A DNA stretch of 64,000 nt from Gammaproteobacteria bacterium. GTDB lineage: Bacteria > Pseudomonadota > Gammaproteobacteria > Pseudomonadales > Pseudohongiellaceae. A model generated the notes under the pieces. That model had not been told where the DNA came from. It saw only the letters and a list, made by a program, of their open reading frames with translations, and made no database searches. The stretch spans positions 1 to 64,000 of the forward strand of contig PBYU01000054.1 of assembly GCA_002730035.1 (NCBI GenBank), read 5' to 3'. Below, piece by piece: positions 1-64,000 of this stretch. Positions within the stretch are counted from its first letter, which is position 1; the number at the start of each line of letters is the position of its first letter. The translations under genes were made by a program, and so were the position numbers.

Positions 1-850
1 CACCAGTCACCAGTCCGGTAAAAGTTAACCTCAATACAATCGAATAGGACTGAAGCTGGAAGAAGGCGAGGTGCAAGCGGATAAATCCGGCGGCCGCCAC
101 CGAGAACACTAATCCGCAGAACACCATGTATGGCATTTCCAGTAATACATTGACCTCGGAAGCTGCGATCATGAAATTGATATCGCTGCCGAACACCAGC
201 TGACTGGTTGTCGCGCCGACAACAGACGCGATTATCACCGGGACGAAACCGACAACGGTGTACTCCATCAGAATGACTTCCATGGCAAACACCACACCCG
301 CCATGGGTGTATTAAAAGAAGCAGCAATGCCCGCGGCCGAGCCACAGGCAACCAGCGTACGCAGACTATTGTTCGTCAGCCGCCACCATTGACCTAACAG
401 GGAGGCGATCCCGGCCCCCAAGTGAATTGCAGGACCTTCACGTCCCACACTCTGGCCGGAAACCAACGCCACGAACCCGCCCAGAAACTGCACAAGAATA
501 TTTTTCACGGGTAGCTTGCCCTGGTGATTATGCAAGCGGTCGAGTACATGGGTTACGCTGACGGAGCGGTCCTGTGCACTCACAAAATGCAACGCTACAC
601 CGATTAACAGCGCACCAGATAGTGGCAACAGAAAGCGCACCGAAAGCGACAATGATTCGAAGCCATCCCCGGTTCCTGCCAGCATGAAGAAAGAGGCATT
701 TTCTACCAACCAGCGAAACGCGACTATCAGCAAAGACGCTGCGATGCCGGAGATAATCCCCAGCACAACCAACTGAGGAAGTGCATCGTGGTATGCGAGC
801 CGGTTCTGAAATTCTCGAAAGGCTGTTCTTAGGGTAGTTTTTAATGACAT
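1..850 (-). CDS. ClC-family chloride channel/transporter, partial (3' end outside window)
   Basis: Inner-membrane anion channel or H+/Cl- exchanger. I translated it by hand: it opens at the ATG complementary to 848-850 and stays open for 283 codons to the window edge. The ClC hallmark GREGPAIHLG lies near residues 137-146, with the gating Glu in GREGP, followed by GSAAGIAASFNTPMAG near 170-185. The conserved GSGIP chloride motif of E. coli ClcA is not visible; the stretch HNHQGKLP stands at its place. In my alignment the internal proton glutamate (second E of the EE in ClcA) is Val (FAMEV), which may favour channel rather than exchanger behaviour; that is inference. It is co-directional with the efflux operon, 60 nt beyond its last gene. 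Confidence 0.92.
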   Translation of the reverse strand, partial: MSLKTTLRTAFREFQNRLAYHDALPQLVVLGIISGIAASLLIVAFRWLVENASFFMLAGTGDGFESLSLSVRFLLPLSGALLIGVALHFVSAQDRSVSVTHVLDRLHNHQGKLPVKNILVQFLGGFVALVSGQSVGREGPAIHLGAGIASLLGQWWRLTNNSLRTLVACGSAAGIAASFNTPMAGVVFAMEVILMEYTVVGFVPVIIASVVGATTSQLVFGSDINFMIAASEVNVLLEMPYMVFCGLVFSVAAAGFIRLHLAFFQLQSYSIVLRLTFTGLVTG

Positions 851-910
851 CACAAAGCTAAGAGAATGTCCTGCAAGACAATCTTCAGGGTTATGCAATT
901 ATTCGGCTCG

Positions 911-2263
911 TTACTCGTGTCGTAATGCTTCGACCGGATCCATATCCGCTGCGCGCATGCTTGGGTAAATCCCGAATACAACCCCGATCATAGCAGAGAT
1001 CGAAAACGCCAATATCGGAGCAACCGGCGTCACGATAGTAGTCATACCCCAGAAGATTGAGATGACAAACGGAATAATAATACCCAATACCACGCCAATC
1101 AGGCCTCCAACGCCTGACAAGATAACTGCTTCGACGAGAAACTGCGCAATAATATCCCGCTTCTTGGCACCCAGGGCGCGGCGAATTCCAATCTCTCGCG
1201 TGCGTTCAGTGACGCTGGCCAACATGATATTCATGATGCCAATACCGCCCACCAACAGTGAGATACCGGCAATGGCACCGGCAACGATTTGATCACGCAA
1301 GGCGCTCTCCTCTGCCTGTCTTAACAGTGCCAGTGGTATCTCGATCGTGTAATCAACATCCCGATGTCGGCGCTGCAGGATCTGATCGATGATTTCACCG
1401 ACTTCAATAACCGCTTCCTGGTCTTCCACCTGGATAATGGCTTCGTGCAGCTCGACTGTCTCCGACTCCATCCCACCAGCCGTCTGCCGGGTAGTGGTCT
1501 CACCGAAACGACTTTTCGATGCAGTGAATGGAATAAACACTCGAGAAGGCGCGGCGTTAGAACTTCCCGCCTGATTCTGGCCCAGGTTGGAAAATCCTTC
1601 GGACTCCATGATGCCGACGACGTTGTAGTAATCGCTATCAATCTTAATGGAATTTCCGAGAGGATTGTCAATTGGAAACAACTCGCTGGCGACCTCGTCA
1701 CTGAGCACCACCACATTGGCATGGTCCCGCATTTCCGATTCGCTGAAAAATCGTCCGGCACGCAGGTTGTAGTTGCGCGAAATAGGATAGTCCACCGCAG
1801 TGCCAACAACATCTGTGTTCATGCTGATACCGAGGTTCCACACGTTTTTCTTCACAATACGCGAAGCGATAACATTTGAGACTCCCGGTATGGTGTCTCG
1901 AATGGTAGTGATGTCGGCATTAGTCAGTCCGTATATCACCGCCTGTGGAGGACCGAAACCGCGCTGGGTACTTTCTTCGACTGCGGCTGGTTTGACACTC
2001 TTGATAAGGATATTGCTGGCACCCAGATCGCGAAACTGTTGCTGAGCTTCGAAGCTGGCGCCTTCACTCACTGCCAGCATGGCAATAACTGCGGCGACAC
2101 CGATGACGATGCCGAGTACGGTCAGCATGGAACGCAAGCCATGGGAGAAAATACTCTTGACGCCAACCTGGGTGATTTTCTTGAAACGCACCAGATTGAA
2201 TTTCGAGCGAGATGCTGCCCGAGCTTGATGTTCTACAAATGTATCAAGCGTGAAGTCGCTCAT
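911..2263 (-). CDS. MacB-type ABC transporter permease (FtsX-like)
   Basis: Inner-membrane permease of a tripartite efflux system, 450 residues, without the ATPase domain that is fused in true MacB. An N-terminal TM (LTVLGIVIGVAAVIAML) is followed by a periplasmic MacB_PCD-like domain and an FtsX domain with three TMs and the conserved TERTREIGIRRALGA segment. The C-terminus DPVEALRHE is typical of MacB/LolC-family permeases. I chose the ATG at 2263 (MSDFTLD) because GGAG sits a few bases upstream; a longer frame from 2323 is open. The start overlaps the end of the ATPase gene by 20 nt, so translation is probably coupled. Substrate unknown. Confidence 0.9.
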   Translation of the reverse strand: MSDFTLDTFVEHQARAASRSKFNLVRFKKITQVGVKSIFSHGLRSMLTVLGIVIGVAAVIAMLAVSEGASFEAQQQFRDLGASNILIKSVKPAAVEESTQRGFGPPQAVIYGLTNADITTIRDTIPGVSNVIASRIVKKNVWNLGISMNTDVVGTAVDYPISRNYNLRAGRFFSESEMRDHANVVVLSDEVASELFPIDNPLGNSIKIDSDYYNVVGIMESEGFSNLGQNQAGSSNAAPSRVFIPFTASKSRFGETTTRQTAGGMESETVELHEAIIQVEDQEAVIEVGEIIDQILQRRHRDVDYTIEIPLALLRQAEESALRDQIVAGAIAGISLLVGGIGIMNIMLASVTERTREIGIRRALGAKKRDIIAQFLVEAVILSGVGGLIGVVLGIIIPFVISIFWGMTTIVTPVAPILAFSISAMIGVVFGIYPSMRAADMDPVEALRHE

Positions 2264-2996
2264 CGCTCTCCACCGTGCCATCAATGAGCCGAATTTCCCG
2301 TTTGGTTCGCTCCGCCAGTTCATCGGAGTGCGTCACCATGATCAGGGTCTTGCCCTGAGCATGCAGGTCATCAAATAGTTTCAGAATCTCGGCGCCAGAT
2401 TTTGTATCCAGATTACCGGTCGGTTCATCCGCGAGGATGATCAGTGGATCTACCGCTAGCGCCCTGGCAATTGCTACCCGTTGTTGTTGACCGCCGGACA
2501 ATTCGAAGGGTTTGTGATCCAGTCGGTCCTCCAGGCCCACCCGTTCGGCCAGTCCCATGGCAATCTCATGACTCTCAGATTCGGAATAACCCTGGTAGAA
2601 CAGAGGCATCTCGATGTTCTCCAGCACATCCAGCTGCTGAATAAGGTTATAGGATTGAAAGATAAATCCCAGCCTGGCTCCTCGAATGCCGGATAGCTCG
2701 TCATCTCCCAACTGCGAAGTGTCTTCGCTACCAAGGTAGTACTTTCCTTCGGTGGCTTGATCGAGGCAGCCCAAGATATTCATGAGAGTTGATTTGCCAC
2801 AACCGGATGGACCCATGATGCTGATGTAATCTCCGGCATAGAAATCCAGTGAGATGCCATGCAATACCTCGACCGACAATGCTCCCATGTAATAAGTCTT
2901 GCGAATGTCTTCCAGTCTCGCGACGACCGATTGGCCAGCAACGAGTCCGGGGCTAGGGATTGCCCCTTGAGCGGAATGGGAATCGAGGGTAGTCAT
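2244..2996 (-). CDS. ABC transporter ATP-binding protein, MacB/LolD type
   Basis: Cytoplasmic ATPase that drives the adjacent permease; 250 residues. Walker A GPSGCGKST is near 62-70, the Q-loop is in FQSYNL, the signature LSGGQQQR is near 166-173, and Walker B with the catalytic Glu is in LIILADEP near 185-192, followed by the H-loop (VTHSD). The 20-odd residues before the domain are not conserved. The gene starts 15 nt after the adaptor gene ends and overlaps the permease gene, so the order is channel, adaptor, ATPase, permease in one transcript. LolD-like ATPases work either in MacAB-type export or in lipoprotein release; the adaptor and TolC neighbours argue for export. Confidence 0.95.
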   Translation of the reverse strand: MTTLDSHSAQGAIPSPGLVAGQSVVARLEDIRKTYYMGALSVEVLHGISLDFYAGDYISIMGPSGCGKSTLMNILGCLDQATEGKYYLGSEDTSQLGDDELSGIRGARLGFIFQSYNLIQQLDVLENIEMPLFYQGYSESESHEIAMGLAERVGLEDRLDHKPFELSGGQQQRVAIARALAVDPLIILADEPTGNLDTKSGAEILKLFDDLHAQGKTLIMVTHSDELAERTKREIRLIDGTVESDERLHA

Positions 2997-3011
2997 GGTA
3001 ACGGTCGAAAA

Positions 3012-5153
3012 TCAGGCACCGACATCCGTCAGGCTCTGTTGCGGTGGCAGCAGCAGCACTTCTTCGCCTTCCCGCAGTCCGCTGGTGATTTCGATATATG
3101 ATTTGGAAAAAGCGCCGATCTCCACTTCTCTGCGTTGCGGGCTGCCGCCGTTTGCGACGTAAACTACTCGCTTGTCGTCCCAGTAAGTCACTGCCTGCAC
3201 TGGCACATAGATCACATCGCCAAGACTCTGTACAAGAATTTCAATTTCGGAGCTCATACCGGGGCGAAGCCAGTCGTGGGTGCCATCAATCTTTATAGTG
3301 GTGGGGTAAACTTTAAGATCAGGATTCATAAATGCATTGGCCGAATCTGCGACTACTGCCACTTTGATTACAGTGCCTGTGAGTTCCTGATCGGGAAAGG
3401 CGTCAATTGACACTTTTACACGCTGCCCAACCGCAACTCGCTGCACTGCCGATTCATGGATATTAGTCTTGACCGCCATCTCCCGCATATCGGGAATAGT
3501 GAGTATCGCCTGGCGTTCCCGGATGGTAGCACCTTCCTGGATCGCTTCCTGACTACTGCCACGGTAGCGCTGCGAATTCTGGTTCGACGCACCATAGACC
3601 ACCAGGCCTGGTCTTTCTGCCCGGATAGTAGCCAGCTCGATCTGCTCGTTGATGTCCGCCAGTTTCACCCGCTCCAGGTTGAACTTGCGTTCGGCGGAGC
3701 TGAACCTGGCTTCTTCCTGGGCCTTCTCAGCAATGTTTTCCTTGAGCTGACGCTGATAGCCCATCACGGCGTTTTCAAAATCGGACAGTTTCTGCTCCGC
3801 GTCTTTAGGAAACGTGTATTGAATGTACAGGCTTAGCGCGGTCTCTTTCTCCGCCTCCTTGTTGCGCGACTTGCTCAGATTGAGTTCTTCTGCCTCCAGT
3901 TCTGTCGGTGTGATAAAACCGCGGTCTTCCAGCCGGCGTTGCCCTTCGATACGGTCCTGGGCTAGCAGGTACTCTTCCTGAGAAACCTGCAGGTCATCCT
4001 GCAGTGAGCGTAGTTGCTGCTTGGCCTCGCCATCTTCCAGATTCTCGATATCCGCATATTGAGTGAAGTCCAGGGTATCGCGGATTGCCATGTAGCTATC
4101 ATCCATTAGCAGGGTCACTTCAAAGTCCGGGCCTTCCGCTGCCAACGGCTCCAGTCTCAGCTCGGTGGGCTCACTATTGCTACGTGGACCATCCGGAACA
4201 GACACAGCAGGTGCCGCCGCAATAGCCTGACCCCTGTCCTGACCGCGATTCTGGCCACGGCCGGGCCCACCCGGTCCGCGCCCTCCACCGGGAAAGCCTC
4301 CCTGTGAGAAACTCTGCATTCTCTCCAGCATCTCTGCCGGGAGCACACCATCATTTTCGGCCATCATCTGTTCGATACGCTCGCGCATCGGCTCCGGGAT
4401 GGATGACAGGTCAGTAGGATCGAATGCAGATTGGGCGCTTCTTTGTGAGGCGATGTTTTGCAGTGTGCTATCGTCTGAAAGTGCCGATGTAGTTGCTACT
4501 GCCGCCAGATCGGCCGCTTCGACCCGAGCCAGGCGTTCTTCGATTTCCAGCTGTTCGATGATTTCTGTAACCACGTTGCCACCCAGAAATTTCTCGAAAT
4601 CCAGGCGTGCAAAGCGCATCTCCTGACGGGCATCGTTCAGCTCGGTCATGTTTTCATTCAGCTGAATTTCGTATTGGGCCCTGCGTTCGATAAAGGTGGC
4701 TTCTGCAGTCTCAACCGCAATTTCCTGGTTGAGTTGCTGGTCGATCAGCTGGGACTTATCCAGTTCCACCAGAATCAGTCCATCGTCTACATCGGCAGGG
4801 GTCACCTGATACCCCTCTTCGACGATATTGAGAATCTTGACGCCTTCACGCCCCTTGATGCGGGAGCGGATTTCCTGGGATTGCATGGCCTCGAGCGAGC
4901 CCCCTTCCAAAACCGTAATATCCAGGTCGCCGCGGCGCGCCTGAAACGTGATGCTGCTTTCAAAATCTGAGGAATTACCACCAAAGCTGAAAAGTACCAA
5001 CAGTACCAGCACACCCGCAGCTCCGCTGACTGTGTACTGAACAGGCTTGCTGGCGGCAAGAAAGCGAGACCGCATAGCTGCCGCTGATTCCTGCACCGGT
5101 TGAGGAATCCGGTCTTTTAACTGCGACAGAAAACCTGGCTTATCGAGGCTCAT
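3012..5153 (-). CDS. HlyD/MacA-type periplasmic adaptor, oversized with Gly/Arg-rich insertion
   Basis: Membrane-fusion protein linking the inner-membrane ABC pair to the TolC-like channel. It has one N-terminal TM (YTVSGAAGVLVLLVLF, about residues 40-56), long charged stretches that should form the coiled-coil hairpin, and C-terminal lipoyl/beta-barrel parts (RAERPGLVVYG; VSIDAFPDQELTGTVIKV; ending in a MacA-like LREGEEVLL). At 713 residues it is about twice the usual MacA length. The extra sequence includes a low-complexity Gly/Pro/Arg/Gln block (about residues 290-320) inside the hairpin region. The start at 5153 follows GGAGGAAGG; a longer frame reaches 5189. The gene overlaps the end of the TolC-like gene by 14 nt. 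Confidence 0.9.
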   Translation of the reverse strand: MSLDKPGFLSQLKDRIPQPVQESAAAMRSRFLAASKPVQYTVSGAAGVLVLLVLFSFGGNSSDFESSITFQARRGDLDITVLEGGSLEAMQSQEIRSRIKGREGVKILNIVEEGYQVTPADVDDGLILVELDKSQLIDQQLNQEIAVETAEATFIERRAQYEIQLNENMTELNDARQEMRFARLDFEKFLGGNVVTEIIEQLEIEERLARVEAADLAAVATTSALSDDSTLQNIASQRSAQSAFDPTDLSSIPEPMRERIEQMMAENDGVLPAEMLERMQSFSQGGFPGGGRGPGGPGRGQNRGQDRGQAIAAAPAVSVPDGPRSNSEPTELRLEPLAAEGPDFEVTLLMDDSYMAIRDTLDFTQYADIENLEDGEAKQQLRSLQDDLQVSQEEYLLAQDRIEGQRRLEDRGFITPTELEAEELNLSKSRNKEAEKETALSLYIQYTFPKDAEQKLSDFENAVMGYQRQLKENIAEKAQEEARFSSAERKFNLERVKLADINEQIELATIRAERPGLVVYGASNQNSQRYRGSSQEAIQEGATIRERQAILTIPDMREMAVKTNIHESAVQRVAVGQRVKVSIDAFPDQELTGTVIKVAVVADSANAFMNPDLKVYPTTIKIDGTHDWLRPGMSSEIEILVQSLGDVIYVPVQAVTYWDDKRVVYVANGGSPQRREVEIGAFSKSYIEITSGLREGEEVLLLPPQQSLTDVGA

Positions 5154-6831
5154 CGATACCTTCCTCCCACTGTCCATTGTCATCGACATAGAGTAAGCCT
5201 ACGTCTCTCCAAAATTCCAGTTTTGCAATATTATGTTCGACGATAGAACTCACCAGCTCGGTTCTCGCTGCCGTCAAATCATTCTGTGAATCCACCGTGT
5301 CCTGAATATCACCCAGACCCAGTTCCGCCCGGAGCTCCGCCTCTTCGACACGCCGCTCGTTGATCTCCACGCTGGTCACGCTGATATCGTAACTCTTACG
5401 GGCCTCGTTCATGCGTCGCCAGGTGTCTAATACATTGAGTTTTATCTCGTCCAGCGCTAGAAGATAGTCTCGCGTTGTCGCATCGTAGTCGATCAGGCTG
5501 CGCCGGTAATTATTCCGCTCCAGCTTGGTATCCACCGGCAGGTCCACATCCAGGCCTGCGCTATAAACGGTGTTTTCGAAGTCGAGCTCTCCAGGTGTCA
5601 GCGAGGTGGAACTCGGTACCGAGGCTACCAGGGCGAGATTCAGAGTCGGGCTTAGAGCATTGGCGGCGACTTCAATTCTTCTTGCACTGTCCTGCACGCG
5701 GTCCAACTGGGTGTATAAATCCAGACGTGTCTGGATCGCCATTTCAGTGGCCTGCTCCAGGCTGATATCGGGACTGTCCATTCCCGTCTCAGTAATCAGC
5801 GTCATCTCGTTATCGTCAAGAATAATAGTATCATCGGCATCAAGACCGATAAGTATCTTGAAATTGTCCAGACTGCGTTTGTAGCGGGTAATCGATGAGG
5901 TCCAACGCAGGTCTGCCTGCAACGAAGATTGTTCCAAGCGCCCCACTTCAAGCAAGGTGGTGAGTCCCTCTGCCTGAAAAGCCTGCTCTCTTTCCAGTGA
6001 CAGGTTATTCGCCAACAGGCCGGCGTAGTTGTTCGTGGCAGTCTCTCGATTGAGCAGTATCGAGTAGTAATCAGAAGCAACGCGCACGGCAAAACTCTTG
6101 CGGAAACGGGTGAAATCCCGCAGCTGATAAAGCAGGTCGCGTTCAGCCTGCATCAGCACTTCGGTTTCGATATCAGTTCCAAAATTTCTGATCAACGGTT
6201 GGGTGAATGAACCAATCAATGCGCCGGTACCGAATTCGCTGACGTCTCCGGTAAGAAAGCGGGTGAAGTTGCTGGTCAGGTTCAGGGCGATAGCCCCACC
6301 GCTCTTAAGAAAATAGCGGGCACCGAGGCTGGTAGTAGTGAAAGTGGATTCACTGGTATTCAGGTCCTGCATGCCAGTCAATGCCTGCATGTCGGTGACG
6401 AATTGATCCTCAGTGTCCCATTGGTAGTCACCGCTGCCCGTGGCCGTGAACGCAGGGACGTAACGGTAGCGATCCAGGGTCAGTGCCAGCGCTTCCAGGT
6501 AGAGTCGTTCCTTCTGGGTCTGATAATCCTTGCTGTGCTGAAATGCAAGGTCCAGGGCAGCATTGAGAGGGAGTATGCGCGCGTCAATCTCGCTGTCCGC
6601 CTCGTTGTCGAGGAATTCGAAGGATTCACTATTGGTCTGGTAAGCGCTGAGATCAACGATCTGTTCCTCATCGACGACCACGCCCGAGTTCATGCCCGGG
6701 ACCAATTCGGACTTGTCTGCTATCGCCTGGTAGCTCTCATCGTCGGCGCTGCCCCGGTAAGACGCATTGGTACAGGCCGCCATGAGACAGCTAAAAATAA
6801 GCATTATCAATAAGTTACGAAAAGCAGGCAT
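5140..6831 (-). CDS. TolC-family outer-membrane efflux lipoprotein
   Basis: Outer-membrane channel of the tripartite system, 563 residues. The N-terminus MPAFRNLLIMLIFSCLMAAC ends in a lipobox (MAAC), so the mature protein is probably lipidated like NodT/OprM channels. The body has the TolC pattern of two related halves of long amphipathic helices (AERDLLYQLRDFTRFRKSFAVRVASDYY; the later LDTWRRMNEARKSYD) and the motif AELGLGDIQDTVDSQNDL, which matches the repeat ending of OEP domains. It is the first gene of a four-gene minus-strand operon ending at 911. The 387-bp gap upstream separates it from a divergent esterase gene and should hold its promoter. Confidence 0.9.
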   Translation of the reverse strand: MPAFRNLLIMLIFSCLMAACTNASYRGSADDESYQAIADKSELVPGMNSGVVVDEEQIVDLSAYQTNSESFEFLDNEADSEIDARILPLNAALDLAFQHSKDYQTQKERLYLEALALTLDRYRYVPAFTATGSGDYQWDTEDQFVTDMQALTGMQDLNTSESTFTTTSLGARYFLKSGGAIALNLTSNFTRFLTGDVSEFGTGALIGSFTQPLIRNFGTDIETEVLMQAERDLLYQLRDFTRFRKSFAVRVASDYYSILLNRETATNNYAGLLANNLSLEREQAFQAEGLTTLLEVGRLEQSSLQADLRWTSSITRYKRSLDNFKILIGLDADDTIILDDNEMTLITETGMDSPDISLEQATEMAIQTRLDLYTQLDRVQDSARRIEVAANALSPTLNLALVASVPSSTSLTPGELDFENTVYSAGLDVDLPVDTKLERNNYRRSLIDYDATTRDYLLALDEIKLNVLDTWRRMNEARKSYDISVTSVEINERRVEEAELRAELGLGDIQDTVDSQNDLTAARTELVSSIVEHNIAKLEFWRDVGLLYVDDNGQWEEGIDEPR

Positions 6832-7218
6832 AGAAATACCAGTGTTTCTAGAATCAGGGACTCAACTGAAGGATTATACGCCCCAATTCGCAATTTCCGT
6901 CACTATTTAGCGACCAAGTGCCTGTGAGGTACGAGGGATAACAATATGATTTCTGTCCCGTTTTTCTTACACTACCCCACTGCTAACTCGCTGGAGCAAG
7001 AATGAAGCACAAGACCTTGCTAATATTGAGTTGCCCGTTCACTTATTGGGGCGGCTACGCACAGATGGCTCAGGTGCAATAGTAGGCTAGAAACTAGAGA
7101 AAAGAATAAAAAGTGTAGTGCGAAACAACAGTGGAATTCTTCTGGATGTATTCTGGATTGCGATTCACTACCAATCCCCTGCTGACTGACTAACACTGAC
7201 AACGAAGAGGATTTAACG
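6832..7218. other. Divergent intergenic region between efflux operon and esterase
   Basis: This 387-bp gap should carry both divergent promoters. I see no convincing -35/-10 pair and no strong operator palindrome. A short reading frame with its own ribosome-binding site lies at 7002-7082 and is listed separately. The esterase has GAAGAGG just before its ATG at 7219. Confidence 0.5.
7002..7082 (+). CDS. Possible 26-residue signal-peptide-like micro-ORF
   Basis: ATG at 7002 is preceded by GGAG at a good distance and runs 26 codons to TAG. The peptide begins MKHKTLLILSC, which looks like the start of an exported or lipidated protein (ILSC as a weak lipobox), but it ends soon after. It may be a leader peptide of the downstream esterase gene, the stump of a lost exported gene, or chance. 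Only the frame and the upstream GGAG support it. Confidence 0.22.
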   Translation: MKHKTLLILSCPFTYWGGYAQMAQVQ

Positions 7219-8748
7219 ATGCGATTTTTATTGGCTGCCTTAGCCTTCTGTTTTTCATGTGGCCTGCTGGCCGATTCGGTTGTATTGGATACTCCCCAGG
7301 GAGCACTTATTGGAGAAACCACCGGACCCGGCGATTCCGTCAGCGTTTTCAAGGGTATTCCCTTCGCCGCACCTCCCACCGGCAACAGACGCTGGCAACC
7401 ACCGGCCGATCCCAGCAATTGGGGAGGTGAACTGGTTGCGACGGCATTCGGGCCGAATTGTATGCAGGAGCCGTATGCGGAGAATTCATTTTTCTATCGT
7501 CCGGCACGCCTCACCAGTGAGGACTGTCTGTACCTAAATGTCTGGACTGCAGAAGAAGCCAATGCAGAACTGCCGGTCATGGTGTGGATTCACGGCGGTG
7601 CCTTGACCCGGGGCAGCGGTGCGACTGCGACTTACGATGGAACGAACCTGGCGCAGAAAGGCGTGGTACTGGTGACCATCAATTACCGGCTCGGTGTATT
7701 TGGATATTTCGCGCATCCGGAGTTGATCGATGAGTCGGGCAACAACGCCGCTGGAAACTATGGCGTGCTGGACCAGATCAAAGCCCTGCAATGGGTTCAG
7801 AGCAATATCGCTGCCTTCGGCGGCGACCCGGACAATGTGACGATCTTCGGCGAGTCAGCCGGTTCCTGGAGCGTGAATTTATTGGCGGCTTCGCCGCTGG
7901 CAAAAGGTTTGTTTCATAAAGCAATCGGAGAGAGCGGTGCCCGACTCGACCCTCGAATGACACTCGGCCAGGCTGCCAGCCAGGGAGCCAGCCTGGGCGA
8001 ATCCCTGAATGCTAATTCACTTCAGGCATTACGTGCTGTTCCGGCACTCGATTTACACAACGCGGCGGTAGAAACTCGTTTTCGCACCGATGGCATTGTC
8101 GACGGCTGGGTTATTCCAGATCAGCCTTTCAATCTTTTTTCCGAAGGCAAGCAGAACAAGGTGCCAGCTCTAATTGGTTATAATGCCGAGGAAGGCACCA
8201 CACTTGGAGCACTGAGTCGTATTCCCGAGAATGACGATGTGCACATTTCGCGCGCTAGAGAGATTTACGGTGACCTTGCAGACGAATACCTTCAGCTGTA
8301 TCCCGCCAGCGATCTGCGCAAATCGACGCTGGACGGATATCGTGATGGTGGCTTCGGCTGGAACTCGCTCACCTGGGTGCGGATGACTGCCAATGTCGAT
8401 GAAGACGCTTACCTCTATTTCTTCAGCCACCGCCCTCCGGGTCCCATGCAGGATGAGCTGGGTGCTTACCATGCTGCTGAAATAGCCTACGCATTTGATA
8501 ACACGCATACATTGCGCAACCCGGCCACCGCAGAGGATCGTCAGATCGCTGACATCATGTCCGACTACTGGGTAAATTTCGCCAGGACCGGCAATCCAAA
8601 TGGTACGGGACTACCGCAGTGGCAGCCCTATACGCGTGCCGATCCAAACTACGTGGAATTGAATGTAACCGCCCGACCTGATTCAGACCTCACTCCCGGG
8701 GCATGGGATCTATTTGACAAAGTAATGCAGCAACGCCGGCAACGATGA
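7219..8748 (+). CDS. Secreted type-B carboxylesterase
   Basis: Serine hydrolase of the carboxylesterase/cholinesterase alpha/beta-hydrolase family, expected to cleave carboxylic esters in the periplasm or outside. It has 509 residues with a Sec signal peptide (MRFLLAALAFCFSCGLLA). The oxyanion-hole HGG is near 125-127, the family motif EDCLYLNVW near 101-109, the nucleophile Ser in GESAGS near 211-216, the acidic partner probably in YNAEEGT, and the His in GAYHAAEIAYAF. The common GESAGG/GESAGA is GESAGS here, a tolerated variant. GAAGAGG before the ATG fits a ribosome-binding site. It stands alone in its orientation after the divergent efflux operon; natural substrate unknown. Confidence 0.92.
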   Translation: MRFLLAALAFCFSCGLLADSVVLDTPQGALIGETTGPGDSVSVFKGIPFAAPPTGNRRWQPPADPSNWGGELVATAFGPNCMQEPYAENSFFYRPARLTSEDCLYLNVWTAEEANAELPVMVWIHGGALTRGSGATATYDGTNLAQKGVVLVTINYRLGVFGYFAHPELIDESGNNAAGNYGVLDQIKALQWVQSNIAAFGGDPDNVTIFGESAGSWSVNLLAASPLAKGLFHKAIGESGARLDPRMTLGQAASQGASLGESLNANSLQALRAVPALDLHNAAVETRFRTDGIVDGWVIPDQPFNLFSEGKQNKVPALIGYNAEEGTTLGALSRIPENDDVHISRAREIYGDLADEYLQLYPASDLRKSTLDGYRDGGFGWNSLTWVRMTANVDEDAYLYFFSHRPPGPMQDELGAYHAAEIAYAFDNTHTLRNPATAEDRQIADIMSDYWVNFARTGNPNGTGLPQWQPYTRADPNYVELNVTARPDSDLTPGAWDLFDKVMQQRRQR

Positions 8749-8844
8749 GGGAACATGGGTACTAACTTACAAGGTCAACACATTCCTGGGTCAGCACGCC
8801 TTGATAGCAGAATTGGCTGTGGGCCAGAGTGGTCAACTACTTGT

Positions 8845-8858
8845 TCAGAGGGTCCTTA
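8845..8858 (-). repeat. Copy of a 14-bp motif TWRGGRYCCTCTGA (reverse orientation)
   Basis: Top strand TCAGAGGGTCCTTA, complement TAAGGACCCTCTGA. It matches 12 of 14 positions of the copy at 12963 and lies directly before the ATG at 8862. It may act as, or overlap, the ribosome-binding region (GAGGG). Function unknown. Confidence 0.35.
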
Positions 8859-8861
8859 GTC

Positions 8862-9878
8862 ATGAAATCACTGCCTCTATTTGTTGGTGGGATTATCGTA
8901 GGCGGTCTCAGTCTAATCACCTGGAACCTGCAATCCAGTAATTCACAATTGCAGGGTCAATTGGAGTCTGCCATAGGTTTTCGCGAACAGCTGAATGAGC
9001 AGGTAGAAGCGAACACTCGCTTGCGCATGGAATCCGAAGCCCAATTGGAGGAACTGCAGAGTCAAATACAGTCTGCTGCTATCCAGCTTTCCAATTTGAG
9101 CCAGGCCCTGCAGGAAGCGCGAGAGCAGACTGACCCTGACTACGAAGCCTTGCTGGAGCAGGCGCGACAGGAAGTCGCCCGCACTCGACCAGTGCGCAGA
9201 AGCGGCTCAAGCCCGCTGGCTATGTTCAGTGACCCCGATATGACCCGTTCACTGGCGCAGGCAGGTGTCGTGCTGTATAGCGATTATCTCGATTCTCTGG
9301 GTATCGGCTCTGCAAATCGGGAAACCATAGAAGATGCGTTAATTAACTATGCCGACTCGCGTTACCAGATGATGGGGCAACTGCTGTCTGGAGATCTGAC
9401 ACAGGAACAGGCCGCCGCCATATTCGGACCGGATGCGCTGTTGAGCAATCTTTCCAATGTACTGACCCAAGAGCAGAGTTCATTGCTGGGTGATTATGAT
9501 CTGATCGTACGGGAGGAGGCACTGCGGGAGCTGTATTCCAATTCCTTGCCAAATTCCGGCGGCAGTCTAAGCGGTGCGACTCAGGATCTGGTATTGGATG
9601 TACTAATGGATGAAGTGTTCTCCCAGGCCAATAACTACGGCGCCATTGTGGCAGCCGATGGCAGCATGACTACTGCAGTGGCGGATCGCAGCTTGGCTTT
9701 CAATCGTGCCAGAACACGGCTGCAAGACGACCTGGACGGGACACAATTGTCCCAGTATGACCAGTTCGTGGAGAATCAGAGCAATGCCGTCAATGTGGTA
9801 CTGGACGCGATTCCCGATGGAAATGGCCAGACAGCGATTAGAAATATGCGCGTCAGCGTGGATAATCTGCCAAACTAG
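8862..9878 (+). CDS. Membrane-anchored coiled-coil protein with two helical modules (paralogue A)
   Basis: No family recognised. It has 338 residues from the ATG at 8862 (a GTG at 8829 in the same frame is less likely). One N-terminal TM (PLFVGGIIVGGLSLITW) is followed by a Gln/Glu-rich coiled coil (about residues 25-105) and a soluble helical part expected in the periplasm. That part seems to hold two copies of one module: the first around YLDSLGIGSANRETIEDAL to EEALRELY with two LTQEQ sequences, the second from about TQDLVLDVLMDEVF to the end. The same architecture and module occur once in the gene at 19322-20158. LTxxQ sequences recall Spy/CpxP chaperones, but I would not assign that family. 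It precedes the M16 protease by 39 nt. Confidence 0.82.
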   Translation: MKSLPLFVGGIIVGGLSLITWNLQSSNSQLQGQLESAIGFREQLNEQVEANTRLRMESEAQLEELQSQIQSAAIQLSNLSQALQEAREQTDPDYEALLEQARQEVARTRPVRRSGSSPLAMFSDPDMTRSLAQAGVVLYSDYLDSLGIGSANRETIEDALINYADSRYQMMGQLLSGDLTQEQAAAIFGPDALLSNLSNVLTQEQSSLLGDYDLIVREEALRELYSNSLPNSGGSLSGATQDLVLDVLMDEVFSQANNYGAIVAADGSMTTAVADRSLAFNRARTRLQDDLDGTQLSQYDQFVENQSNAVNVVLDAIPDGNGQTAIRNMRVSVDNLPN

Positions 9879-9917
9879 GGATTATTAGCCCAGGATCACC
9901 AAATCAGGAGTTTCAAC

Positions 9918-12914
9918 ATGATTACCCGCTTCGTCAAAAGGCAATGGTACAGCGTTTTTCTTGCGCCGCTTTTAGTACTGGCACTGGCGGCCTGTAGTGA
10001 GCAATCGCCTTCCCAAGTATCTGTTGCTACTGAATCTGCCCAGACGGCGAGTACCCAGGCCGTCGAAGAAATGGTGGGTTACCGGCGCATCAATACGCCC
10101 AATGAGGAGGATCCGCTGGATGCTCACATCTACGAACTCGATAACGGGCTGCGGGTCTACCTTACTGAAAACCATGAAGAACCACGCTTTTATGCAGAGA
10201 TAGCAGTGCGCGCCGGCAGTAAACATGATCCGGCCGATGCCACGGGACTGGCTCACTATCTCGAACACCTGCTATTCAAGGGAAATCAGAATCTCGGCAC
10301 CCTGGATTACCAAGCCGAGCGCCCCCACCTGGACCGAATTGTTGAGCTTTATGAGGAACACTTCCTGGAAACCGACACAGCCAGGCGCGCCGAGATTTAC
10401 GCGGAAATCAACAGCGAGGCACAGCAAGCCGCCGAATACGCAGTTCCTAACGAGATCGACAAGCTCTATAACGGCATGGGTGGCACGGCACTGAATGCGC
10501 ACACCTCGTACGAAGAAACCGTTTACAAGGTAGGGCTGCCTTCCAACCGCCTGGAACAGTGGGCTGAAATCGAATCCAACCGCTTCGTTAATCCGGTATT
10601 CCGTCTATTTCATACCGAACTCGAAACGGTTTATGAAGAGAAGAACCGAACCCTGGACAACAGCGGTCGCATCATCGGCACCGCAGTCGATGAACTGATG
10701 TGGAAACAACATCCCTACGGGCAACAACCCACCATCGGCACGGTCGATCATCTGAAGAATCCTTCGCTGGTCTATATCAGGAACTACTTCGACACCTACT
10801 ATGTGCCCAACAATATGGGCATCTTCATGAGTGGGGATATCGATAGTGAAGCTACCATCGCACTGATCAGCGAGAAGTTTGCACACTGGGAATCCAAAGC
10901 TGTTGCTGACGTAGGCCCCTGGGTTGAACAACCGCTGCAGGGTGCTGAGCGTAGAACCGTACAATACCCCGGCCAGGAACAGGTACAGATCGCGTTTCGC
11001 ACCGCTGCCAATACAAGCAGTGAAAAGGAAGCGCTGATCATGGTGGATATGATTCTGGACAATCGCACTGCCGGACTTATCAATCTCAATCTGAATCAGC
11101 AACAGCTGGTGGCGGGTGCCGGTTCATCTCCGATGTTCCTGAATGATTACGGCGTGCAGCAACTGTATGGTGCGCCGAAGCGCGACCAGAGCCTGGAAGA
11201 GGTCGAGCAGCTCTTACTAGACCAGATCGAAATCATCAAGGCTGGAGATTTCGAAGACTGGATCATTCCGGCCATCATCAATGATTTCAAGAAGAATGAA
11301 AAAGCCAGTCAGGAATTTAATACGGCACGCGTCAGCGTGATGCGGACGGCGTTTATCGAAGGCGCGGAATGGGATCATCACATCGCCGAGATTCAGCGTA
11401 TGGAGCAGTTGACCAAGCAGGATGTCATCGATGCTGCAAACAAGTATTTCGGTGATGACTATGTTGCGGTGTATCGCGTGGACGCACAGCATGAAGTTCC
11501 TCCGGTTGAAAAACCCCAGATCTATCCAGTCACCATCGATCCTACCCGACAATCGGAATTTGCCAGGGCGGTGCTGGCCATGGACTATTCTGAGATAGAG
11601 CCGTCCTTCGTGGAAGTGGATAGCGACTATCGGGTGGTGGAATTCGCTGATGGGGTGGAACTGTATTATGCCCCGAATCCATTGAATGACCTGTTCACGC
11701 TCTCAATCAATGTAGAAGTCGGCACCGAAGAGAATGAGAAACTCGGCCTGTCCGCCGCACTGATGAACGTTGCCGGTACGCAGAACATGAGCAACGAAGA
11801 GTTGCAGAAAGAATGGTACCGCATGGGATCTGATTTTCGCTTTGGCTCCGGCGAAAACTCCTCAGCCATCGCCGTTTCAGGATTAGATGAACAATTTGAA
11901 AATTCCCTGCAACTGGCCATGGAACTGGTCAACACACCGGCTACCGATGAGCAGACGCTGGAACAGCTGAAGGGTATTCTGCTGAAATCACGGGAAGACC
12001 AGAAGAGTTCACCCCCCGCAATCGCCAGGGCGCTGAACATGTACAATCGCTATGGCGAAGAATCTCCAATGCTGGAAGCACTTAGCAGTGAAGAGATTAA
12101 CGACACCACGCTGGATGAATTATTGACGCTACCCTCAGATCTGTTGAACTATAAGCATACCCTTGCCTACACCGGTTCAATGCCCCTGGAAGATGTAGTG
12201 GAAGTCTTGCGACGTCATCACATCGTAGAGGGTGAGTTGCTGGATACTCCGGAGTATCGCTTCCGCCAGGCTCGCGAGGTTAGCAACACCGAATTACTGG
12301 TGGTCGATCAGCAAACTGCCCAGGCCCAGGTACGTATCGAGTTCGCCGATGGTGAGTTCTCCGAAGACGATAGTGTCATGTCTTCTATCTATACGAATTA
12401 CTTCGGCAGTGGAATGTCCAGCGTGGTATTCCAGGAACTACGCGAAGCGAGGGCGCTCGCCTACTCAGCCTCGGCGCGTTATTCTCAGGGCGGCAGGTTG
12501 AACGCCCAGAATATTATGTTGGGCGCCATAGGCACCCAGACCGATAAAACCGTCGATGCACTGGAAGCCTTTATCGATCTGATTGATAACATGCCTTCGT
12601 CTTCCGAGCGCTTCGATGAAGCGGTCAGCGCATCGCTCAATCGTTATCGAACTTCGAAACTGAATTTTCGTCAAGTCATCGGTGCAGTGCGAAGCTGGGA
12701 ACGACTGGGATTCGAAAGCGACCCGCGGCGCGCCCGATACCAGCAACTGCAAACCGCCAGCATGGAAGATCTGTTGGAGTTTCAACAACAACACGTGAAG
12801 GATCGTCCAAAACTGATTTCTATTGTGGGCGATCTTTCCATCATCGACACCGAGGAACTTGAACAGTTCGGTACGGTCGAAGAAGTTCAGGTTGACCAAT
12901 TGTTTGTCGACTAA
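9918..12914 (+). CDS. M16-family zinc peptidase lipoprotein (two-domain, pitrilysin/insulysin type)
   Basis: Probable envelope protease that degrades or processes peptides. It has 998 residues with an N-terminal lipobox ending at Cys26 (ALAAC). The inverted zinc motif HxxEH is HYLEH at about 113-117, and the distal zinc Glu is expected in ELETVYEEKN about 80-100 residues on. The N-terminal half is the active M16 domain; the C-terminal half (from about residue 560) is the inactive M16_C pair, as in other fused two-domain members. GGAG precedes the ATG. The upstream neighbour is coiled-coil paralogue A; a strong hairpin follows the stop codon and separates it from the ABC gene cluster. Confidence 0.93.
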   Translation: MITRFVKRQWYSVFLAPLLVLALAACSEQSPSQVSVATESAQTASTQAVEEMVGYRRINTPNEEDPLDAHIYELDNGLRVYLTENHEEPRFYAEIAVRAGSKHDPADATGLAHYLEHLLFKGNQNLGTLDYQAERPHLDRIVELYEEHFLETDTARRAEIYAEINSEAQQAAEYAVPNEIDKLYNGMGGTALNAHTSYEETVYKVGLPSNRLEQWAEIESNRFVNPVFRLFHTELETVYEEKNRTLDNSGRIIGTAVDELMWKQHPYGQQPTIGTVDHLKNPSLVYIRNYFDTYYVPNNMGIFMSGDIDSEATIALISEKFAHWESKAVADVGPWVEQPLQGAERRTVQYPGQEQVQIAFRTAANTSSEKEALIMVDMILDNRTAGLINLNLNQQQLVAGAGSSPMFLNDYGVQQLYGAPKRDQSLEEVEQLLLDQIEIIKAGDFEDWIIPAIINDFKKNEKASQEFNTARVSVMRTAFIEGAEWDHHIAEIQRMEQLTKQDVIDAANKYFGDDYVAVYRVDAQHEVPPVEKPQIYPVTIDPTRQSEFARAVLAMDYSEIEPSFVEVDSDYRVVEFADGVELYYAPNPLNDLFTLSINVEVGTEENEKLGLSAALMNVAGTQNMSNEELQKEWYRMGSDFRFGSGENSSAIAVSGLDEQFENSLQLAMELVNTPATDEQTLEQLKGILLKSREDQKSSPPAIARALNMYNRYGEESPMLEALSSEEINDTTLDELLTLPSDLLNYKHTLAYTGSMPLEDVVEVLRRHHIVEGELLDTPEYRFRQAREVSNTELLVVDQQTAQAQVRIEFADGEFSEDDSVMSSIYTNYFGSGMSSVVFQELREARALAYSASARYSQGGRLNAQNIMLGAIGTQTDKTVDALEAFIDLIDNMPSSSERFDEAVSASLNRYRTSKLNFRQVIGAVRSWERLGFESDPRRARYQQLQTASMEDLLEFQQQHVKDRPKLISIVGDLSIIDTEELEQFGTVEEVQVDQLFVD

Positions 12915-12919
12915 GAGTC

Positions 12920-12954
12920 ATTGCCCGGCGGCTGAAGTGCAGCCGCCGGGCAAT
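12920..12954. terminator. Strong 15-bp hairpin after the M16 gene (no T-tract)
   Basis: ATTGCCCGGCGGCTG at 12920-12934 pairs perfectly with CAGCCGCCGGGCAAT at 12940-12954 around a 5-nt loop, starting 5 nt after the stop codon. No run of T follows, so it may be a 3'-end stabiliser, a Rho-assisted or bidirectional stop, or a REP-like element rather than a classical intrinsic terminator. Confidence 0.7.
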
Positions 12955-12962
12955 ACCTGGAG

Positions 12963-12976
12963 TAGGGATCCTCTGA
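12963..12976 (+). repeat. Copy of a 14-bp motif TWRGGRYCCTCTGA
   Basis: TAGGGATCCTCTGA, 34 nt before the ABC ATPase start. It matches 13 of 14 positions of the copy at 15774. Could be an operator, a small repeat, or chance. Confidence 0.35.
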
Positions 12977-13010
12977 ACAACAACTCACATCGAGCTTTCC
13001 ATTTCTGCCC

Positions 13011-13937
13011 ATGAGTACCAGCAACGGTGCAGTCGCTCTTTCTATTTCCGGACTCAATAAAAGCTACGGCGATTTCGAAGTCATCAGCAATCTGGATCTG
13101 CAAATCCAGCGCGGGTCAATTCATGGCCTGGTAGGCCTGAACGGTTCCGGCAAGACCACCACACTCGAATGCATCCTGGGCTTGCAATCCTTTAACAGTG
13201 GTTCCATTACGATACTCGATAAGCAACCCAGCGACTTGCATCTCGCCCGAGGCCGTATCGTCGGTATCTTTGACACACCCAGCCTGCACCCCAACCTGAC
13301 AGTTCGACAATGTTTGCAACATGCCCGCCTGCTTTGTGATGAGCCAACTCGCACATCAGAGCAGGTCGAACAATTGCTGGGGATAGATCGTTTCAAGGAT
13401 TTCAAAATCAGGCATCTGTCACTGGGCAACAAGCGACGTGCTTCTATTGCCCAGGCCTTACTGGGAAGTCCAGAACTGATCGTACTGGATGAACCCTTTA
13501 GTGGTTTGGATGCCGAGGGCGTCGATGACGTGTTACAACTCATCACCCATCTGAATCGTGCAGAAGGAACTGCTTTTCTACTGTCCAGCCACCAACTACC
13601 TTACCTGGAACAGATCTGCAGTCATATCGCAATCTTGCACAAGGGGAGCATTGCTGTCAGTGATGCCATTGCCGAACTGCTGAAGAGCACGGGCACGGAA
13701 ATACTGCTGCGAACGCCTCAGGCAGACGCGGCCATCACCTCTATCGACGGGATTGCAACGGCTCAATACAGCCATACAGACGAAAGTGACTATTTACACG
13801 TGCAACTCGGCGCAATGGATTCTGCCGAACTCAATCGCAGACTGGTAGCCGATGCCATCGCTGTCTCAGAAATGATCTTGCAACGCGGTTCTCTTGGAAA
13901 ATTGTTCCGTGAGATTACCCATGAGGTAGCCCCATGA
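13011..13937 (+). CDS. ABC-2-type transporter ATP-binding protein
   Basis: Cytoplasmic ATPase, 308 residues, of the family that pairs with ABC-2 permeases (CcmA/DrrA-like). Walker A GLNGSGKTT is near 42-50 and Walker B LIVLDEPFSGLD near 156-167. The signature reads LSLGN near 136-140 instead of LSGGQ, a variant seen in export ATPases of this type. The roughly 90-residue C-terminal extension after the H-loop (SSHQ) is typical of DrrA-like proteins. No good ribosome-binding site precedes the ATG. It opens a seven-gene plus-strand run with short gaps and start/stop overlaps; its stop overlaps the permease start (ATGA at 13934-13937). Confidence 0.93.
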   Translation: MSTSNGAVALSISGLNKSYGDFEVISNLDLQIQRGSIHGLVGLNGSGKTTTLECILGLQSFNSGSITILDKQPSDLHLARGRIVGIFDTPSLHPNLTVRQCLQHARLLCDEPTRTSEQVEQLLGIDRFKDFKIRHLSLGNKRRASIAQALLGSPELIVLDEPFSGLDAEGVDDVLQLITHLNRAEGTAFLLSSHQLPYLEQICSHIAILHKGSIAVSDAIAELLKSTGTEILLRTPQADAAITSIDGIATAQYSHTDESDYLHVQLGAMDSAELNRRLVADAIAVSEMILQRGSLGKLFREITHEVAP

Positions 13938-14791
13938 ATGGTTTACTGACAGCAATGAAGTGCGAGGTCTTTGTAGCCCTACGCACATTTTCCAGTAAGC
14001 TAATAGTGTTGACTCCCGCTTTAGTTGTCCTCTTTCAATTCCTCCTTTTAAGGATGACCGAAGCTGGACAATCAGCCAGAGATAACTTGTTAGGCAATAA
14101 TAGCTTTGAGGATGTTGTAGCGAACAATGCCTATGGCTACTTTGTGGACGGGCTCAGCACCGGCCTTACCATGCTCGGACTGTTAATGGTCGCACAGGCT
14201 TCTTACAGTTTTAGTTTCGATCGAGATACCGGAGCAGCGAGGCATCTTTTGATCAGGCGCGTGAGTCGCAGCAGCCTGATCACCGCGAAACTGATTCATC
14301 TGCATATTCTAGCTAGCCTATCTGTGTTGCTACTGATTGCTGTGAGCTACCTGATGAGTGAGCTGTTCTGGGATTTCGGGGCTATTGTAGAAGACGGATT
14401 TGAACTCATTGGCGAAAATGAAATTCGCGCTGAAATCGCCGCTGGGCTGCGCCTCGCACTGATTCCGCTGCCCGCGGCAATTGGCTTCGGTATTTTTATC
14501 TCAGTGTGTGCACAATCTGCTACTCAGGCGGTCACTACTGCATTGGGAATAACCCTGGCCATCGATATTTTTAAGACCATGCTGGGGGATATTGCGTATT
14601 ATCTGTATGCAAGCTTTCAACCCTCGCTAATCGATCAGTCCTATCTTCAGGATGTGAGCCGATTGGTGAGGGGTTACTCGGATGTTCTGAACGCCGAACG
14701 AGTGCTTGAACTCAATACCTGGGTACCACTTCCAACTCTGGTGTTGTTCTTCATCGCAACACTGTGGCTGCTTAAACGAAAGAAAATGTGA
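13934..14791 (+). CDS. ABC-2-type transporter permease
   Basis: Integral inner-membrane partner of the preceding ATPase, 285 residues, about six TMs: around residues 18-38 (FSSKLIVLTPALVVLFQFLL), 68-88, 110-135 (LIHLHILASLSVLLLIAVSYL), 172-195, 205-220, and a last one just before the C-terminus (TLVLFFIATLWLLKRKKM). The large loop after TM1 and the position of the conserved FDRDTG segment fit ABC-2 permeases such as NosY or the bacitracin type. It is translationally coupled to the ATPase by a 4-nt overlap and followed one base later by the PDZ lipoprotein gene. Cargo unknown. Confidence 0.88.
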   Translation: MNGLLTAMKCEVFVALRTFSSKLIVLTPALVVLFQFLLLRMTEAGQSARDNLLGNNSFEDVVANNAYGYFVDGLSTGLTMLGLLMVAQASYSFSFDRDTGAARHLLIRRVSRSSLITAKLIHLHILASLSVLLLIAVSYLMSELFWDFGAIVEDGFELIGENEIRAEIAAGLRLALIPLPAAIGFGIFISVCAQSATQAVTTALGITLAIDIFKTMLGDIAYYLYASFQPSLIDQSYLQDVSRLVRGYSDVLNAERVLELNTWVPLPTLVLFFIATLWLLKRKKM

Positions 14792-14792
14792 C

Positions 14793-15776
14793 ATGGCGAA
14801 CGCACTAAAAATGAATATAGAACTACGCTTATTCAAATCAGCTTCATTGCTAACGGCGACCCTGCTGGCCGGCTGTATCAGTTATGATTCGGCCATACTG
14901 GCTCCCTCCCTTACCATGTCTGCAGAAGACATCATCCTCAATGGCAGCCCCGAATCCACCAATGCACAACTCAATTTTGGCCTTACAGTCGCTCTTAATG
15001 AGAGTGACTCCCTGGTAAATATTGAAGTTCTCCCGGGTATTCGAGTGCGGGGCATAGATAGCAATGGGGCGGCAAATTCAGCCGGAATTCAAGTGGGGGA
15101 CGTGATTCTCTCGGTGAACGGTATGGACACAAACCATCCGGATGCCCTGGCGGCGTTGCAACAACAAAGTGGCGACGTCAGCGAATTTACCTTTATAGTA
15201 AGAAGAAACACCGTGGTATTCGAAGCACAGGTAGTTGCCAGAGCGGTGAATGGCAATGCCCCAGCCCGGGAATTGTACCGAATCGACCCACTGGCGACGC
15301 GGGCCGCTTATACTACGGAAATGCTAAGCCTTCGTGGGCAACCGAATATAGCGGTAGCGCGGGTTGTGGAACTGCTTCCTGGCAGCCCATTAGCGACGGC
15401 CGGAATTGGTGTGGGCGACCGGGTAATGGCCATGGATGGCGTTAATCTGAACTCGGCACAGGGTCTGATTACGCGGTTGAATCGAGACTACTCGCTCGGC
15501 GACCGGGTGCAGTTTTCCGTATTCGACGGGCAGGAGATAGAAACGATGATGGTGGACCTGTGGGACCCAGGTCGGCGCATAAGCCGGGTGAACCTGTGGC
15601 CGATATTGCAATACGAGTCCTCATTGAATCCACCCAGAAACAGCTTATCGGTACTGGATTTCTGGTTGTTCGCGGTCTATAGCTATAGCCGGGTTGAAGG
15701 AGAACAAGCCCATAGCCTGTTGGGTATTTTTAACTTCACCAGCGACTATGGTGAACTGGTTGAGGAGCAAGATTAG
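14793..15776 (+). CDS. Tandem-PDZ lipoprotein without a protease domain
   Basis: Probable envelope scaffold or peptide-binding lipoprotein, 327 residues. The signal peptide ends in a lipobox (LLAGC, Cys near residue 29). Two PDZ domains follow: the first with NSAGIQVGDVILSVNG near 90-105, the second with ATAGIGVGDRVMAMDG near 195-210. No catalytic triad is present, so it is not a DegP/DegS-type protease. The C-terminal 60 residues have no family I know. The ATG at 14793 begins one base after the permease stop; a longer frame from 14706 is only the permease gene read in another frame. The place between an ABC pair and two propeller-like proteins suggests it tethers exported partners. Confidence 0.85.
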   Translation: MANALKMNIELRLFKSASLLTATLLAGCISYDSAILAPSLTMSAEDIILNGSPESTNAQLNFGLTVALNESDSLVNIEVLPGIRVRGIDSNGAANSAGIQVGDVILSVNGMDTNHPDALAALQQQSGDVSEFTFIVRRNTVVFEAQVVARAVNGNAPARELYRIDPLATRAAYTTEMLSLRGQPNIAVARVVELLPGSPLATAGIGVGDRVMAMDGVNLNSAQGLITRLNRDYSLGDRVQFSVFDGQEIETMMVDLWDPGRRISRVNLWPILQYESSLNPPRNSLSVLDFWLFAVYSYSRVEGEQAHSLLGIFNFTSDYGELVEEQD

Positions 15777-15787
15777 GGGTCCTCTGA
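15774..15787 (+). repeat. Copy of a 14-bp motif TWRGGRYCCTCTGA
   Basis: TAGGGGTCCTCTGA begins in the stop codon of the PDZ gene and ends 5 nt before the ATG at 15793. AGGGG may serve as the ribosome-binding site of the next gene. See the copies at 8845, 12963 and 24473. Confidence 0.35.
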
Positions 15788-15792
15788 TTCAA

Positions 15793-17355
15793 ATGCTGAA
15801 AAACAAAGTATCACAACTAAAATGTGTGGCTCTGCTCAGCGTATTCTGGGCAGGCAGCATCGCTTATGCCCAGAACAATTATGTAGCATTTGAGCTGCAA
15901 CGTGAAAACAACTGGGACTCGCTGATAACGGAAGATGTTAATGGTGATGGTGCCAATGACCTGGTGTTTTCCAGTTACACCGAGGGCATCGGACGTGAAT
16001 TGCATATCCACCATCAACAGGCGGATGGTACATTCGCCTCTTCTCCTAAACGAATCGAAATAAAGACTGAAATCATTGCGGTCGGCTTCGCCGATTTGCG
16101 ACCGGCTCCGGGCAAGGAATTGTTGTTACTGTCCAGCAACGGTATTTTCAGCCTGTCCACCGCGATTCAGGGCTACACCGGAAACATCCGGCAACTCCTG
16201 GAATGGGATCTAATTGCCGCGATTCCCGATCTGCAACAGCTGCAGTTCTTTAACGGCGTCGCCGACTTAAATGGGGATGGCAATGTCGATCTGTTGCTGC
16301 CCGGGGACAAGCAATACGGGTACTTCGCCGGGCTGGGAGATGAACGATTCGAACTGGTCTCCCTGTTTACTACCGTCAATGAGAATCTTCGAGCAGCACA
16401 ACGTGGCTCACAGGAATCCGAACTCACCGCCCAACTTAGCATCAATCCTGACAAAGGCGTGGTGATCCAGCTCAGTGCAAGCGCCCCTTCCCCGTTCAGG
16501 AATTTTATTGAAGCATGGGATGAGTCTTCCACAGAGCAAAGCAGTCTGCTGCGTTCTGAGCACTGGATGCCCACCGCAGTACTTGCCGAATTAAACCAGG
16601 ATGAGTTACTGGATATCGTTTATCTAAACGTGGCCGACGACGGGCTGGGACAGCTGAACATTCACTACCAGAGCATCGAATCCGGTTTCGCATCCACACC
16701 GGACTGGACGGGCTCGCTGGAAACCAGCGGCGATTTGCAACTGGTGGACATGGATAACGATGGACTGCTGGATCTGCTTCGACTGAGCGGAGACATCAAT
16801 GAATGGGACGCCCGATTCTATGTCAATCGTGATGGGGAATTCGATCTCCACCAGCCTGCCCAGGTGATGCGCTTCTCCGGATATGACTTGCGCCTGGATT
16901 TCATCAATGCTGAATCTACCAATGAGCCAGTTCTCAATGTGAGTTATTACACGATACCCGTGGTAGATGCCATCCGTAATGCCAGCATCAACCGCATTCA
17001 ATTGCTGTACGGCAGCGACCAGGCCGAAACCGGGCAACTCTTTAATCGGCGTCCCGATGCGCGACTGGAAGAGAGTTTCTCCGCCGCTAACGTGCGTGGA
17101 TTATCGGAGCAGATGTCACTGCATTACGACGTCGATGGTGATGGCAATAGAGACGCACTGTATATCACTGACAATGGCACCCTGGCCGCCAAAAAGATAG
17201 ATGCTGAGTTGCGTATCGCCGATGAGCCATTCTGGGAGTATGTCTCTCCTCGAACAGTATTCGAATTTGAAGTAATTGAGCTGAACAATGACGGCAACCC
17301 TGACCTGCTGTTACGCCATGGCACAACCACGACCGTATTGGTAGCTGCACCATGA
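15793..17355 (+). CDS. Exported VCBS/FG-GAP repeat protein 1 (predicted beta-propeller)
   Basis: Exported protein of 520 residues with a signal peptide cleaved after about SIAYA. It carries calcium-loop repeats of the FG-GAP/VCBS kind: DVNGDGANDLVF, DLNGDGNVDLLLPG, DMDNDGLLDLLRL, DVDGDGNRDALYI and ELNNDGNPDLLLRHG, spaced as blades of a propeller. Such proteins bind ligands or partners outside the inner membrane; enzymatic activity is not expected. I took the ATG at 15793 because the signal peptide begins there; the frame is open back to 15694 inside the PDZ gene. Its stop overlaps the next start (ATGA at 17352), so the two propeller genes are co-translated and similar in length. Confidence 0.86.
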   Translation: MLKNKVSQLKCVALLSVFWAGSIAYAQNNYVAFELQRENNWDSLITEDVNGDGANDLVFSSYTEGIGRELHIHHQQADGTFASSPKRIEIKTEIIAVGFADLRPAPGKELLLLSSNGIFSLSTAIQGYTGNIRQLLEWDLIAAIPDLQQLQFFNGVADLNGDGNVDLLLPGDKQYGYFAGLGDERFELVSLFTTVNENLRAAQRGSQESELTAQLSINPDKGVVIQLSASAPSPFRNFIEAWDESSTEQSSLLRSEHWMPTAVLAELNQDELLDIVYLNVADDGLGQLNIHYQSIESGFASTPDWTGSLETSGDLQLVDMDNDGLLDLLRLSGDINEWDARFYVNRDGEFDLHQPAQVMRFSGYDLRLDFINAESTNEPVLNVSYYTIPVVDAIRNASINRIQLLYGSDQAETGQLFNRRPDARLEESFSAANVRGLSEQMSLHYDVDGDGNRDALYITDNGTLAAKKIDAELRIADEPFWEYVSPRTVFEFEVIELNNDGNPDLLLRHGTTTTVLVAAP

Positions 17356-19013
17356 CTCTCTCGAAATCCACAACTCGCTGCACAATGCTGCTGACTCTCT
17401 ACGTCGGCTCGTCCTACGCAGCCAATACGGCAGACTACTCAAGCCAGCCCTTCGAATTGCCTGCTGAAAGTGAAATCCTCATCGTTGCCGACACCAATGG
17501 CGACGGGCTGAGGGAATTGATCACCGCTTTGGATGATAAAATCAGAGTCTATTTTCAAGCGACTGACGGTTTCGATTTCAATACCGGATTTCAGGAAATT
17601 GAATTACCTGGAGACGCAGTCGGCTGGGATATCAGTACCAATTACAGCCAGCAGGGCAACGCCTCCATCATTGCGTTAATCGATGGAGTTGAGGTGCTGG
17701 TCTGGCAGATGGAAGGGGACACCATTGGCCCACCCGAAACGATAATTTCCGGTTTGCCTGGATTTTTAAGTAAGGGCAGCAATCGTCTGCATTTTTCCCG
17801 CGATATAAACGGTGATGCCATTGAGGACCTGATCATACCCGGTGCCGGAAAGCTGCACCTCTATATAGCGAATGGCAATAGGGAATACCGAACCGGCTTA
17901 AGCATTAACTCAGAGTCCCGCCTGCGTACCAACCTTGATCCCGGTAATCTGGAACGGCGTACCGGGCAGGCGATCCGTATACCGATGATGGAATTGCGTG
18001 ACGTAAACAGCGATAGTTTCGACGACTTGATTTCCCGTACCGATGAGCGACTCGACGTATTCATAGCCAACCAGCAGGCCGAGGCGTATTTTCCTGCATC
18101 GCCTTCCTACACGCTGGATATTGCACAGATCGAAGAACGCCTCGGTGACTTCGATATCGATAACCTCGATTTTTCCAATCTAACCGGTTTACTCGCCTTG
18201 ACACACGAGGAAATTCTCGACGATGTCGATGGCGATGGCATCGAAGACTTACTCCTGAGGGAAGGCAGCAAAGTCTCTCTGTTTGGCGGCACACTGAATG
18301 GTATGGAACTGGAACAACCGAGGCAAGTGTTACGCTCCGGCGGCAACGTGCTTAGCACATTTCTCTACGATGAGAATGAGGACGGTCTGAAAGATCTGTG
18401 GCTGTGGCGCATAGAACCGATTTCCGTCGGCGACATTTTTGTGTGGCTGGCGCTGTCTGGTAGTGTCGCCATCGAAGCGTTCATCTATCCGAACGAAGGC
18501 GAAAGATTTTCGCGGCGACCGTCGCGCAAACTCACTGTAGAATTGAAGTTTCCTTCGGTTATTCGGCTCGCCACTTCTTTTCAGGGGCTGGTGGAAGAGG
18601 CCAGGGAAACCCAAAGCAGCGAAGTCATTCCAACCAGTGCGGCAAACATCGACAGTGACATTTCGAAGGCAGACTTGTTGGTGCTGATAAACAACCAGGT
18701 AAACGTCTTTCTAAATAGCATAGAGCCGGAAGAGTCCAACACTGACTTTCTTGAAGGACTGGATTACTCCCGCCAACGTGATAACTATGCAATTAATGTA
18801 CGTGAAATAATCGCTAACATCTCCATCAGTGAGAATCCCCAGTTAGCCCGTGTTGACGGACAGTCTGCTGACTTGATTTTCAATTTGGATACAGAAGTTG
18901 AAAATGGTGACATTATTCCGGTACTGCTGAACGACGATACGCTGGACGACGTATTTGTATTTACAGGGTACAGCAGTAGTCACATACAGGGAATACTGCT
19001 ACTCTCAAAATAG
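17352..19013 (+). CDS. Exported VCBS/FG-GAP repeat protein 2 (predicted beta-propeller)
   Basis: Second exported repeat protein, 553 residues, with a signal peptide (cleavage after about SSYAAN) and the same kind of Asp-rich loops: DTNGDGLRELI, DINGDAIEDLIIPG, DVNSDSFDDLI, DVDGDGIEDLLLREG and DENEDGLKDLWLW. It shares plan, order of loops and length with protein 1, which suggests duplication within the operon, though the sequences have diverged strongly. It overlaps the upstream gene by 4 nt and is followed after 60 nt by a small membrane protein gene. The ligand is not evident. Confidence 0.86.
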   Translation: MTLSKSTTRCTMLLTLYVGSSYAANTADYSSQPFELPAESEILIVADTNGDGLRELITALDDKIRVYFQATDGFDFNTGFQEIELPGDAVGWDISTNYSQQGNASIIALIDGVEVLVWQMEGDTIGPPETIISGLPGFLSKGSNRLHFSRDINGDAIEDLIIPGAGKLHLYIANGNREYRTGLSINSESRLRTNLDPGNLERRTGQAIRIPMMELRDVNSDSFDDLISRTDERLDVFIANQQAEAYFPASPSYTLDIAQIEERLGDFDIDNLDFSNLTGLLALTHEEILDDVDGDGIEDLLLREGSKVSLFGGTLNGMELEQPRQVLRSGGNVLSTFLYDENEDGLKDLWLWRIEPISVGDIFVWLALSGSVAIEAFIYPNEGERFSRRPSRKLTVELKFPSVIRLATSFQGLVEEARETQSSEVIPTSAANIDSDISKADLLVLINNQVNVFLNSIEPEESNTDFLEGLDYSRQRDNYAINVREIIANISISENPQLARVDGQSADLIFNLDTEVENGDIIPVLLNDDTLDDVFVFTGYSSSHIQGILLLSK

Positions 19014-19073
19014 ATCCCTTGGCTAGTTACAAGTAGCAGATGTGCTCGCTACAACTCGAAAGGCATTGAATTC

Positions 19074-19325
19074 ATGAGGAAGGTAGTCTGGACATCGTTT
19101 GGCGTTGCGCTGGTTCTGGTCAACCTTATCGCTGAAATTGCTGCGATCTACACCGGCGTCTTTGTAAGCATGTTTATACGCATCTCTATCATTATTGGCG
19201 TGACTACCGTAGCCATGATTTTTTATGGATCGATTGCCCTTGTAAATAACCTGGAAAAAGAAAAGCCATTATCCGGTCATGTAAGAGACACACTGGGTGA
19301 GGACAGGAAGAAGGACGGAGCATGA
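19074..19325 (+). CDS. Small two-TM membrane protein
   Basis: 83 residues, not recognised. Two TM segments are clear (about residues 8-30 and 34-56, the second IRISIIIGVTTVAMIFYGSIAL), followed by a charged tail (HVRDTLGEDRKKDG). The size and shape suit an accessory subunit or anchor for the ABC/propeller complex. Its stop overlaps the next start by ATGA at 19322, so it is made together with the coiled-coil protein. Confidence 0.75.
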   Translation: MRKVVWTSFGVALVLVNLIAEIAAIYTGVFVSMFIRISIIIGVTTVAMIFYGSIALVNNLEKEKPLSGHVRDTLGEDRKKDGA

Positions 19326-20158
19326 GACCCATAGCGATCGGCTCAACAATTCTAGTTATCGCTGCGAGTGCCACTCTATATAGCTTGCAGCGTGAAAACC
19401 GTCGCCACGAACAGCAGCTGGCAGACTACCAGCAGCATGTACAGGAACTGCTGACACAAGTTGAAGCCGGCAGTCGACAACGGATAGGGCTTCAAAACCA
19501 ACTCGACGACTTGTTGAGTGAAAGCAATACTCTCAATAGTCAACTAACTTCAGCCGAAGACCAGCTGGATGAAGCAGAGCAACAACTTAATCCCGACTAT
19601 CAGCGAATAGAATCTGAAATACGCCAGCAAATTAGCTATGAGCTTCAGCAACAGGAGATTGAGCGTAACAATATCGATCCACGCGTCAGTCTGCTGCAGG
19701 AGTTAATAGCACTCGACCCGCTCGAACTCGGTGAAATAATGTCAGTAAATGGCCAGTTCGGCAGATTTCTACAGGCATTGGGTGTAGATGATCAGCGTAT
19801 GGAAGCCATTGTAATTGCCTTGACTGATGTGGTGGCCGACCAGAATCTAGCACGCCAGGAACTAATGGTTCAGCTGCGCGAAGGTGACGTGGGCCGCCGC
19901 GAGATGCGATCCGAAATGCAGGAGATGATGAGTCCGCGTGCACAATATGAAACCCTTGCTCAAACCTTAACTGACAACGAATTGCTTATTTTTAGACAGG
20001 CACTCTCAGAACAACGAGAACAAACCAATGCCATACGAGACTTTACTCTGAATACCGGCGACTCTACCTCCTCCGCCGTTTTCTTCGGAGGCACCGGTCG
20101 CTCACCCGCAATTGTTCTGCCTGCCCAGCCAGCAACTCCCCTGAACCCGCGTAACTAG
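19322..20158 (+). CDS. Membrane-anchored coiled-coil protein with one helical module (paralogue B)
   Basis: 278 residues, family unknown. A short N-terminal TM (IAIGSTILVIAASATLYSL) is followed by a Gln-rich coiled coil (about residues 25-95) and then a helical module around FLQALGVDDQRMEAIVIAL to LSEQREQTNAIRDF. Plan and local sequence match paralogue A at 8862-9878: the junction NPDYQRIE versus DPDYEALL, and FLQALGVDD versus YLDSLGIGS with the same helix spacing behind. B has one module where A seems to have two. It ends the ABC/PDZ/VCBS run, and that pairing ties the protease-side and transporter-side genes together. Confidence 0.8.
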   Translation: MRPIAIGSTILVIAASATLYSLQRENRRHEQQLADYQQHVQELLTQVEAGSRQRIGLQNQLDDLLSESNTLNSQLTSAEDQLDEAEQQLNPDYQRIESEIRQQISYELQQQEIERNNIDPRVSLLQELIALDPLELGEIMSVNGQFGRFLQALGVDDQRMEAIVIALTDVVADQNLARQELMVQLREGDVGRREMRSEMQEMMSPRAQYETLAQTLTDNELLIFRQALSEQREQTNAIRDFTLNTGDSTSSAVFFGGTGRSPAIVLPAQPATPLNPRN

Positions 20159-20317
20159 TTAATTCTATTGAGTATTAGTTGGCCGGCTGCTGTTGCTGCC
20201 TGCCTGGTTCGTTTGTGATTTCCAGGGAAATATGCTTTCATCGTTGGCCATTGGAGACACTGAAGATATCGATAAGAATAACCAAGGAGCGTTCTCCCCG
20301 ATCGCCATGAATTGAAG

Positions 20318-21349
20318 ATGAACAAACTTGTAGTAGGCCTGCTTGTCGCGATTTTCCTGACTGCCTGTAGTGACGAACTCACCCGTGCCAGACCCTATGT
20401 ACTGACGACTGCCACCACCGGCGGGACTTACTATCCGGTAGGAGTCGCATTGGCGACCATCGCGCATGCCCAACTCTATGAAACCCGCGGCATATCCCTG
20501 ACTGCGATCAGTTCAGCCGGATCCCTGGAAAACGTTAAGCTACTCAGGGATAACCAGGCACAGTTCGCCATATTGCAGGGGCCGTTCGGAGCCTGGTCGT
20601 GGAATGGTGAGGGTCCCGTCAGTAATCCCCAGACTCATATCCGCAGCGTTAGCGCACTATGGAAGAATGTTGAACACTTCGTGTTGTTAACCGAACTCAC
20701 CGAGGCCGGTGACATCATGGACCTGGATAATCTCGATGGTGAACGCTATGTTCTCGGCGCTCGCAATTCAGGCGCAGAACAGACCGGGCGCTTCATCCTG
20801 GACACGCTGGGTATCGATTACGAGGAAAAGTTCAATCTTGCGTACATGGGATACGGACCCACCACCAGTGCTATTCAGGATGGCAATATTGTGGGGATGA
20901 ACATTCCCGCAGGCGCACCGGTGAGCTCTATTACACAGGCTTTTGCCTTACTCGGTGATCGTATGTCGATCCTCAACTGGACCGAGGAATCCATGAACAA
21001 GCTAAACACCAGGTATCCACTTTGGGACTGGTATGACTTTCCTCCTGGCACCTATCCTAATCAGACGGAGCACATCCGCACCATAGCTTCGCCCAACATA
21101 TTGGTGACTCGGGTCGATATACCCGAAGAAGTAGTTTATAACGTAACAAAAGTTATATGGGAAAACCTGGCGACTCTACAGGAAATTCATGGCGCCACTA
21201 AAGACATGCGATTGGAAATTGCAGTAGACGGACTCGGTGCTCCATTGCACCCCGGAGCACTGCGTTACTATCGAGAGGTCGGCCTGGAAATCCCTGCTCG
21301 ATTAATATTTAAAGAGCCCTCTGAACCACCAGCAGTAGCAGGAGTCTGA
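20318..21349 (+). CDS. TAXI-family TRAP transporter substrate-binding lipoprotein
   Basis: Extracytoplasmic solute receptor of a TRAP transporter, 343 residues, with a lipobox (FLTACS) near residue 18. The TAXI hallmark TGGTYYPVG appears right after the signal region, and VLGARNSGAEQTGRFILDTLGI is the second conserved segment. TAXI receptors commonly bind small organic acids such as glutamate or other carboxylates; the ligand cannot be read from sequence. I used the ATG at 20318; a TTG two codons earlier is possible, and an AAGGAG lies about 30 nt upstream. The fused permease follows after 9 nt. Confidence 0.92.
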   Translation: MNKLVVGLLVAIFLTACSDELTRARPYVLTTATTGGTYYPVGVALATIAHAQLYETRGISLTAISSAGSLENVKLLRDNQAQFAILQGPFGAWSWNGEGPVSNPQTHIRSVSALWKNVEHFVLLTELTEAGDIMDLDNLDGERYVLGARNSGAEQTGRFILDTLGIDYEEKFNLAYMGYGPTTSAIQDGNIVGMNIPAGAPVSSITQAFALLGDRMSILNWTEESMNKLNTRYPLWDWYDFPPGTYPNQTEHIRTIASPNILVTRVDIPEEVVYNVTKVIWENLATLQEIHGATKDMRLEIAVDGLGAPLHPGALRYYREVGLEIPARLIFKEPSEPPAVAGV

Positions 21350-21358
21350 TTAGAAACC

Positions 21359-23398
21359 ATGAAGTCAACGTATTTGAGATGGGCCGCCTTCTTCTTTGCC
21401 CTGTTCCATATCTATTGCAACATTTTTGCCAGCATCTCTGAACTGTGGCTCTCGGCTATCCACTTTGGTGGTTTTTGCGCTATTTGCGCATTGATGGCCA
21501 ACGAACATGAAGATTTGGACAGCACATCTATCAAATTCTGGATCAATATCGCTCTGGCGGGAATTGCCATTGCGACCTCCTGCTATCTGATCCTGTTTGA
21601 GAATGCACTCTATGCTCGTGAAACCGAGTATATCCTCAGTGACTATATTTTCTCCCTGATCGCCGTGGGTCTGGCCATTGAATTTACACGTCGCACCACT
21701 GGTTGGTTCATGCCCGTGCTGATTCTCGTGAGTCTCTCTTATATCCTGTTTCTGGGTCGTTATATCAGCGGCGTATTCGCGTTTCCCGGCCTCAGTCTGG
21801 AGACTGTGCTGTATCGCAGTTTCTTCACCAGCGAGGGCATGTTTGGCTTGACCGCTCAGATCTCTTCCACTTTTGTGTTCATGTTTATTATTTTCGGGTC
21901 GTTCCTGCTGCGCTCTGGTGCAGGAGATTTCATCGTACGGCTCGCGCAATGCCTGGCAGGACGATTCACCGGGGGTGCCGGGTTGGTTGCCGTAATCGGA
22001 TCGGGTTTGATGGGCTCTGTCTCTGGCTCTGCTGTGGCGAATACGGTGTCAACCGGCGTGATTACTATTCCGATGATGATGAAGTCTGGCTTCAAGGCCC
22101 AGTTTTCCGCCGGAGTCGTAGCAGCCGCCTCTACAGGCGGCGCGTTGATGCCACCGGTAATGGGGGCAGGTGCCTTTGTTTTAGCCAGTTACACCCAAAT
22201 TTCTTACCTGACCATTATTGCCGCCTCGACGTTGCCGGCAGTGCTGTATTTCCTGACGGTTTCCTATTTCGTGCGCATCGAGGCGAAACGCCTGGGCTTG
22301 AATCCAACTGCCGATGAGCATTCCGAGAAAGTCTCGGTGGTCTTGAAAGAAGGCTGGCATTTTATTATCCCGATGGTGGTTCTGGTATGGTTTCTCGTAT
22401 CGGGACGCACGCCGACAACTTCAGCAGCCTTCGCGATTCTGAGCGTTATCGCCGCTTCCTGGATATCGCCCAAGCCGATGCATTTGAATGACATCTTCGA
22501 CGCCGTGGTAGACGGTGTGAAAACCATGGTGTCCACTGCCTTGCTACTGGTTGCTGTGGGCATCATCATTAATGTCGTGACCACTACCGGGGTTGGCAAT
22601 GCGTTTTCTCTGATGATTGTTGAATGGGCTCAGGGCAACCTGTTAATTACGCTGATCCTGGTGGCATTGGCTTCACTGGTGCTGGGTATGGGGCTGCCGG
22701 TGACCGCTTCCTACATCGTGCTGGCCACCCTGTCGGCGCCGCTTATTTTCGACCTGATCACTCAGGCGCAGCTACTCGAAGCCTTGCAGGTCGGTGATCT
22801 TCCTTCTAACGTGACAGCCACTATCGGCTTATTCGGCGGCGATCCTGTCATTGCGCTGCAGGAGATGCCTCTGGAAATGAAGCAGTTAATCCGACAGGAG
22901 ATGTTGGAACCGGAATTGTTAACCGGTTTGTTGCTCAGCGCTCACCTGATTATCTTCTGGTTGTCACAGGATAGTAATGTCACTCCGCCGGTTTGCCTGG
23001 CTTCCTTCGCCGCAGCGGGAATCGCGGGTACGCGGCCAATGGCGACGGGGCTTACCAGCTGGATGGTGGCCAAGGGGCTGTATCTGGTCCCGGTGCTGTT
23101 CGCGTACTCTCCTTTAATCTCCGGTAGCTGGCCGGAGCGTATTGAAGTATTTATATGGGCGAGCATGGGCCTCTATGCCTTAGCAGGCATCCTGCAGTGG
23201 CATCTCGAAGCGAAGATAAATGTATTTATTGCGGCTGCCTTGTTGTTGAGCGCTGGCCTGCTCATGTGGACACCCCTGCCCATTTATTATCATCTGGTGG
23301 GCGCGACTATACTGGTTGCCATTGTCATAATGCAGAGTCGCCAGAATAAACCTCCGCTACCTGTAACCGAATCGACCCCCGGAGTAAATAATGACTGA
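21359..23398 (+). CDS. TRAP transporter fused permease (DctQM-type, TAXI system)
   Basis: Integral membrane symporter subunit, 679 residues, combining the small 4-TM and the large 12-TM parts in one chain, as TAXI systems usually do. Conserved DctM features are visible: GSGLMGSVSGSAVANTVSTG near residue 215, STGGALMPPVMGAGAFV near 255, GMGLPVTASYIVLATL near 445 and the late TPPVCLASFAAAGIAG near 540. Uptake is driven by the sodium or proton gradient. The last 8 nt overlap the start of the CurA-like gene, so the reductase was translated from the same message. Confidence 0.94.
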   Translation: MKSTYLRWAAFFFALFHIYCNIFASISELWLSAIHFGGFCAICALMANEHEDLDSTSIKFWINIALAGIAIATSCYLILFENALYARETEYILSDYIFSLIAVGLAIEFTRRTTGWFMPVLILVSLSYILFLGRYISGVFAFPGLSLETVLYRSFFTSEGMFGLTAQISSTFVFMFIIFGSFLLRSGAGDFIVRLAQCLAGRFTGGAGLVAVIGSGLMGSVSGSAVANTVSTGVITIPMMMKSGFKAQFSAGVVAAASTGGALMPPVMGAGAFVLASYTQISYLTIIAASTLPAVLYFLTVSYFVRIEAKRLGLNPTADEHSEKVSVVLKEGWHFIIPMVVLVWFLVSGRTPTTSAAFAILSVIAASWISPKPMHLNDIFDAVVDGVKTMVSTALLLVAVGIIINVVTTTGVGNAFSLMIVEWAQGNLLITLILVALASLVLGMGLPVTASYIVLATLSAPLIFDLITQAQLLEALQVGDLPSNVTATIGLFGGDPVIALQEMPLEMKQLIRQEMLEPELLTGLLLSAHLIIFWLSQDSNVTPPVCLASFAAAGIAGTRPMATGLTSWMVAKGLYLVPVLFAYSPLISGSWPERIEVFIWASMGLYALAGILQWHLEAKINVFIAAALLLSAGLLMWTPLPIYYHLVGATILVAIVIMQSRQNKPPLPVTESTPGVNND

Positions 23399-24401
23399 CT
23401 ACAGCGCCCGACAAATTCATCTGCTCTCCCGCCCCGCTGGCATGCCAACGCCCGACAACTTCAAATTGCTTGAAGTTGAATTGGAACCACCCTCCGATGG
23501 ACAGATTCTGGTGAAGAATCTCTACATGTCAGTAGATCCCTATATGCGCGGTCGTATGCGCGCCGAAGGCGTGTATGCAACCCCCTTTAGATTAAATGAA
23601 GTCATGTACGGTGGCGCTATTGGCGAAGTCATCGAATCCAATGATGACAAGCTGCAGGCAGGCGATATCGTGCTCAACCAGGCCGCCTAGCAGGACAAAT
23701 TCGTTGCCGATGGGGCCGCCGTCGTGAAACTGGAGCCGTTCGATAATGACCGGCTGTCTTTATATATGGGCACACTTGGCATGCCAGGTCTGACAGCTTA
23801 TGTCGGCCTGTTGAAATTCGGTGAACCTAAAGAAGGTGAAACTGTTTTTGTTTCTGCCGCCTCCGGTGCAGTTGGTGCCAATGTCTGTCAGATTGCCAAA
23901 CTGAAAGGTTGCCGTGTGATTGGCAGCGTGGGCAGCGACGAGAAGGCTCAATGGCTACTCGATGAATGTGGTGTAGACGCAGTAATCAACTACAAGACTT
24001 GCGGTGATTTAACTGAAGCACTGACTGCTGTCGCTGCAGACGGTATCGATGTGTATTTCGAGAACGTGGGCGGCGACCATTTGCAGGCCGCTTTGCAAGT
24101 CATGAACCCGTTCGGGCGAATTGCCGCCTGCGGCATGATCGCCAGCTATAACAACGCCGAACCGGTACCGGGTCCGAATAACCTGATGCTGATAGTCGGC
24201 AAGAAAGTCCGTATAAACGGCTTTATAGTCTCCGATCACGCCGATATGCGCCCCCAATTTCTGGAAGATATGGTGGGCTGGATCGAAACGGGCAAGATCA
24301 AGAGCCGTGAAACCGTAGTCGAGGGTCTCGACAACGCGGTAAGTGCTTTTCTGGGACTATTCAGTGGCGAAAACTTCGGCAAAATGGTCGTCAAGATATA
24401 A
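23391..24401 (+). pseudogene. CurA/YncB-like NADPH-dependent oxidoreductase, interrupted by one amber codon
   Basis: Medium-chain dehydrogenase/reductase of the zinc-free CurA/leukotriene-B4-dehydrogenase family, about 336 codons. The N-terminal part (SVDPYMRGRM) and the NADP-binding part (SAASGAVGANVCQIAKLKG) are both well preserved and in one frame. A TAG at 23688-23690 splits them after NQAA. The family normally has Trp-Gln at this place, and the next codon is CAG, so a single TGG-to-TAG change explains it. The remaining sequence shows no other damage, pointing to a very recent nonsense mutation, a base-calling error, or readthrough. A GTG at 23724 could start a C-terminal fragment. The gene overlaps the TRAP permease gene by 8 nt. 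Confidence 0.88.
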
Positions 24402-24472
24402 GCTGAATATGCCCGTGAGCGGTGCAAACCGTTACACTGTAGTAGTAGGGATTGCAGAGCTTCTTTTCGGTA

Positions 24473-24486
24473 TCAGAGGGTCCCAA
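24473..24486 (-). repeat. Copy of a 14-bp motif TWRGGRYCCTCTGA (reverse orientation)
   Basis: Top strand TCAGAGGGTCCCAA, complement TTGGGACCCTCTGA, 12 of 14 positions as at 12963. It lies in the gap between the broken reductase gene and the broken antiporter gene. Confidence 0.3.
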
Positions 24487-24554
24487 TATCTCTACAAGGA
24501 GAGCCAGTAAATAGACAAGGAATAGATAGGTAGCTAAAGGTTCCGGGGGGCACC

Positions 24555-25504
24555 GTGCTAGTACCGACATTTTTTGTTCTCTGTGGCTTCATCATGCTGG
24601 GCGCCGGCGCCGAGATGATGGTCAGTGGCAACAGCAGGCTGGCCATACGTTGGGGCGTCTCGCCACTGATAGTGGGACTCACGCTTGTCGCGTTTGGTAC
24701 CAGCGCTCCGGAACTGGCAGTCAGCATTGAATCCACCACCTCCAATTTGAGCGCTCTCGCGCTAGGCAATGTTATCGGATCCAATATTGCAAATATTGGA
24801 TTGGTCCTGGGTATCATGGCCTTGATCAAGCCTATTCGTATCGAACGTCAGCTGGTAAGAAAATAGATTCCGCTGGTAATCATCAGCTCCATGCTCATGG
24901 GAGTATTGCTGCTCGACGGGCAACTGGACCAGTCTGACGGCCTGTTTCTAACCATGGGCTTGTTGGGCTATCTCATCATTAGCTACCGACAAGCCAGCGC
25001 TGAATTCGACGCCCGGGAACTGTAACTGCATCCAGCCAAAAACAAGCGGCAATCCGGGCAGACTTTATTTTACGTGTTGCTCATCATCGCAGGGCTGTCA
25101 TTGCTGATTTTTGGTAGTCGCGTATTTTCGTCAATGTGGTTACTCTCGCTAGTTTGTTAGGAATCAGTGAGGCTGTTATCGGCCTGACCCTGGTTGCCGT
25201 AGGTACCAGCATTCCCGAGCTAGCCACATCGCTGGTTGCTGCAGCGAAAAATCAGGCTGACATTGCTATTGGCAGTGTCCTCGGATCGAGTATCTTCAAT
25301 GTGCTTTGTGTATTGGGCATCACTGCTATTATTGGGACTGTTAATGGTGACCAGTTTGCGGTTGCTGATTTCACAGTGATGATTTTATTTTCATTAATCC
25401 TGCTACCATTCGCCTGGACCAATTTCACCCTGAGTCGTATGGAAGGATTGTTCCTGCTTTCTGGTTACGTGGTATATCTGGTATTTGTCAGTCAGCAAGC
25501 CTAA
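24555..25504 (+). pseudogene. Calcium/sodium antiporter (YrbG/CaCA family), inactivated by two stops and a frameshift
   Basis: Remnant of an inner-membrane K+-independent Ca2+/Na+ exchanger of about 315 codons. Both alpha repeats survive: GLTLVAFGTSAPELAVSIES with LGNVIGSNIANIGLVLG in the first half, and GLTLVAVGTSIPELATSLVA with IGSVLGSSIFNVL in the second. Between them the frame is broken three times: TAG at 24864-24866 after LVRK, TAA at 25023-25025 after DAREL, and a shift of reading frame near 25120, after which the frame used from 25136 is the coding one. The original start is probably GTG at 24555 behind a G-rich stretch. Its end overlaps the convergent SulP gene by 4 nt. Confidence 0.9.
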
Positions 25505-27300
25505 CGAGCCGCCAACTGCACGTCCCCCTGCTTCAGATCTTCCACTGCCTGGTTATGGCTGAGATAGTTATTACCCGATAGTGATCTGAAGAACTCCGTA
25601 CCGGCAAGCTTGTCCATGATGGGTCCTTTGACTTCTGACAGGTGTAGATCAATATCCAAATCTTTCAGAGTCTCGCTTATCTTCTCGAGCGTTTCCAGAG
25701 CACTCATGTCAACTTCATTGACTGCCGTACACATGAGTATTACATGTTTCAATTTTGAGTTGTCAGCGACAAGCTTGAATATTAATTTTTCCAGGTAACG
25801 AGTGTTAGCAAAATACAAGCTTTCATCTATACGAATCGATAATAGGTTTGCGTAAGTCTCTACCGTATGACGTCTGACATTTCGAAAATGTTCAGTACCG
25901 ACCACCCTGCCAATTACCGCGACATGAGGCTGTGATGTCTTGTAAAGATGAATAAGGATTGAAGCCAGAACCCCAGCCGCTATACCGATTTCAACACCTA
26001 TGACGAGAGTTAACAACAGCGTTATGAACACGGCGGTAAAATCAGCTTTGGAATATTGCCAGGATTTTCGTAACACGGAAAAATCGATCAATGAGTAAAC
26101 CGCCACCAGGATAATTGCCGCCAGACAAACCTTGGGAAGCCAGTATAAGACTGGCGTCAGAAATAGTGTCACTACTGCAATGAGTATGGCTGTGAACAAC
26201 CCGGCCGCCGGCGTTGCAGCTCCTGCCTCAAAATTTACGACCGAGCGTGAAAAGCCTCCGGTAATTGGAAATCCACCGCCGAAAGACACAGCGATATTGG
26301 CTGCTCCCAGTCCCACCAGCTCCTGATCAAGGTCAATGCGCTCGCGGCGACGCGCGGCAAGTGTCTGAGCCACAGATATCGATTCAACAAAGCCGATAAT
26401 GGAAATAAGTACCGCCGAACCCAACAAACTATTGACCAGGTCGAATGAAAAATCCGGAACAGCCAGAGCCGGCAGCCCCTTAGGTACATCTCCCAGCAAT
26501 TGCACCCCCTGTTGGTCGAGACGCAGCAGGAATGCAAGACTTGCCATAATGATAGCAACCAGCAAAGGACCTGAGCGCGAAACCGTAGTCGCTAAGCGAG
26601 CATTTATACCGAGCGCTAACAGGTCACGCCTGAGACCAGTCTTGCACCAGACAATCAGCAGAATGGCACCAACCCCCAGCCCAAATGTTATGCCGTTGGC
26701 ATCGCTGAATGATTGGGACAAGGACATTAGCAGCTCGATAACGTTTTGCCCGCTGGCGCTGACGCCCAACAAGTGTTGCAACTGGCTGAGACCGATGATG
26801 ATAGCCGATGCAGTAATAAAGGCGCTGATTACCGGATGGGATAGAAAGTTTGCCATGAAGCCCAATCGAAGCAGACCAAGCAGCAACAGAAATCCACCGG
26901 ATAGAAAAGCCAGTGTCAGAGCGGCAGCAACAGCTTGTTCACTGCCATCGAGCGATAACTTGCCAAGTGCTGCAGCTGTCATCAGCGATATAACTGCCAC
27001 CGGGGCTACGGAGAGAGTGTTGCTCGTCCCGAACAGGGCGTAAACCGTGAGCCCGAACATGCTGGCATAGAGCCCGGTTTCCGGTGGTAGTCCGGCAACC
27101 AGCGCATACGCCAGCGCCTGCGGTATCAGCATGATAGCTACGATGATTGCCGCTATGGCATCGTCGGCAAACTTGCCCTTCCCATAATGGGGACCCCAGA
27201 CAATGATTGGCAGAAAGCGGCGGGGCGAAAATCCTTTATTCAATACGGTGCTCTTTCCTATTTCGATGTGTGAGACGTGGCCTGTCGATGGCCGAGCCAT
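25501..27300 (-). CDS. SulP-family anion transporter with STAS domain
   Basis: Inner-membrane anion permease (sulfate, bicarbonate or dicarboxylate; substrate not predictable), 599 residues. The SulP core has the typical IPQALAYALVAGLPPETGLYAS near residue 50 and about 12 TMs. The C-terminal STAS domain carries VILMCTAVNEVDMSALETL around residue 530, with the Ser of the VDxSA motif that regulates STAS folds. I took the ATG at 27300, which overlaps the upstream DUF2937 gene by 43 nt; a TTG at 27243 preceded by GGAAAG is a credible alternative that would remove the overlap. Last gene of a minus-strand run that begins at 31874. Confidence 0.92.
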   Translation of the reverse strand: MARPSTGHVSHIEIGKSTVLNKGFSPRRFLPIIVWGPHYGKGKFADDAIAAIIVAIMLIPQALAYALVAGLPPETGLYASMFGLTVYALFGTSNTLSVAPVAVISLMTAAALGKLSLDGSEQAVAAALTLAFLSGGFLLLLGLLRLGFMANFLSHPVISAFITASAIIIGLSQLQHLLGVSASGQNVIELLMSLSQSFSDANGITFGLGVGAILLIVWCKTGLRRDLLALGINARLATTVSRSGPLLVAIIMASLAFLLRLDQQGVQLLGDVPKGLPALAVPDFSFDLVNSLLGSAVLISIIGFVESISVAQTLAARRRERIDLDQELVGLGAANIAVSFGGGFPITGGFSRSVVNFEAGAATPAAGLFTAILIAVVTLFLTPVLYWLPKVCLAAIILVAVYSLIDFSVLRKSWQYSKADFTAVFITLLLTLVIGVEIGIAAGVLASILIHLYKTSQPHVAVIGRVVGTEHFRNVRRHTVETYANLLSIRIDESLYFANTRYLEKLIFKLVADNSKLKHVILMCTAVNEVDMSALETLEKISETLKDLDIDLHLSEVKGPIMDKLAGTEFFRSLSGNNYLSHNQAVEDLKQGDVQLAAR

Positions 27301-27803
27301 CGTACACACCTGATACAAGCAAACACCATCAGATCAATTAACAAAGTGATGCAAACAGCCAGTGCCAGACCCCATTGTATCGCAATCGAATTCAAGGGTA
27401 CGGTATAACTATATTGTTGCAGAGTCTCATCAAAAAATTCTCGATCGGCAGCGAAGATCACGTGAAATGCCGTCGCTACCATGTTGTCCTGCAGTGCCAA
27501 CTGTTCGACGCTAAGCCGGCTATAACGATTTACTATCAGGCGAATACTGGCTGCATCCTGCTGAAATACTTCATCATTGCTTGCCTGGTAGTAAGTAATT
27601 AGCGCTCCCAGGTCGCCTTCGAACAGAACGTCTGCGGTTGACTGAAAGCCGCTAATGTTGATGCTGGCTTCCCGAAAGTGGGCATCAATACGCTGTTGGT
27701 ATTGGTCGATAAAACTCGGCACCTGAATTCCCAACAGCAAACCGACTGCAAAGAGAAACAGCCTGGAATAAGCGCGAAACAGTGATGCGAAGAATAGGGA
27801 CAT
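27258..27803 (-). CDS. DUF2937 family membrane protein
   Basis: Protein of unknown function, 181 residues. An N-terminal TM with the family pattern FAVGLLLGIQVPSFIDQYQQRI is followed by a periplasmic helical middle and a second TM (WGLALAVCITLLIDLMVFAC) ending in a basic tail. Two membrane segments around a helical domain are usual for DUF2937. The ATG at 27803 matches the family's start; a GTG at 27848 in frame has no ribosome-binding site. It sits between DUF2333 and SulP genes on the same strand. Confidence 0.82.
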   Translation of the reverse strand: MSLFFASLFRAYSRLFLFAVGLLLGIQVPSFIDQYQQRIDAHFREASINISGFQSTADVLFEGDLGALITYYQASNDEVFQQDAASIRLIVNRYSRLSVEQLALQDNMVATAFHVIFAADREFFDETLQQYSYTVPLNSIAIQWGLALAVCITLLIDLMVFACIRCVRWLGHRQATSHTSK

Positions 27804-27866
27804 AGGGAAAACTTGAGAAAGCCTTAGCGTAGTTCCTGGTTTGACCACGAATCATCAATCGAAGTT

Positions 27867-28931
27867 CTATCCCTGCGACAATAAATCGCGTAAATCGATA
27901 ATGGCTGCATTAGCTCTGGAAATATAATTTGCCATGGTCAGGGAGTGATTTGCGAATGTCCCAAAACCAGATCCATTCAGAATGATCGGGAAAAATACGG
28001 CGCGCTGGCTTGCCTCCAGATCCCGAATAATCTGACGCAAACTTGCAGAAGCATTCTTGTCTTCCAGCACTTGTTCAAAATCGATTTCTACCGCTTTCAA
28101 GAAATGCATCAATGCCCAGGTAGCGCCACGGGCTTCATAAAAAATATCATCAATTTGTAGCCAGGGGGTTTGCACAGATATTTCCTGCGCTGCTGGTGTC
28201 GACTGCGCCGCCCCGGACTCACCGGAAATATCTATATTGACTCGCTCCTGGCCGACGCTAGCACTGAGGCGCTGTGACAAACTACCCAAGCGTGATTCAA
28301 CGTCCAGCAACCAACTGACAAGATTATCGGCGCGTGCGTAGAACTGGGCATCTACATTCTGCGGATCGGCAATGCGTCCCAGATAAGAATAGAGTCGCTC
28401 AATCGCCTCGGTGTATTCACTCTCTGAAGGAGGAAACAACCAGCTATTAGTGTCGAAGTGAAAATTCGGTTCGCTGACAATCAGGTCTGGATCTTCAACA
28501 GATTGGGATTGCGAGCGACTAAAGCTCTCACGAAAGGCCCCGGAAAGATCACGCACTTGGACCAGCGCACCGAACTCCCAGTTTGGAATATTGTCCAGGT
28601 ACAGGCCAGGCGGCATTACGTCGTTTGATAAATACCCACCCGGTTTATGCAGCAAGGTTTCCGCTACACGAATCATCGCAGCAGTGCTTGCCGCACCCAC
28701 TACGTAGTCATTGCCTGATAGCGCGAGCTTTTCATTGGCGTTTTGGGCAACTGAGAATTCTGCTGGCTCTCGAGACCAGTACATGCCGATCAGCAGTACA
28801 AATATCAGCACAACTGCAAGGATACTAAGTGAGTATTTTTTGCGACTTGATCCCTCGGCACTTAAGCTGAAAATCGACCGCAATGACGAGAAAAATGAAA
28901 CCCACTTTTGTTTGACGTTAGCCCAGAACAT
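27867..28931 (-). CDS. DUF2333 family membrane protein
   Basis: Protein of unknown function found mostly in gammaproteobacteria, 354 residues. One TM near residues 35-52 (LSILAVVLIFVLLIGMYW) is followed by a large periplasmic domain with the family motifs HKPGGYLSNDVMPPG, DNIPNWEFGALVQVRDL and SRSQSQSVEDPDL. Predicted all-helical after that. It lies 14 nt downstream of the TPR-like lipoprotein gene and upstream of DUF2937, so the three envelope proteins may work together. Confidence 0.88.
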   Translation of the reverse strand: MFWANVKQKWVSFFSSLRSIFSLSAEGSSRKKYSLSILAVVLIFVLLIGMYWSREPAEFSVAQNANEKLALSGNDYVVGAASTAAMIRVAETLLHKPGGYLSNDVMPPGLYLDNIPNWEFGALVQVRDLSGAFRESFSRSQSQSVEDPDLIVSEPNFHFDTNSWLFPPSESEYTEAIERLYSYLGRIADPQNVDAQFYARADNLVSWLLDVESRLGSLSQRLSASVGQERVNIDISGESGAAQSTPAAQEISVQTPWLQIDDIFYEARGATWALMHFLKAVEIDFEQVLEDKNASASLRQIIRDLEASQRAVFFPIILNGSGFGTFANHSLTMANYISRANAAIIDLRDLLSQG

Positions 28932-28945
28932 AACTGCAGTTTACA

Positions 28946-29671
28946 CTAATCCCGCGGCATTCTCAGTCGAATGCTGGTTCTGCCTGCTAACTCGATATTA
29001 CCCCGTAAGCGATAGCCTGCAACGGCGTCACGCATGATGCTATACATCCAACGCGCCAGATCGTCGTTGGGTGCGGTGATCAGGAAGAACGCACCATGTT
29101 GCTTCGCCTGTTTTGCAATGTCTATCAATTGTTCCTGAGCGCGCTCACTACGTCGCAAAAACTCCACACCATCCAGAGTGAAAAACAAATCACCAGAATC
29201 CATTTCATCCTGCAGTCCCAGACTGGCTCTGGCGATTCCCGGATGATCCTCATCGATAAAGCGTGCCCGGTCTAACATTAATTCAGCATCGGCAAACAAT
29301 CCCTGCCGGCCGGCCTCCCCGGCCAGTTGCACGTAACGGACAACGATATCCTGTAGCCCCTGTAGAGCGATCTCATTATCAGGATCATAAGCAAGCACCC
29401 GCATGAATTTTGCATGCGCATTGTCATCAACCGGTGTTAGCAGACGGTCAGCGTCCAGCGACTGCAGGCCTGCGAATAACAAATCGGCAATCAGACGTTG
29501 CCGATCCGTGCCCGCTGCTCCGGTTACCACCTCGGCTTCAGACAGAGTCCTAATGCTAACGGTGTCTTCGGGAGCCTCAGCTTCGCCTGGTTCAGGAGGC
29601 TGTTGCTGTACGGCGCAGGCTCCCAGCAGCGAAGAGATTAGCAGTAGTGAAGTGAGTGAACGAAACGTCAT
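28946..29671 (-). CDS. TPR-like lipoprotein of unknown function
   Basis: 241 residues with a lipobox at LLGAC (Cys near 19). After a Pro/Glu-rich linker comes a helical part resembling tetratricopeptide repeats (AHAKFMRVLAYDPDNEIALQGL; QGLFADAELMLDRARFIDEDHPG). The C-terminal 80 residues look like an alpha/beta domain with a conserved feel (AKQHGAFFLITAPNDDLARWMY) that I cannot name. Expected in the periplasm, anchored to a membrane. It is 9 nt downstream of moeA and 14 nt upstream of the DUF2333 gene. Confidence 0.78.
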   Translation of the reverse strand: MTFRSLTSLLLISSLLGACAVQQQPPEPGEAEAPEDTVSIRTLSEAEVVTGAAGTDRQRLIADLLFAGLQSLDADRLLTPVDDNAHAKFMRVLAYDPDNEIALQGLQDIVVRYVQLAGEAGRQGLFADAELMLDRARFIDEDHPGIARASLGLQDEMDSGDLFFTLDGVEFLRRSERAQEQLIDIAKQAKQHGAFFLITAPNDDLARWMYSIMRDAVAGYRLRGNIELAGRTSIRLRMPRD

Positions 29672-29680
29672 TATGTAGGC

Positions 29681-30910
29681 TTACACTAGTAGCTCAGAGA
29701 ACGAGATAAACTCCAGGTAGTCTCCTCTTGCAACCGAGGAATAGGGAGGGATTATGGCAAGTCCATCCGCCCGGCTCAAGGAAGCGGCGACGCCCGAGCT
29801 CTGATTATCGAAGGGAACCAGTTGGGTTGTTCCGGAGGCATTTTTTTTGAGGTGTGCCCTGATGTATTCTTGCCGCTGACCTGTCTCTCCTTTTTCGAAG
29901 CCAGACTGTACCAACGATGTTGTAGCGAAGGTCTTGTCGCAGCCAAGCATGGTCAGCAGGCAGGGTCTGACCGCCATTACGAATGTTACGAAGGCAGACA
30001 CAGGATTTCCGGGTAGCCCGAAAAACTGGGTATCACCTACCTTACCACTGGCAAATGGCTTACCCGGCTTGATGGCCAGTTTCCACAATTCCAGACAGCC
30101 AACTGCTTCTACAGCGGCTTTAACGTGATCTTCCTCTCCCACCGACACGCCGCCGGTGCTGATAATACAATCTGCCTGGCTGGCCGCCTCTTCGAGCGCT
30201 AGTTTGGTACTGCTCAGATCATCTTGCACCACATCCATCTCGATAACTTCGGCGCCCAGAGACTGCAGCAAGGCGGAGAGTGTAAAGAAATTGGAATTGT
30301 ATATTTGACTCCCCTGCAGCGGAGTGCCGGGTAGCACCAGTTCATCGCCAGTGGTCATTACTGCCACTTTGAGGTTCCGTCTTACCGGGAGCTCAGTCAA
30401 TCCTACCGAAGCGGCTAATCCAATATCTTGTGGGCGCAGACGCCGGCCTGAATGCAGCAGAATTTCTCCTTCCCTTATGTCTTCTCCGGCCTCCCTGCGG
30501 TTTTGACCAGGCACTGCGACCTGCAGGATCTCTACCTGATCACCATCGAGCTTACATTTCTCCTGCATAACCACGGCATCTGCGCCATCCGGGATCGGAG
30601 CTCCGGTAAAGATCCGAGCAGCTTCACCAGCCGATACTAGCGTTCCTACCTGCCCGGCCACAATTCGCTGGGTGACTCGCAGAACGATGGGTTCGCCGAC
30701 CAAATCGGCGGTTCGAACTGCATAACCATCCATGGCACTGTTGTCCAGCGGTGGAACATTGACGCCGGATACCAGATCAGCGGCGAGAACCCGTCCAACT
30801 GAATTCAGTAGTGCAACGGGTTCCTGATCAACTACGCGAGGCAGGCTGTGGAGCATTTTGTCGAACGCTTCTGCCAGGGGAGTTAGGGTAGTACTGTTTT
30901 TTTGACTCAT
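29681..30910 (-). CDS. moeA: Molybdopterin molybdenumtransferase MoeA
   Basis: Inserts molybdate into adenylylated molybdopterin, the last common step of molybdenum-cofactor synthesis. 409 residues, the usual MoeA length. Motifs are PPLDNSAMDGYAVR near residue 60, IFTGAPIPDGADAVVMQE near 105, STGGVSVGEEDHVK near 265 and FGLPGNPVSAFVTF near 305. The ATG at 30910 is preferred over an adjoining GTG. It is the only molybdenum-cofactor gene in the window and lies 9 kb from the Mo-hydroxylase operon at 40.1-44.1 kb, which would depend on it. Gene order after the SDR-like gene is tight (16 nt). Confidence 0.97.
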   Translation of the reverse strand: MSQKNSTTLTPLAEAFDKMLHSLPRVVDQEPVALLNSVGRVLAADLVSGVNVPPLDNSAMDGYAVRTADLVGEPIVLRVTQRIVAGQVGTLVSAGEAARIFTGAPIPDGADAVVMQEKCKLDGDQVEILQVAVPGQNRREAGEDIREGEILLHSGRRLRPQDIGLAASVGLTELPVRRNLKVAVMTTGDELVLPGTPLQGSQIYNSNFFTLSALLQSLGAEVIEMDVVQDDLSSTKLALEEAASQADCIISTGGVSVGEEDHVKAAVEAVGCLELWKLAIKPGKPFASGKVGDTQFFGLPGNPVSAFVTFVMAVRPCLLTMLGCDKTFATTSLVQSGFEKGETGQRQEYIRAHLKKNASGTTQLVPFDNQSSGVAASLSRADGLAIIPPYSSVARGDYLEFISFSELLV

Positions 30911-30926
30911 CACTTGATTCCATTTG

Positions 30927-31874
30927 TCATGCGGTGCTGGGCTCTACAGATCCCTGATCTTCAACTTGAGAAGATGTCCTGGATCGATCGCTGTAGAGCA
31001 ATTTGATAACGTCCTGCAAATGCCCGTGCCAGGTTCTGGGTTTTATGCCGAAGGTGTCGAAGATCTTTTTGTTGGACAAGGTCGAATTATGAATCTCAGG
31101 AACTCTCGCTTCCCGTTCGATAATTTTGATGTTCTCCAATAATCGATAGATCTGTTCGTCATGATTGGCCGCGTATTTTAAGGTTTGTGCTGCGAACTCG
31201 CTTTCTTTCTTAGTTTCCAATCCGCTGAAGAGGTAGGTTCCCCAAACATTCGCTTCACAATCCACCTGTTGGCAGACCGCCAGGATCGCCCCAGCAAGAT
31301 CGCCGGTGTAAGTGGGGCTGAAACGCCTTCGCGAAACCTGTAATTGTCCCTCATTCTTGATGGCGGTACGTATCCAGGATTTGATCAAGCCCTTCTTGTG
31401 TTGTCCGAATAACCAACCGGAACGGATGATGATGTGGGCATGGTGGTTCTGCACAGCCAATTCGCCTGCGAGTGAGGCCTCCCCATACACACCCTGTGGG
31501 CTGGGCTCATCATTTTCGTTATAACCCTGTTTCTTCTCGCCGTCGAATACATAGGCATTGGATAGATGCAGCATCGGTATATTGAGATGATTACAAATCT
31601 CCGCCAGAGTGCCCGGTAGCAGCCCATTGATGCGCTGACAGCGTAGCTCTGAGGACTCAGCACGTTTCAGGGCGCCATGATTACCCGAAATAAAATCCGA
31701 CAGATTGACCAGCTGAGTGGGTGAGTAGTCCGTGATCATCTTGGCAATCGCGACGCCATTGTCAGGATCGAAATGCTTATCGGCAGGCGCCTGGAAACGG
31801 ATCTTGCGCTTGCGCAAGATCTCCACCAAGTCTTTAGCAGTGGGGCTATTGCCACCCACAATAAACAGCTTCAA
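30927..31874 (-). CDS. RmlD-like SDR-fold protein with degenerate active site
   Basis: Extended SDR related to dTDP-4-dehydrorhamnose reductase, 315 residues. Recognisable landmarks are LHLSNAYVFDG (usual STDYVFDG), VYGEASLAGE (usual YGxTKxxGE) and RSGWLFG. The catalytic YxxxK reads Y130-G-E-A-S134, so the lysine is missing; the Asp of STDYVFDG is Ala107; and the N-terminal glycine-rich motif is reduced to VGGNSPTA. Reductase activity is therefore doubtful, and a binding or regulatory role is more likely. The start is a TTG at 31874 behind GAAGGGG. No other rhamnose-pathway genes are near; it leads the minus-strand run containing moeA. Confidence 0.8.
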   Translation of the reverse strand: MKLFIVGGNSPTAKDLVEILRKRKIRFQAPADKHFDPDNGVAIAKMITDYSPTQLVNLSDFISGNHGALKRAESSELRCQRINGLLPGTLAEICNHLNIPMLHLSNAYVFDGEKKQGYNENDEPSPQGVYGEASLAGELAVQNHHAHIIIRSGWLFGQHKKGLIKSWIRTAIKNEGQLQVSRRRFSPTYTGDLAGAILAVCQQVDCEANVWGTYLFSGLETKKESEFAAQTLKYAANHDEQIYRLLENIKIIEREARVPEIHNSTLSNKKIFDTFGIKPRTWHGHLQDVIKLLYSDRSRTSSQVEDQGSVEPSTA

Positions 31875-32038
31875 GTCAGGATTACCCCTTCAAATCAATC
31901 ACATACCTATTCGAATGCTTAAAGTTCGATGAAAGACTGCGGGAAGTCAAGCCTGACGCGGGATAAGCATGATTCGACAGGAGCTCACGGCAATGAGAAT
32001 TGCTCGAGCGCACTGCTGCTGTTCCGCTGCCGGCTTCT

Positions 32039-32506
32039 CTAGAAGGGAATATCGTCGTCGAAATTATCGAAGTTTGCTGGTTGCTGCTGCGCAGGCGTCG
32101 CCTGTGCGGGTTTGACACTGGGCCGGCTCTGCTGGCCGAAGGGGTTGTCTCCCTGGGCACCAGCACTGCTACGTGAGTCCAGCATCTGCATTTCATTTGC
32201 GACGATTTCAGTGGTGTAGCGCTTCACGCCATCCTGTTCCCAGGAGCGGGTCTGTAGTCGACCTTCGATATACAGCTTGGATCCCTTGTTGACGTATTGA
32301 TCGACGATTTCGGCGAGCCGGTTGAAGAAAACTACCCGGTGCCACTCGGTGCGATCCTGCTGCTCACCAGTGTTCTTGTCTTTCCAGCTATCGCTGGTTG
32401 CCAGGGATATGTTCGACACGGCATTACCATTTGGCATGGTTCGACACTCCGGATCATTGCCCACATTACCCACCAGAATTACCTTATTTACACCTCGACT
32501 CGCCAC
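32039..32506 (-). CDS. ssb: Single-stranded DNA-binding protein
   Basis: Coats single-stranded DNA in replication, repair and recombination and recruits partner proteins through its acidic tail. 155 residues: OB fold ([42 protein letters not shown]), a Gln/Pro-rich linker, and the tail DNFDDDIPF. The start is GTG at 32506 with GGAGA upstream. It is divergent from uvrA across 287 bp, the common gammaproteobacterial arrangement. Confidence 0.97.
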
Positions 32507-32793
32507 GCTGAAATCTCCATTTGGGACTCATTTAATTAATGCTTAAGTCTATACCATCACCGAGAATAAGAGAAAATTATTGCAAATTTAACCGCTGGCT
32601 CAGCCGAATTATCTGACGCTGGTATCATTGCCTAACCCGCTGATCAATTCCTGATCACTTCTCTGCCTCTTGTTTCTTGTATGTTTCTTGTTTCTTGTAT
32701 GTTTCTTGTTTCTTGCCCGCTTTACTCGGACATGCAGAATTGTCGATAATGGTCGGTTTCGCGCATTGACTCCCAGTTGTAAGGACTCAGGAA
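32507..32793. promoter_or_regulatory. ssb/uvrA divergent promoter region
   Basis: The gap should hold both promoters. In E. coli this region has a LexA site, but I see no CTGT-N8-ACAG box here, so SOS control in the usual form is not supported. The uvrA-proximal half contains an 18-bp tandem repeat, listed separately; the ssb-proximal half is AT-rich. Confidence 0.6.
32671..32715 (+). repeat. 18-bp tandem repeat, 2.5 copies
   Basis: The unit TGTTTCTTGTATGTTTCT occurs perfectly at 32671-32688 and 32689-32706, and its first 9 bases again at 32707-32715. Within the unit, TGTTTCT itself recurs. It lies about 80 bp upstream of uvrA and may vary in copy number by slippage. Confidence 0.9.
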
Positions 32794-35634
32794 ATGGACT
32801 CGATTATAGTACGCGGTGCCCGCACCCATAATCTCAAGAACATAAACCTTAAAATTCCTCGCGATAAACTGATTGTCATTACCGGTCTCTCCGGCTCCGG
32901 CAAATCATCCCTGGCCTTCGATACACTCTACGCCGAAGGTCAGCGCCGCTACGTAGAATCTCTCTCTACCTATGCCAGGCAGTTCCTGTCCATGATGGAG
33001 AAGCCCGACATCGATCATATCGAAGGGCTGTCGCCGGCAATCTCCATCGAACAGAAGTCCACTTCGCACAATCCACGCTCCACGGTGGGTACGATTACTG
33101 AGATTTACGACTACCTGCGCCTGCTGTTTGCCCGCGTTGGAGAGCCACACTGCCCTGATCACCACATCAAGCTTGAAGCCCAGACAGTCAGCCAGATGGT
33201 AGACAAGGTCATGGAAATGCCGGAAAACACGCGCATCATGGTGCTGGCGCCAATCGTGCGTGAGCGCAAGGGTGAGCATGTGCACGTGTTTAACGAATTG
33301 AAGACCAGTGGTTTCATTCGTGCGCGTGTCGATGGGCTGGTGTGTGAGATCGAGTATCCACCCGATCTTGAGAAGAACAAGAAACACTCTATCGATGTGG
33401 TTATCGACCGCCTGAAGATAAAAGCCGGCCTGGAACAGCGTCTGGCGGAGAGTTTCGAGACGGCGATCCAACTCGCCGACGGTCTGGCCGTGGTTAGCAT
33501 GATGGGAACCGAAAAGAAGCCCAAAGACCAAGCAACTGACCTGGTGTTTTCTGCCCTGTTCGCCTGCCCGAAGTGCGGCCACAGTATTTCCGAGCTGGAG
33601 CCCCGCCTGTTCTCCTTTAACAATCCCGCCGGCGCCTGCTCCACCTGCGATGGCCTGGGACTCAAACAATATTTCGCTGAGAGTCGGATTATTACCGATG
33701 AAACCCTGGCACTCTCGGAAGGCGCGATTCGCGGCTGGGACCGCCGCAATATGTTCTACTTCCAGATGTTATCGTCGGTAGCCGATCACTACGGCTTCGC
33801 CGTCGACACACCCTTTAACAAGCTGGCGAAGAAATACCGTAATGTCATTCTGTATGGCAGCGGCAAGGAAGTGATTGAATTCAGCTATGTGAATGACCGC
33901 GGCAGTACTTATACCCGTAGCTGGCCGTTTGAAGGCATTCTGCCGAATATGGATCGGCGCTTCCGGGAAACCCAATCTACGCTGGTACGTGAAGAACTTG
34001 CCAAGTACCTGAGTTCGCAGCCCTGTCCCGACTGTGAGGGTACTCGCCTGCGACGTGATGCCAGGTATGTGCTGATCAAGGGCATCAACCTGCCTGGCAT
34101 TACCGAGATGACGGTGACTCAGGCAGCGGGATACTTTGACAAGCTCAAATTGTCCGGCACGCGCGCCAAGATTGCCGATAAAATCTTGAAGGAACTGCAG
34201 GACCGACTGAAATTCCTGGTGGATGTGGGCTTGAATTACCTGACCCTGAGCCGCAGTGCCGATACCCTTTCCGGCGGAGAGGCGCAGCGTATCCGTCTGG
34301 CCAGCCAGATCGGCGCCGGCCTGGTGGGCGTGATGTATATTCTGGACGAACCCTCCATCGGGCTGCACCAGCGGGATAACAAGCGCCTGTTGAATACCCT
34401 GTTTCATCTGCGCGATCTGGGTAACACGGTTATCGTGGTGGAACACGATGAGGAAGCCATCCGCAGCGCCGATCACATCATCGACATTGGACCGGGCGCG
34501 GGAGTCCATGGCGGCGAAATTGTCGCGGCAGGCACTATCGACAAGATCGAGAAATCGCGCGCCTCCCTGACAGGCAGATACCTTGCCGGCAAGGAGAGCA
34601 TCGCTGTGCCTCAGGCACGTATTCCTTGTGACGAGAACAGACTAATTCATCTCAAAGGTGCCAGTGGAAACAATCTAAAGAAGATATCACTTACCCTTCC
34701 AGTCGGACTGTTTACCTGTATTACCGGCGTTTCAGGTTCTGGCAAGTCAACGCTGATAAACAATACGCTCTACCCCATCACTGCCACTAAGTTGAATAAT
34801 GCTACGACGCTAAATCCAGCCCCATTCGAGGAGATAGAAGGGCTGGAACATCTGGACAAAGTAGTGGACATCGACCAGAGCCCGATCGGCCGCACTCCCC
34901 GTTCCAACCCGGCGACCTACACCGGAATTTTCACCCCCGTCAGAGAGTTGTTCGCCGGCACCCAGGAGGCCCGCACCCGCGGCTACAAACCTGGTCGTTT
35001 CAGTTTTAATGTCAAGGGCGGCCGCTGCGAAGCCTGTCGGGGTGATGGTTTGGTAAAAGTTGAAATGCATTTCCTGCCAGATGTTTATGTGTCCTGCGAT
35101 GTGTGTCGGGGCAAGCGCTATAATCGGGAAACGCTGCAAGTCAAATACAAGGATAAGAACATCAGCGAGGTACTGGACATGACAATCGAAGATGCCCGGC
35201 AATTCTTCGACGCCATTCCCGCTATTTCCCGCAAGCTGCAAACCCTGAAGGACGTAGGGTTGTCCTACGTCTGTCTCGGCCAGGCTGCCACCACCCTGTC
35301 CGGTGGAGAGGCACAGCGTGTAAAGCTATCCCGGGAGCTGTCCAAGCGGGATACGGGCAAGACGCTGTATATCCTGGATGAGCCGACTACCGGCCTGCAC
35401 TTTCACGACATCAAACAATTACTGGCCGTGCTGCACCATCTTCGCGATCACGGCAATACTATCGTGGTAATCGAGCACAACCTCGATGTGATCAAGACTG
35501 CCGACTGGATTGTGGATCTAGGGCCCGAAGGGGGTGACGGAGGAGGTAAGATTATTGCCGAAGGCACACCGGAACAGCTGGCTAAAAAGAAGGGCTCGTA
35601 CACAGGGCGCTACATTAAGAAGGTACTCGTTTGA
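32794..35634 (+). CDS. uvrA: UvrABC excinuclease subunit A
   Basis: DNA-damage recognition ATPase of nucleotide excision repair, 946 residues, full length. First Walker [10 protein letters not shown] near 31-39, first zinc module CPKCGHS...CSTC near 253-280, the two signature regions LSGGEAQR near 489 and 827, second Walker [10 protein letters not shown] near 640-650, second zinc module CEACRGDG...CDVC near 740-770, and Walker B segments [13 protein letters not shown] and [12 protein letters not shown]. Nothing is missing. CAGGAA precedes the ATG. Confidence 0.98.
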
Positions 35635-36141
35635 GAAGGAGTTGCTCGCCTGAGAGTGTTGTCTAGATATTAATCCCTAATGAATGAGTGGGGATCTGCG
35701 TGCTGGATTTCGGATGTGCACACTTCTGTTTTCGCCAAAAGCGGACATCCAAAGGACGCGTAGTGACCCAATAGGGTACACATTGACGTTTAGGCGGAAA
35801 CGTTTCAGCGGGAACGTTTTTCTCGGTGGATCTAGTCTTTGTGCCTGTCCACCACGAGTCCAAAATGGCTGCTTTCGGCCAGGAGCAGTCATTTACATAT
35901 GGCTGTGGTGGGGCTGGCGATTGAAAATCCTCGTGTCGGTGGTTCGATTGACTCGCGCATCCATGCACTCGGGCTGCGCCCAGCCTTCGGCTGTCCAAAT
36001 TTGCTCCAGGCAAATTAGTCCGTCCCTGGGCACCGTCACTTCAAAGTACTGTATTTTTACTCTGACTCCATTTATTAAAAATCAGCGTGCGGCCTTAGAA
36101 CCGAACTACTCTTACTTCTTTTATTCGATCCCTTTGGTTTC
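35635..36141. other. Noncoding stretch with repeat-like sequence after uvrA
   Basis: No credible gene: the frames present lack ribosome-binding sites and family resemblance. The stretch contains an imperfect hairpin at 35864-35893 and, near its right end at 36059-36069, ACTCTGACTCC, the inverse of the arm at 36703-36713 on the far side of the RidA gene. It looks like accumulated small repeats rather than a promoter. Confidence 0.6.
35864..35893. repeat. Imperfect hairpin repeat
   Basis: AATGGCTGCT at 35864-35873 faces AGCAGTCATT at 35884-35893 around a 10-base loop; 9 of 10 positions pair. I believe sequences like this hairpin occur dispersed in other genomes, but I cannot verify that here. 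Confidence 0.45.
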
Positions 36142-36588
36142 TCACGCAGCTGCAATGCACTCGATCTCTACACGGGTTTCTCCTCCCAAGCTGATTCCGA
36201 CGGCCGTGCGGGCTGGCTTGTTTTCCGGGAAGAACTCGGCGTAAACCTCGTTCATGGCACTCCACTCTGCCATGTCGACTAGAAACACCGTACATTTCAC
36301 AACTCGATCCATCGACGAGCCGAAGCGATCGAGTGCGTCCTGTATTGATTCCAGAGTGCGTCGTGTTTCGGCCTGCACTCCTGGCTCTCCGGCCCCACCT
36401 GTTTTACCGGCTAGAAAGATCAGTCCGCCATAGCGGACACCTTCGGAATAAGGCGCACGTGGATTCGGATTCAGGTATTCCGGCGCAGCGGGCTGCTGGA
36501 CTGCTTCAGCGGCGTAGGTACTGGGTGTCTCGGGTTGGCAGGCGAGCAATACGGTGGAAAGGGCAGCAGCGGCAATGACTCTGAACAT
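36142..36588 (-). CDS. Exported RidA-family (YjgF/UK114) lipoprotein
   Basis: RidA-fold protein, 148 residues. Cytosolic RidA hydrolyses reactive enamine/imine intermediates, but this one starts with a lipobox signal (TVLLAC, Cys17), so it acts in the envelope and its substrate must differ or be unknown. The fold signatures are GGLIFLAGKTG, the helix TLESIQDALDRFGSSMDRVVKCTVFL, and the conserved Arg in KPARTAVGI, which in RidA binds the substrate carboxylate; the C-terminal VEIECIA is also typical. AGGAGGA lies near its start. It is isolated between two stretches of noncoding repeat-like DNA, with the IS remnant just upstream. Confidence 0.9.
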   Translation of the reverse strand: MFRVIAAAALSTVLLACQPETPSTYAAEAVQQPAAPEYLNPNPRAPYSEGVRYGGLIFLAGKTGGAGEPGVQAETRRTLESIQDALDRFGSSMDRVVKCTVFLVDMAEWSAMNEVYAEFFPENKPARTAVGISLGGETRVEIECIAAA

Positions 36589-36948
36589 GATGTTCCTCCT
36601 AGGGTTATTTATTAGTGAGGATAAGTATTATCTTCCAACATGTCTATGCGCTTGTTGATGTGATGGGATGCAGGGATTCTCTTATAGGATCAAAAACAAC
36701 AAGGAGTCAGAGTAGTTTGATTTAACATCGGAGTTCGTTTGATCAAAGTACTCTGACCCCTTTGATTATTCTTCATCTGAAGATGGCGCAATGATTTCTG
36801 AAAAACAAACTTGCCCCCACTACTTATAACTTAAAAACTTGGCATTCAAGCGTTCATCGTTAATTATTTAGCGATACGCAATAAATTAGTGGGTGCTTAC
36901 ACCAAAGATTAAACCAATGTCACGACAGCTATAAAATAGAAAATTGAG
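36589..36948. other. Gene-free stretch between RidA gene and IS element
   Basis: 360 bp. Apart from the RidA gene's ribosome-binding site at its left edge and the inverted repeat at 36703-36760, I see no gene or RNA. The part nearest the IS is AT-rich and shows no duplicated target site matching the other flank. Confidence 0.6.
36703..36760. repeat. 18-bp imperfect inverted repeat (REP-like)
   Basis: GGAGTCAGAGTAGTTTGA at 36703-36720 is the inverse of TCAAAGTACTCTGACCCC at 36743-36760, matching at 16 of 18 positions around 22 bases. An 11-base copy of the same arm stands in opposite orientation at 36059-36069. Repeats opening with GGGGTCAGAGT are, as I recall, common as REP-like elements mobilised by tyrosine (RAYT) transposases; none is encoded here. 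Confidence 0.7.
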
Positions 36949-36983
36949 TGGTCTGGCCCCGGTTTTACGGACCACCTCATTTT

Positions 36984-37154
36984 AGACGCTGGAAGGAGGC
37001 TGTCAGAGAACATGGGGATGAAGCCGCGTTTCCAGGTCTCGGTCAAAGCCGAGATAAGGAACTCACAAAGCTCAAGCGAGAACTGACCAAAGTCAAAGAG
37101 GAGCGTGATTTTTTAAAGGAAGCGGCAAGGTACTTTGCCAAGGAGTCGAAGTGA
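36984..37154 (+). pseudogene. IS3 OrfA remnant (N-terminal HTH deleted)
   Basis: Only the C-terminal part of OrfA is left, starting at FRRWKEAVREHGDEAAFPG and continuing through the leucine-zipper-like KLKRELTKVKEERDFLKEAARYFAKESK. The helix-turn-helix half that should precede it is absent; the left inverted repeat directly abuts the remnant, so roughly 150 bp have been lost. The stop overlaps the orfB GTG (GTGA at 37151), as in intact IS3 elements. Confidence 0.85.
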
Positions 37155-37976
37155 GATACAACTGTATCCATCGACGCCGCTACCAGCATTCAATAAGGAC
37201 GATGTGTCAGTTACTCAAGGTGTCCCGTAGTGGCTATTACGATTGGTGTAATCGCAGTGAAAGTGTGCGCACGCTTAAGAATCGAGAGTTAACGCAGCTG
37301 ATCAAGCAATTACATCTGGACAGTAATGGAGTCTACGGTGCTCGCAAGCTACACCGTGAACTGCTTGAATTAGGTGAGCCATGCGGTAGGCATAGGGTGT
37401 CCGAAGCGCCGCTTTCGACGTTATGCTAACAATCCACCCAACCACCCTGTTGCGGCCAACCTGCTCAAGCAAGACTTCAAGGCAACAGGAATTGATGAAC
37501 GCTGGTCATCGGATATTACGTTCATCTGGACACGGCAAGGTTGGTTGTTTCTGGCTGTAGTGATGGATCTGTATTCACGACGTATTGTGGGTTGGTCCAT
37601 GAATCGACTCATCTCTCGCCACCTGGTAATGGATGCGATGACGATGGCGCTAGGACAACGTGATAAACCAGCGATACACCATTCGGATCGAGGATCGCAG
37701 TATACTAGCGATGACTTCCGCGACTTGTTACTCAAGCATGGCATTCAGTGCAGCATGAGTGGCCGAGGAAACTGTTACGATAACGCGCCGGTTGAGAGCT
37801 TCTTCTCTTCATTAAAGCGAGAGAGGATCAGACGGCAAACCTATCGAACCAGAGTTGAAGCAAAAGCTGATATGTTTGATTATATCGAGTGTTTTTATAA
37901 CCGGAAGAGGCGCCACTCGTCTTTGGGCTATATCAGCCCGGTGGAGTTTGAAAACCAGACAGTAGGACTTAACTGA
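37151..37976 (+). pseudogene. IS3 OrfB transposase, disrupted near residue 83
   Basis: DDE transposase/integrase. The first part, from the overlapping GTG at 37151, has the HTH_21-like segment (CQLLKVSRSGYYDW; GVYGARKLHRELLELGEPCGRHRV). After GRHRV, near 37400, the reading frame shifts and the expected ARLMR-like linker of a dozen or so residues is missing; the sequence resumes at KRRFRRYAN. The catalytic core is otherwise complete: first Asp in RWSSDITFI, second in HHSDRGSQY, Glu in DNAPVESFFSSLK. The missing linker plus the frame change indicate a deletion rather than programmed frameshifting. Confidence 0.85.
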
Positions 37977-38124
37977 GTGGTCCGAATTATTGGGGCCAGA
38001 CCAATCGGTCGAAAGTAGGCATCGGTAAGTTCTCGCGGCATCGTTCAAAAACTGGATTCAACGCGATTGCAATGGGAAGAAAACAGGCACGCTAACCTTC
38101 AGAAAACAGTGCTCACCTGAAACA

Positions 38125-39747
38125 CTAACGCAGCACTTTGAACACAGGGTATTCCGCAATCTCGTTATTCTGTAGCTCGGCTTGTAAATAGTCATCAAAC
38201 AGATTCCAGTACACTAACCCGTCATCGGACTGCGGTTCCAGTAAATAGAAGATCAGATTCGCCAGCCTATGGTTCATAGACACGATATAGTCGCCCCTGG
38301 AATAAGTTCTGGTCACTGACTGGAATTTCCCCCTCAGCGAGGAGTTGCGATGTCCGTTCTGCACGAAGTTCTGCTTATCGATCTGTTGAATGTCGAACAC
38401 CTCACCACGGAAGCTGGAATCTGCCTCCAGAGTTTCCACCCAGATACCGTGCTCCAGCAGTTTTGCCGCTAGACCGGTAAAGGCTGAGCTGAAAATATAG
38501 GCGGAAGGAACACGGGCAGTCAGGGATGGAGCGAAATCGTTAAAGTTCTGCACGCCTTCAATTGTCACGATTTCAGCACTGCGCACGAAGTCAGTACTGC
38601 CATCATCGGCGATAAAGGGAATATAGTTATAGCTAAGCAAATCAAGAGGCTCTTGCCTCGCGATCATCTGAAATTGCACCCCGTTTTCATCGTTGCTGTC
38701 TCGCGTACCCATACTGCTGCTGACCCTGGCATCGGCGGCGCGGTTGATACGGCGAATTTCATAGCCATTGACATTGGTGTACTCCAGAATTTCTTCGACA
38801 AACACATTGGCAGCATGTACCCGCTTGTAGAATCGATCGTGGGAAAAAGTCTCGCTGAGTATCGCCATGCGATTTCTTAATCCCAAATTATTTGTTATGT
38901 AACGCGGTGCGTGGTGATAGGTACGCAACTCCGTCGGGGGCCAGTCGCGATAATCGAAGCCGCCGTACCAACCAAAATCGAGATCGAACTTGGCTTTCAC
39001 CACAGCCTGAATCGCCGGCAACATGACTTCCGAGGTGTAGTTGGAAGTCGCTGCATCACCAGCGGTGTGATAGGACGGCGCATAGGTTAGTGAATAGCCA
39101 TGCCAGGTACCGTTGGTGGTATGCAGATCCACTAACAGATCCGGATCCCAGCGTCGAATGACCTGCTCATACAAAGCCCGGGTTTCCCGAGCCTCAACCA
39201 CCATGCCGTCCCGATTGAGGTCGTAACCATGGGCGGTGCGCACGCCGGTCATGACCGGGCTCAGTTCCTGATTGGGGCGGGAATTGGCCGACATGTCATC
39301 GTTACCATCGGCATTATAGATGGGGACGAAGATCAGGATCTGATTCTCCAGGAGATGAAGCTTATCGCCATAGAGGATATCGCGCATGGCGATAAGCGAA
39401 GCCTCTTTCCCCTCCACTTCACCCCCGTGGATATTGCCCTGAATATAGATAACCGGCTTACCGGAAGCCTCTGCCTGTTGCGGAGAATGAATCGGAGGAT
39501 CGGCCAACACCAGCAGTGGAACCTCTCTACCCTCATCCGTAATAAGCAAGGTCTCGCGATGCATTAATGTCGTGTCCCGCCGCAACGCCTCGACAACATC
39601 CACTACCTCCTGAACCGTGGAGGTGCGCTCGTAATTGCTGCGTTCCGCCACCGTCATCATGGCTTCGCTGAAGACACTTCCTTGGTCGGCGGCATGGGTG
39701 GAGTTGACCAGGGTACAAAGGGCGAAGAGCGCTACTGCAAATTTCAT
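38125..39747 (-). CDS. Secreted M14-family zinc carboxypeptidase
   Basis: Exported metallopeptidase, 540 residues, signal peptide MKFAVALFALCTLVNSTHA. Zinc ligands are visible as His and Glu in GNIHGGEVEGKE near 105-115 and His in LLVDLHTTNG near 215; the catalytic Glu is likely in AILSETFSHD near 305. Substrate-binding landmarks include the Asn-Arg in GYDLNRDG. The C-terminal 200 residues form an extra domain of unknown role. AGGATC precedes the ATG. It is divergent from the molybdenum-hydroxylase operon, with 343 bp between. Confidence 0.9.
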   Translation of the reverse strand: MKFAVALFALCTLVNSTHAADQGSVFSEAMMTVAERSNYERTSTVQEVVDVVEALRRDTTLMHRETLLITDEGREVPLLVLADPPIHSPQQAEASGKPVIYIQGNIHGGEVEGKEASLIAMRDILYGDKLHLLENQILIFVPIYNADGNDDMSANSRPNQELSPVMTGVRTAHGYDLNRDGMVVEARETRALYEQVIRRWDPDLLVDLHTTNGTWHGYSLTYAPSYHTAGDAATSNYTSEVMLPAIQAVVKAKFDLDFGWYGGFDYRDWPPTELRTYHHAPRYITNNLGLRNRMAILSETFSHDRFYKRVHAANVFVEEILEYTNVNGYEIRRINRAADARVSSSMGTRDSNDENGVQFQMIARQEPLDLLSYNYIPFIADDGSTDFVRSAEIVTIEGVQNFNDFAPSLTARVPSAYIFSSAFTGLAAKLLEHGIWVETLEADSSFRGEVFDIQQIDKQNFVQNGHRNSSLRGKFQSVTRTYSRGDYIVSMNHRLANLIFYLLEPQSDDGLVYWNLFDDYLQAELQNNEIAEYPVFKVLR

Positions 39748-40091
39748 AAAACGATCCTGATGTGGAGGATTAAATTCGAAACCGATGTCGGCAAAGTAAT
39801 CTGCCTGTGGCCGAATAGCAACGTCCCGGGATCGATGTCAGATATCCCTGTTTTCTATGCAAGTATTCACCGACGCCGCCCGGTCTACAGGCTAATTTGT
39901 GACAGAGTGTAACAATTATCAAGCAAGCGCTCGGAAAGCCCCGTATTTCCTGCCTTTCAGCGCCTTCACCGGGTCCGAATTCGTTGCTTTTTAAAGCAAA
40001 TAAGTCTAGTCTCCTGGGTAGCTATATATGGGATAGAAGGACAGTAAAACGCAGTTCATTTATTCTGCAATCTAATAACCAGAACGGAGCA
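39748..40091. promoter_or_regulatory. Divergent region between M14 peptidase and Mo-hydroxylase operon
   Basis: No gene seen. It should contain the promoters of both transcription units. The one clear site is a 16-bp perfect palindrome at 39984-39999, about 93 bp before the Fe-S subunit start. CGGAG lies just before the ATG at 40092. Confidence 0.55.
39984..39999. promoter_or_regulatory. Perfect palindrome, possible operator
   Basis: TTGCTTTTTAAAGCAA: 7-bp arms TTGCTTT and AAAGCAA around TT. Too short for a terminator of the M14 gene, which reads away from it. It may be a regulator site for the Mo-hydroxylase operon, but no regulator gene is nearby. Confidence 0.4.
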
Positions 40092-40682
40092 ATGTCAGTG
40101 AATTCCAAACTAACACGCAGACGTTTTATCAAGGGGGTAATCTTCTCCGGTGCGGTCGCTACGACGGGCACTGGATTTTACCTCGCCAATGCCCAACAGG
40201 GGGCGGGTTCCGCGGAGCGCTTGATAACACTCAATATAAACGGGCGCGCCAGGCCCGTGGACGTGCTGCCGTCGGAAACACTTGCCTACACACTACGTTA
40301 TAAGCTCGATATGACCGGCACCAAGATCGGTTGCAATCGCGGCGAATGCGGCGCGTGTACGGTGCTTATCGATGGTGTACCCAATTATTCCTGTTCAGTG
40401 CTCACGCACAATGTCAAAGACAAGGCCGTGATTTCCATCGAGGGAGTCAAGGCGGCGGATGGCACATTGCATGCAGTACAGCAGGCATTTGTCGCGGAAA
40501 ACTCACCCCAATGTGGTTTCTGCACGCCTGGTCAGGTGATGTCGGCGGTAGCGCTGCTGAACAACAACCCACGGCCAAGCAGACAAGAAGTCCGTCAGGC
40601 ACTGTCAGGGAATCTGTGCCGTTGCGGTGCCTATGAACACTACATCAATGGCGTCTTGCGCGCCTCGGGGCAACTAGCATGA
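40092..40682 (+). CDS. Tat-exported [2Fe-2S] subunit of molybdenum hydroxylase (PaoA-like)
   Basis: Electron-transfer subunit of a xanthine-oxidase-family enzyme, 196 residues. A Tat signal (TRRRFIKG, then a hydrophobic stretch ending near ANAQQ) sends the folded complex to the periplasm. The plant-ferredoxin-type cluster is held by Cys81, 86, 89 and 101 (GCNRGECGACT), the second cluster by Cys141, 144, 176 and 178 (CGFCTPGQ; LCRCGA). Resembles E. coli PaoA (YagT) and IorA. I chose ATG 40092 because the Tat motif follows and CGGAG precedes; the frame is open back to 39984. ATGA overlap with the large subunit. Confidence 0.94.
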   Translation: MSVNSKLTRRRFIKGVIFSGAVATTGTGFYLANAQQGAGSAERLITLNINGRARPVDVLPSETLAYTLRYKLDMTGTKIGCNRGECGACTVLIDGVPNYSCSVLTHNVKDKAVISIEGVKAADGTLHAVQQAFVAENSPQCGFCTPGQVMSAVALLNNNPRPSRQEVRQALSGNLCRCGAYEHYINGVLRASGQLA

Positions 40683-43117
40683 CTACTCATATAGGATTCG
40701 ATTTCGTACCGCCAGACGTACCGGGTAAGGTCACTGGCGAGATCAAGTATGCGGAAGACTATAGAAGAGAAGGCATGGTCTTCGCCCGCTTACTAACCAG
40801 CCCCCTGCCCAGTGGTCGGGTGGTGAATATTGACGCTACTGCAGCGCTACGCATGGACGGAGTGGTCGGTATCCTGACCGCAGATGACTTGGCGCCAGTA
40901 AGCCCTCCAGGCAACCCATCACTGGCTTCGGAGTATGTTACTTACGTCGGTCAACCTATTTTAGCGGTGGCAGCGACCTCGGAAGAAATTGCCGAATCAG
41001 CAATCGATGCAATTCGTGTCGACTTCGAGCGCAGAGACTTCGCGGTTGATCCGCTGGAAAGCCTGACTCCAGGCGGCAGCAATGCCTATCCGGAAGGTAA
41101 TGTACTGGTTCGAACTCGCGAAGTAGGCCCGGAAGGTACACCAATTCTGAGCGCGGAAATCAAAGACATTAAATGGCCACAGTCTGCCATCGACGCGATG
41201 CGTGCTGGTAATGATCCGGTCGGTGGCGAATTCACCACCGAATGGAGCTTTGGTGATGTAGACGCGGGCTTCGCTGAAGCCGCGGCCATTATCGAAGAGC
41301 CTTTTGTCACCATGGGCTATGCCCACCACTCACTCGAAGCACGTTCCAGCATGGCCTACTGGGAAAACGGCAAGGTTTATTTCCACGGCTCATCGCAGAG
41401 CCAGAGTGCCAACAATGCCGGTCTGGCCAGAATGCTGAATGTCGATCTGGCTGACGTGGTCTTCATTAACGAGGCAACCGGTGGCGGATTCGGTTCCAAG
41501 ATAGGTCCCTATCCCATCATGGCGGTGGCGGGGAATTTCTCTCGAATATTGAACCGACCGGTGCAATTGAGAATTACCCGTGAACAAGAGTTTTACATCG
41601 GCTCAGCTCGCTCTGGCATACAAGGATGGCTCAAGGTCGGTGTAAGGGAGAACGGCAAAGTTTGCGCGGTTGATCTGGCTATCGTCAACGACGGCGGTGC
41701 CTCAGGTGGCGGCAGCGGTAACTCTTCGGCGCAACACGTCACAGTGTGTCTGCAGCCGGAAGCCATGCGCTATCGCGGTATCTCTGTCTACACTAACACC
41801 ACGCCACGCGGTGCCCAACGAGGCCCTGGTCAGAACGAAATGGCATCAGCTCTTGCGCCCATGACTGACAAGATTGCCGCGCTGGTTAACGTCGATCGCG
41901 TCAACTTCCGTCATCTCAATGCCTTGCGCAGTGATGGCTTCCAGGGTGGCGGCCAAGGCCCCGTAACCAGTTCCTTCATTTCTGAAGCACTGGCACAAGG
42001 CGCTCGGGAATTCGATTGGCAGGCTCGCAATGCCCAAACTAGAGAGTTAGGTGGCAGCAAGAAACGCGGCATTGGTGTCGGCATTGGTTATCACGGTGCC
42101 GGTAGTCGTGGCTACGATGGCCTATTGCGCATCACGCCCGATGGCACGCTGCAAATCCACAGTGGTGTCGGCAACCTGGGTACGTATTCCTATGCAGGTA
42201 ATTCTCGAGTCGCGGCGGAAGCCATGCAGATGCCGTGGGAGAATTGCGAAATTCACCGTGGCCGAAGCGACCGTCACTTGCCCCATAGCTCCGGTCAGGG
42301 TGGTAGTAATACCATTTTCACACACAGCCGAGCCATGTGGGTTGCCGCTCAGGATCTGATCACCAAGATGAAAGAAATTGCGGCAATGGATCTGGGTGGT
42401 GCAGCTGATGATTACGAGATTGGCGATCAGCGAGTCTTCAATTCCTCGGATCCTTCCCAGGGACTGACTTATGCGCAGACTGCACAACGCGCGATTCAGC
42501 TCGGCGATAAGTATGACGGTAGCGTCTATCCAGACGACATCAACCCTCTCACGCAACTTGCTACGCAAGGCGTTGCGGGTACTGGTTTGGTGGGTGTGGC
42601 GAAGGACAACATTCCCGGCCAGGGTCAACCCCCTGGCAACGTCGTCGGATTCTGTGAAATTGAACTGGATACCGATACTGGCAAGATCGAAATCACGGAT
42701 TACACGGCAGTTGCCGATTGCGGCACCGTAGTACATCCGAAGAGCTTCGACAACTCTATGCGTGGCGGCATGGTGTGGGGTGTTGGTCTGACCAACCTGG
42801 AACGCCATGTTTACGATCCACAGAACGGTTTGCCGGCCAACACTGGCCTTTATCAGAACAAGCCGCCTACCAATATGGATGTGCCGGTAGAGACTGTTCA
42901 TCAGGCAGTAAATATTCCCGATCCGCAGAACCCAATGGGTGGTCGCGGTATCGGTGAGCCGACTCAGGGTGCCATGGCGGCAGCCCTAGCAAGTGCCATA
43001 TCCGATGCGTTAGACGGTCATCTGTTTAATACAGCACCAACTACCACGGATATGATCATTGACCACTTGGCTGGTAACGAATACAGCACCAAGTCCCTTA
43101 AAACCAATACTTTCTGA
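40679..43117 (+). CDS. Molybdopterin-binding large subunit of aldehyde oxidoreductase-type hydroxylase (PaoC-like)
   Basis: Catalytic subunit of the xanthine oxidase family, 812 residues. Landmarks are GGGFGSKIG near 262, RGAQRGPGQNE near 382 (the RxPG segment), GQGGSNTIF near 537 and the active-site Glu in RGIGEPTQGA near 758. Expected to hydroxylate aldehydes or N-heterocycles with water as oxygen source. It has no signal peptide; in this family it is carried across the membrane by the Tat signal of the Fe-S subunit. Order here is Fe-S, Mo, FAD, whereas E. coli paoABC is Fe-S, FAD, Mo. A PaoD/XdhC-type maturation chaperone is not encoded nearby. Confidence 0.94.
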   Translation: MTTHIGFDFVPPDVPGKVTGEIKYAEDYRREGMVFARLLTSPLPSGRVVNIDATAALRMDGVVGILTADDLAPVSPPGNPSLASEYVTYVGQPILAVAATSEEIAESAIDAIRVDFERRDFAVDPLESLTPGGSNAYPEGNVLVRTREVGPEGTPILSAEIKDIKWPQSAIDAMRAGNDPVGGEFTTEWSFGDVDAGFAEAAAIIEEPFVTMGYAHHSLEARSSMAYWENGKVYFHGSSQSQSANNAGLARMLNVDLADVVFINEATGGGFGSKIGPYPIMAVAGNFSRILNRPVQLRITREQEFYIGSARSGIQGWLKVGVRENGKVCAVDLAIVNDGGASGGGSGNSSAQHVTVCLQPEAMRYRGISVYTNTTPRGAQRGPGQNEMASALAPMTDKIAALVNVDRVNFRHLNALRSDGFQGGGQGPVTSSFISEALAQGAREFDWQARNAQTRELGGSKKRGIGVGIGYHGAGSRGYDGLLRITPDGTLQIHSGVGNLGTYSYAGNSRVAAEAMQMPWENCEIHRGRSDRHLPHSSGQGGSNTIFTHSRAMWVAAQDLITKMKEIAAMDLGGAADDYEIGDQRVFNSSDPSQGLTYAQTAQRAIQLGDKYDGSVYPDDINPLTQLATQGVAGTGLVGVAKDNIPGQGQPPGNVVGFCEIELDTDTGKIEITDYTAVADCGTVVHPKSFDNSMRGGMVWGVGLTNLERHVYDPQNGLPANTGLYQNKPPTNMDVPVETVHQAVNIPDPQNPMGGRGIGEPTQGAMAAALASAISDALDGHLFNTAPTTTDMIIDHLAGNEYSTKSLKTNTF

Positions 43118-43125
43118 GGTAAACC

Positions 43126-44112
43126 ATGCCATCACATGACGTAATGCCAAATATGGAACTGTACCAGCCGGTACAGGTTGAAGATGCGCTTGCGATTGCT
43201 GACCGCCTCGCTGAGAGAGCTTGGTTGGTAGGCGGCGGCCAGGACACCTACGGCTGGTTGAAAGACCGGGCCAAGACCACCGACGCCATGATCGACTTGA
43301 GCGGTATCGAGTCGCTGCGAGGCATTCGCGAGTCCGGAGGCGGTATCGAAATCGGTCCCCTCACCACACTCTCCGAAGTCGCCAGCAATGCAGACATTCA
43401 GCAGCGTTTTTCGCTACTGGCGGATGCAGCAGCCACGGTGGCCAGCCCGCAAATTCGTAACATCGGAACCCTGGGCGGCAATGTTTCCCAGGACGTGCGC
43501 TGCTGGTACTATCGCCGCGGGCTGTCCTGCTACCGCGCCGGTGGTAACCTGTGCTACGCAGATACGCCACAGGGCATGAACCGGGATCACTCCCTGTTCG
43601 ATACCAGTCGCTGTGTTGCAGCGAGTCCATCGGATACTGCTCCGGCTCTGGTCGCCCTGGAAGCCACCATGTTGATTAGCAATTCTTCCGGCGAGCGAGA
43701 AGTCGCTGCCGAGGATTACTTTGTGGGTCCTGCTAATGATATCGAGAGCACCACTGTTCTCCGTCCCGGTGACATTCTTACAGGGGTGAGAATTCCAGCT
43801 ACCTGGGCTAACGCGACTTTCTATTTCGAGAAAGTGGCAGACCGCAATGTATGGGATTTCGCTCTGGTAAATATCGCCGCTGCCTTCAAGCTCAGCGGCG
43901 GCAATATTGAAGATGCCCGCATAGTTGCTGGTGCCGTGCAGGCTACACCACGTCGCTTAACCGGTGTGGAGGATGCCATTCGTGGACATGCCAAGAACTC
44001 GGCGACTGCTGAGTCGGTAATGGAACTGGCTACTGATGGTGCCAGAGCACTGGCCCACAACGGATTCAAGATTCCGTTGTTGCAAAACCTGGTGAAGAGA
44101 GCTATTGCCTAG
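43126..44112 (+). CDS. FAD-binding subunit of molybdenum hydroxylase with [4Fe-4S] loop (PaoB-like)
   Basis: FAD subunit of the same complex, 328 residues. FAD-binding motifs are WLVGGGQDTYG near 33-43 and ASPQIRNIGTLGGNV near 107-120. An insertion holds four cysteines (Cys126, 135, 143, 163; RCWYYRRG, SCYRAGG, LCYAD, SRCVA) at the places where PaoB and 4-hydroxybenzoyl-CoA reductase beta bind an extra [4Fe-4S] cluster; plain CoxM or XdhB subunits lack it. This supports a PaoABC-type enzyme. GAGGTAA precedes the ATG; the gap from the large-subunit gene is 8 nt. A strong terminator follows at 44161. Confidence 0.93.
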   Translation: MPSHDVMPNMELYQPVQVEDALAIADRLAERAWLVGGGQDTYGWLKDRAKTTDAMIDLSGIESLRGIRESGGGIEIGPLTTLSEVASNADIQQRFSLLADAAATVASPQIRNIGTLGGNVSQDVRCWYYRRGLSCYRAGGNLCYADTPQGMNRDHSLFDTSRCVAASPSDTAPALVALEATMLISNSSGEREVAAEDYFVGPANDIESTTVLRPGDILTGVRIPATWANATFYFEKVADRNVWDFALVNIAAAFKLSGGNIEDARIVAGAVQATPRRLTGVEDAIRGHAKNSATAESVMELATDGARALAHNGFKIPLLQNLVKRAIA

Positions 44113-44160
44113 GGATTGGCATCGCCTCTAAACGAAAGAGCAAAGCTCCATTAGATGAAA

Positions 44161-44191
44161 AAGGATACCCCGAAGGGGGTATCCTTTTTTT
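44161..44191 (+). terminator. Intrinsic terminator of the Mo-hydroxylase operon
   Basis: AAGGATACCCC at 44161-44171 pairs with GGGGTATCCTT at 44176-44186 around GAAG, followed by a T-run to 44191. A-rich sequence precedes it, so it can also stop transcription from the other side. Confidence 0.95.
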
Positions 44192-44286
44192 ATGCCTGAA
44201 AAACTCCACCCCGGCTGAGAAATCCCCAGAAAATGTCGACTTAAGGCATTAGCTTAGCGTGTATTGAAGCTGAAATTAGAAAGGGA

Positions 44287-44310
44287 GTGCCAGGTAGTAG
44301 AGTCTGGCAC
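44287..44310. repeat. 7-bp hairpin between operon terminator and small membrane gene
   Basis: GTGCCAG at 44287-44293 pairs with CTGGCAC at 44304-44310 around 10 bases. No T-run on either side beyond two bases. It lies 37 bp past the end of the minus-strand small gene and might protect its 3' end. The remaining 44192-44346 shows nothing else. Confidence 0.5.
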
Positions 44311-44346
44311 CGCGCGCGTTTCGGGGAATTGTGGTAGGACTAAAGG

Positions 44347-44475
44347 CTAGGGGATTTGGTAGATTAAATTACCCAGAAAATAGCTCGCTCCGATAAGCAC
44401 CACGCTGGCGGCCAATATGGCGCCCACGACAGGAAGTAATTTCTCCCTTTCTTTTGCGTTTTCTTCGACGTTCAT
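44347..44475 (-). CDS. 42-residue single-TM membrane peptide
   Basis: Hand-translated: ATG complementary to 44473-44475, 42 codons, TAG at 44347-44349. A charged N-terminus (MNVEENAKEREK) is followed by one TM (about residues 14-38, VVGAILAASVVLIGASYFL) and a short tail. GGAGG stands 7 bases before the ATG, the best ribosome-binding site in this neighbourhood, which is why I regard it as real. It is downstream of hemH on the same strand, 70 nt after it. Function unknown; it may be a small membrane regulator or an accessory of ferrochelatase expression. Confidence 0.72.
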   Translation of the reverse strand: MNVEENAKEREKLLPVVGAILAASVVLIGASYFLGNLIYQIP

Positions 44476-44545
44476 TCCACTGCCTCCGTATTCAAACTAG
44501 TCCGGGCGCAAGCATACTGTGCCCGGCGCACTGTTGCAAAACAAT

Positions 44546-45580
44546 TCAGTCCTGTGATGCCAGGTGTTTATGCGAGATCTCGAAGACCGAATTGAACCAG
44601 GCCTGATCATCGTTCAGATTGGGTAAAAGCAGGAATTTTTCCCCTCCTGCCGCCTTGAATTGATCCTGATACTCGACGCCGATTTCATGAATAGTCTCCA
44701 GGCAATCGGAAACAAATGAAGGCGTAACCACAGCCAGCCGTTTCACTCCCTTCCCTACCAGCTCGAGGATGTGCTCATCGAGGTAGGGTTGTATCCAGGG
44801 TAAAGGTCCAAATCTGGATTGAAACGCGATTGAATGAGATACCTCGTTCCATCCCAGAGCAGCAATAATCGATTCAGTAGTGGCTACACATTGAGCACGG
44901 TAACAGTAGCGATTTTCTGCTGTTATGGTGTTGCAGCAATCACCAAATGTGCAGACTCCCGCTTCATCAGATCGCTTTATAGTCTTCTGTGGCACACCGT
45001 GATAGCTGAAGATTACATGATCTACCTCTACCCCTTCGAGATGTCTGGTAATGCGGATAGACCAGGCGCGTATAAAAGCCGGTTCTTGAAACAGGTCATC
45101 GACAAAGATCAGCCTTGGCGCCACCTTCCATTTCGATACGGATTTCTTAACCGTGTCGAACACCGATGCCGTGGTGGCCGTCGAATACTGAGGAAACATG
45201 GGCAGTAATACAATTTCCTCAATGCCCCGGCGTTCCAACTCAACCATTACCTGCGTGATAAACGGTTCGCTATACGCCATAGCGTTGAGCACCATGACTT
45301 CTTCACCACTCGCATTGAAGGCAGCCTGCACGCTGGCTTGCATGCGATCGGCATAAACCTTCAGTGGTGAACCCTCTTTCATCCAAATGTCCGCATAATT
45401 CCTGGCTACCCGCGGCGCGCGAAAAGGCAGGATGATCAGATTTCTGAGCAACCATCTAGCCAGCGGATTGAAGTCGAAGACGAATGGATCGGCGAAGAAG
45501 TGTCTATAAAAATCCCGAAGCCCTTTGGCTGTCGGAGTGGCCGGAGTGCCAAGATTGAGCATCAATACTGCTTTGGGCAT
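44546..45580 (-). CDS. hemH: Ferrochelatase
   Basis: Inserts ferrous iron into protoporphyrin IX, the last step of protoheme synthesis, at the inner face of the membrane. 344 residues. Family motifs: MLNLGTPATPT at the start, GSPLKVY near 70, LPMFPQYS near 125, the catalytic His in FSYHGVPQ near 195, and the conserved Glu in CLETIHEIG near 277. A cysteine-rich segment (CTFGDCC and then CYRAQC, about 210-235) may hold the [2Fe-2S] cluster found in some bacterial ferrochelatases, though the usual plan places ligands elsewhere too. AAGGATAAC precedes the ATG. Confidence 0.96.
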   Translation of the reverse strand: MPKAVLMLNLGTPATPTAKGLRDFYRHFFADPFVFDFNPLARWLLRNLIILPFRAPRVARNYADIWMKEGSPLKVYADRMQASVQAAFNASGEEVMVLNAMAYSEPFITQVMVELERRGIEEIVLLPMFPQYSTATTASVFDTVKKSVSKWKVAPRLIFVDDLFQEPAFIRAWSIRITRHLEGVEVDHVIFSYHGVPQKTIKRSDEAGVCTFGDCCNTITAENRYCYRAQCVATTESIIAALGWNEVSHSIAFQSRFGPLPWIQPYLDEHILELVGKGVKRLAVVTPSFVSDCLETIHEIGVEYQDQFKAAGGEKFLLLPNLNDDQAWFNSVFEISHKHLASQD

Positions 45581-45618
45581 TCGTTATCCTTGCGGGGTAA
45601 TCCATGTTGTAAGGCGAA

Positions 45619-47217
45619 TTATAGCGAAGATTGCAGCTCGGCCGCCTCCACGGCATCCACTTGTTTGACAAAATAGGCAACAAACCTGGCCATGCGCTCC
45701 AGTCCGGGTAGAGAGATTACCTCAGTCACCTCTCCGCTGGTATGGTAAAGCGGCGGCGCCTGCATCGTGGTGATAATAGGAACACCAACACTGCGATAAC
45801 CCCCGCCTTCACCACTGGCCATTGTCGATTCCGTGGAAACGAAATTCGTACCGTAGCGATTGACTCCCTCATCGAACAGATTGATTAGAAAAGGTGACTG
45901 ATTAGTAATGCCCACCACAATGGGAGCCTCTCCTGAGTCTGCCGTGAACTCTCGATAGCCATCATCAAACAGAAACCTTGCCGGTGAGATATTGCGTTGT
46001 GCGACATGTTCCAGGTTAAAAATCAGCAGCGCATTCTGAAACACATCTGGATTCATGCGCACTGCATTGCGCGGTCCGTTGAGACCGGTAGTGTGGTGTC
46101 CGGCGCTCACTACCAGCACCAGCGTGCGCAGTAATTGATTCTCCGGCTTTGCAAAATGCCGGGCCATTGCCAGCAATACCGACAAGCCATCGCCATTGTC
46201 TCCGGCGCCATCAAACCAGGCATCGGCATGGGCATTTAATACGATGGTCTGCTCACTTGCTCTACCGGGTATCACTCCAATCGCATTCAAGGCATTCAGA
46301 TCGTTATATGTCTGAGATTGCAGACTCAGCTGCATTTGCAATTGCTCGAACACACCCCCGTTGGCCGCAGCATTCATTACCTGGCTGAGAAACCAGCTGT
46401 CCTGCCCACCCAGGTTAAAACAGGGTCCTCCACAATTGCTGAAATCCCTGACACGCTGATTGCCGGGTTGGTCCACCAGATTGATCACTGCCACGGCACC
46501 GCGCTCAAAAAGCACTCTTGCCTGGGGGACTGCGGTGCCTCGTTCAAACACCAGATGTGCCTGGGGCGTTATGTGTTGGATGGCAATTTTACCCTGCAAA
46601 TCGACGTTTAATAGTTCCGCCGCGCTGCCCTTGCCCACGTAGACGATGGGCGCGGTTAAATCGCCACCGACTATATCCGAAGGAGCCAGTGGCATAGCGG
46701 TCTGCAGAATGATGTCTTCGCTACCCTCTCCAAACTGGGAGTTGGCCAGCAGGCGCATTTCCCACTGTCGGGGGAGCCACAACTCGGCCAACCGTTCCTG
46801 GTCGAAGCGCTGAAACCTGACGTCTTCTATGCCTGCATCGAGTAAACGCTCTGCTGCCCAGCGCATCGTGGTTTCACCGGAATAAAAACCGCTGACCCGA
46901 CCCCAGAGCTGATCAGAACCGAATTCCTGGTTCAGTCTGCTCTGCCGGGAGAAGTCGACAATGCGCTCAAGATCATAGCCAAGCCGACGCCCTTCCAGTT
47001 CGAAATATTCCTCCTCACCTTCTGGAACTACTGCAGGTGCCGGTCCTCTGGTGCCAATGGCGACAGGACTGGAATGAGGAATAAGGGCTGGTGGTAAGGC
47101 GATACCAAACCATGGCGCGGCTTCTGAATCTGGCTGAGCCACGGCCACAACGGGAAAAATGGAAACCATTGCCGATGCGAGTAGCAGTTTTCTGCATGAG
47201 AATTTTCGTGGCTGCAT
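45619..47217 (-). CDS. Secreted M28-family peptidase, atypical active site
   Basis: Exported aminopeptidase-like protein, 532 residues, signal peptide ending near VVAVAQ. A PA-type insert sits around residues 190-250. The M28 zinc motifs NAHADAW near 328 (His) and GAGDNGDG near 337 (bridging Asp) are present. Where M28 enzymes have Glu-Glu before GLxGS, this protein has SAGHHTTGLNG, so the catalytic and ligand Glu pair is replaced by His-His; the later Asp ligand position reads NLEHVA. It may use different metal ligands or belong to a diverged subgroup. Convergent spacing to hemH is not an issue: both are minus, 38 nt apart. Confidence 0.85.
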   Translation of the reverse strand: MQPRKFSCRKLLLASAMVSIFPVVAVAQPDSEAAPWFGIALPPALIPHSSPVAIGTRGPAPAVVPEGEEEYFELEGRRLGYDLERIVDFSRQSRLNQEFGSDQLWGRVSGFYSGETTMRWAAERLLDAGIEDVRFQRFDQERLAELWLPRQWEMRLLANSQFGEGSEDIILQTAMPLAPSDIVGGDLTAPIVYVGKGSAAELLNVDLQGKIAIQHITPQAHLVFERGTAVPQARVLFERGAVAVINLVDQPGNQRVRDFSNCGGPCFNLGGQDSWFLSQVMNAAANGGVFEQLQMQLSLQSQTYNDLNALNAIGVIPGRASEQTIVLNAHADAWFDGAGDNGDGLSVLLAMARHFAKPENQLLRTLVLVVSAGHHTTGLNGPRNAVRMNPDVFQNALLIFNLEHVAQRNISPARFLFDDGYREFTADSGEAPIVVGITNQSPFLINLFDEGVNRYGTNFVSTESTMASGEGGGYRSVGVPIITTMQAPPLYHTSGEVTEVISLPGLERMARFVAYFVKQVDAVEAAELQSSL

Positions 47218-47327
47218 ATTCCAGAGTCTAAGGCGAAACAGGCGTCAGTTACCAGTACTGTAAAGTCCGCAAGACTCGAGTAGACTGTCAGGCATCAATT
47301 TTCAGCCAATCAGACAAGAGAACCAGA

Positions 47328-48224
47328 ATGGGTAATCCACATAAATCAGCTTTAGTAATCCTGGGCATTATTGCCTTGCTAATCGGTTCGGCAACACAGG
47401 CACAGGATTCTGGCTTGATAGCGCGGGGTGCCGAAGTCGAGGAAGTACAGGGTGGTTTCGCTTTTCTGGAAGGCCCCGTTACAGATAACGACGGCAACTT
47501 GTACTTCACCGACATTAATAATAACCGCGTCCACAAGATGTCGCTTGATGGTGCAATTTCTTCCGCCTACGAGCCGAGCAATCATGCCAATGGCTTAACC
47601 ATGGACCTGGATGGATCGCTGCTGATCTGCGAGCAGTCGGCACAGCGGATTACCCGCATGGACAGCCAGGGCAATATTAGCGTCATTGTCGATAGCTATA
47701 ATGGCCTGCCCTTTAATAGCCCCAATGACGCCTGGGTTCATCCAAATGGCAGTATCTATTTCACCGATCCCCGTTACCAATTTCCTGAAGGGGCTCCATC
47801 TCAACCCGGCGAATACGTCTATCGCGTTAGTGCGGATCGAGGCAGCGTTGCAGCAGTCATCCTGGACATCCCGAAACCTAACGGCATCGTCGGTACCGAA
47901 GATGGCACCACGCTCTATTTAGCTAGTACCGAGACGCGCAAAATCTATCGTTTCAATATCGATCCAGACGGCAGCGTTTCGAACCGATCTGAATTTGCCG
48001 ATCAGGGCTCCGACGGCATGACCATGGATGAGCGCGGCAATGTGTATTTAACCTGGATAGGCGGGGTCAGTATCCGCAATCCCCGTGGCGAACAAATCGA
48101 GTTTATCGAGACGCCACAAATGCCGGCCAACGTTGGCTTCGGTGGTGCCGATGGAAAAACACTCTATATGACGGCGCGAACAGGACTTTACTCGATTCGC
48201 ATGAATGTAACAGCGAGTCGCTGA
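47328..48224 (+). CDS. Secreted SMP-30/gluconolactonase-like protein
   Basis: Six-bladed beta-propeller of the SMP-30/LRE family, likely a periplasmic lactonase, 298 residues with a signal peptide (cleavage near TQAQ). Metal-site residues of the family appear as Glu in AFLEGPV, Asn in NSPNDAWVHPNG and Asp in QGSDGMTMDE. The repeating GxLYFTD pattern marks the blades (NLYFTDI, SIYFTDP, TLYLAST, NVYLTW, TLYMTA). It is divergent from the M28 gene across 110 bp. Substrate cannot be read from sequence. Confidence 0.9.
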   Translation: MGNPHKSALVILGIIALLIGSATQAQDSGLIARGAEVEEVQGGFAFLEGPVTDNDGNLYFTDINNNRVHKMSLDGAISSAYEPSNHANGLTMDLDGSLLICEQSAQRITRMDSQGNISVIVDSYNGLPFNSPNDAWVHPNGSIYFTDPRYQFPEGAPSQPGEYVYRVSADRGSVAAVILDIPKPNGIVGTEDGTTLYLASTETRKIYRFNIDPDGSVSNRSEFADQGSDGMTMDERGNVYLTWIGGVSIRNPRGEQIEFIETPQMPANVGFGGADGKTLYMTARTGLYSIRMNVTASR

Positions 48225-48553
48225 GGTGCATCGAGTTTTTTGGTGCTATTGATCGCTTTTTAATCAGGTCGGGCTATTTCGGGGCTTGCAGCTTAATTTT
48301 AAAAACTAGTAACTATTTAAAAGCAGTCTGCATTATCGATGCAGCAGATTGGAAAATTTCGGTTCTTTACGGACACAGGAAAAATTCTGCTTCGAAAGCC
48401 GAAAACCTGCATGAATACTGGCCTGCAGCTCATCTGGGTAGGTTGGTGACAAAAAACTAAGAAATTAGCTGCAATCCCACTAAAAACCAGTAGACTAAGG
48501 CCTCTAGCCATACCATTCACTCCCGGACAAAATTTTTAAAAGGGGGTCACTAC
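48225..48553. promoter_or_regulatory. 329-bp leader region before the redoxin/cytochrome/monooxygenase gene
   Basis: No gene. It contains a short hairpin (CTGCAT/ATGCAG near 48330) and a long GC-poor part; I tested the sequence by eye against c-di-GMP, cobalamin and glycine riboswitch cores and found no match. The right edge holds AGGGGG, the ribosome-binding site for the TTG at 48554. Confidence 0.5.
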
Positions 48554-50404
48554 TTGAAAAAGTTCCTGAACGTTTCTGTATTAGCACTTCTGATTTCGAC
48601 TACTACCAGCTTGTACGCCGGTGAAAGAATTGGCGATTTTTCATTGATCGACCATCTCGGCGTGCAGCATCACATGGCCTGGTATGACGACCAGAGCGCC
48701 ATTGTAATTCTGCCTCAGGCAAATGGAACCACGGATTCAGAATCCGTAGCGGCATTAGCCGATTTGCAATCCAGGTATGAAACCCAGGGCGTTGTATTCT
48801 TTCTGTTGAATCCTGGCCTGCAATCTGACCGTGCAGCGATCGGTCAAGATGCTGTGGTACAGGCATTAGGTCTGCCCGTACTGATGGATGATACACAACT
48901 GGTTTCTGAAAGCCTCGATTTAGCCCGCCTCGATGAAGCGGTTGTTTATGATCCCAAATCTTTCGAGTTGCAGTACCGTGGGCCGGTAGACGCGCAACTC
49001 GAGCAGGCCGTACGAGGACTGATCGACGGTGAGAGTGGCGACCTGGTTGCCATTGCAACCGATGGTGCGAGTATCGACTACAGCGGGGTTGGAATAAGCT
49101 CCGCGCCTTCTTACACTAATGATGTTGCACCGATTGTGGTTGAGAACTGCGCGAACTGTCACCGGGAAGGTGGCATCGCCCCATTTGCCATAGACAGTAA
49201 GCTGGCCATGCAGGGCTGGTCACCAATGATTCGTGAAGTGATTATGACCAGGCGTATGCCACCGGGTCAGATCGACAACAAGATCGGCCACAAGATAAAA
49301 GGCGAGATGAATCTCAGCGACGCCGAAATGCAGACCCTGGTGCGCTGGGTCGATGCAGGTTCTCCAATGGACGGCGACACAGACCCACTGGTGGGTCTGG
49401 TCTGGCCTGACACCAAGTGGACGCTGGGCGAGCCCGACCTGATAGTGGCGATTCCACCTACGGCTATTCCCGCCACTGGTATTGTCCCCTACATGGACCT
49501 CCCGATCGATCTCGGCCTTACCGAGGACCGTTGGGTTCGTGCCAGTGAAGTGGCTCCGGACAAGAAGGACGTTCTGCACCATATAATTACCACGGTACTA
49601 CCTCCGGGTGAAGCAGGAGATCCTCAGGCACGCTTTATGGAAGCCATCAACAGCCTGCCTGAAGAGCGAGCTGCTGCAATTCGAGCTGAAGTGTTTGCGT
49701 CTGTCGCAGCGGGCGAGTTTCCAGATATAGAAAAGATTTTCACGGAGAACCCTGATATCGATGTGGGCACGATACTGGGCGGCGGCGATCCTGATCAGGC
49801 CTCGATAGCCGGCTATGCTCCTGGTAATAGTGTATCGTTGAACCCCGAAGGGATTGGTGGTCTGCTGAAAGCCGGTAGCACGCTAAGCCTGCAGATGCAC
49901 TACACCACTTCTGGCAGGGAAGTTACCGATCAAACTGAAATTGGCATCCACTTTTACCCTGAAGGTGTCATTCCAGAAGAGCGCATGTCAGGCGGCGTCG
50001 GCAATGCCTTCACCATTGCCATTCCTCCTCAGGCAAAAGACCATGAAATGCAGCTGGTCACCAATATCAATCAGGAAGCCGATATTTATAGCATGATGCC
50101 CCATATGCATTTCCGTGGTAAGCGCATGAAATTTGTTGCCCGCTTTCCTGATGGCACGGAAGAATTGTTAGTAAACATTCCTGCCTTCGACTTTAACTGG
50201 CAGTATTCCTATGAACTGGAAGAGCCTCTGCGTGTTCCGGCCGGCACCCAGATCATTGCCACTGGTGGTTTCGACAACTCTTCTCAAAATGTGGCAAACC
50301 CTGATCCCAACATCGAAGTCACCTGGGGAGAGCAAAGCTGGGAAGAGATGTTTATGGGATTCTATTCCTGGAAAAACGTCGACCAGGCCGGCGGTGAAGA
50401 TTAG
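48554..50404 (+). CDS. Exported redoxin-like / cytochrome c / copper monooxygenase-like fusion
   Basis: 616 residues with a signal peptide (cleavage near LYAGE). Three parts: a thioredoxin-fold domain (about 25-160) in which the redox Cys position reads QANGTTDSE, so no active cysteine; a heme c site CANCH at 199-203 followed by a cytochrome-like helix with MPPG; and a C-terminal half with the copper ligands of ascorbate-dependent (PHM/DBM-like) monooxygenases: His342-His343 (VLHHI), His449 (LQMHY), His517 and His519 (MPHMHF). A hydroxylation of an unknown substrate with electrons from the heme is the natural inference. The start is TTG at 48554, supported by AGGGGG and the signal peptide. 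Transcribed alone; terminator at 50430. Confidence 0.87.
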   Translation: MKKFLNVSVLALLISTTTSLYAGERIGDFSLIDHLGVQHHMAWYDDQSAIVILPQANGTTDSESVAALADLQSRYETQGVVFFLLNPGLQSDRAAIGQDAVVQALGLPVLMDDTQLVSESLDLARLDEAVVYDPKSFELQYRGPVDAQLEQAVRGLIDGESGDLVAIATDGASIDYSGVGISSAPSYTNDVAPIVVENCANCHREGGIAPFAIDSKLAMQGWSPMIREVIMTRRMPPGQIDNKIGHKIKGEMNLSDAEMQTLVRWVDAGSPMDGDTDPLVGLVWPDTKWTLGEPDLIVAIPPTAIPATGIVPYMDLPIDLGLTEDRWVRASEVAPDKKDVLHHIITTVLPPGEAGDPQARFMEAINSLPEERAAAIRAEVFASVAAGEFPDIEKIFTENPDIDVGTILGGGDPDQASIAGYAPGNSVSLNPEGIGGLLKAGSTLSLQMHYTTSGREVTDQTEIGIHFYPEGVIPEERMSGGVGNAFTIAIPPQAKDHEMQLVTNINQEADIYSMMPHMHFRGKRMKFVARFPDGTEELLVNIPAFDFNWQYSYELEEPLRVPAGTQIIATGGFDNSSQNVANPDPNIEVTWGEQSWEEMFMGFYSWKNVDQAGGED

Positions 50405-50429
50405 AGCTAGTATTCTCAGCTAAAAAAAG

Positions 50430-50455
50430 AGCGGGCCGAATGGCCCGCTTTTTTT
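50430..50455 (+). terminator. Intrinsic terminator after the fusion gene
   Basis: AGCGGGCC at 50430-50437 pairs with GGCCCGCT at 50442-50449 around GAAT, with A-rich sequence before and a T-run to 50455. Because of the symmetric A/T flanks it probably serves both this gene and the convergent gene ending at 50559. Confidence 0.95.
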
Positions 50456-50558
50456 GCCTGAGAAATACCTCGGAGCGCTTGCCTATTTCGGCAAGTCCGC
50501 AACATCTTTTCCCTAAGCTTCTATTTCTTGCGCATCTTTCTTTAGGATATTTGATAAA

Positions 50559-51134
50559 TCACTGCGTTCTGGGTGGGGGTGTCGTCCAGTCACAGGAGTC
50601 GCAGTTTGGATCCTTGTCGTTCTGCGCCATGACTTCGAAAATGAAATCGCGCCACACCGCGTTGGGTTGCCAGACGGTATTCATGTCTTCCTTGGCTTCG
50701 GCGACCGGTACATCTTCATAGATCACCCGATAGAGAAAGCTGAAGGCTGTTGCGCGGGCATTCACCTGACAGTGCAACAGAGTCTTCTTGCCAGTATTGC
50801 GCCGCATGGAATCTGCAAAAGCATAGAAATCATCCGGCAGTGGGTTGGAGAAATCCACAGGCACCTGCATGTATTCCATGCCCAGACCCTTCACTACCAG
50901 GTCTTCATCCGCCAGCGCATTGGGATTATTGGTAAAAGCGATATAGACAATACGCTCAAATCCCTGCTCGGCAATGACTTGAAACTGTTCCAGGGTGGGC
51001 TGACCCGCGCTGGAAAAGCTGTCGCTGTATTGACGAAAATTAATGATCTCAGCCAAGGCAGGGGCTGGGTCTTCGACAGCCAGAAGTGGTGTAGACAGCA
51101 GCAAGGCGGCCGCTAACAACATTCGATTCTTCAT
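50559..51134 (-). CDS. Exported DUF442/tyrosine-phosphatase-fold protein
   Basis: 191 residues with a signal peptide (cleavage near LLAVE). The fold resembles the DSP/PTP-like DUF442 group: FRQYSDSFSSAGQPT at the start, GFERIVYIAF in the middle, and a phosphatase-type loop LLHCQVNARATAF with Cys122 and Arg127 (Cys-X4-Arg rather than Cys-X5-Arg of classical PTPs, as in other DUF442 proteins). Whether it hydrolyses phosphate esters is unknown; relatives are also linked to sulfide oxidation. The ATG at 51134 follows GGAG; a GTG two codons earlier is less likely. Two Cys near the C-terminus (NCDSC) form an extra CxxC. Confidence 0.82.
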   Translation of the reverse strand: MKNRMLLAAALLLSTPLLAVEDPAPALAEIINFRQYSDSFSSAGQPTLEQFQVIAEQGFERIVYIAFTNNPNALADEDLVVKGLGMEYMQVPVDFSNPLPDDFYAFADSMRRNTGKKTLLHCQVNARATAFSFLYRVIYEDVPVAEAKEDMNTVWQPNAVWRDFIFEVMAQNDKDPNCDSCDWTTPPPRTQ

Positions 51135-51309
51135 TGTCACTCCATTTTATTTTCTATGATTCCACCAGCCCACTATAGCAAACACCCTACACCAAAATCC
51201 CAGGATTGAATGTGCGACACAATGTCGCAGATCTTTAGGAACCTGGCTGCAGCCATTGATGCAAGCCGATAGATTTCGCTGAAAGCCTCATGATATAAGT
51301 GCTTTCATA

Positions 51310-52218
51310 ATGAAAGACGAGATACTACACCGCTGGCGACATTCTCACGCATTTGGCCAGGATCAAAAACGCCCGGGCGAATTACGCACTCTGGTGGTCA
51401 TAGCCATTACGACCGCCATGATGGTGGTGGAAATTGCCGCTGGCCTGGCCTTCGGGTCCATGGCGCTGTTAGCCGATGGTCTGCACATGGGCTCCCATGC
51501 CGTGGCCCTCAGCATCAATGCATTCGCCTATATCTATGCCAGACGTCAAGCCCATAGTGAGCGCTATAGCTTCGGCACCGGTAAGGTCAATACGCTAGGG
51601 GGCTACACCGGAGCAATTCTGTTGGCGGTATTCGCTACGTTGATGGCCTGGGAAAGTGTCATGCGCCTGATCGAGCCGGTAAGCATCGCCTTCAATCAGG
51701 CAATCTTCGTTGCCGTGATGGGACTCATCGTCAACGGCGCCTCCGTGTTTATTCTGGGCACCGACCGTAATCATGAGCATGATCATCAGCACCACGATCA
51801 CAATCTGAAATCCGCCTACCTGCATGTGCTGGCCGATGCACTGACTTCGCTGCTGGCTATATTCGCCCTGCTGATTGGCAAATACTTCGGGGCCATCTGG
51901 ATGGACCCGCTAATGGGTATCGTCGGAGCCATCCTGGTGGCACGCTGGTCATGGGGCCTGTTAAAGAGTACCAGCGCCATACTGTTGGACGAGCAGGGAT
52001 CGAATGAATTACAGGATGCGATTCGCGACGCCATTGAGGATGCAGACAGCCGTGTGGTTGACTTGCACCTCTGGACAGTGGGACCTGGCGTCTATTCAAC
52101 GGTTATCTCGGTCGTCTCTCGCAGCCCCCAAAAACCGGACCACTACAAATCGCTATTACCCGACCACCTGGCGCTGCAACATATTGTCATCGAGGTGCAT
52201 GAATACCAGGAATCTTGA
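51310..52218 (+). CDS. Cation diffusion facilitator, DmeF-like
   Basis: Inner-membrane exporter of divalent metals (DmeF relatives export Co2+ and Ni2+) driven by the proton gradient; 302 residues, six TMs. The start HRWRHSHAFG is characteristic of DmeF. Metal-site residues lie in LLADGLHMGSHAVAL (TM2) and LHVLADALTSLLA (TM5), the His-rich loop NHEHDHQHHDHN lies between TM4 and TM5, and a C-terminal cytoplasmic domain ends the chain. No DmeR-type regulator gene is adjacent. Its stop is one base from the stop of the convergent penicillin acylase gene. Confidence 0.94.
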   Translation: MKDEILHRWRHSHAFGQDQKRPGELRTLVVIAITTAMMVVEIAAGLAFGSMALLADGLHMGSHAVALSINAFAYIYARRQAHSERYSFGTGKVNTLGGYTGAILLAVFATLMAWESVMRLIEPVSIAFNQAIFVAVMGLIVNGASVFILGTDRNHEHDHQHHDHNLKSAYLHVLADALTSLLAIFALLIGKYFGAIWMDPLMGIVGAILVARWSWGLLKSTSAILLDEQGSNELQDAIRDAIEDADSRVVDLHLWTVGPGVYSTVISVVSRSPQKPDHYKSLLPDHLALQHIVIEVHEYQES

Positions 52219-52219
52219 A

Positions 52220-54658
52220 TCAGTTCGCCGGAATTAAATCGACTCGCTCGAAGAGTACGGTTTCAATTTTTTCCCGAGAATAAAACGCCGGGAAGACTTT
52301 GTCGTTGGCCCACAACTCAAACAGGTTGTCATACAGTGGATGGTCCGGATCACCCACCTGCCCGGGCACGTTCATCCCCAGCGTGTTATCCCAGTCGCGT
52401 GTGTCGATGAAGATGCGGAAGGAGGCACCGGAGGTCTGATTATCGCCACTGCCGGTTGCCCCCACGGTGAATCCATTGCCGCCACGGGGAGCCGGCCCCA
52501 CATTCAGGCGTGCTCGCAATTCTTCGTTCACTGCAGCACCCAGCGGATGACGAATCTCGGCGTGCTTATACTCCGTCTGACCATACACCCAGTTCGCCAT
52601 ATCAGATCCGAATTTCCCACGAAGCCCAGCGACACCTTCAGCCAGGGTGCGTAACAGAAATTGATCTCGTCCCTGCAGGGGATCCTCTCCAAAATCGCCA
52701 TCCGGCGCGAGCAGCATGTCGATCGTGGTTTTCATGCCTACCCTTATAAAACGATTGGCTATTTCCGGGACCTTTAAAGTCCCGATGTTGTTCAGCAGCT
52801 GACGTTCGAACGCCACGTAGATGCCCGCTTCAACCGAGTTTTTATCCAGCACGAAATCCCAGTCCAGCAGCATCCGCCGCGCTGTCTCCACCTGAGGGTT
52901 GTCAGAGGGCAAGTCCTTAAAAAATGGCACCAGTGTACGGGCAGGAATGGACAAGTAGTCGTGCTGAAACGCAATCATGTCCGACATGTTGAATTTGCGT
53001 CCTGAACCCAATAGTTCACTACCGCGGGCCCAGCGATAGGGATCGGTCCAGGTGTAGCCGATGGCGTCGAGATAGGGATAATCCGGCGGCGTGTAATTGC
53101 TGTTCGAGGTTTCTATATAGCCTCGTTCCGGGTTGTATTCGTTGGGTTTGGCCTTGATGGGAAGATAGCCATCCCATTCGAAACGTCCGTCACCCGGCAC
53201 CGGTACCATACCGCTGAAATTGCGACGTATCGGTGCGATGCCCACAGCCTGCCAACCGATGTTGCCATCGCGATCCGCCCAGATCATATTTTCACCGGGA
53301 ATATTGCTGTAGTTGGTAGCCTCGCGAAATTCTTCCCAGTTGCGGGACTGGTCCATGCGCAGCGATGCCAGATAGGGCGCCCCACCGAATTCCATCCAGG
53401 CCGGTCGAACCGCATAGGCCAAATTCTTGTCCCGGTCTTCGAAGGTAACCGGTCCGTGACGGGTGTATTTCAGTTCCAGGGTAACCGGTTCGGCGCCTTT
53501 GACATTAATCGTCTCCTCGATGATGCGCATGTCTTCCCACAGTCCCTGGTAGCGGTACTGGTTTGGGTTGTCGGGGTTGATCTCGTAGACATACAAGTCT
53601 TCTCCGTCGGTACTGAAGACAGTCAGACCCCAGGCACCATACTCGTTGTGGCCGATCGAGATACCGGGGATTTCCGGTTCGCCGCCGCCAATCACATTCC
53701 AGCCCGGCCCGACCAGGTGAGTCCAATAGCGTAGCGAAGGCACGGATTGTGCCCGATGCGGGTCATTAATCATAAAGGGCCAGCCATCCTGAGTAAGATC
53801 ACCGCTGACTACCCAGTTGTTACTGCCGATGTCATCCAGGTCATGCGCTTGTAAGTTCTGTTCTTCGGCTGACAGGATTACCGCGATCTGTTCGAATTCT
53901 TCGCTGCCATTGCGGTCTCCCGCCGCCACCAGATCGGAAGGCTCGAAACGAATGCCACGGCGATAGGCATTGTACAGACCGAGAATGTCATTATTTATCA
54001 GCGAATCGCAGTCGATCATAGGATCGAGGCTGAGATCGGGATCATGGGGATGGAAGTAGCGGAGCTCTCTTACCTGAGCCTCACCGATCGTGCAGACTGC
54101 CCGGCCAGTGCTCAATTCCCCGCCGATGTTACCCAACAAGCCCTGGTGGCGAGAGATCACGACTGCTTCGGTCCAATGTTGGGGTTGAATACCCAGCAGC
54201 TTGAAAGGCAGTGGTAAATCCTCGGGATTCTGCAGCGCCTCATCAATATAGGCATTCACCCCGTGCACAAAGGCGGCGATGATATCCACGCCTCTGGGAT
54301 GATAATGATTCATCTCTTCCGCCATGGCACCACGAAACTTGAACAGGCGCGTGCCGTGGTCGCGCTCGATGGCACGTGGTCCAAGAATCTCTGCTGTCGT
54401 TCCGGTGGCCTGGGCACGCCAGATCTCAAACTGGAAAAGGCGGTCCCGGGCCGCACTATAACCCTGGGCGAAGAACAGATCGTGTTCAGTCCCAGCGTAG
54501 ATGTGGGAGATACCCCAACGATCCTTCAAGATTTCGACCGGTTGATCCAGCCCTTCGATGTCAACCCAGCTCTGTTGTTGCGCGAACAGGCCGCCGTTTA
54601 TGCCGAGGAGAAAGATCACGCCAACTAGAATTCGGCTATTTCGAAGTACCATAGTCAT
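52220..54658 (-). CDS. Penicillin acylase family (S45) hydrolase
   Basis: Ntn-hydrolase made as an exported precursor, 812 residues, which cuts itself into alpha and beta chains; relatives hydrolyse beta-lactams, acyl-homoserine lactones or other amides. The signal peptide ends near GLFAQ. The future N-terminal nucleophile is the Ser in GSNNWVVSG (about residue 280); the oxyanion Asn in ETSNSNYTPP and the Arg in beta-chain MDQSRNWEEF fit the family. The substrate cannot be told. It ends one base from the convergent CDF gene, leaving no space for terminators between them. Confidence 0.94.
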   Translation of the reverse strand: MTMVLRNSRILVGVIFLLGINGGLFAQQQSWVDIEGLDQPVEILKDRWGISHIYAGTEHDLFFAQGYSAARDRLFQFEIWRAQATGTTAEILGPRAIERDHGTRLFKFRGAMAEEMNHYHPRGVDIIAAFVHGVNAYIDEALQNPEDLPLPFKLLGIQPQHWTEAVVISRHQGLLGNIGGELSTGRAVCTIGEAQVRELRYFHPHDPDLSLDPMIDCDSLINNDILGLYNAYRRGIRFEPSDLVAAGDRNGSEEFEQIAVILSAEEQNLQAHDLDDIGSNNWVVSGDLTQDGWPFMINDPHRAQSVPSLRYWTHLVGPGWNVIGGGEPEIPGISIGHNEYGAWGLTVFSTDGEDLYVYEINPDNPNQYRYQGLWEDMRIIEETINVKGAEPVTLELKYTRHGPVTFEDRDKNLAYAVRPAWMEFGGAPYLASLRMDQSRNWEEFREATNYSNIPGENMIWADRDGNIGWQAVGIAPIRRNFSGMVPVPGDGRFEWDGYLPIKAKPNEYNPERGYIETSNSNYTPPDYPYLDAIGYTWTDPYRWARGSELLGSGRKFNMSDMIAFQHDYLSIPARTLVPFFKDLPSDNPQVETARRMLLDWDFVLDKNSVEAGIYVAFERQLLNNIGTLKVPEIANRFIRVGMKTTIDMLLAPDGDFGEDPLQGRDQFLLRTLAEGVAGLRGKFGSDMANWVYGQTEYKHAEIRHPLGAAVNEELRARLNVGPAPRGGNGFTVGATGSGDNQTSGASFRIFIDTRDWDNTLGMNVPGQVGDPDHPLYDNLFELWANDKVFPAFYSREKIETVLFERVDLIPAN

Positions 54659-54799
54659 GTCTCTTTAGGGTTCTATTCAAGTTCAGATTCAGTTACTGGC
54701 TGCCCCTGCCCGAGTACCGTAAGGACTGGTTCAGAATAGGGAGCAGCCCCAACTATACCGCAGAAAGCGGGAGCCGGGCGACAGGGAAAGGTAGTCGGG

Positions 54800-55204
54800 C
54801 TAAGAAGGGTCTGACAACTCAAGGAGCAATTGCAGGGCAAGCTCTGCCTGCCGGGTGGGGACAAACACATGGTCATGGAAGCAGGCCGCCACCACATTGG
54901 CTGGAATACCATGGTCGGCCAACCTGGTCGCCACGACCGCCGTTAACCCGACCGCATCGAGACTGGAATGCACGGACAGCGTAATCCCCCTGAACACTGA
55001 GTCGTAGCTGAGGCTAGCGGTGTCCGCCTGTTGTTTGAGTAACAGCAGGCTCAATCCCTCGACTTCTTGGTAGCTTGCCAGCGGAGTGAGTTCGGCAAGT
55101 TCGCCATACTGGCGATGCGGAACCGAACAGAACACATACTCTCCTTCGATGAGCCTGGGCTGCATCCGCGCTAACAGCGCACCCAGATCCGATTCTGCAG
55201 TCAT
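54800..55204 (-). CDS. ACT-domain protein (CASTOR/ACT_7 type)
   Basis: 134 residues, cytoplasmic. An N-terminal part (PRLIEGEYVFCSVP) is followed by an ACT fold with GITLSVHSSLDAVGLTAVVATRLADHGIPANVVAACFHDHVFVP, typical of small stand-alone ACT proteins thought to sense amino acids. No enzymatic domain. It lies 32 nt from the MBL gene on the same strand. The 141 bp between it and the acylase gene hold no gene I can support. Confidence 0.88.
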   Translation of the reverse strand: MTAESDLGALLARMQPRLIEGEYVFCSVPHRQYGELAELTPLASYQEVEGLSLLLLKQQADTASLSYDSVFRGITLSVHSSLDAVGLTAVVATRLADHGIPANVVAACFHDHVFVPTRQAELALQLLLELSDPS

Positions 55205-55236
55205 GGCTCAGCCCCAATGATCGAGTAAATACCGGC

Positions 55237-56082
55237 TTACAATTCGCCGGCTATTTCCTCGTAAAAACCGGGAATGCTTCTTTGCATAAAGAGCCCCTGC
55301 TCGGCCTGGGTCCAGCTGAGGCCCGAATCCTTGATGGCTTCTGGTGCATCAGCGGCATCCAATCCACCCCTGATCAAGCTTCCCATCCGTTCCCGCACTG
55401 CTTCCATCTGATTACGAAAATTGAGCACATCGCGGCGCTCCATAACCGCGCCGTGACCCGGAATCGCCGTATCCCAATCCAGTGACAGTATATTGTTCAT
55501 GGTGCCAACCCAGCCGCGGCTGCTGCCACCATTGCCATAGTCGATAAAGGGTGCCGTACCGTGCAGCAGGTCTCCGCCATGCACTGTCTTCAGATTGGGA
55601 AAATACACCACCGAATCGCCATTGGTGTGGCCGCGACCCATGTAGTAGGCACGCACTTCTGCCCCTCCAAGAAACACCGCGGTTTCGTCGGTATAGATCA
55701 AACGAGGAGGCCCGTCCTGGTTGCCACGTAACATATTGTCTCGGGCATTCTTATGCGTAATGATTTCTGCAACCTGGAGAAAGCTGGCATTGCTTCCCGA
55801 ATGGTCTCCGTGGTGGTGTGTGTTGATCACATATTTGACCGGTAAGTCGCTCACGCTCGCAACTAATGATTGGATCTCATCGAAATCCTGGGGAAACTTA
55901 TCATCGATCAAGATGACACCCTCAGAAGTTACACGGACACCGATGTTACCGCCCGGGCCGGTAATCACATGCAGCCCATCCTTGACTTGCGCAATGCTCA
56001 GCCTGTTTTGCGCCAGAACCTGCAAGGGCATTAATACTAATGTTAGAGCGGCTATGAGACTTTTCGCTAAAAATTTATGCAT
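55237..56082 (-). CDS. Exported MBL-fold metallo-hydrolase
   Basis: Zinc hydrolase of the metallo-beta-lactamase fold in the periplasm, 281 residues, signal peptide ending near VLAQ. Zinc motif HHHGDH at 89-94, further ligands His in GRGHTNGDSVVYF and GHGAVM. It looks like the quinoprotein-relay/alkyl-sulfatase-like branch rather than a true beta-lactamase; substrate unknown. It is followed at 22 nt upstream by the small membrane protein gene on the same strand. Confidence 0.92.
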   Translation of the reverse strand: MHKFLAKSLIAALTLVLMPLQVLAQNRLSIAQVKDGLHVITGPGGNIGVRVTSEGVILIDDKFPQDFDEIQSLVASVSDLPVKYVINTHHHGDHSGSNASFLQVAEIITHKNARDNMLRGNQDGPPRLIYTDETAVFLGGAEVRAYYMGRGHTNGDSVVYFPNLKTVHGGDLLHGTAPFIDYGNGGSSRGWVGTMNNILSLDWDTAIPGHGAVMERRDVLNFRNQMEAVRERMGSLIRGGLDAADAPEAIKDSGLSWTQAEQGLFMQRSIPGFYEEIAGEL

Positions 56083-56103
56083 GGCACATCAACCTCGTTC
56101 AGT

Positions 56104-56385
56104 TTACTGAACTTGTTTTTTATTCTGGATTAGATTCCATAAGTACACTATCGGAAACAGCAGCGCAATGAGAATTACAGAGCAGAGAAGTAACACTGAA
56201 GCACCCACGAGCACGATGACCAGATAGGGATTCAGTTGGTCAATTCCATTAAGGTCTGCATCGATATTCAATTGCCCGAACAAAACCATCAGTGCAGCAA
56301 GCAGGCAGAGAAATCCCATCAAACCAGCAACCCAACGCCAGACTCTGGCGACAGTTCGAAAGGATTTCTTTACAAGCTCAGTCAT
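56104..56385 (-). CDS. Small two-TM membrane protein
   Basis: 93 residues, not recognised. TM1 near 18-37 (VAGLMGFLCLLAALMVLFG) and TM2 near 54-82 (LVIVLVGASVLLLCSVILIALL), with a basic, Gln-rich C-terminus. It is co-directional with, and 21 nt from, the MBL hydrolase gene, so the two probably share a message. Nothing suggests a specific role. Confidence 0.65.
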   Translation of the reverse strand: MTELVKKSFRTVARVWRWVAGLMGFLCLLAALMVLFGQLNIDADLNGIDQLNPYLVIVLVGASVLLLCSVILIALLFPIVYLWNLIQNKKQVQ

Positions 56386-56444
56386 GAAAGCTTAGGGACC
56401 CACCGCAGTGCTTCAGTCCCAGCGTGCCGAATCGGCACAACAGG

Positions 56445-57428
56445 CTATTGTTGTTGATTGTGTTCTTGTCGACGCGCGCCAGCCAGGATTCCGCTCAGGG
56501 CATAATTACCCTCGTGGCAGGCAAACTCATAGACCTTATCTTCGGTCGCCAGGAAGCGTGCTTCGCCATGCCACGGCTGAGAGTAGTAAGTGGCATCTTC
56601 GATGGTAAATTCATAGAGAATCTGCGCATCGGATACGCGGGTAAATCTTTCCAATACTTTGGCTTCAGTTGACAGACTAATGCTGGCCTCACGCTGCAAG
56701 GGACCAAAGTTTGTCGTCTCGACGACCAAGGTATCGCCATCCCAGAATCCTACTGACTCACCAAACAGGGGAGTAAGGGCCTGCATCTTGTGATCACTGT
56801 TCAGCGGTACGATGCGCGCATGGCTGATCATCTCGGTACGTAATACGACATAGTCTGGCGTCTGCACGATCTCATAGTTGTTGTTATACAGGCCGTTGAT
56901 CATCGGCGGACCAGTACGCAAACCGGTACTGATGCAGCGTTCAGCCAGCGGTCTTGTCTCCGGGCCATCGAAGCTGGAATTTTTTGCACGGAGTGCGGCC
57001 TTCAGCTGTCTCCCAAGCTCGCTATAGGGAATACGCCCGTCCGACGGATCGACAATCCAGGAAGTTCGGTGCTCACCATTAATCACCCCGAACCGAGTAC
57101 CTGGATCGATCCAGAACGCATTGTAGCCACGCCCGCGCGGCAGATCAGAACCATCTGGCAATTGACCAGCGACCATATTGTCGTCCGTGGCGAGCCGCAC
57201 GTTCTGTGGATGTTCGTCGGTGGCGCGGTTGATTTCATCGTCACTCAGCACCAGAGAATCATAACGAGAGTTGCGCTCCAGGGTGGTAATCGATGCATTC
57301 GACCAGGTGCCCAGCAGGTTTGGTTTGCCGTTCGCCGTGCGTGGTGGTTCATAAGATTGTGCACTGGCTAACGGGGCTATCAGCAATAGCGCGACAAGTC
57401 CGGTGTTTAGAACGAAGATATTTTTCAT
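56445..57428 (-). CDS. Exported protein of unknown function (NGKPNLLGTW family)
   Basis: 327 residues with a signal peptide (cleavage near ASAQS). I recognise the pattern from exported proteins of acidobacteria and marine gammaproteobacteria but not a function: RTANGKPNLLGTW at the start, DPSDGRIPY, LAERCISTGLRTGPPM, EMISHARIVPL, GFWDGDTLVVETTNFG and ERFTRVSDAQILYEFTIEDA. Beta-rich overall. A 16-residue Gln/Arg/His-rich end (ARRQEHNQQQ) is unusual. It lies 60 nt from the small membrane gene and 88 nt from the dehydrogenase gene, all minus. Confidence 0.78.
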   Translation of the reverse strand: MKNIFVLNTGLVALLLIAPLASAQSYEPPRTANGKPNLLGTWSNASITTLERNSRYDSLVLSDDEINRATDEHPQNVRLATDDNMVAGQLPDGSDLPRGRGYNAFWIDPGTRFGVINGEHRTSWIVDPSDGRIPYSELGRQLKAALRAKNSSFDGPETRPLAERCISTGLRTGPPMINGLYNNNYEIVQTPDYVVLRTEMISHARIVPLNSDHKMQALTPLFGESVGFWDGDTLVVETTNFGPLQREASISLSTEAKVLERFTRVSDAQILYEFTIEDATYYSQPWHGEARFLATEDKVYEFACHEGNYALSGILAGARRQEHNQQQ

Positions 57429-57516
57429 GATTGAATTCTCACCAGTGACGTCTTGTATTTATTAGCTGGGTTTATTTTTAGCATGGGTCCAGGCTATCAA
57501 GCTACCCAAATAAATC

Positions 57517-58944
57517 TTATTCAACGGCGATAATCTTACGAATACGGCCGTCGCCCTTGGTCAGGAAGTACAACTCTCCCTGAGAATCGATACCCAGGCG
57601 CAATCCGGCTCGATTGCCACGGGAATAGGTATTTGGAAATCCTACCGCGTCGGCAACGTTTCGTTCATAACCCGCAAAATTGACGCGCAATTCACTGATA
57701 GTAGTTGGATTGCCAGGCTCGAGATTATCCGTATCAATATAGAACACGCGCCCGGTAACCATGTCGGTAAAGATGGCCTTGCCGCGCAGTTCAGGCACAG
57801 CAGATCCTCTATAGACGAAAACGCTGCTAATGGCGTTGCCCTCGTCATGGTCGAACTGCGCCACCGGATAAGTAAACTCCTGTTCGTCTCCAGGGAGCGG
57901 GTAAACTGGATTCGGCCTGACACCACCGATACCGAATGCCGTGGCAAAAGTTCCTTCCCGCAGTCTCCAACCGTAATTGGCTCCGGCAATGCCGATGTTT
58001 ACTTCTTCTATCTGGCTCTGGCCAATATCGCCGATGTACATGGTGCCATCTATATCGAATGAAAATTGCTGAGGATGACGCAGACCATAGGCCCAGATCT
58101 CTGGCGCAACGTCTTGATCACCAACAAAGGGATTGTCGTCAGGAATGCCATAGGCCGCTAATCCGCTACCACCCAAGGGATCGATACGCAGGATGCCAGA
58201 CATGGGCTCACTCAATGATTGACCGTGCTCTCGGGGGTCGTTGGCACCGCCACCGTCGCCGAAACTGGCATACAGCAATCCGTATTCGGCAGTGCCTTCC
58301 GCGGCCGAATAGTCGAAAGCCAACGTGCCTATATTGTGGTTCTGCTCAAACTGACCCATCCGGAACAGTTCACGTGAAGTGCCTGAAAAAACATTGGCAG
58401 TAGGATCAGCCGCTGTCCACTCCCGAATCACACTCTCGTGATTGCCCGCATCATCATCGAGATACTTAGCCACGGCACTGTCAGAGCTGGAACTGTAGGC
58501 AGTATAAAATTTTCCGAAACCTGATTTGCCAAGCGTGGCATACTCCGGATGAAACGCGAAACCTGCCAATCCGGTTTCGTTGGGAAACATGGAATCGTCG
58601 AAATCGATATCCTGCTCACGAACATCGAGAAAGACGGTCGGTGTAGCGCCACTCTCATCGGTGATATACAGCAACCCGCGCAGATCATTGATTACCAACC
58701 GGCCGGAACCATCGGCAATCGGTAACATGTACTGAATTCTTGCATAGGCAAGATTGGTTTGCTGCGGATTTCCAGAATCCACAGATTGGGGCAGCTGGGT
58801 GAATTCTTCCAACGCAATAGTAATATCGCCTTTCTGAATCTTCTCAGGAATTGGATCTGCAAGGGGTTCCGGCCTGGATTCCGCCCCGAACGCAGACACT
58901 GAAATACCGATACCGGCTATTAATATTGAAAATGTTGTTTTCAT
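57517..58944 (-). CDS. Exported glucose/sorbosone dehydrogenase-like protein (PQQ-type propeller)
   Basis: Six-bladed propeller of the GSDH family, 475 residues with a signal peptide (cleavage near VSAFG). Relatives are soluble PQQ glucose dehydrogenase and Yli (AldH-like). Family segments: GLAGFAFHPEYA near 125, LYASFGDGGGANDPREHGQ near 225, AYGLRHPQQFSFD near 285, GDIGQSQIEEVNIGIAGANYGW near 305, and GIDSQGELYFLTKGDGRIRKI at the C-terminus. PQQ use and sugar substrate are inferred only; no PQQ synthesis genes are in the window. GGAAC precedes the ATG. Confidence 0.9.
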   Translation of the reverse strand: MKTTFSILIAGIGISVSAFGAESRPEPLADPIPEKIQKGDITIALEEFTQLPQSVDSGNPQQTNLAYARIQYMLPIADGSGRLVINDLRGLLYITDESGATPTVFLDVREQDIDFDDSMFPNETGLAGFAFHPEYATLGKSGFGKFYTAYSSSSDSAVAKYLDDDAGNHESVIREWTAADPTANVFSGTSRELFRMGQFEQNHNIGTLAFDYSAAEGTAEYGLLYASFGDGGGANDPREHGQSLSEPMSGILRIDPLGGSGLAAYGIPDDNPFVGDQDVAPEIWAYGLRHPQQFSFDIDGTMYIGDIGQSQIEEVNIGIAGANYGWRLREGTFATAFGIGGVRPNPVYPLPGDEQEFTYPVAQFDHDEGNAISSVFVYRGSAVPELRGKAIFTDMVTGRVFYIDTDNLEPGNPTTISELRVNFAGYERNVADAVGFPNTYSRGNRAGLRLGIDSQGELYFLTKGDGRIRKIIAVE

Positions 58945-59081
58945 ACAATTGTTCCGTTTGCTAGATTGTCACTTCGCTGTGGAGGATTGAGTTTCCAGGG
59001 CCGTCTTATTTAGCCATGCAACCATAAATTAGTGTGTGATAACAAGACCATAAGACACTAAGGGAGTAAAAAGTACCAGTG

Positions 59082-59870
59082 ATGCCTGATTCCAGCTACG
59101 AGACCCTTCGTTATGAAGTCGAAGAGCAGATCGTCAAGATCACACTCGACCGACCGCCTGCCAACCTCATCAATCTGCAAATGACTCAGGAGTATCATGC
59201 AGCCCTGCGCCGTGCCGATGTCGATCCCGAGGTGCGGGTTATCGTGCTTTCGGGTGCGGGTGCGGGATTATCCGGTGGAGTGGATTTAAAGTACCTTGAA
59301 AATTTCGACTCCGCTGAGATGAAAGAGTACCTGCGGCTGTTCTATGTTGGCACCATGAAACTGGTGAGAAGCCTGAGCAAACCCATCATTGCCGCCGTAC
59401 ATGGCTATGCGCGGGAAGGTGCCTGCACGCTGGCTTTCGCCTGTGACATGATTATCGCCGCCGACGACGCCGATTTCGGCTATCCCGGAGTGCCAAATCT
59501 CGCTGCACCTCCCGGAATGCATGTGTGGATACTGCAGCGTCTGATCGGGCGCATGAAAGCGGCCGAATTGATTTTCACGGGCAAGTCGCTCGGTGCTGCC
59601 CAGGCGGAACGCATGGGACTGATTACCAAGGTGGTCGGTGCTGGCTGCCTGATGTACGAAGTCGAGAAGATATCGCAGCGCATGGCCGAGATGTCGACGC
59701 TGGCTTTAAGGCGTACTCGCGACCTGATGTATCAGATGGAAGACATGAATTTTAGCGACGTGCCAGAAGCCGCCGTGGAAGCCCTGTCTGCCGCCTTTGA
59801 CAGCGAAGACAGCAAGGAAGCCCGCAAAGCCTTTATCGAGAAACGCAGGCCGGTCTGGACCGGAAAATAG
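59082..59870 (+). CDS. Enoyl-CoA hydratase/isomerase family protein
   Basis: Crotonase-fold protein, 262 residues, cytoplasmic. Oxyanion-hole segments are SGAGAGLSGGVDLKYLEN near 55-72 and GYAREGACTLAFACDMIIA near 107-125. The usual hydratase Glu in the GxGxExA segment is not evident (GVPNLAAPPGMHVWILQRLIG), so another crotonase reaction such as an isomerase, decarboxylase or hydrolase is possible. The ATG at 59082 was chosen over a GTG one codon earlier. It stands alone, divergent from the dehydrogenase gene. Confidence 0.88.
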   Translation: MPDSSYETLRYEVEEQIVKITLDRPPANLINLQMTQEYHAALRRADVDPEVRVIVLSGAGAGLSGGVDLKYLENFDSAEMKEYLRLFYVGTMKLVRSLSKPIIAAVHGYAREGACTLAFACDMIIAADDADFGYPGVPNLAAPPGMHVWILQRLIGRMKAAELIFTGKSLGAAQAERMGLITKVVGAGCLMYEVEKISQRMAEMSTLALRRTRDLMYQMEDMNFSDVPEAAVEALSAAFDSEDSKEARKAFIEKRRPVWTGK

Positions 59871-60024
59871 CTGCCCAGGGCGTTCGAGCCGGTCTCAACC
59901 GTGCTAGCGGGCTGCAGCACGAATCTGTAAATCTCGATTGTCCTGTCCTTATTGCAAGGGTAGACTTAATGGCTCGAAGAGTTAACAATTATCAGACCTT
60001 AGTCAGTAAGCGAGAGTTGTAGCA

Positions 60025-60621
60025 ATGATTGAAGTAGAAACATCAAAATCAGCCAGTCGAAAGCTCTTCGAAGTCGTCATCCTCGCAACAATCCTGAGTG
60101 GTTGTTCGTTTCCAGGCGTTATTCTGTTTGGCAATAGTGATGCGGGTGCCGCGCTGGGTGTCGGTGAAGAAGTCTCGCTGAAATTCTTCACCAATGATCC
60201 CAATTTTGATTCCAGGATAAGCTTGCAATCTGGCGCCAGGTACGCGCTGGAAGTCAAAATTCTCAGCAGTTGGATTGACAGCTTCATCGAAGAGAATGAA
60301 GACGGTGAGCCTCTCGACGAACGTGGGTTTTCCGATGCCCGTATGGCGCGTGAGTTCGATGATGGATTTATCCCCTATGACCTGGCTCGACTCGGCAAAC
60401 GATCGAAGCAACATCGCTGGTTTGAGCTGATGCTGAGGCAATACAACTGCACGCGCGACAGCCTGCGGGGAGTAACCGATTTGGGCGTTGATGAGGAAAG
60501 CGGAGTTTATACCTTCGTCGCTGCATGTGACGGCAATCTAATCCTGTATGTTAACGACAGCCATGGCTTCTATGGCAATAACGTAGGATTTGCCAATTTG
60601 TCTCTGTCGAGGGTAAATTGA
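60025..60621 (+). CDS. Lipoprotein of unknown function
   Basis: 198 residues with a lipobox (TILSGC, Cys near 27). No family recognised. The mature part mixes short beta segments with a charged middle (EENEDGEPLDERGFSD) and ends in YTFVAACDGNLILYVNDSHGFYGNNVG, which looks like a beta-sandwich with possible disulfide (CTRD and AACD). The last 60 residues (from DSLRGVTDLG) recall the lectin-like or sugar-binding PA-IL-type ending, a weak impression. GAGAG precedes the ATG. It is 35 nt upstream of the CBS gene. Confidence 0.7.
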   Translation: MIEVETSKSASRKLFEVVILATILSGCSFPGVILFGNSDAGAALGVGEEVSLKFFTNDPNFDSRISLQSGARYALEVKILSSWIDSFIEENEDGEPLDERGFSDARMAREFDDGFIPYDLARLGKRSKQHRWFELMLRQYNCTRDSLRGVTDLGVDEESGVYTFVAACDGNLILYVNDSHGFYGNNVGFANLSLSRVN

Positions 60622-60656
60622 TTGTCGTCACACCATTGATACGAGTGGGGTAACCG

Positions 60657-61088
60657 ATGCACACAGTACAACAGATTCTCAATAACAAAAAGATCAACGA
60701 TATCTGGCATATCACGCCGGATGCCACAGTTTACGATGCCATTCAAATGATGGCCGACAGAAAGGCCGGTGCTTTACTGGTAATGCAGGGTGCCACTCTC
60801 AAGGGCATCATATCGGAGCGGGATTACGCCCGCGAAATCATCTTAAAAAGCCGATCATCGAAGGATACTCGCGTAGAGGAAATCATGAGTACCAAGGTGA
60901 TTTCGGTTGCATCTTCTGAGAGCGTTGATGCTTCCCTTGGCGTCATGACCGAGCATCACATCCGCCATTTACCCATTGTTGATGATGAGAGAGTAGTCGG
61001 AATGGTTTCCCTCGGCGATCTTGTTAAAGACATAATCAGCGACCAGCAGTCAACCATCGAACATCTGGAAAACTACATCCGCAGTTAG
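60657..61088 (+). CDS. Twin-CBS-domain protein
   Basis: 143 residues consisting of one CBS pair (Bateman module) that probably binds an adenine nucleotide: first domain VYDAIQMMADRKAGALLVM near 24-42 with GIISERDYARE, second SVDASLGVMTEHHIRHLPIVDDERVVGMVSLGDLV near 95-130. No catalytic or membrane domain, so it is a stand-alone sensor. GGGG precedes the ATG. Its stop overlaps the stop of the convergent ABC gene (TTAG at 61085-61088). Confidence 0.93.
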   Translation: MHTVQQILNNKKINDIWHITPDATVYDAIQMMADRKAGALLVMQGATLKGIISERDYAREIILKSRSSKDTRVEEIMSTKVISVASSESVDASLGVMTEHHIRHLPIVDDERVVGMVSLGDLVKDIISDQQSTIEHLENYIRS

Positions 61089-62530
61089 ATCTGAGAGAGT
61101 GTATATCCACCCCTCTTGCTCTTAACGAACAGAAGCTTCTGGTTGATACACGCGGGTTGTTCGCCGAGCACGTGGCTGACATAGACGATCTGGGTTGCAG
61201 TTTGTTGTGCGATGAGATCCAGCATGCCCAGTATCAATTCTCGATGATAATCGTCCAACCCGACGCAGGGCTCATCGAGAATCAACACGCGAGGATGTTT
61301 GACCATGGCCCTGGCGAGCAGCACAAGGCGCTGTTGCCCAAAGGAAATCTCGTGGTAATAGCTCTTTTCGAATGAGGCGATGCCCAACACCTGCAGCCAT
61401 TGCCTCGCAACCTCCCATTCTGCCGCTCCGCTATCATCATACAATCCAACTGAGTCGTAGAATCCGGAAACCACAACATCGAGCACCTTCCACCCCTTCA
61501 CATACTTGTTATGCAATTCGTTAGACACGACGCCAAAGTGGGCTTTCACTTCCCAGACAGTTTCACCGCTGCCTTTACGGCGTCCAAAAAGATACACCTC
61601 CTGACCATAGCCTTTATGGTTTTCTCCGTCGATCAGACTCAACAATGTGGATTTTCCACATCCATTGGGGCCCTCGATCAACACATGGTGATCATCTTCC
61701 ATGCACCAGCTAATGTCGTCCAATACTTGCAGTTCCCCATAACTGGCATCGACATGTTCTAGTCTGATCAAGGATTGTTTCGCTGTTACAACACTCTGTT
61801 CGGCAGGAATTTTGGCTGGGATCTTTTCCGGTAGAACGGGATTACTCGTGAGAAAGTGTTTGAATTCATCACTACTCGCTACTTTCGTGTATGACCCCTG
61901 ACAGAGCATTTGTAAATCTGCCATAACAGCCATGTGAGTCACACCGGGTAAAATATCGCTAGCGCGCCGGCAGAGTTGCAAGCTTGAGAATCCATCATGC
62001 AGGAAGTTTTCGATACAACTGGCAATACGCTTTTGGGAATCGATGTCGATACTCTCAAGCGGATCATCGAGTATCAGCAACTGGGGTGCTTGGGGTTGTT
62101 GAGCGTATAGGGCCCTGCCAAGTAACACCCTGCGCACCTGCCCGGAAGAGAGAAAGCGAATACCCTTTGCGGCGACTGCTGCCAGGTCCAGGGTAGTGAT
62201 AAGCTCCACTAACAAACGATCGTCGTGCTGATCGGCGGGCCGCGATGATTGAATCAACTCCTGTGCCAGGGTTCCGGGGTCCTGAGCATCTGCACTGTAC
62301 TCACTGATATCCAGCCGGTTGTCTCTCTGCCAGAGCCGCTGCTGTTCTTCGAAGGAAACGATGTGTATATCACGCTCAGGGTCAAATTCGGCGGCATATT
62401 GCACATAGTTCCCGGACTCGATTCGCTTACCAGCCAGCAGGTTTGCCAGCAGCGTTTTGCCCGCTCCATTGGACCCGAACAGGCACCAGTGCTGCCCCTG
62501 GCTGATCTGAAAATCTTTAATTCGCAGCAC
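61085..62530 (-). CDS. Twin ABC ATPase, ModF/PhrA-like
   Basis: Soluble protein with two ABC ATPase domains and no membrane part, like E. coli ModF, whose role in molybdate handling is unclear. Domain 1 has GSNGAGKTL near 19 and SSGQVRRVLLGRAL near 126; domain 2 has GPNGCGKST near 286, FGQQRLVLLARA near 401 and VLILDEPCVGLDD near 419. The first in-frame start in the usual set is GTG at 62530, but the domain seems to begin upstream: the in-frame stretch 62531-62590 reads ISNSSLVSICNAQCRIGRHQ, a plausible first strand of an ABC fold, with no ATG, GTG or TTG. ATT at 62590 may be the real start, or an early frameshift or mutation removed it. Confidence 0.85.
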   Translation of the reverse strand: MLRIKDFQISQGQHWCLFGSNGAGKTLLANLLAGKRIESGNYVQYAAEFDPERDIHIVSFEEQQRLWQRDNRLDISEYSADAQDPGTLAQELIQSSRPADQHDDRLLVELITTLDLAAVAAKGIRFLSSGQVRRVLLGRALYAQQPQAPQLLILDDPLESIDIDSQKRIASCIENFLHDGFSSLQLCRRASDILPGVTHMAVMADLQMLCQGSYTKVASSDEFKHFLTSNPVLPEKIPAKIPAEQSVVTAKQSLIRLEHVDASYGELQVLDDISWCMEDDHHVLIEGPNGCGKSTLLSLIDGENHKGYGQEVYLFGRRKGSGETVWEVKAHFGVVSNELHNKYVKGWKVLDVVVSGFYDSVGLYDDSGAAEWEVARQWLQVLGIASFEKSYYHEISFGQQRLVLLARAMVKHPRVLILDEPCVGLDDYHRELILGMLDLIAQQTATQIVYVSHVLGEQPACINQKLLFVKSKRGGYTLSQI

Positions 62531-62711
62531 CTGGTGTCTGCCGATGCGACACTGGGCATTGCAAATAGAGACTAGCGATGAATTCGAAATAAGGGGCGCT
62601 CACAAAATGAATCAGGCAACACATTCTAGTTCTTTAGACAATCCAATGCAGCACGCAATCTCATAGGCTACAATTCATCCGCGATGCCATCAGGACTAAG
62701 GATTAATACAA

Positions 62712-63155
62712 TTGAAAATCTGGGTAGATGCCGATGCCTGTCCGGTAACGATCAAGGACATCCTGGTTCGGGCCGCGGAGAGAACCGGCATCGAGCTGAC
62801 ATTTATCGCAAATCAACCCATTAAAGTGCCGCCCTATTCCAATATCAGGTCCATCCAGGTGCAGGCGGGATTCGACGTGGCCGACGACGAGATCGTCGCT
62901 AGATGCAGCGACGGGGATTTGGTGATTACCAGCGACATTCCACTGGCAGCAGAAGCAATCGAAAAAGGCGCCCTGGCGCTTTCAACCCGGGGCGAACTGC
63001 ACACCAGCAGCAACATTAAGGCACGCCTGAACATGCGTGATTTCCTGGACACCATGCGCGCCAGCGGCGTCGATACCGGCGGCCCACCGGCCATGAACCA
63101 CAACGACCGCAAAGCATTTGCCGATCAATTGGATAGATTGTTAGCCAAGCGGTAG
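62712..63155 (+). CDS. YaiI/YqxD family protein (DUF188)
   Basis: 147 residues, the usual length, cytoplasmic. The start [17 protein letters not shown] is the family signature, with [15 protein letters not shown] and [25 protein letters not shown] following. The PIN-like fold suggests a nuclease, but no activity is established. The start is TTG at 62712 after AAGGA. Confidence 0.95.
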
Positions 63156-63200
63156 TAGCTCCTGTTGCCTTAAACTGGCGTTACCCGTAAGCTGCGTGCC

Positions 63201-63947
63201 ATGGAATTTGCCCCGCTTGATATCCTCAGTTTCCTGTTCTTCTTATGCAGCTGGTTTGGCTATGCCCTGTTTGCCAGAATAGCCGCCAAGAAGCGCAACA
63301 GCCTGGCCAGCGTACTGTATCGCTACCGCCAGGAATGGGTGCGTAAACTTAGTAAGAGCGGTATGAGCGAGGTGGACGCAGAACTGCTGGCCAGCCTTGA
63401 GAAACAAGTGTCTTTTCTTGCCAGTGCATCGCTGCTAATTCTGGCCAGCCTGGTAACGGTACTGAGTACCGCCAGCGATATGTTCATGAATATTTCCACG
63501 CTGTGGTTCGTCGCTGAGGTGCCCCTACAGGTAGTACAGCTAAAACTGTTGCTGCTGATTTTTGTTTTCGTTTATGGATTCTTTACCTTCACCTGGTCGA
63601 TACGACAATACGGATTCTGTTTTATCCTGTTCGGGTCGTCATTCCACACGGTGAAGTACTGCAGGGAAGCCGAGAACTACAAGGCAATCGCTGCCCAGAG
63701 AGACTTCAAAGCCATGGCCAAGGTGCTGGATCGGGCCGCGCACAGCTATAACTACGGCATCAGGGCCTATTACTTCGCTATGGCTGCCCTGGCCTGGTTC
63801 ATCAATTCCTGGTTCTTTATGATCGCCTGTGCCATCGTCATCATTGTGCTGTACCGTCGTGAATTTAAATCAAGTTCGCTGCAGGCGATGGTCAGTGCAC
63901 GCCTGGTGGATAACGTGCACGACGAAGAGCCGATCAAATTCGACTGA
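63201..63947 (+). CDS. DUF599 membrane protein
   Basis: 248 residues, about four or five TMs: one near the N-terminus (DILSFLFFLCSWFGYALFA), two in the middle (SFLASASLLILASLVTVL; LKLLLLIFVFVYGFFTFTWSI) and one or two at the C-terminal side (YYFAMAALAWFINSWFFMIACAIVIIVLY). The conserved R-R-Q-W-like helix VLYRYRQEWVRKL after TM1 and the FTWSIRQYGFCFILFGSS segment identify DUF599. Function unknown. It starts 45 nt after the YaiI gene. Confidence 0.9.
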   Translation: MEFAPLDILSFLFFLCSWFGYALFARIAAKKRNSLASVLYRYRQEWVRKLSKSGMSEVDAELLASLEKQVSFLASASLLILASLVTVLSTASDMFMNISTLWFVAEVPLQVVQLKLLLLIFVFVYGFFTFTWSIRQYGFCFILFGSSFHTVKYCREAENYKAIAAQRDFKAMAKVLDRAAHSYNYGIRAYYFAMAALAWFINSWFFMIACAIVIIVLYRREFKSSSLQAMVSARLVDNVHDEEPIKFD

Positions 63948-63963
63948 ATTTCCTGTCCTCGAA

Positions 63964-64000
63964 TCAGGGCCGCTTTCCCAAGGCACGTTGCATGACTTCG
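63964..64000 (-). CDS. C-terminal end of a gene entering from the right edge
   Basis: On the minus strand the frame reads EVMQRALGKRP and stops at TGA (63964-63966). The codons look coding and the orientation is convergent with DUF599, but 11 residues cannot identify the protein. Confidence 0.35.
   Translation of the reverse strand, partial: EVMQRALGKRP

Follow-up and report, generated by a model that had tools for sequence, protein, structure and literature searches.

Seven open reading frames follow one another between positions 13011 and 20158 of a 64,000-nucleotide stretch of Gammaproteobacteria bacterium DNA (GCA_002730035.1, contig PBYU01000054.1; here called the window), which comes from a 3.96-Mb draft genome of 107 contigs. 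They raise the question of whether an ABC transporter pair, a PDZ lipoprotein, two exported propeller proteins and two smaller membrane proteins make up one system, and what such a system might do. The genes and their relevant neighbors are as follows.

911-6831, strand opposite to the core genes: MacAB/TolC-like set
8862..9878, plus strand: second coiled-coil protein, a variable neighbor and paralogue of the protein encoded at 19322-20158
9918..12914, plus strand: M16 (insulinase-type) peptidase (Pfam M16), a family-specific neighbor with a lipobox-like N terminus and an HYLEH motif
13011..13937, plus strand: ABC ATPase, core gene 1, 308 aa; Walker A GLNGSGKTT, signature LSLGN, Walker B LIVLDEP
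13934..14791, plus strand: ABC-2 permease, core gene 2, 285 aa; ATGA overlap with gene 1
14793..15776, plus strand: tandem-PDZ lipoprotein, core gene 3, 327 aa; lipobox Cys28
15793..17355, plus strand: VB1, exported FG-GAP beta-propeller, core gene 4, 520 aa
17352..19013, plus strand: VB2, exported FG-GAP beta-propeller and VB1 paralogue, core gene 5, 553 aa; ATGA overlap with VB1
19074..19325, plus strand: small two-TM protein (hydropathy), accessory, 83 aa
19322..20158, plus strand: TM-anchored coiled-coil protein, accessory and often absent, 278 aa

The original prediction had described these seven genes as a single set. Their positions and their common plus strand agreed with the open reading frame list, and the ATGA overlaps at 13934, 17352 and 19322 could be read directly in the sequence. 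The probable starts of the PDZ gene and of VB1 are ATG 14793 and ATG 15793, respectively, the upstream TTG codons being less likely. Pfam and hydropathy together bore out the domain calls for all seven proteins, with matches to ABC_tran (1.2e-27), ABC2_membrane_2 (1e-8), PDZ in two stretches (1.4e-14) and, in the two FG-GAP proteins, FG-GAP_3 (5.8e-16 and 4e-11). The 83-aa and coiled-coil proteins gave no Pfam match above the curated cutoff; hydropathy placed two TM segments in the former and one N-terminal TM segment in the latter.

To determine which of the genes are kept together, the ordered set ATPase-permease-PDZ-VCBS-VCBS was sought in relatives, a neighborhood search proposed along with the original prediction, and the order was kept in the gammaproteobacterial relatives. 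All 40 loci fetched from the window's genus retained M16-ATPase-permease-PDZ-VB1-VB2 on one strand, with split matches in two pieces for the permease and VB1 in locus L043 and for the ATPase in L057. The 4-base ATPase/permease overlap recurred in 33 of the 40 and the VB1/VB2 overlap in 32; gap and overlap sizes in relatives are approximate because starts there were assigned by script. The M16 gene and the five core genes were likewise present in 5 of 5 sister-genus loci, and both loci from a second family held the five core genes in order with different flanks and without M16 beside the core. When 97 genomes were searched, a strong match to the PDZ lipoprotein turned up in 57 of the 60 further members of the genus and in none of the 36 genomes representing the order's other families. 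A wider search of 390 genomes of the order detected VB1 in 15, namely, the window's, seven more of the genus, five of the six sister-genus genomes sampled and two of the second family, with none in the three genomes of a third genus. The PDZ protein was detected in the same 15 genomes, plus one HtrA-sized match. Among 369 genomes of the class, VB1 was found only in the window's own; these genome searches are samples of each group. Named VB1 relatives include Pseudohongiella sp., from a genus of Pseudohongiellaceae in Pseudomonadales.

The genes flanking these five were less constant. The two-TM gene accompanied the core in 38 of the 40 loci from the genus and in 2 of the 5 from the sister genus and was not found in the two second-family loci. 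The coiled-coil gene followed it in 13 of 40 genus loci only and is therefore placed outside the core. The other coiled-coil protein (8862-9878), with which it shares 27% identity (E = 9.3e-9), had a tblastn match in 20 of 40 genus loci; downstream, TAXI and TRAP genes were present in 36 and 35 of the 40. As first proposed, all seven genes would act as one machine in which the coiled-coil protein serves as a rod bridging the periplasm. We regard this as very improbable: coupling in the window is tight and the coiled-coil gene does follow in those 13 loci, but it is missing after the two-TM gene in the other 27, the second family gave no match for it alongside the core, and the idea is largely refuted by loci that have the five genes and lack this one. 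The five-gene core of the proposed set thus stood, while its last two genes proved lineage-variable and the rod did not hold. These results supported the conclusion that ATPase-permease-PDZ-VB1-VB2 is one conserved unit, smaller than the seven-gene set.

The five core genes were also found, in the same order, in Planctomycetota, where a search of 199 genomes gave propeller matches (E of 1e-15 or better) in 74. From these 74 genomes, 40 loci were fetched, representing the best or near-best of the matches. The PDZ gene lay immediately 5' of VB1 in 33 of the 40, and VB2 followed VB1 in 31 of those; in L198 and L203, the contig ends first. Of the 33, 27 have ATPase and permease genes upstream, five others (L180, L181, L184, L188 and L190) end about 1.1 kb or less from the PDZ gene, and L200, which has PDZ-VB1-VB2, carries no ABC genes within 20 kb. 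In many Planctomycetota loci, the ATPase and permease are fused as one open reading frame of about 610 to 680 residues or more, the second half of which is still matched by the permease profile. A contig titled Candidatus Kuenenia stuttgartiensis carries the ATPase-permease frame and the PDZ lipoprotein gene and breaks off within VB1, and a Planctomycetota contig starts inside the end of the PDZ gene, with VB1 and then VB2 downstream. Seven loci were without a PDZ gene: L201 starts inside VB1; L212, L213 and L215 have ABC genes and two propellers; and L209, L211 and L214 have propellers with neither the PDZ gene nor a core ABC gene. The three PDZ-less loci with ABC genes, the three with propellers alone, and L200 count against a single five-gene machine. 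Source annotations of the proteins are generic: among 120 of 180 PDZ relatives listed, those from named Planctomycetota organisms are annotated "PDZ domain-containing protein" or "hypothetical protein."

When 48 VB1 and 46 VB2 sequences were placed in one tree by a quick method, they fell into two separate clades (support of 100 each), both spanning the two phyla. VB1 and VB2 were thereby shown to be an old paralogous pair, the trees being unrooted and so giving no direction of spread between the phyla; since each clade spans both phyla, the propellers duplicated before the set spread, and its genes were transferred or inherited jointly. Within the clades, the Pseudomonadales rows grouped with the same twelve Planctomycetota loci (support of 98 for VB1 and 97 for VB2), and the same deep split appeared in the ATPase tree (40 rows; 100/99) and the PDZ tree (45 rows; 100/98), to which clade lists drawn up after the VB tree were applied. 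Pseudomonadales fell on one side of a branch with support of 100/99 in each of the ATPase and PDZ trees, 100 for VB1 and 90 for VB2. Since the order is found in two phyla and the trees share their deep splits, the five-gene set travels as a unit. Rate covariation among the five genes ranged from 0.38 to 0.75 and was highest for VB1-VB2 (computed on the 28 of 41 rows in which all nine genes are present), but it discriminates poorly because the controls were not clean: M16 covaried with the five at 0.36 to 0.66, and TAXI and TRAP did so in part. Those controls, together with the PDZ-less and ABC-less loci, are what could be cited for a chance neighborhood or passenger operon without joint function. 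We consider such an explanation extremely improbable, given that order and strand are kept in two phyla amid unrelated flanks and that four gene trees have congruent deep splits.

In the ATPase, both Walker motifs are intact and an LSLGN signature is present; the motifs are invariant in alignment A5. Among solved chains, it matched over its whole length human ABCA3 first and then NosF, the best bacterial chain shown (E = 2.5e-46; profile positions 8 to 302). A direct profile match to NosF from the S. meliloti pSymA operon (L226) reached 99.9%, with 33% identity over 238 residues. The permease (29 rows and 67% mean column identity in alignment A1) scored 35.3 bits against ABC2_membrane_2 (PF12679; cutoff, 27.2); standing above the gathering score and beside an ABC ATPase, it belongs with the ABC-2 exporters of that family, and its relatives also exceeded the cutoff (L176, 33.3; L196, 35.0; L194, 48.0; L100, 32.7). 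A profile search against solved structures returned no relative of the permease or of VB1.

NosDFY with NosL, the copper machinery of nitrous oxide reductase, is an ABC-2 pair serving a dedicated periplasmic solenoid and a lipoprotein chaperone. The five-gene set is like it in that its ATPase is a clear NosF relative and in that one ABC pair, a dedicated periplasmic protein and a lipoprotein are encoded in one operon of overlapping genes. The outer parts differ. NosD is a beta-helix (PF05048) that the VB1 profile does not match (4.4%); NosL belongs to PF05573 and is not matched by the PDZ profile (4.7%). Neither PF05048 nor PF05573 had a Pfam match in the window proteins scanned (VB2 by Pfam only). 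NosY and the permease both exceeded the PF12679 cutoff (207.8 and 35.3 bits, respectively), yet direct comparison with hhalign gave a nonsignificant 2.6%, and the shared family is therefore weak support. Thus, the set is not a member of NosDFY-NosL, although it may be an analogue: its ATPase is NosF-type, but VB1 bears no relation to NosD, nor the PDZ protein to NosL, and the permease-NosY match is not significant. On this basis, we tentatively suggest, at somewhat less than an even chance, that the genes at 13011-19013 encode one envelope machine that may work like NosDFY with NosL while using different outer parts. A point against this reading is that the ATPase scores better against ABCA3, a lipid exporter, than against NosF.

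The third core protein has a single cysteine, Cys28, within the lipobox LLAGC, and this residue was invariant in 19 of 19 aligned rows across both phyla. An AlphaFold2 model (mean pLDDT, 89.4) delimited PDZ domains at about residues 57 to 155 and 161 to 258 and a C-terminal six-strand beta domain at 261 to 318. The first PDZ domain best matched those of DegS and other HtrA proteins among solved structures, some of them determined with peptides, and a profile search agreed; matches listed in a solved-fold search for the C-terminal domain fell in PDZ domains. The protein is not an HtrA protease: tandem PDZ domains are shared with HtrA, DegS and DegP, whereas it has a lipobox and a C-terminal beta domain and, according to Pfam, no trypsin-like protease domain. 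Outside the lineage, the PDZ profile found matches in 43 of 368 other genomes of the class (best, 56.5 bits), 33 of 89 other genomes of the phylum (98.6 bits) and 50 of 80 genomes in the phylum of a record titled Acidobacteria (103.9 bits). The ranges of the matches listed end before or barely reach the C-terminal domain, and at all nine such loci examined, no propeller or core ABC gene lay within about 1.5 kb. We considered the possibility that the system serves envelope-protein assembly or quality control, with the PDZ domains recognizing the C termini of outer membrane or secreted proteins, the propellers holding them and the ABC pair supplying power. The HtrA-like PDZ domain and a lipobox that puts the protein at a membrane would suit such a role; even so, it seems distinctly unlikely, as no protease or chaperone domain occurs in the five proteins and VB1 is confined to 15 of the 390 order genomes and 1 of the 369 class genomes. 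Because the system is absent from most sampled relatives, it is not a general pathway.

VB1 and VB2 are clearly related to each other, the VB2 profile matching VB1 at 99.7%. They carry four and five loose DxNxDGxxD-type motifs, respectively, versus 0.25 and 0.38 in shuffled sequence. Both have a helix-strand-FxRRP insert, which in VB2 comprises a hydrophobic helix at about residues 356 to 374 followed by FxRRP in the insert alignment. The closest folds to VB1 were sugar-binding fungal lectins. From integrin-alpha-like FG-GAP propellers and PVL-type lectins, the two differ in being a bacterial tandem pair, in their insert and in their genetic tie to an ABC transporter. The lectin likeness bears on a more conventional explanation, in which the ABC-2 pair would extrude a lipid, glycolipid or peptide and the PDZ protein and propellers would only receive it and carry it outward to the outer membrane or surface. 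ABCA lipid exporters are among the best solved matches of the ATPase, PF12679 is a general exporter family, and M16 lies upstream in 45 of 45 loci examined in the window's family, as would be expected near a peptide. Yet genes for precursor peptides, glycosyltransferases or lipid enzymes do not recur next to the core (no neighbor cluster occurred in more than 5 of 31 Planctomycetota loci), the set includes no membrane fusion or outer membrane channel protein, and a shared propeller fold reveals no ligand. We therefore hold export of this kind to be possible but doubtful.

Several known systems were compared with the locus. The best NCBIfam match of the ATPase was a lantibiotic protection transporter, TIGR03740, at 134.6 bits (cutoff, 309.75); the permease scored 22.7 bits against TIGR03732 (cutoff, 145.2). 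The original prediction had named a lantibiotic exporter as a match that would count against it, and these scores fall well short of that identity. Clusters for PQQ alcohol dehydrogenase (PedABC) pair an ABC-2 transporter with a beta-propeller protein. The present set differs in having FG-GAP propellers and a PDZ lipoprotein, and its scores were far below the cutoffs (ATPase against TIGR03864, 118.7 versus 302.25 bits; permease against TIGR03861, 22.3 versus 241.35 bits). A LolCDE/MacB type was rejected because there is no FtsX or MacB periplasmic core domain and the permease matches only ABC2 families, and tripartite efflux or type 1 secretion was rejected because Pfam found no membrane fusion or outer membrane channel protein among the seven. 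PADLOC gave generic ATPase matches for the ATPase and none for the other seven proteins scanned, which does not point to antiphage defense. Nor is the set plasmid borne, since the permease and VB1 had no match in 72,556 plasmid records; the ATPase query matched at least 5,000 records, all below 60% identity, and is uninformative on this point. Passages of a study of anammox bacteria (PMC12758564) describe FG-GAP and ABC genes beside hydrazine synthase homologues, not this five-gene set. No published account of the set was found in the literature searched for it or its lineage, which lay mostly outside subscription journals, and the view that no described system has this composition was upheld by Pfam, NCBIfam, PADLOC and that literature.

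If the core does work like NosDFY with NosL, the ATPase and ABC-2 permease would make up a type V-like inner membrane transporter, and the PDZ lipoprotein would be attached to the periplasmic side of the outer membrane. VB1 and VB2 would be periplasmic (or surface) propellers, probably stabilized by calcium, and might dock as a pair through the helix-strand-FxRRP insert of each. ATP hydrolysis could pass a small cargo to this outer complex or drive it to change conformation, with the PDZ domains perhaps presenting a client by its C terminus. The envelope machine originally envisaged is compatible with the lipobox, the signal-peptide-like N termini and the ABC-2 permease, although its coiled-coil rod is not supported. 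A bolder form, which we think unlikely, is an ancient class of energized envelope machine, not described before, that Planctomycetota would have in common with a lineage of marine gammaproteobacteria; its ABC-2 motor would export nothing and would mechanically work the outer membrane PDZ lipoprotein and an integrin-like propeller heterodimer to assemble or present a client.

Conservation of one gene order in two phyla strongly suggests joint function, and Pfam, NCBIfam and PADLOC name only the domains, not the five-gene set. Propellers usually annotated just as "VCBS repeat-containing protein" are here one old paralogous pair. If the proposed machine is real, a PDZ lipoprotein with a propeller pair would be a new layout within the small set of ABC-2 transporters dedicated to periplasmic partners, and the five genes would be an exact target for experiments in cultured Pseudohongiella or planctomycetes.

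The coiled-coil gene at window positions 8862-9878 (+), a paralogue of the coiled-coil gene at 19322-20158, is immediately preceded on its 5' side by a repeat roughly 100 bases long (8761-8864) that is dispersed through the genome. At least 30 further copies of this repeat, whole or partial, were found genome-wide at 80 to 94% identity, a count that is a lower bound because 40 of the 84 candidates were scored. The GTG at 8829 falls within the repeat, and the gene likely starts at the ATG at 8862 rather than at this GTG. The surrounding segment (8000-10473) was 100% identical to positions 107-2580 of contig C37 of the same assembly, and the two represent redundant or overlapping contigs.

In the intergenic gap between the M16 peptidase gene and the core ATPase gene, a perfect 15-bp hairpin without a T run was observed at 12920-12955. 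Comparable strong hairpins were present in this gap in relatives L032, L039, and L046, and none was found there in relatives L034 and L060. Genes of the window outside the core set included the following:

911-6831, - strand, MacB-like permease, ABC ATPase, HlyD-like protein, and outer-membrane efflux protein
20312-23398, downstream of the core set, TAXI-type solute-binding protein and TRAP permease
27258-28931, - strand, DUF2937 gene adjoining a DUF2333 gene

The first group is a tripartite efflux set. Downstream of the core in the fetched loci of the genus, the TAXI-type gene was present in 36 of 40 and the TRAP permease gene in 35 of 40.

Among the fetched Planctomycetota loci, the core ATPase and permease were fused in one open reading frame in L177, L178, L179, L186, L187, L193, L194, L205, L207, and others, and the loci with this single reading frame belong to one Planctomycetota clade. 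Three further loci (L212, L213, and L215) lacked a PDZ gene but encoded an ABC-2 permease together with a tandem pair of FG-GAP proteins; these PDZ-less loci possibly represent a cousin system of the core set.
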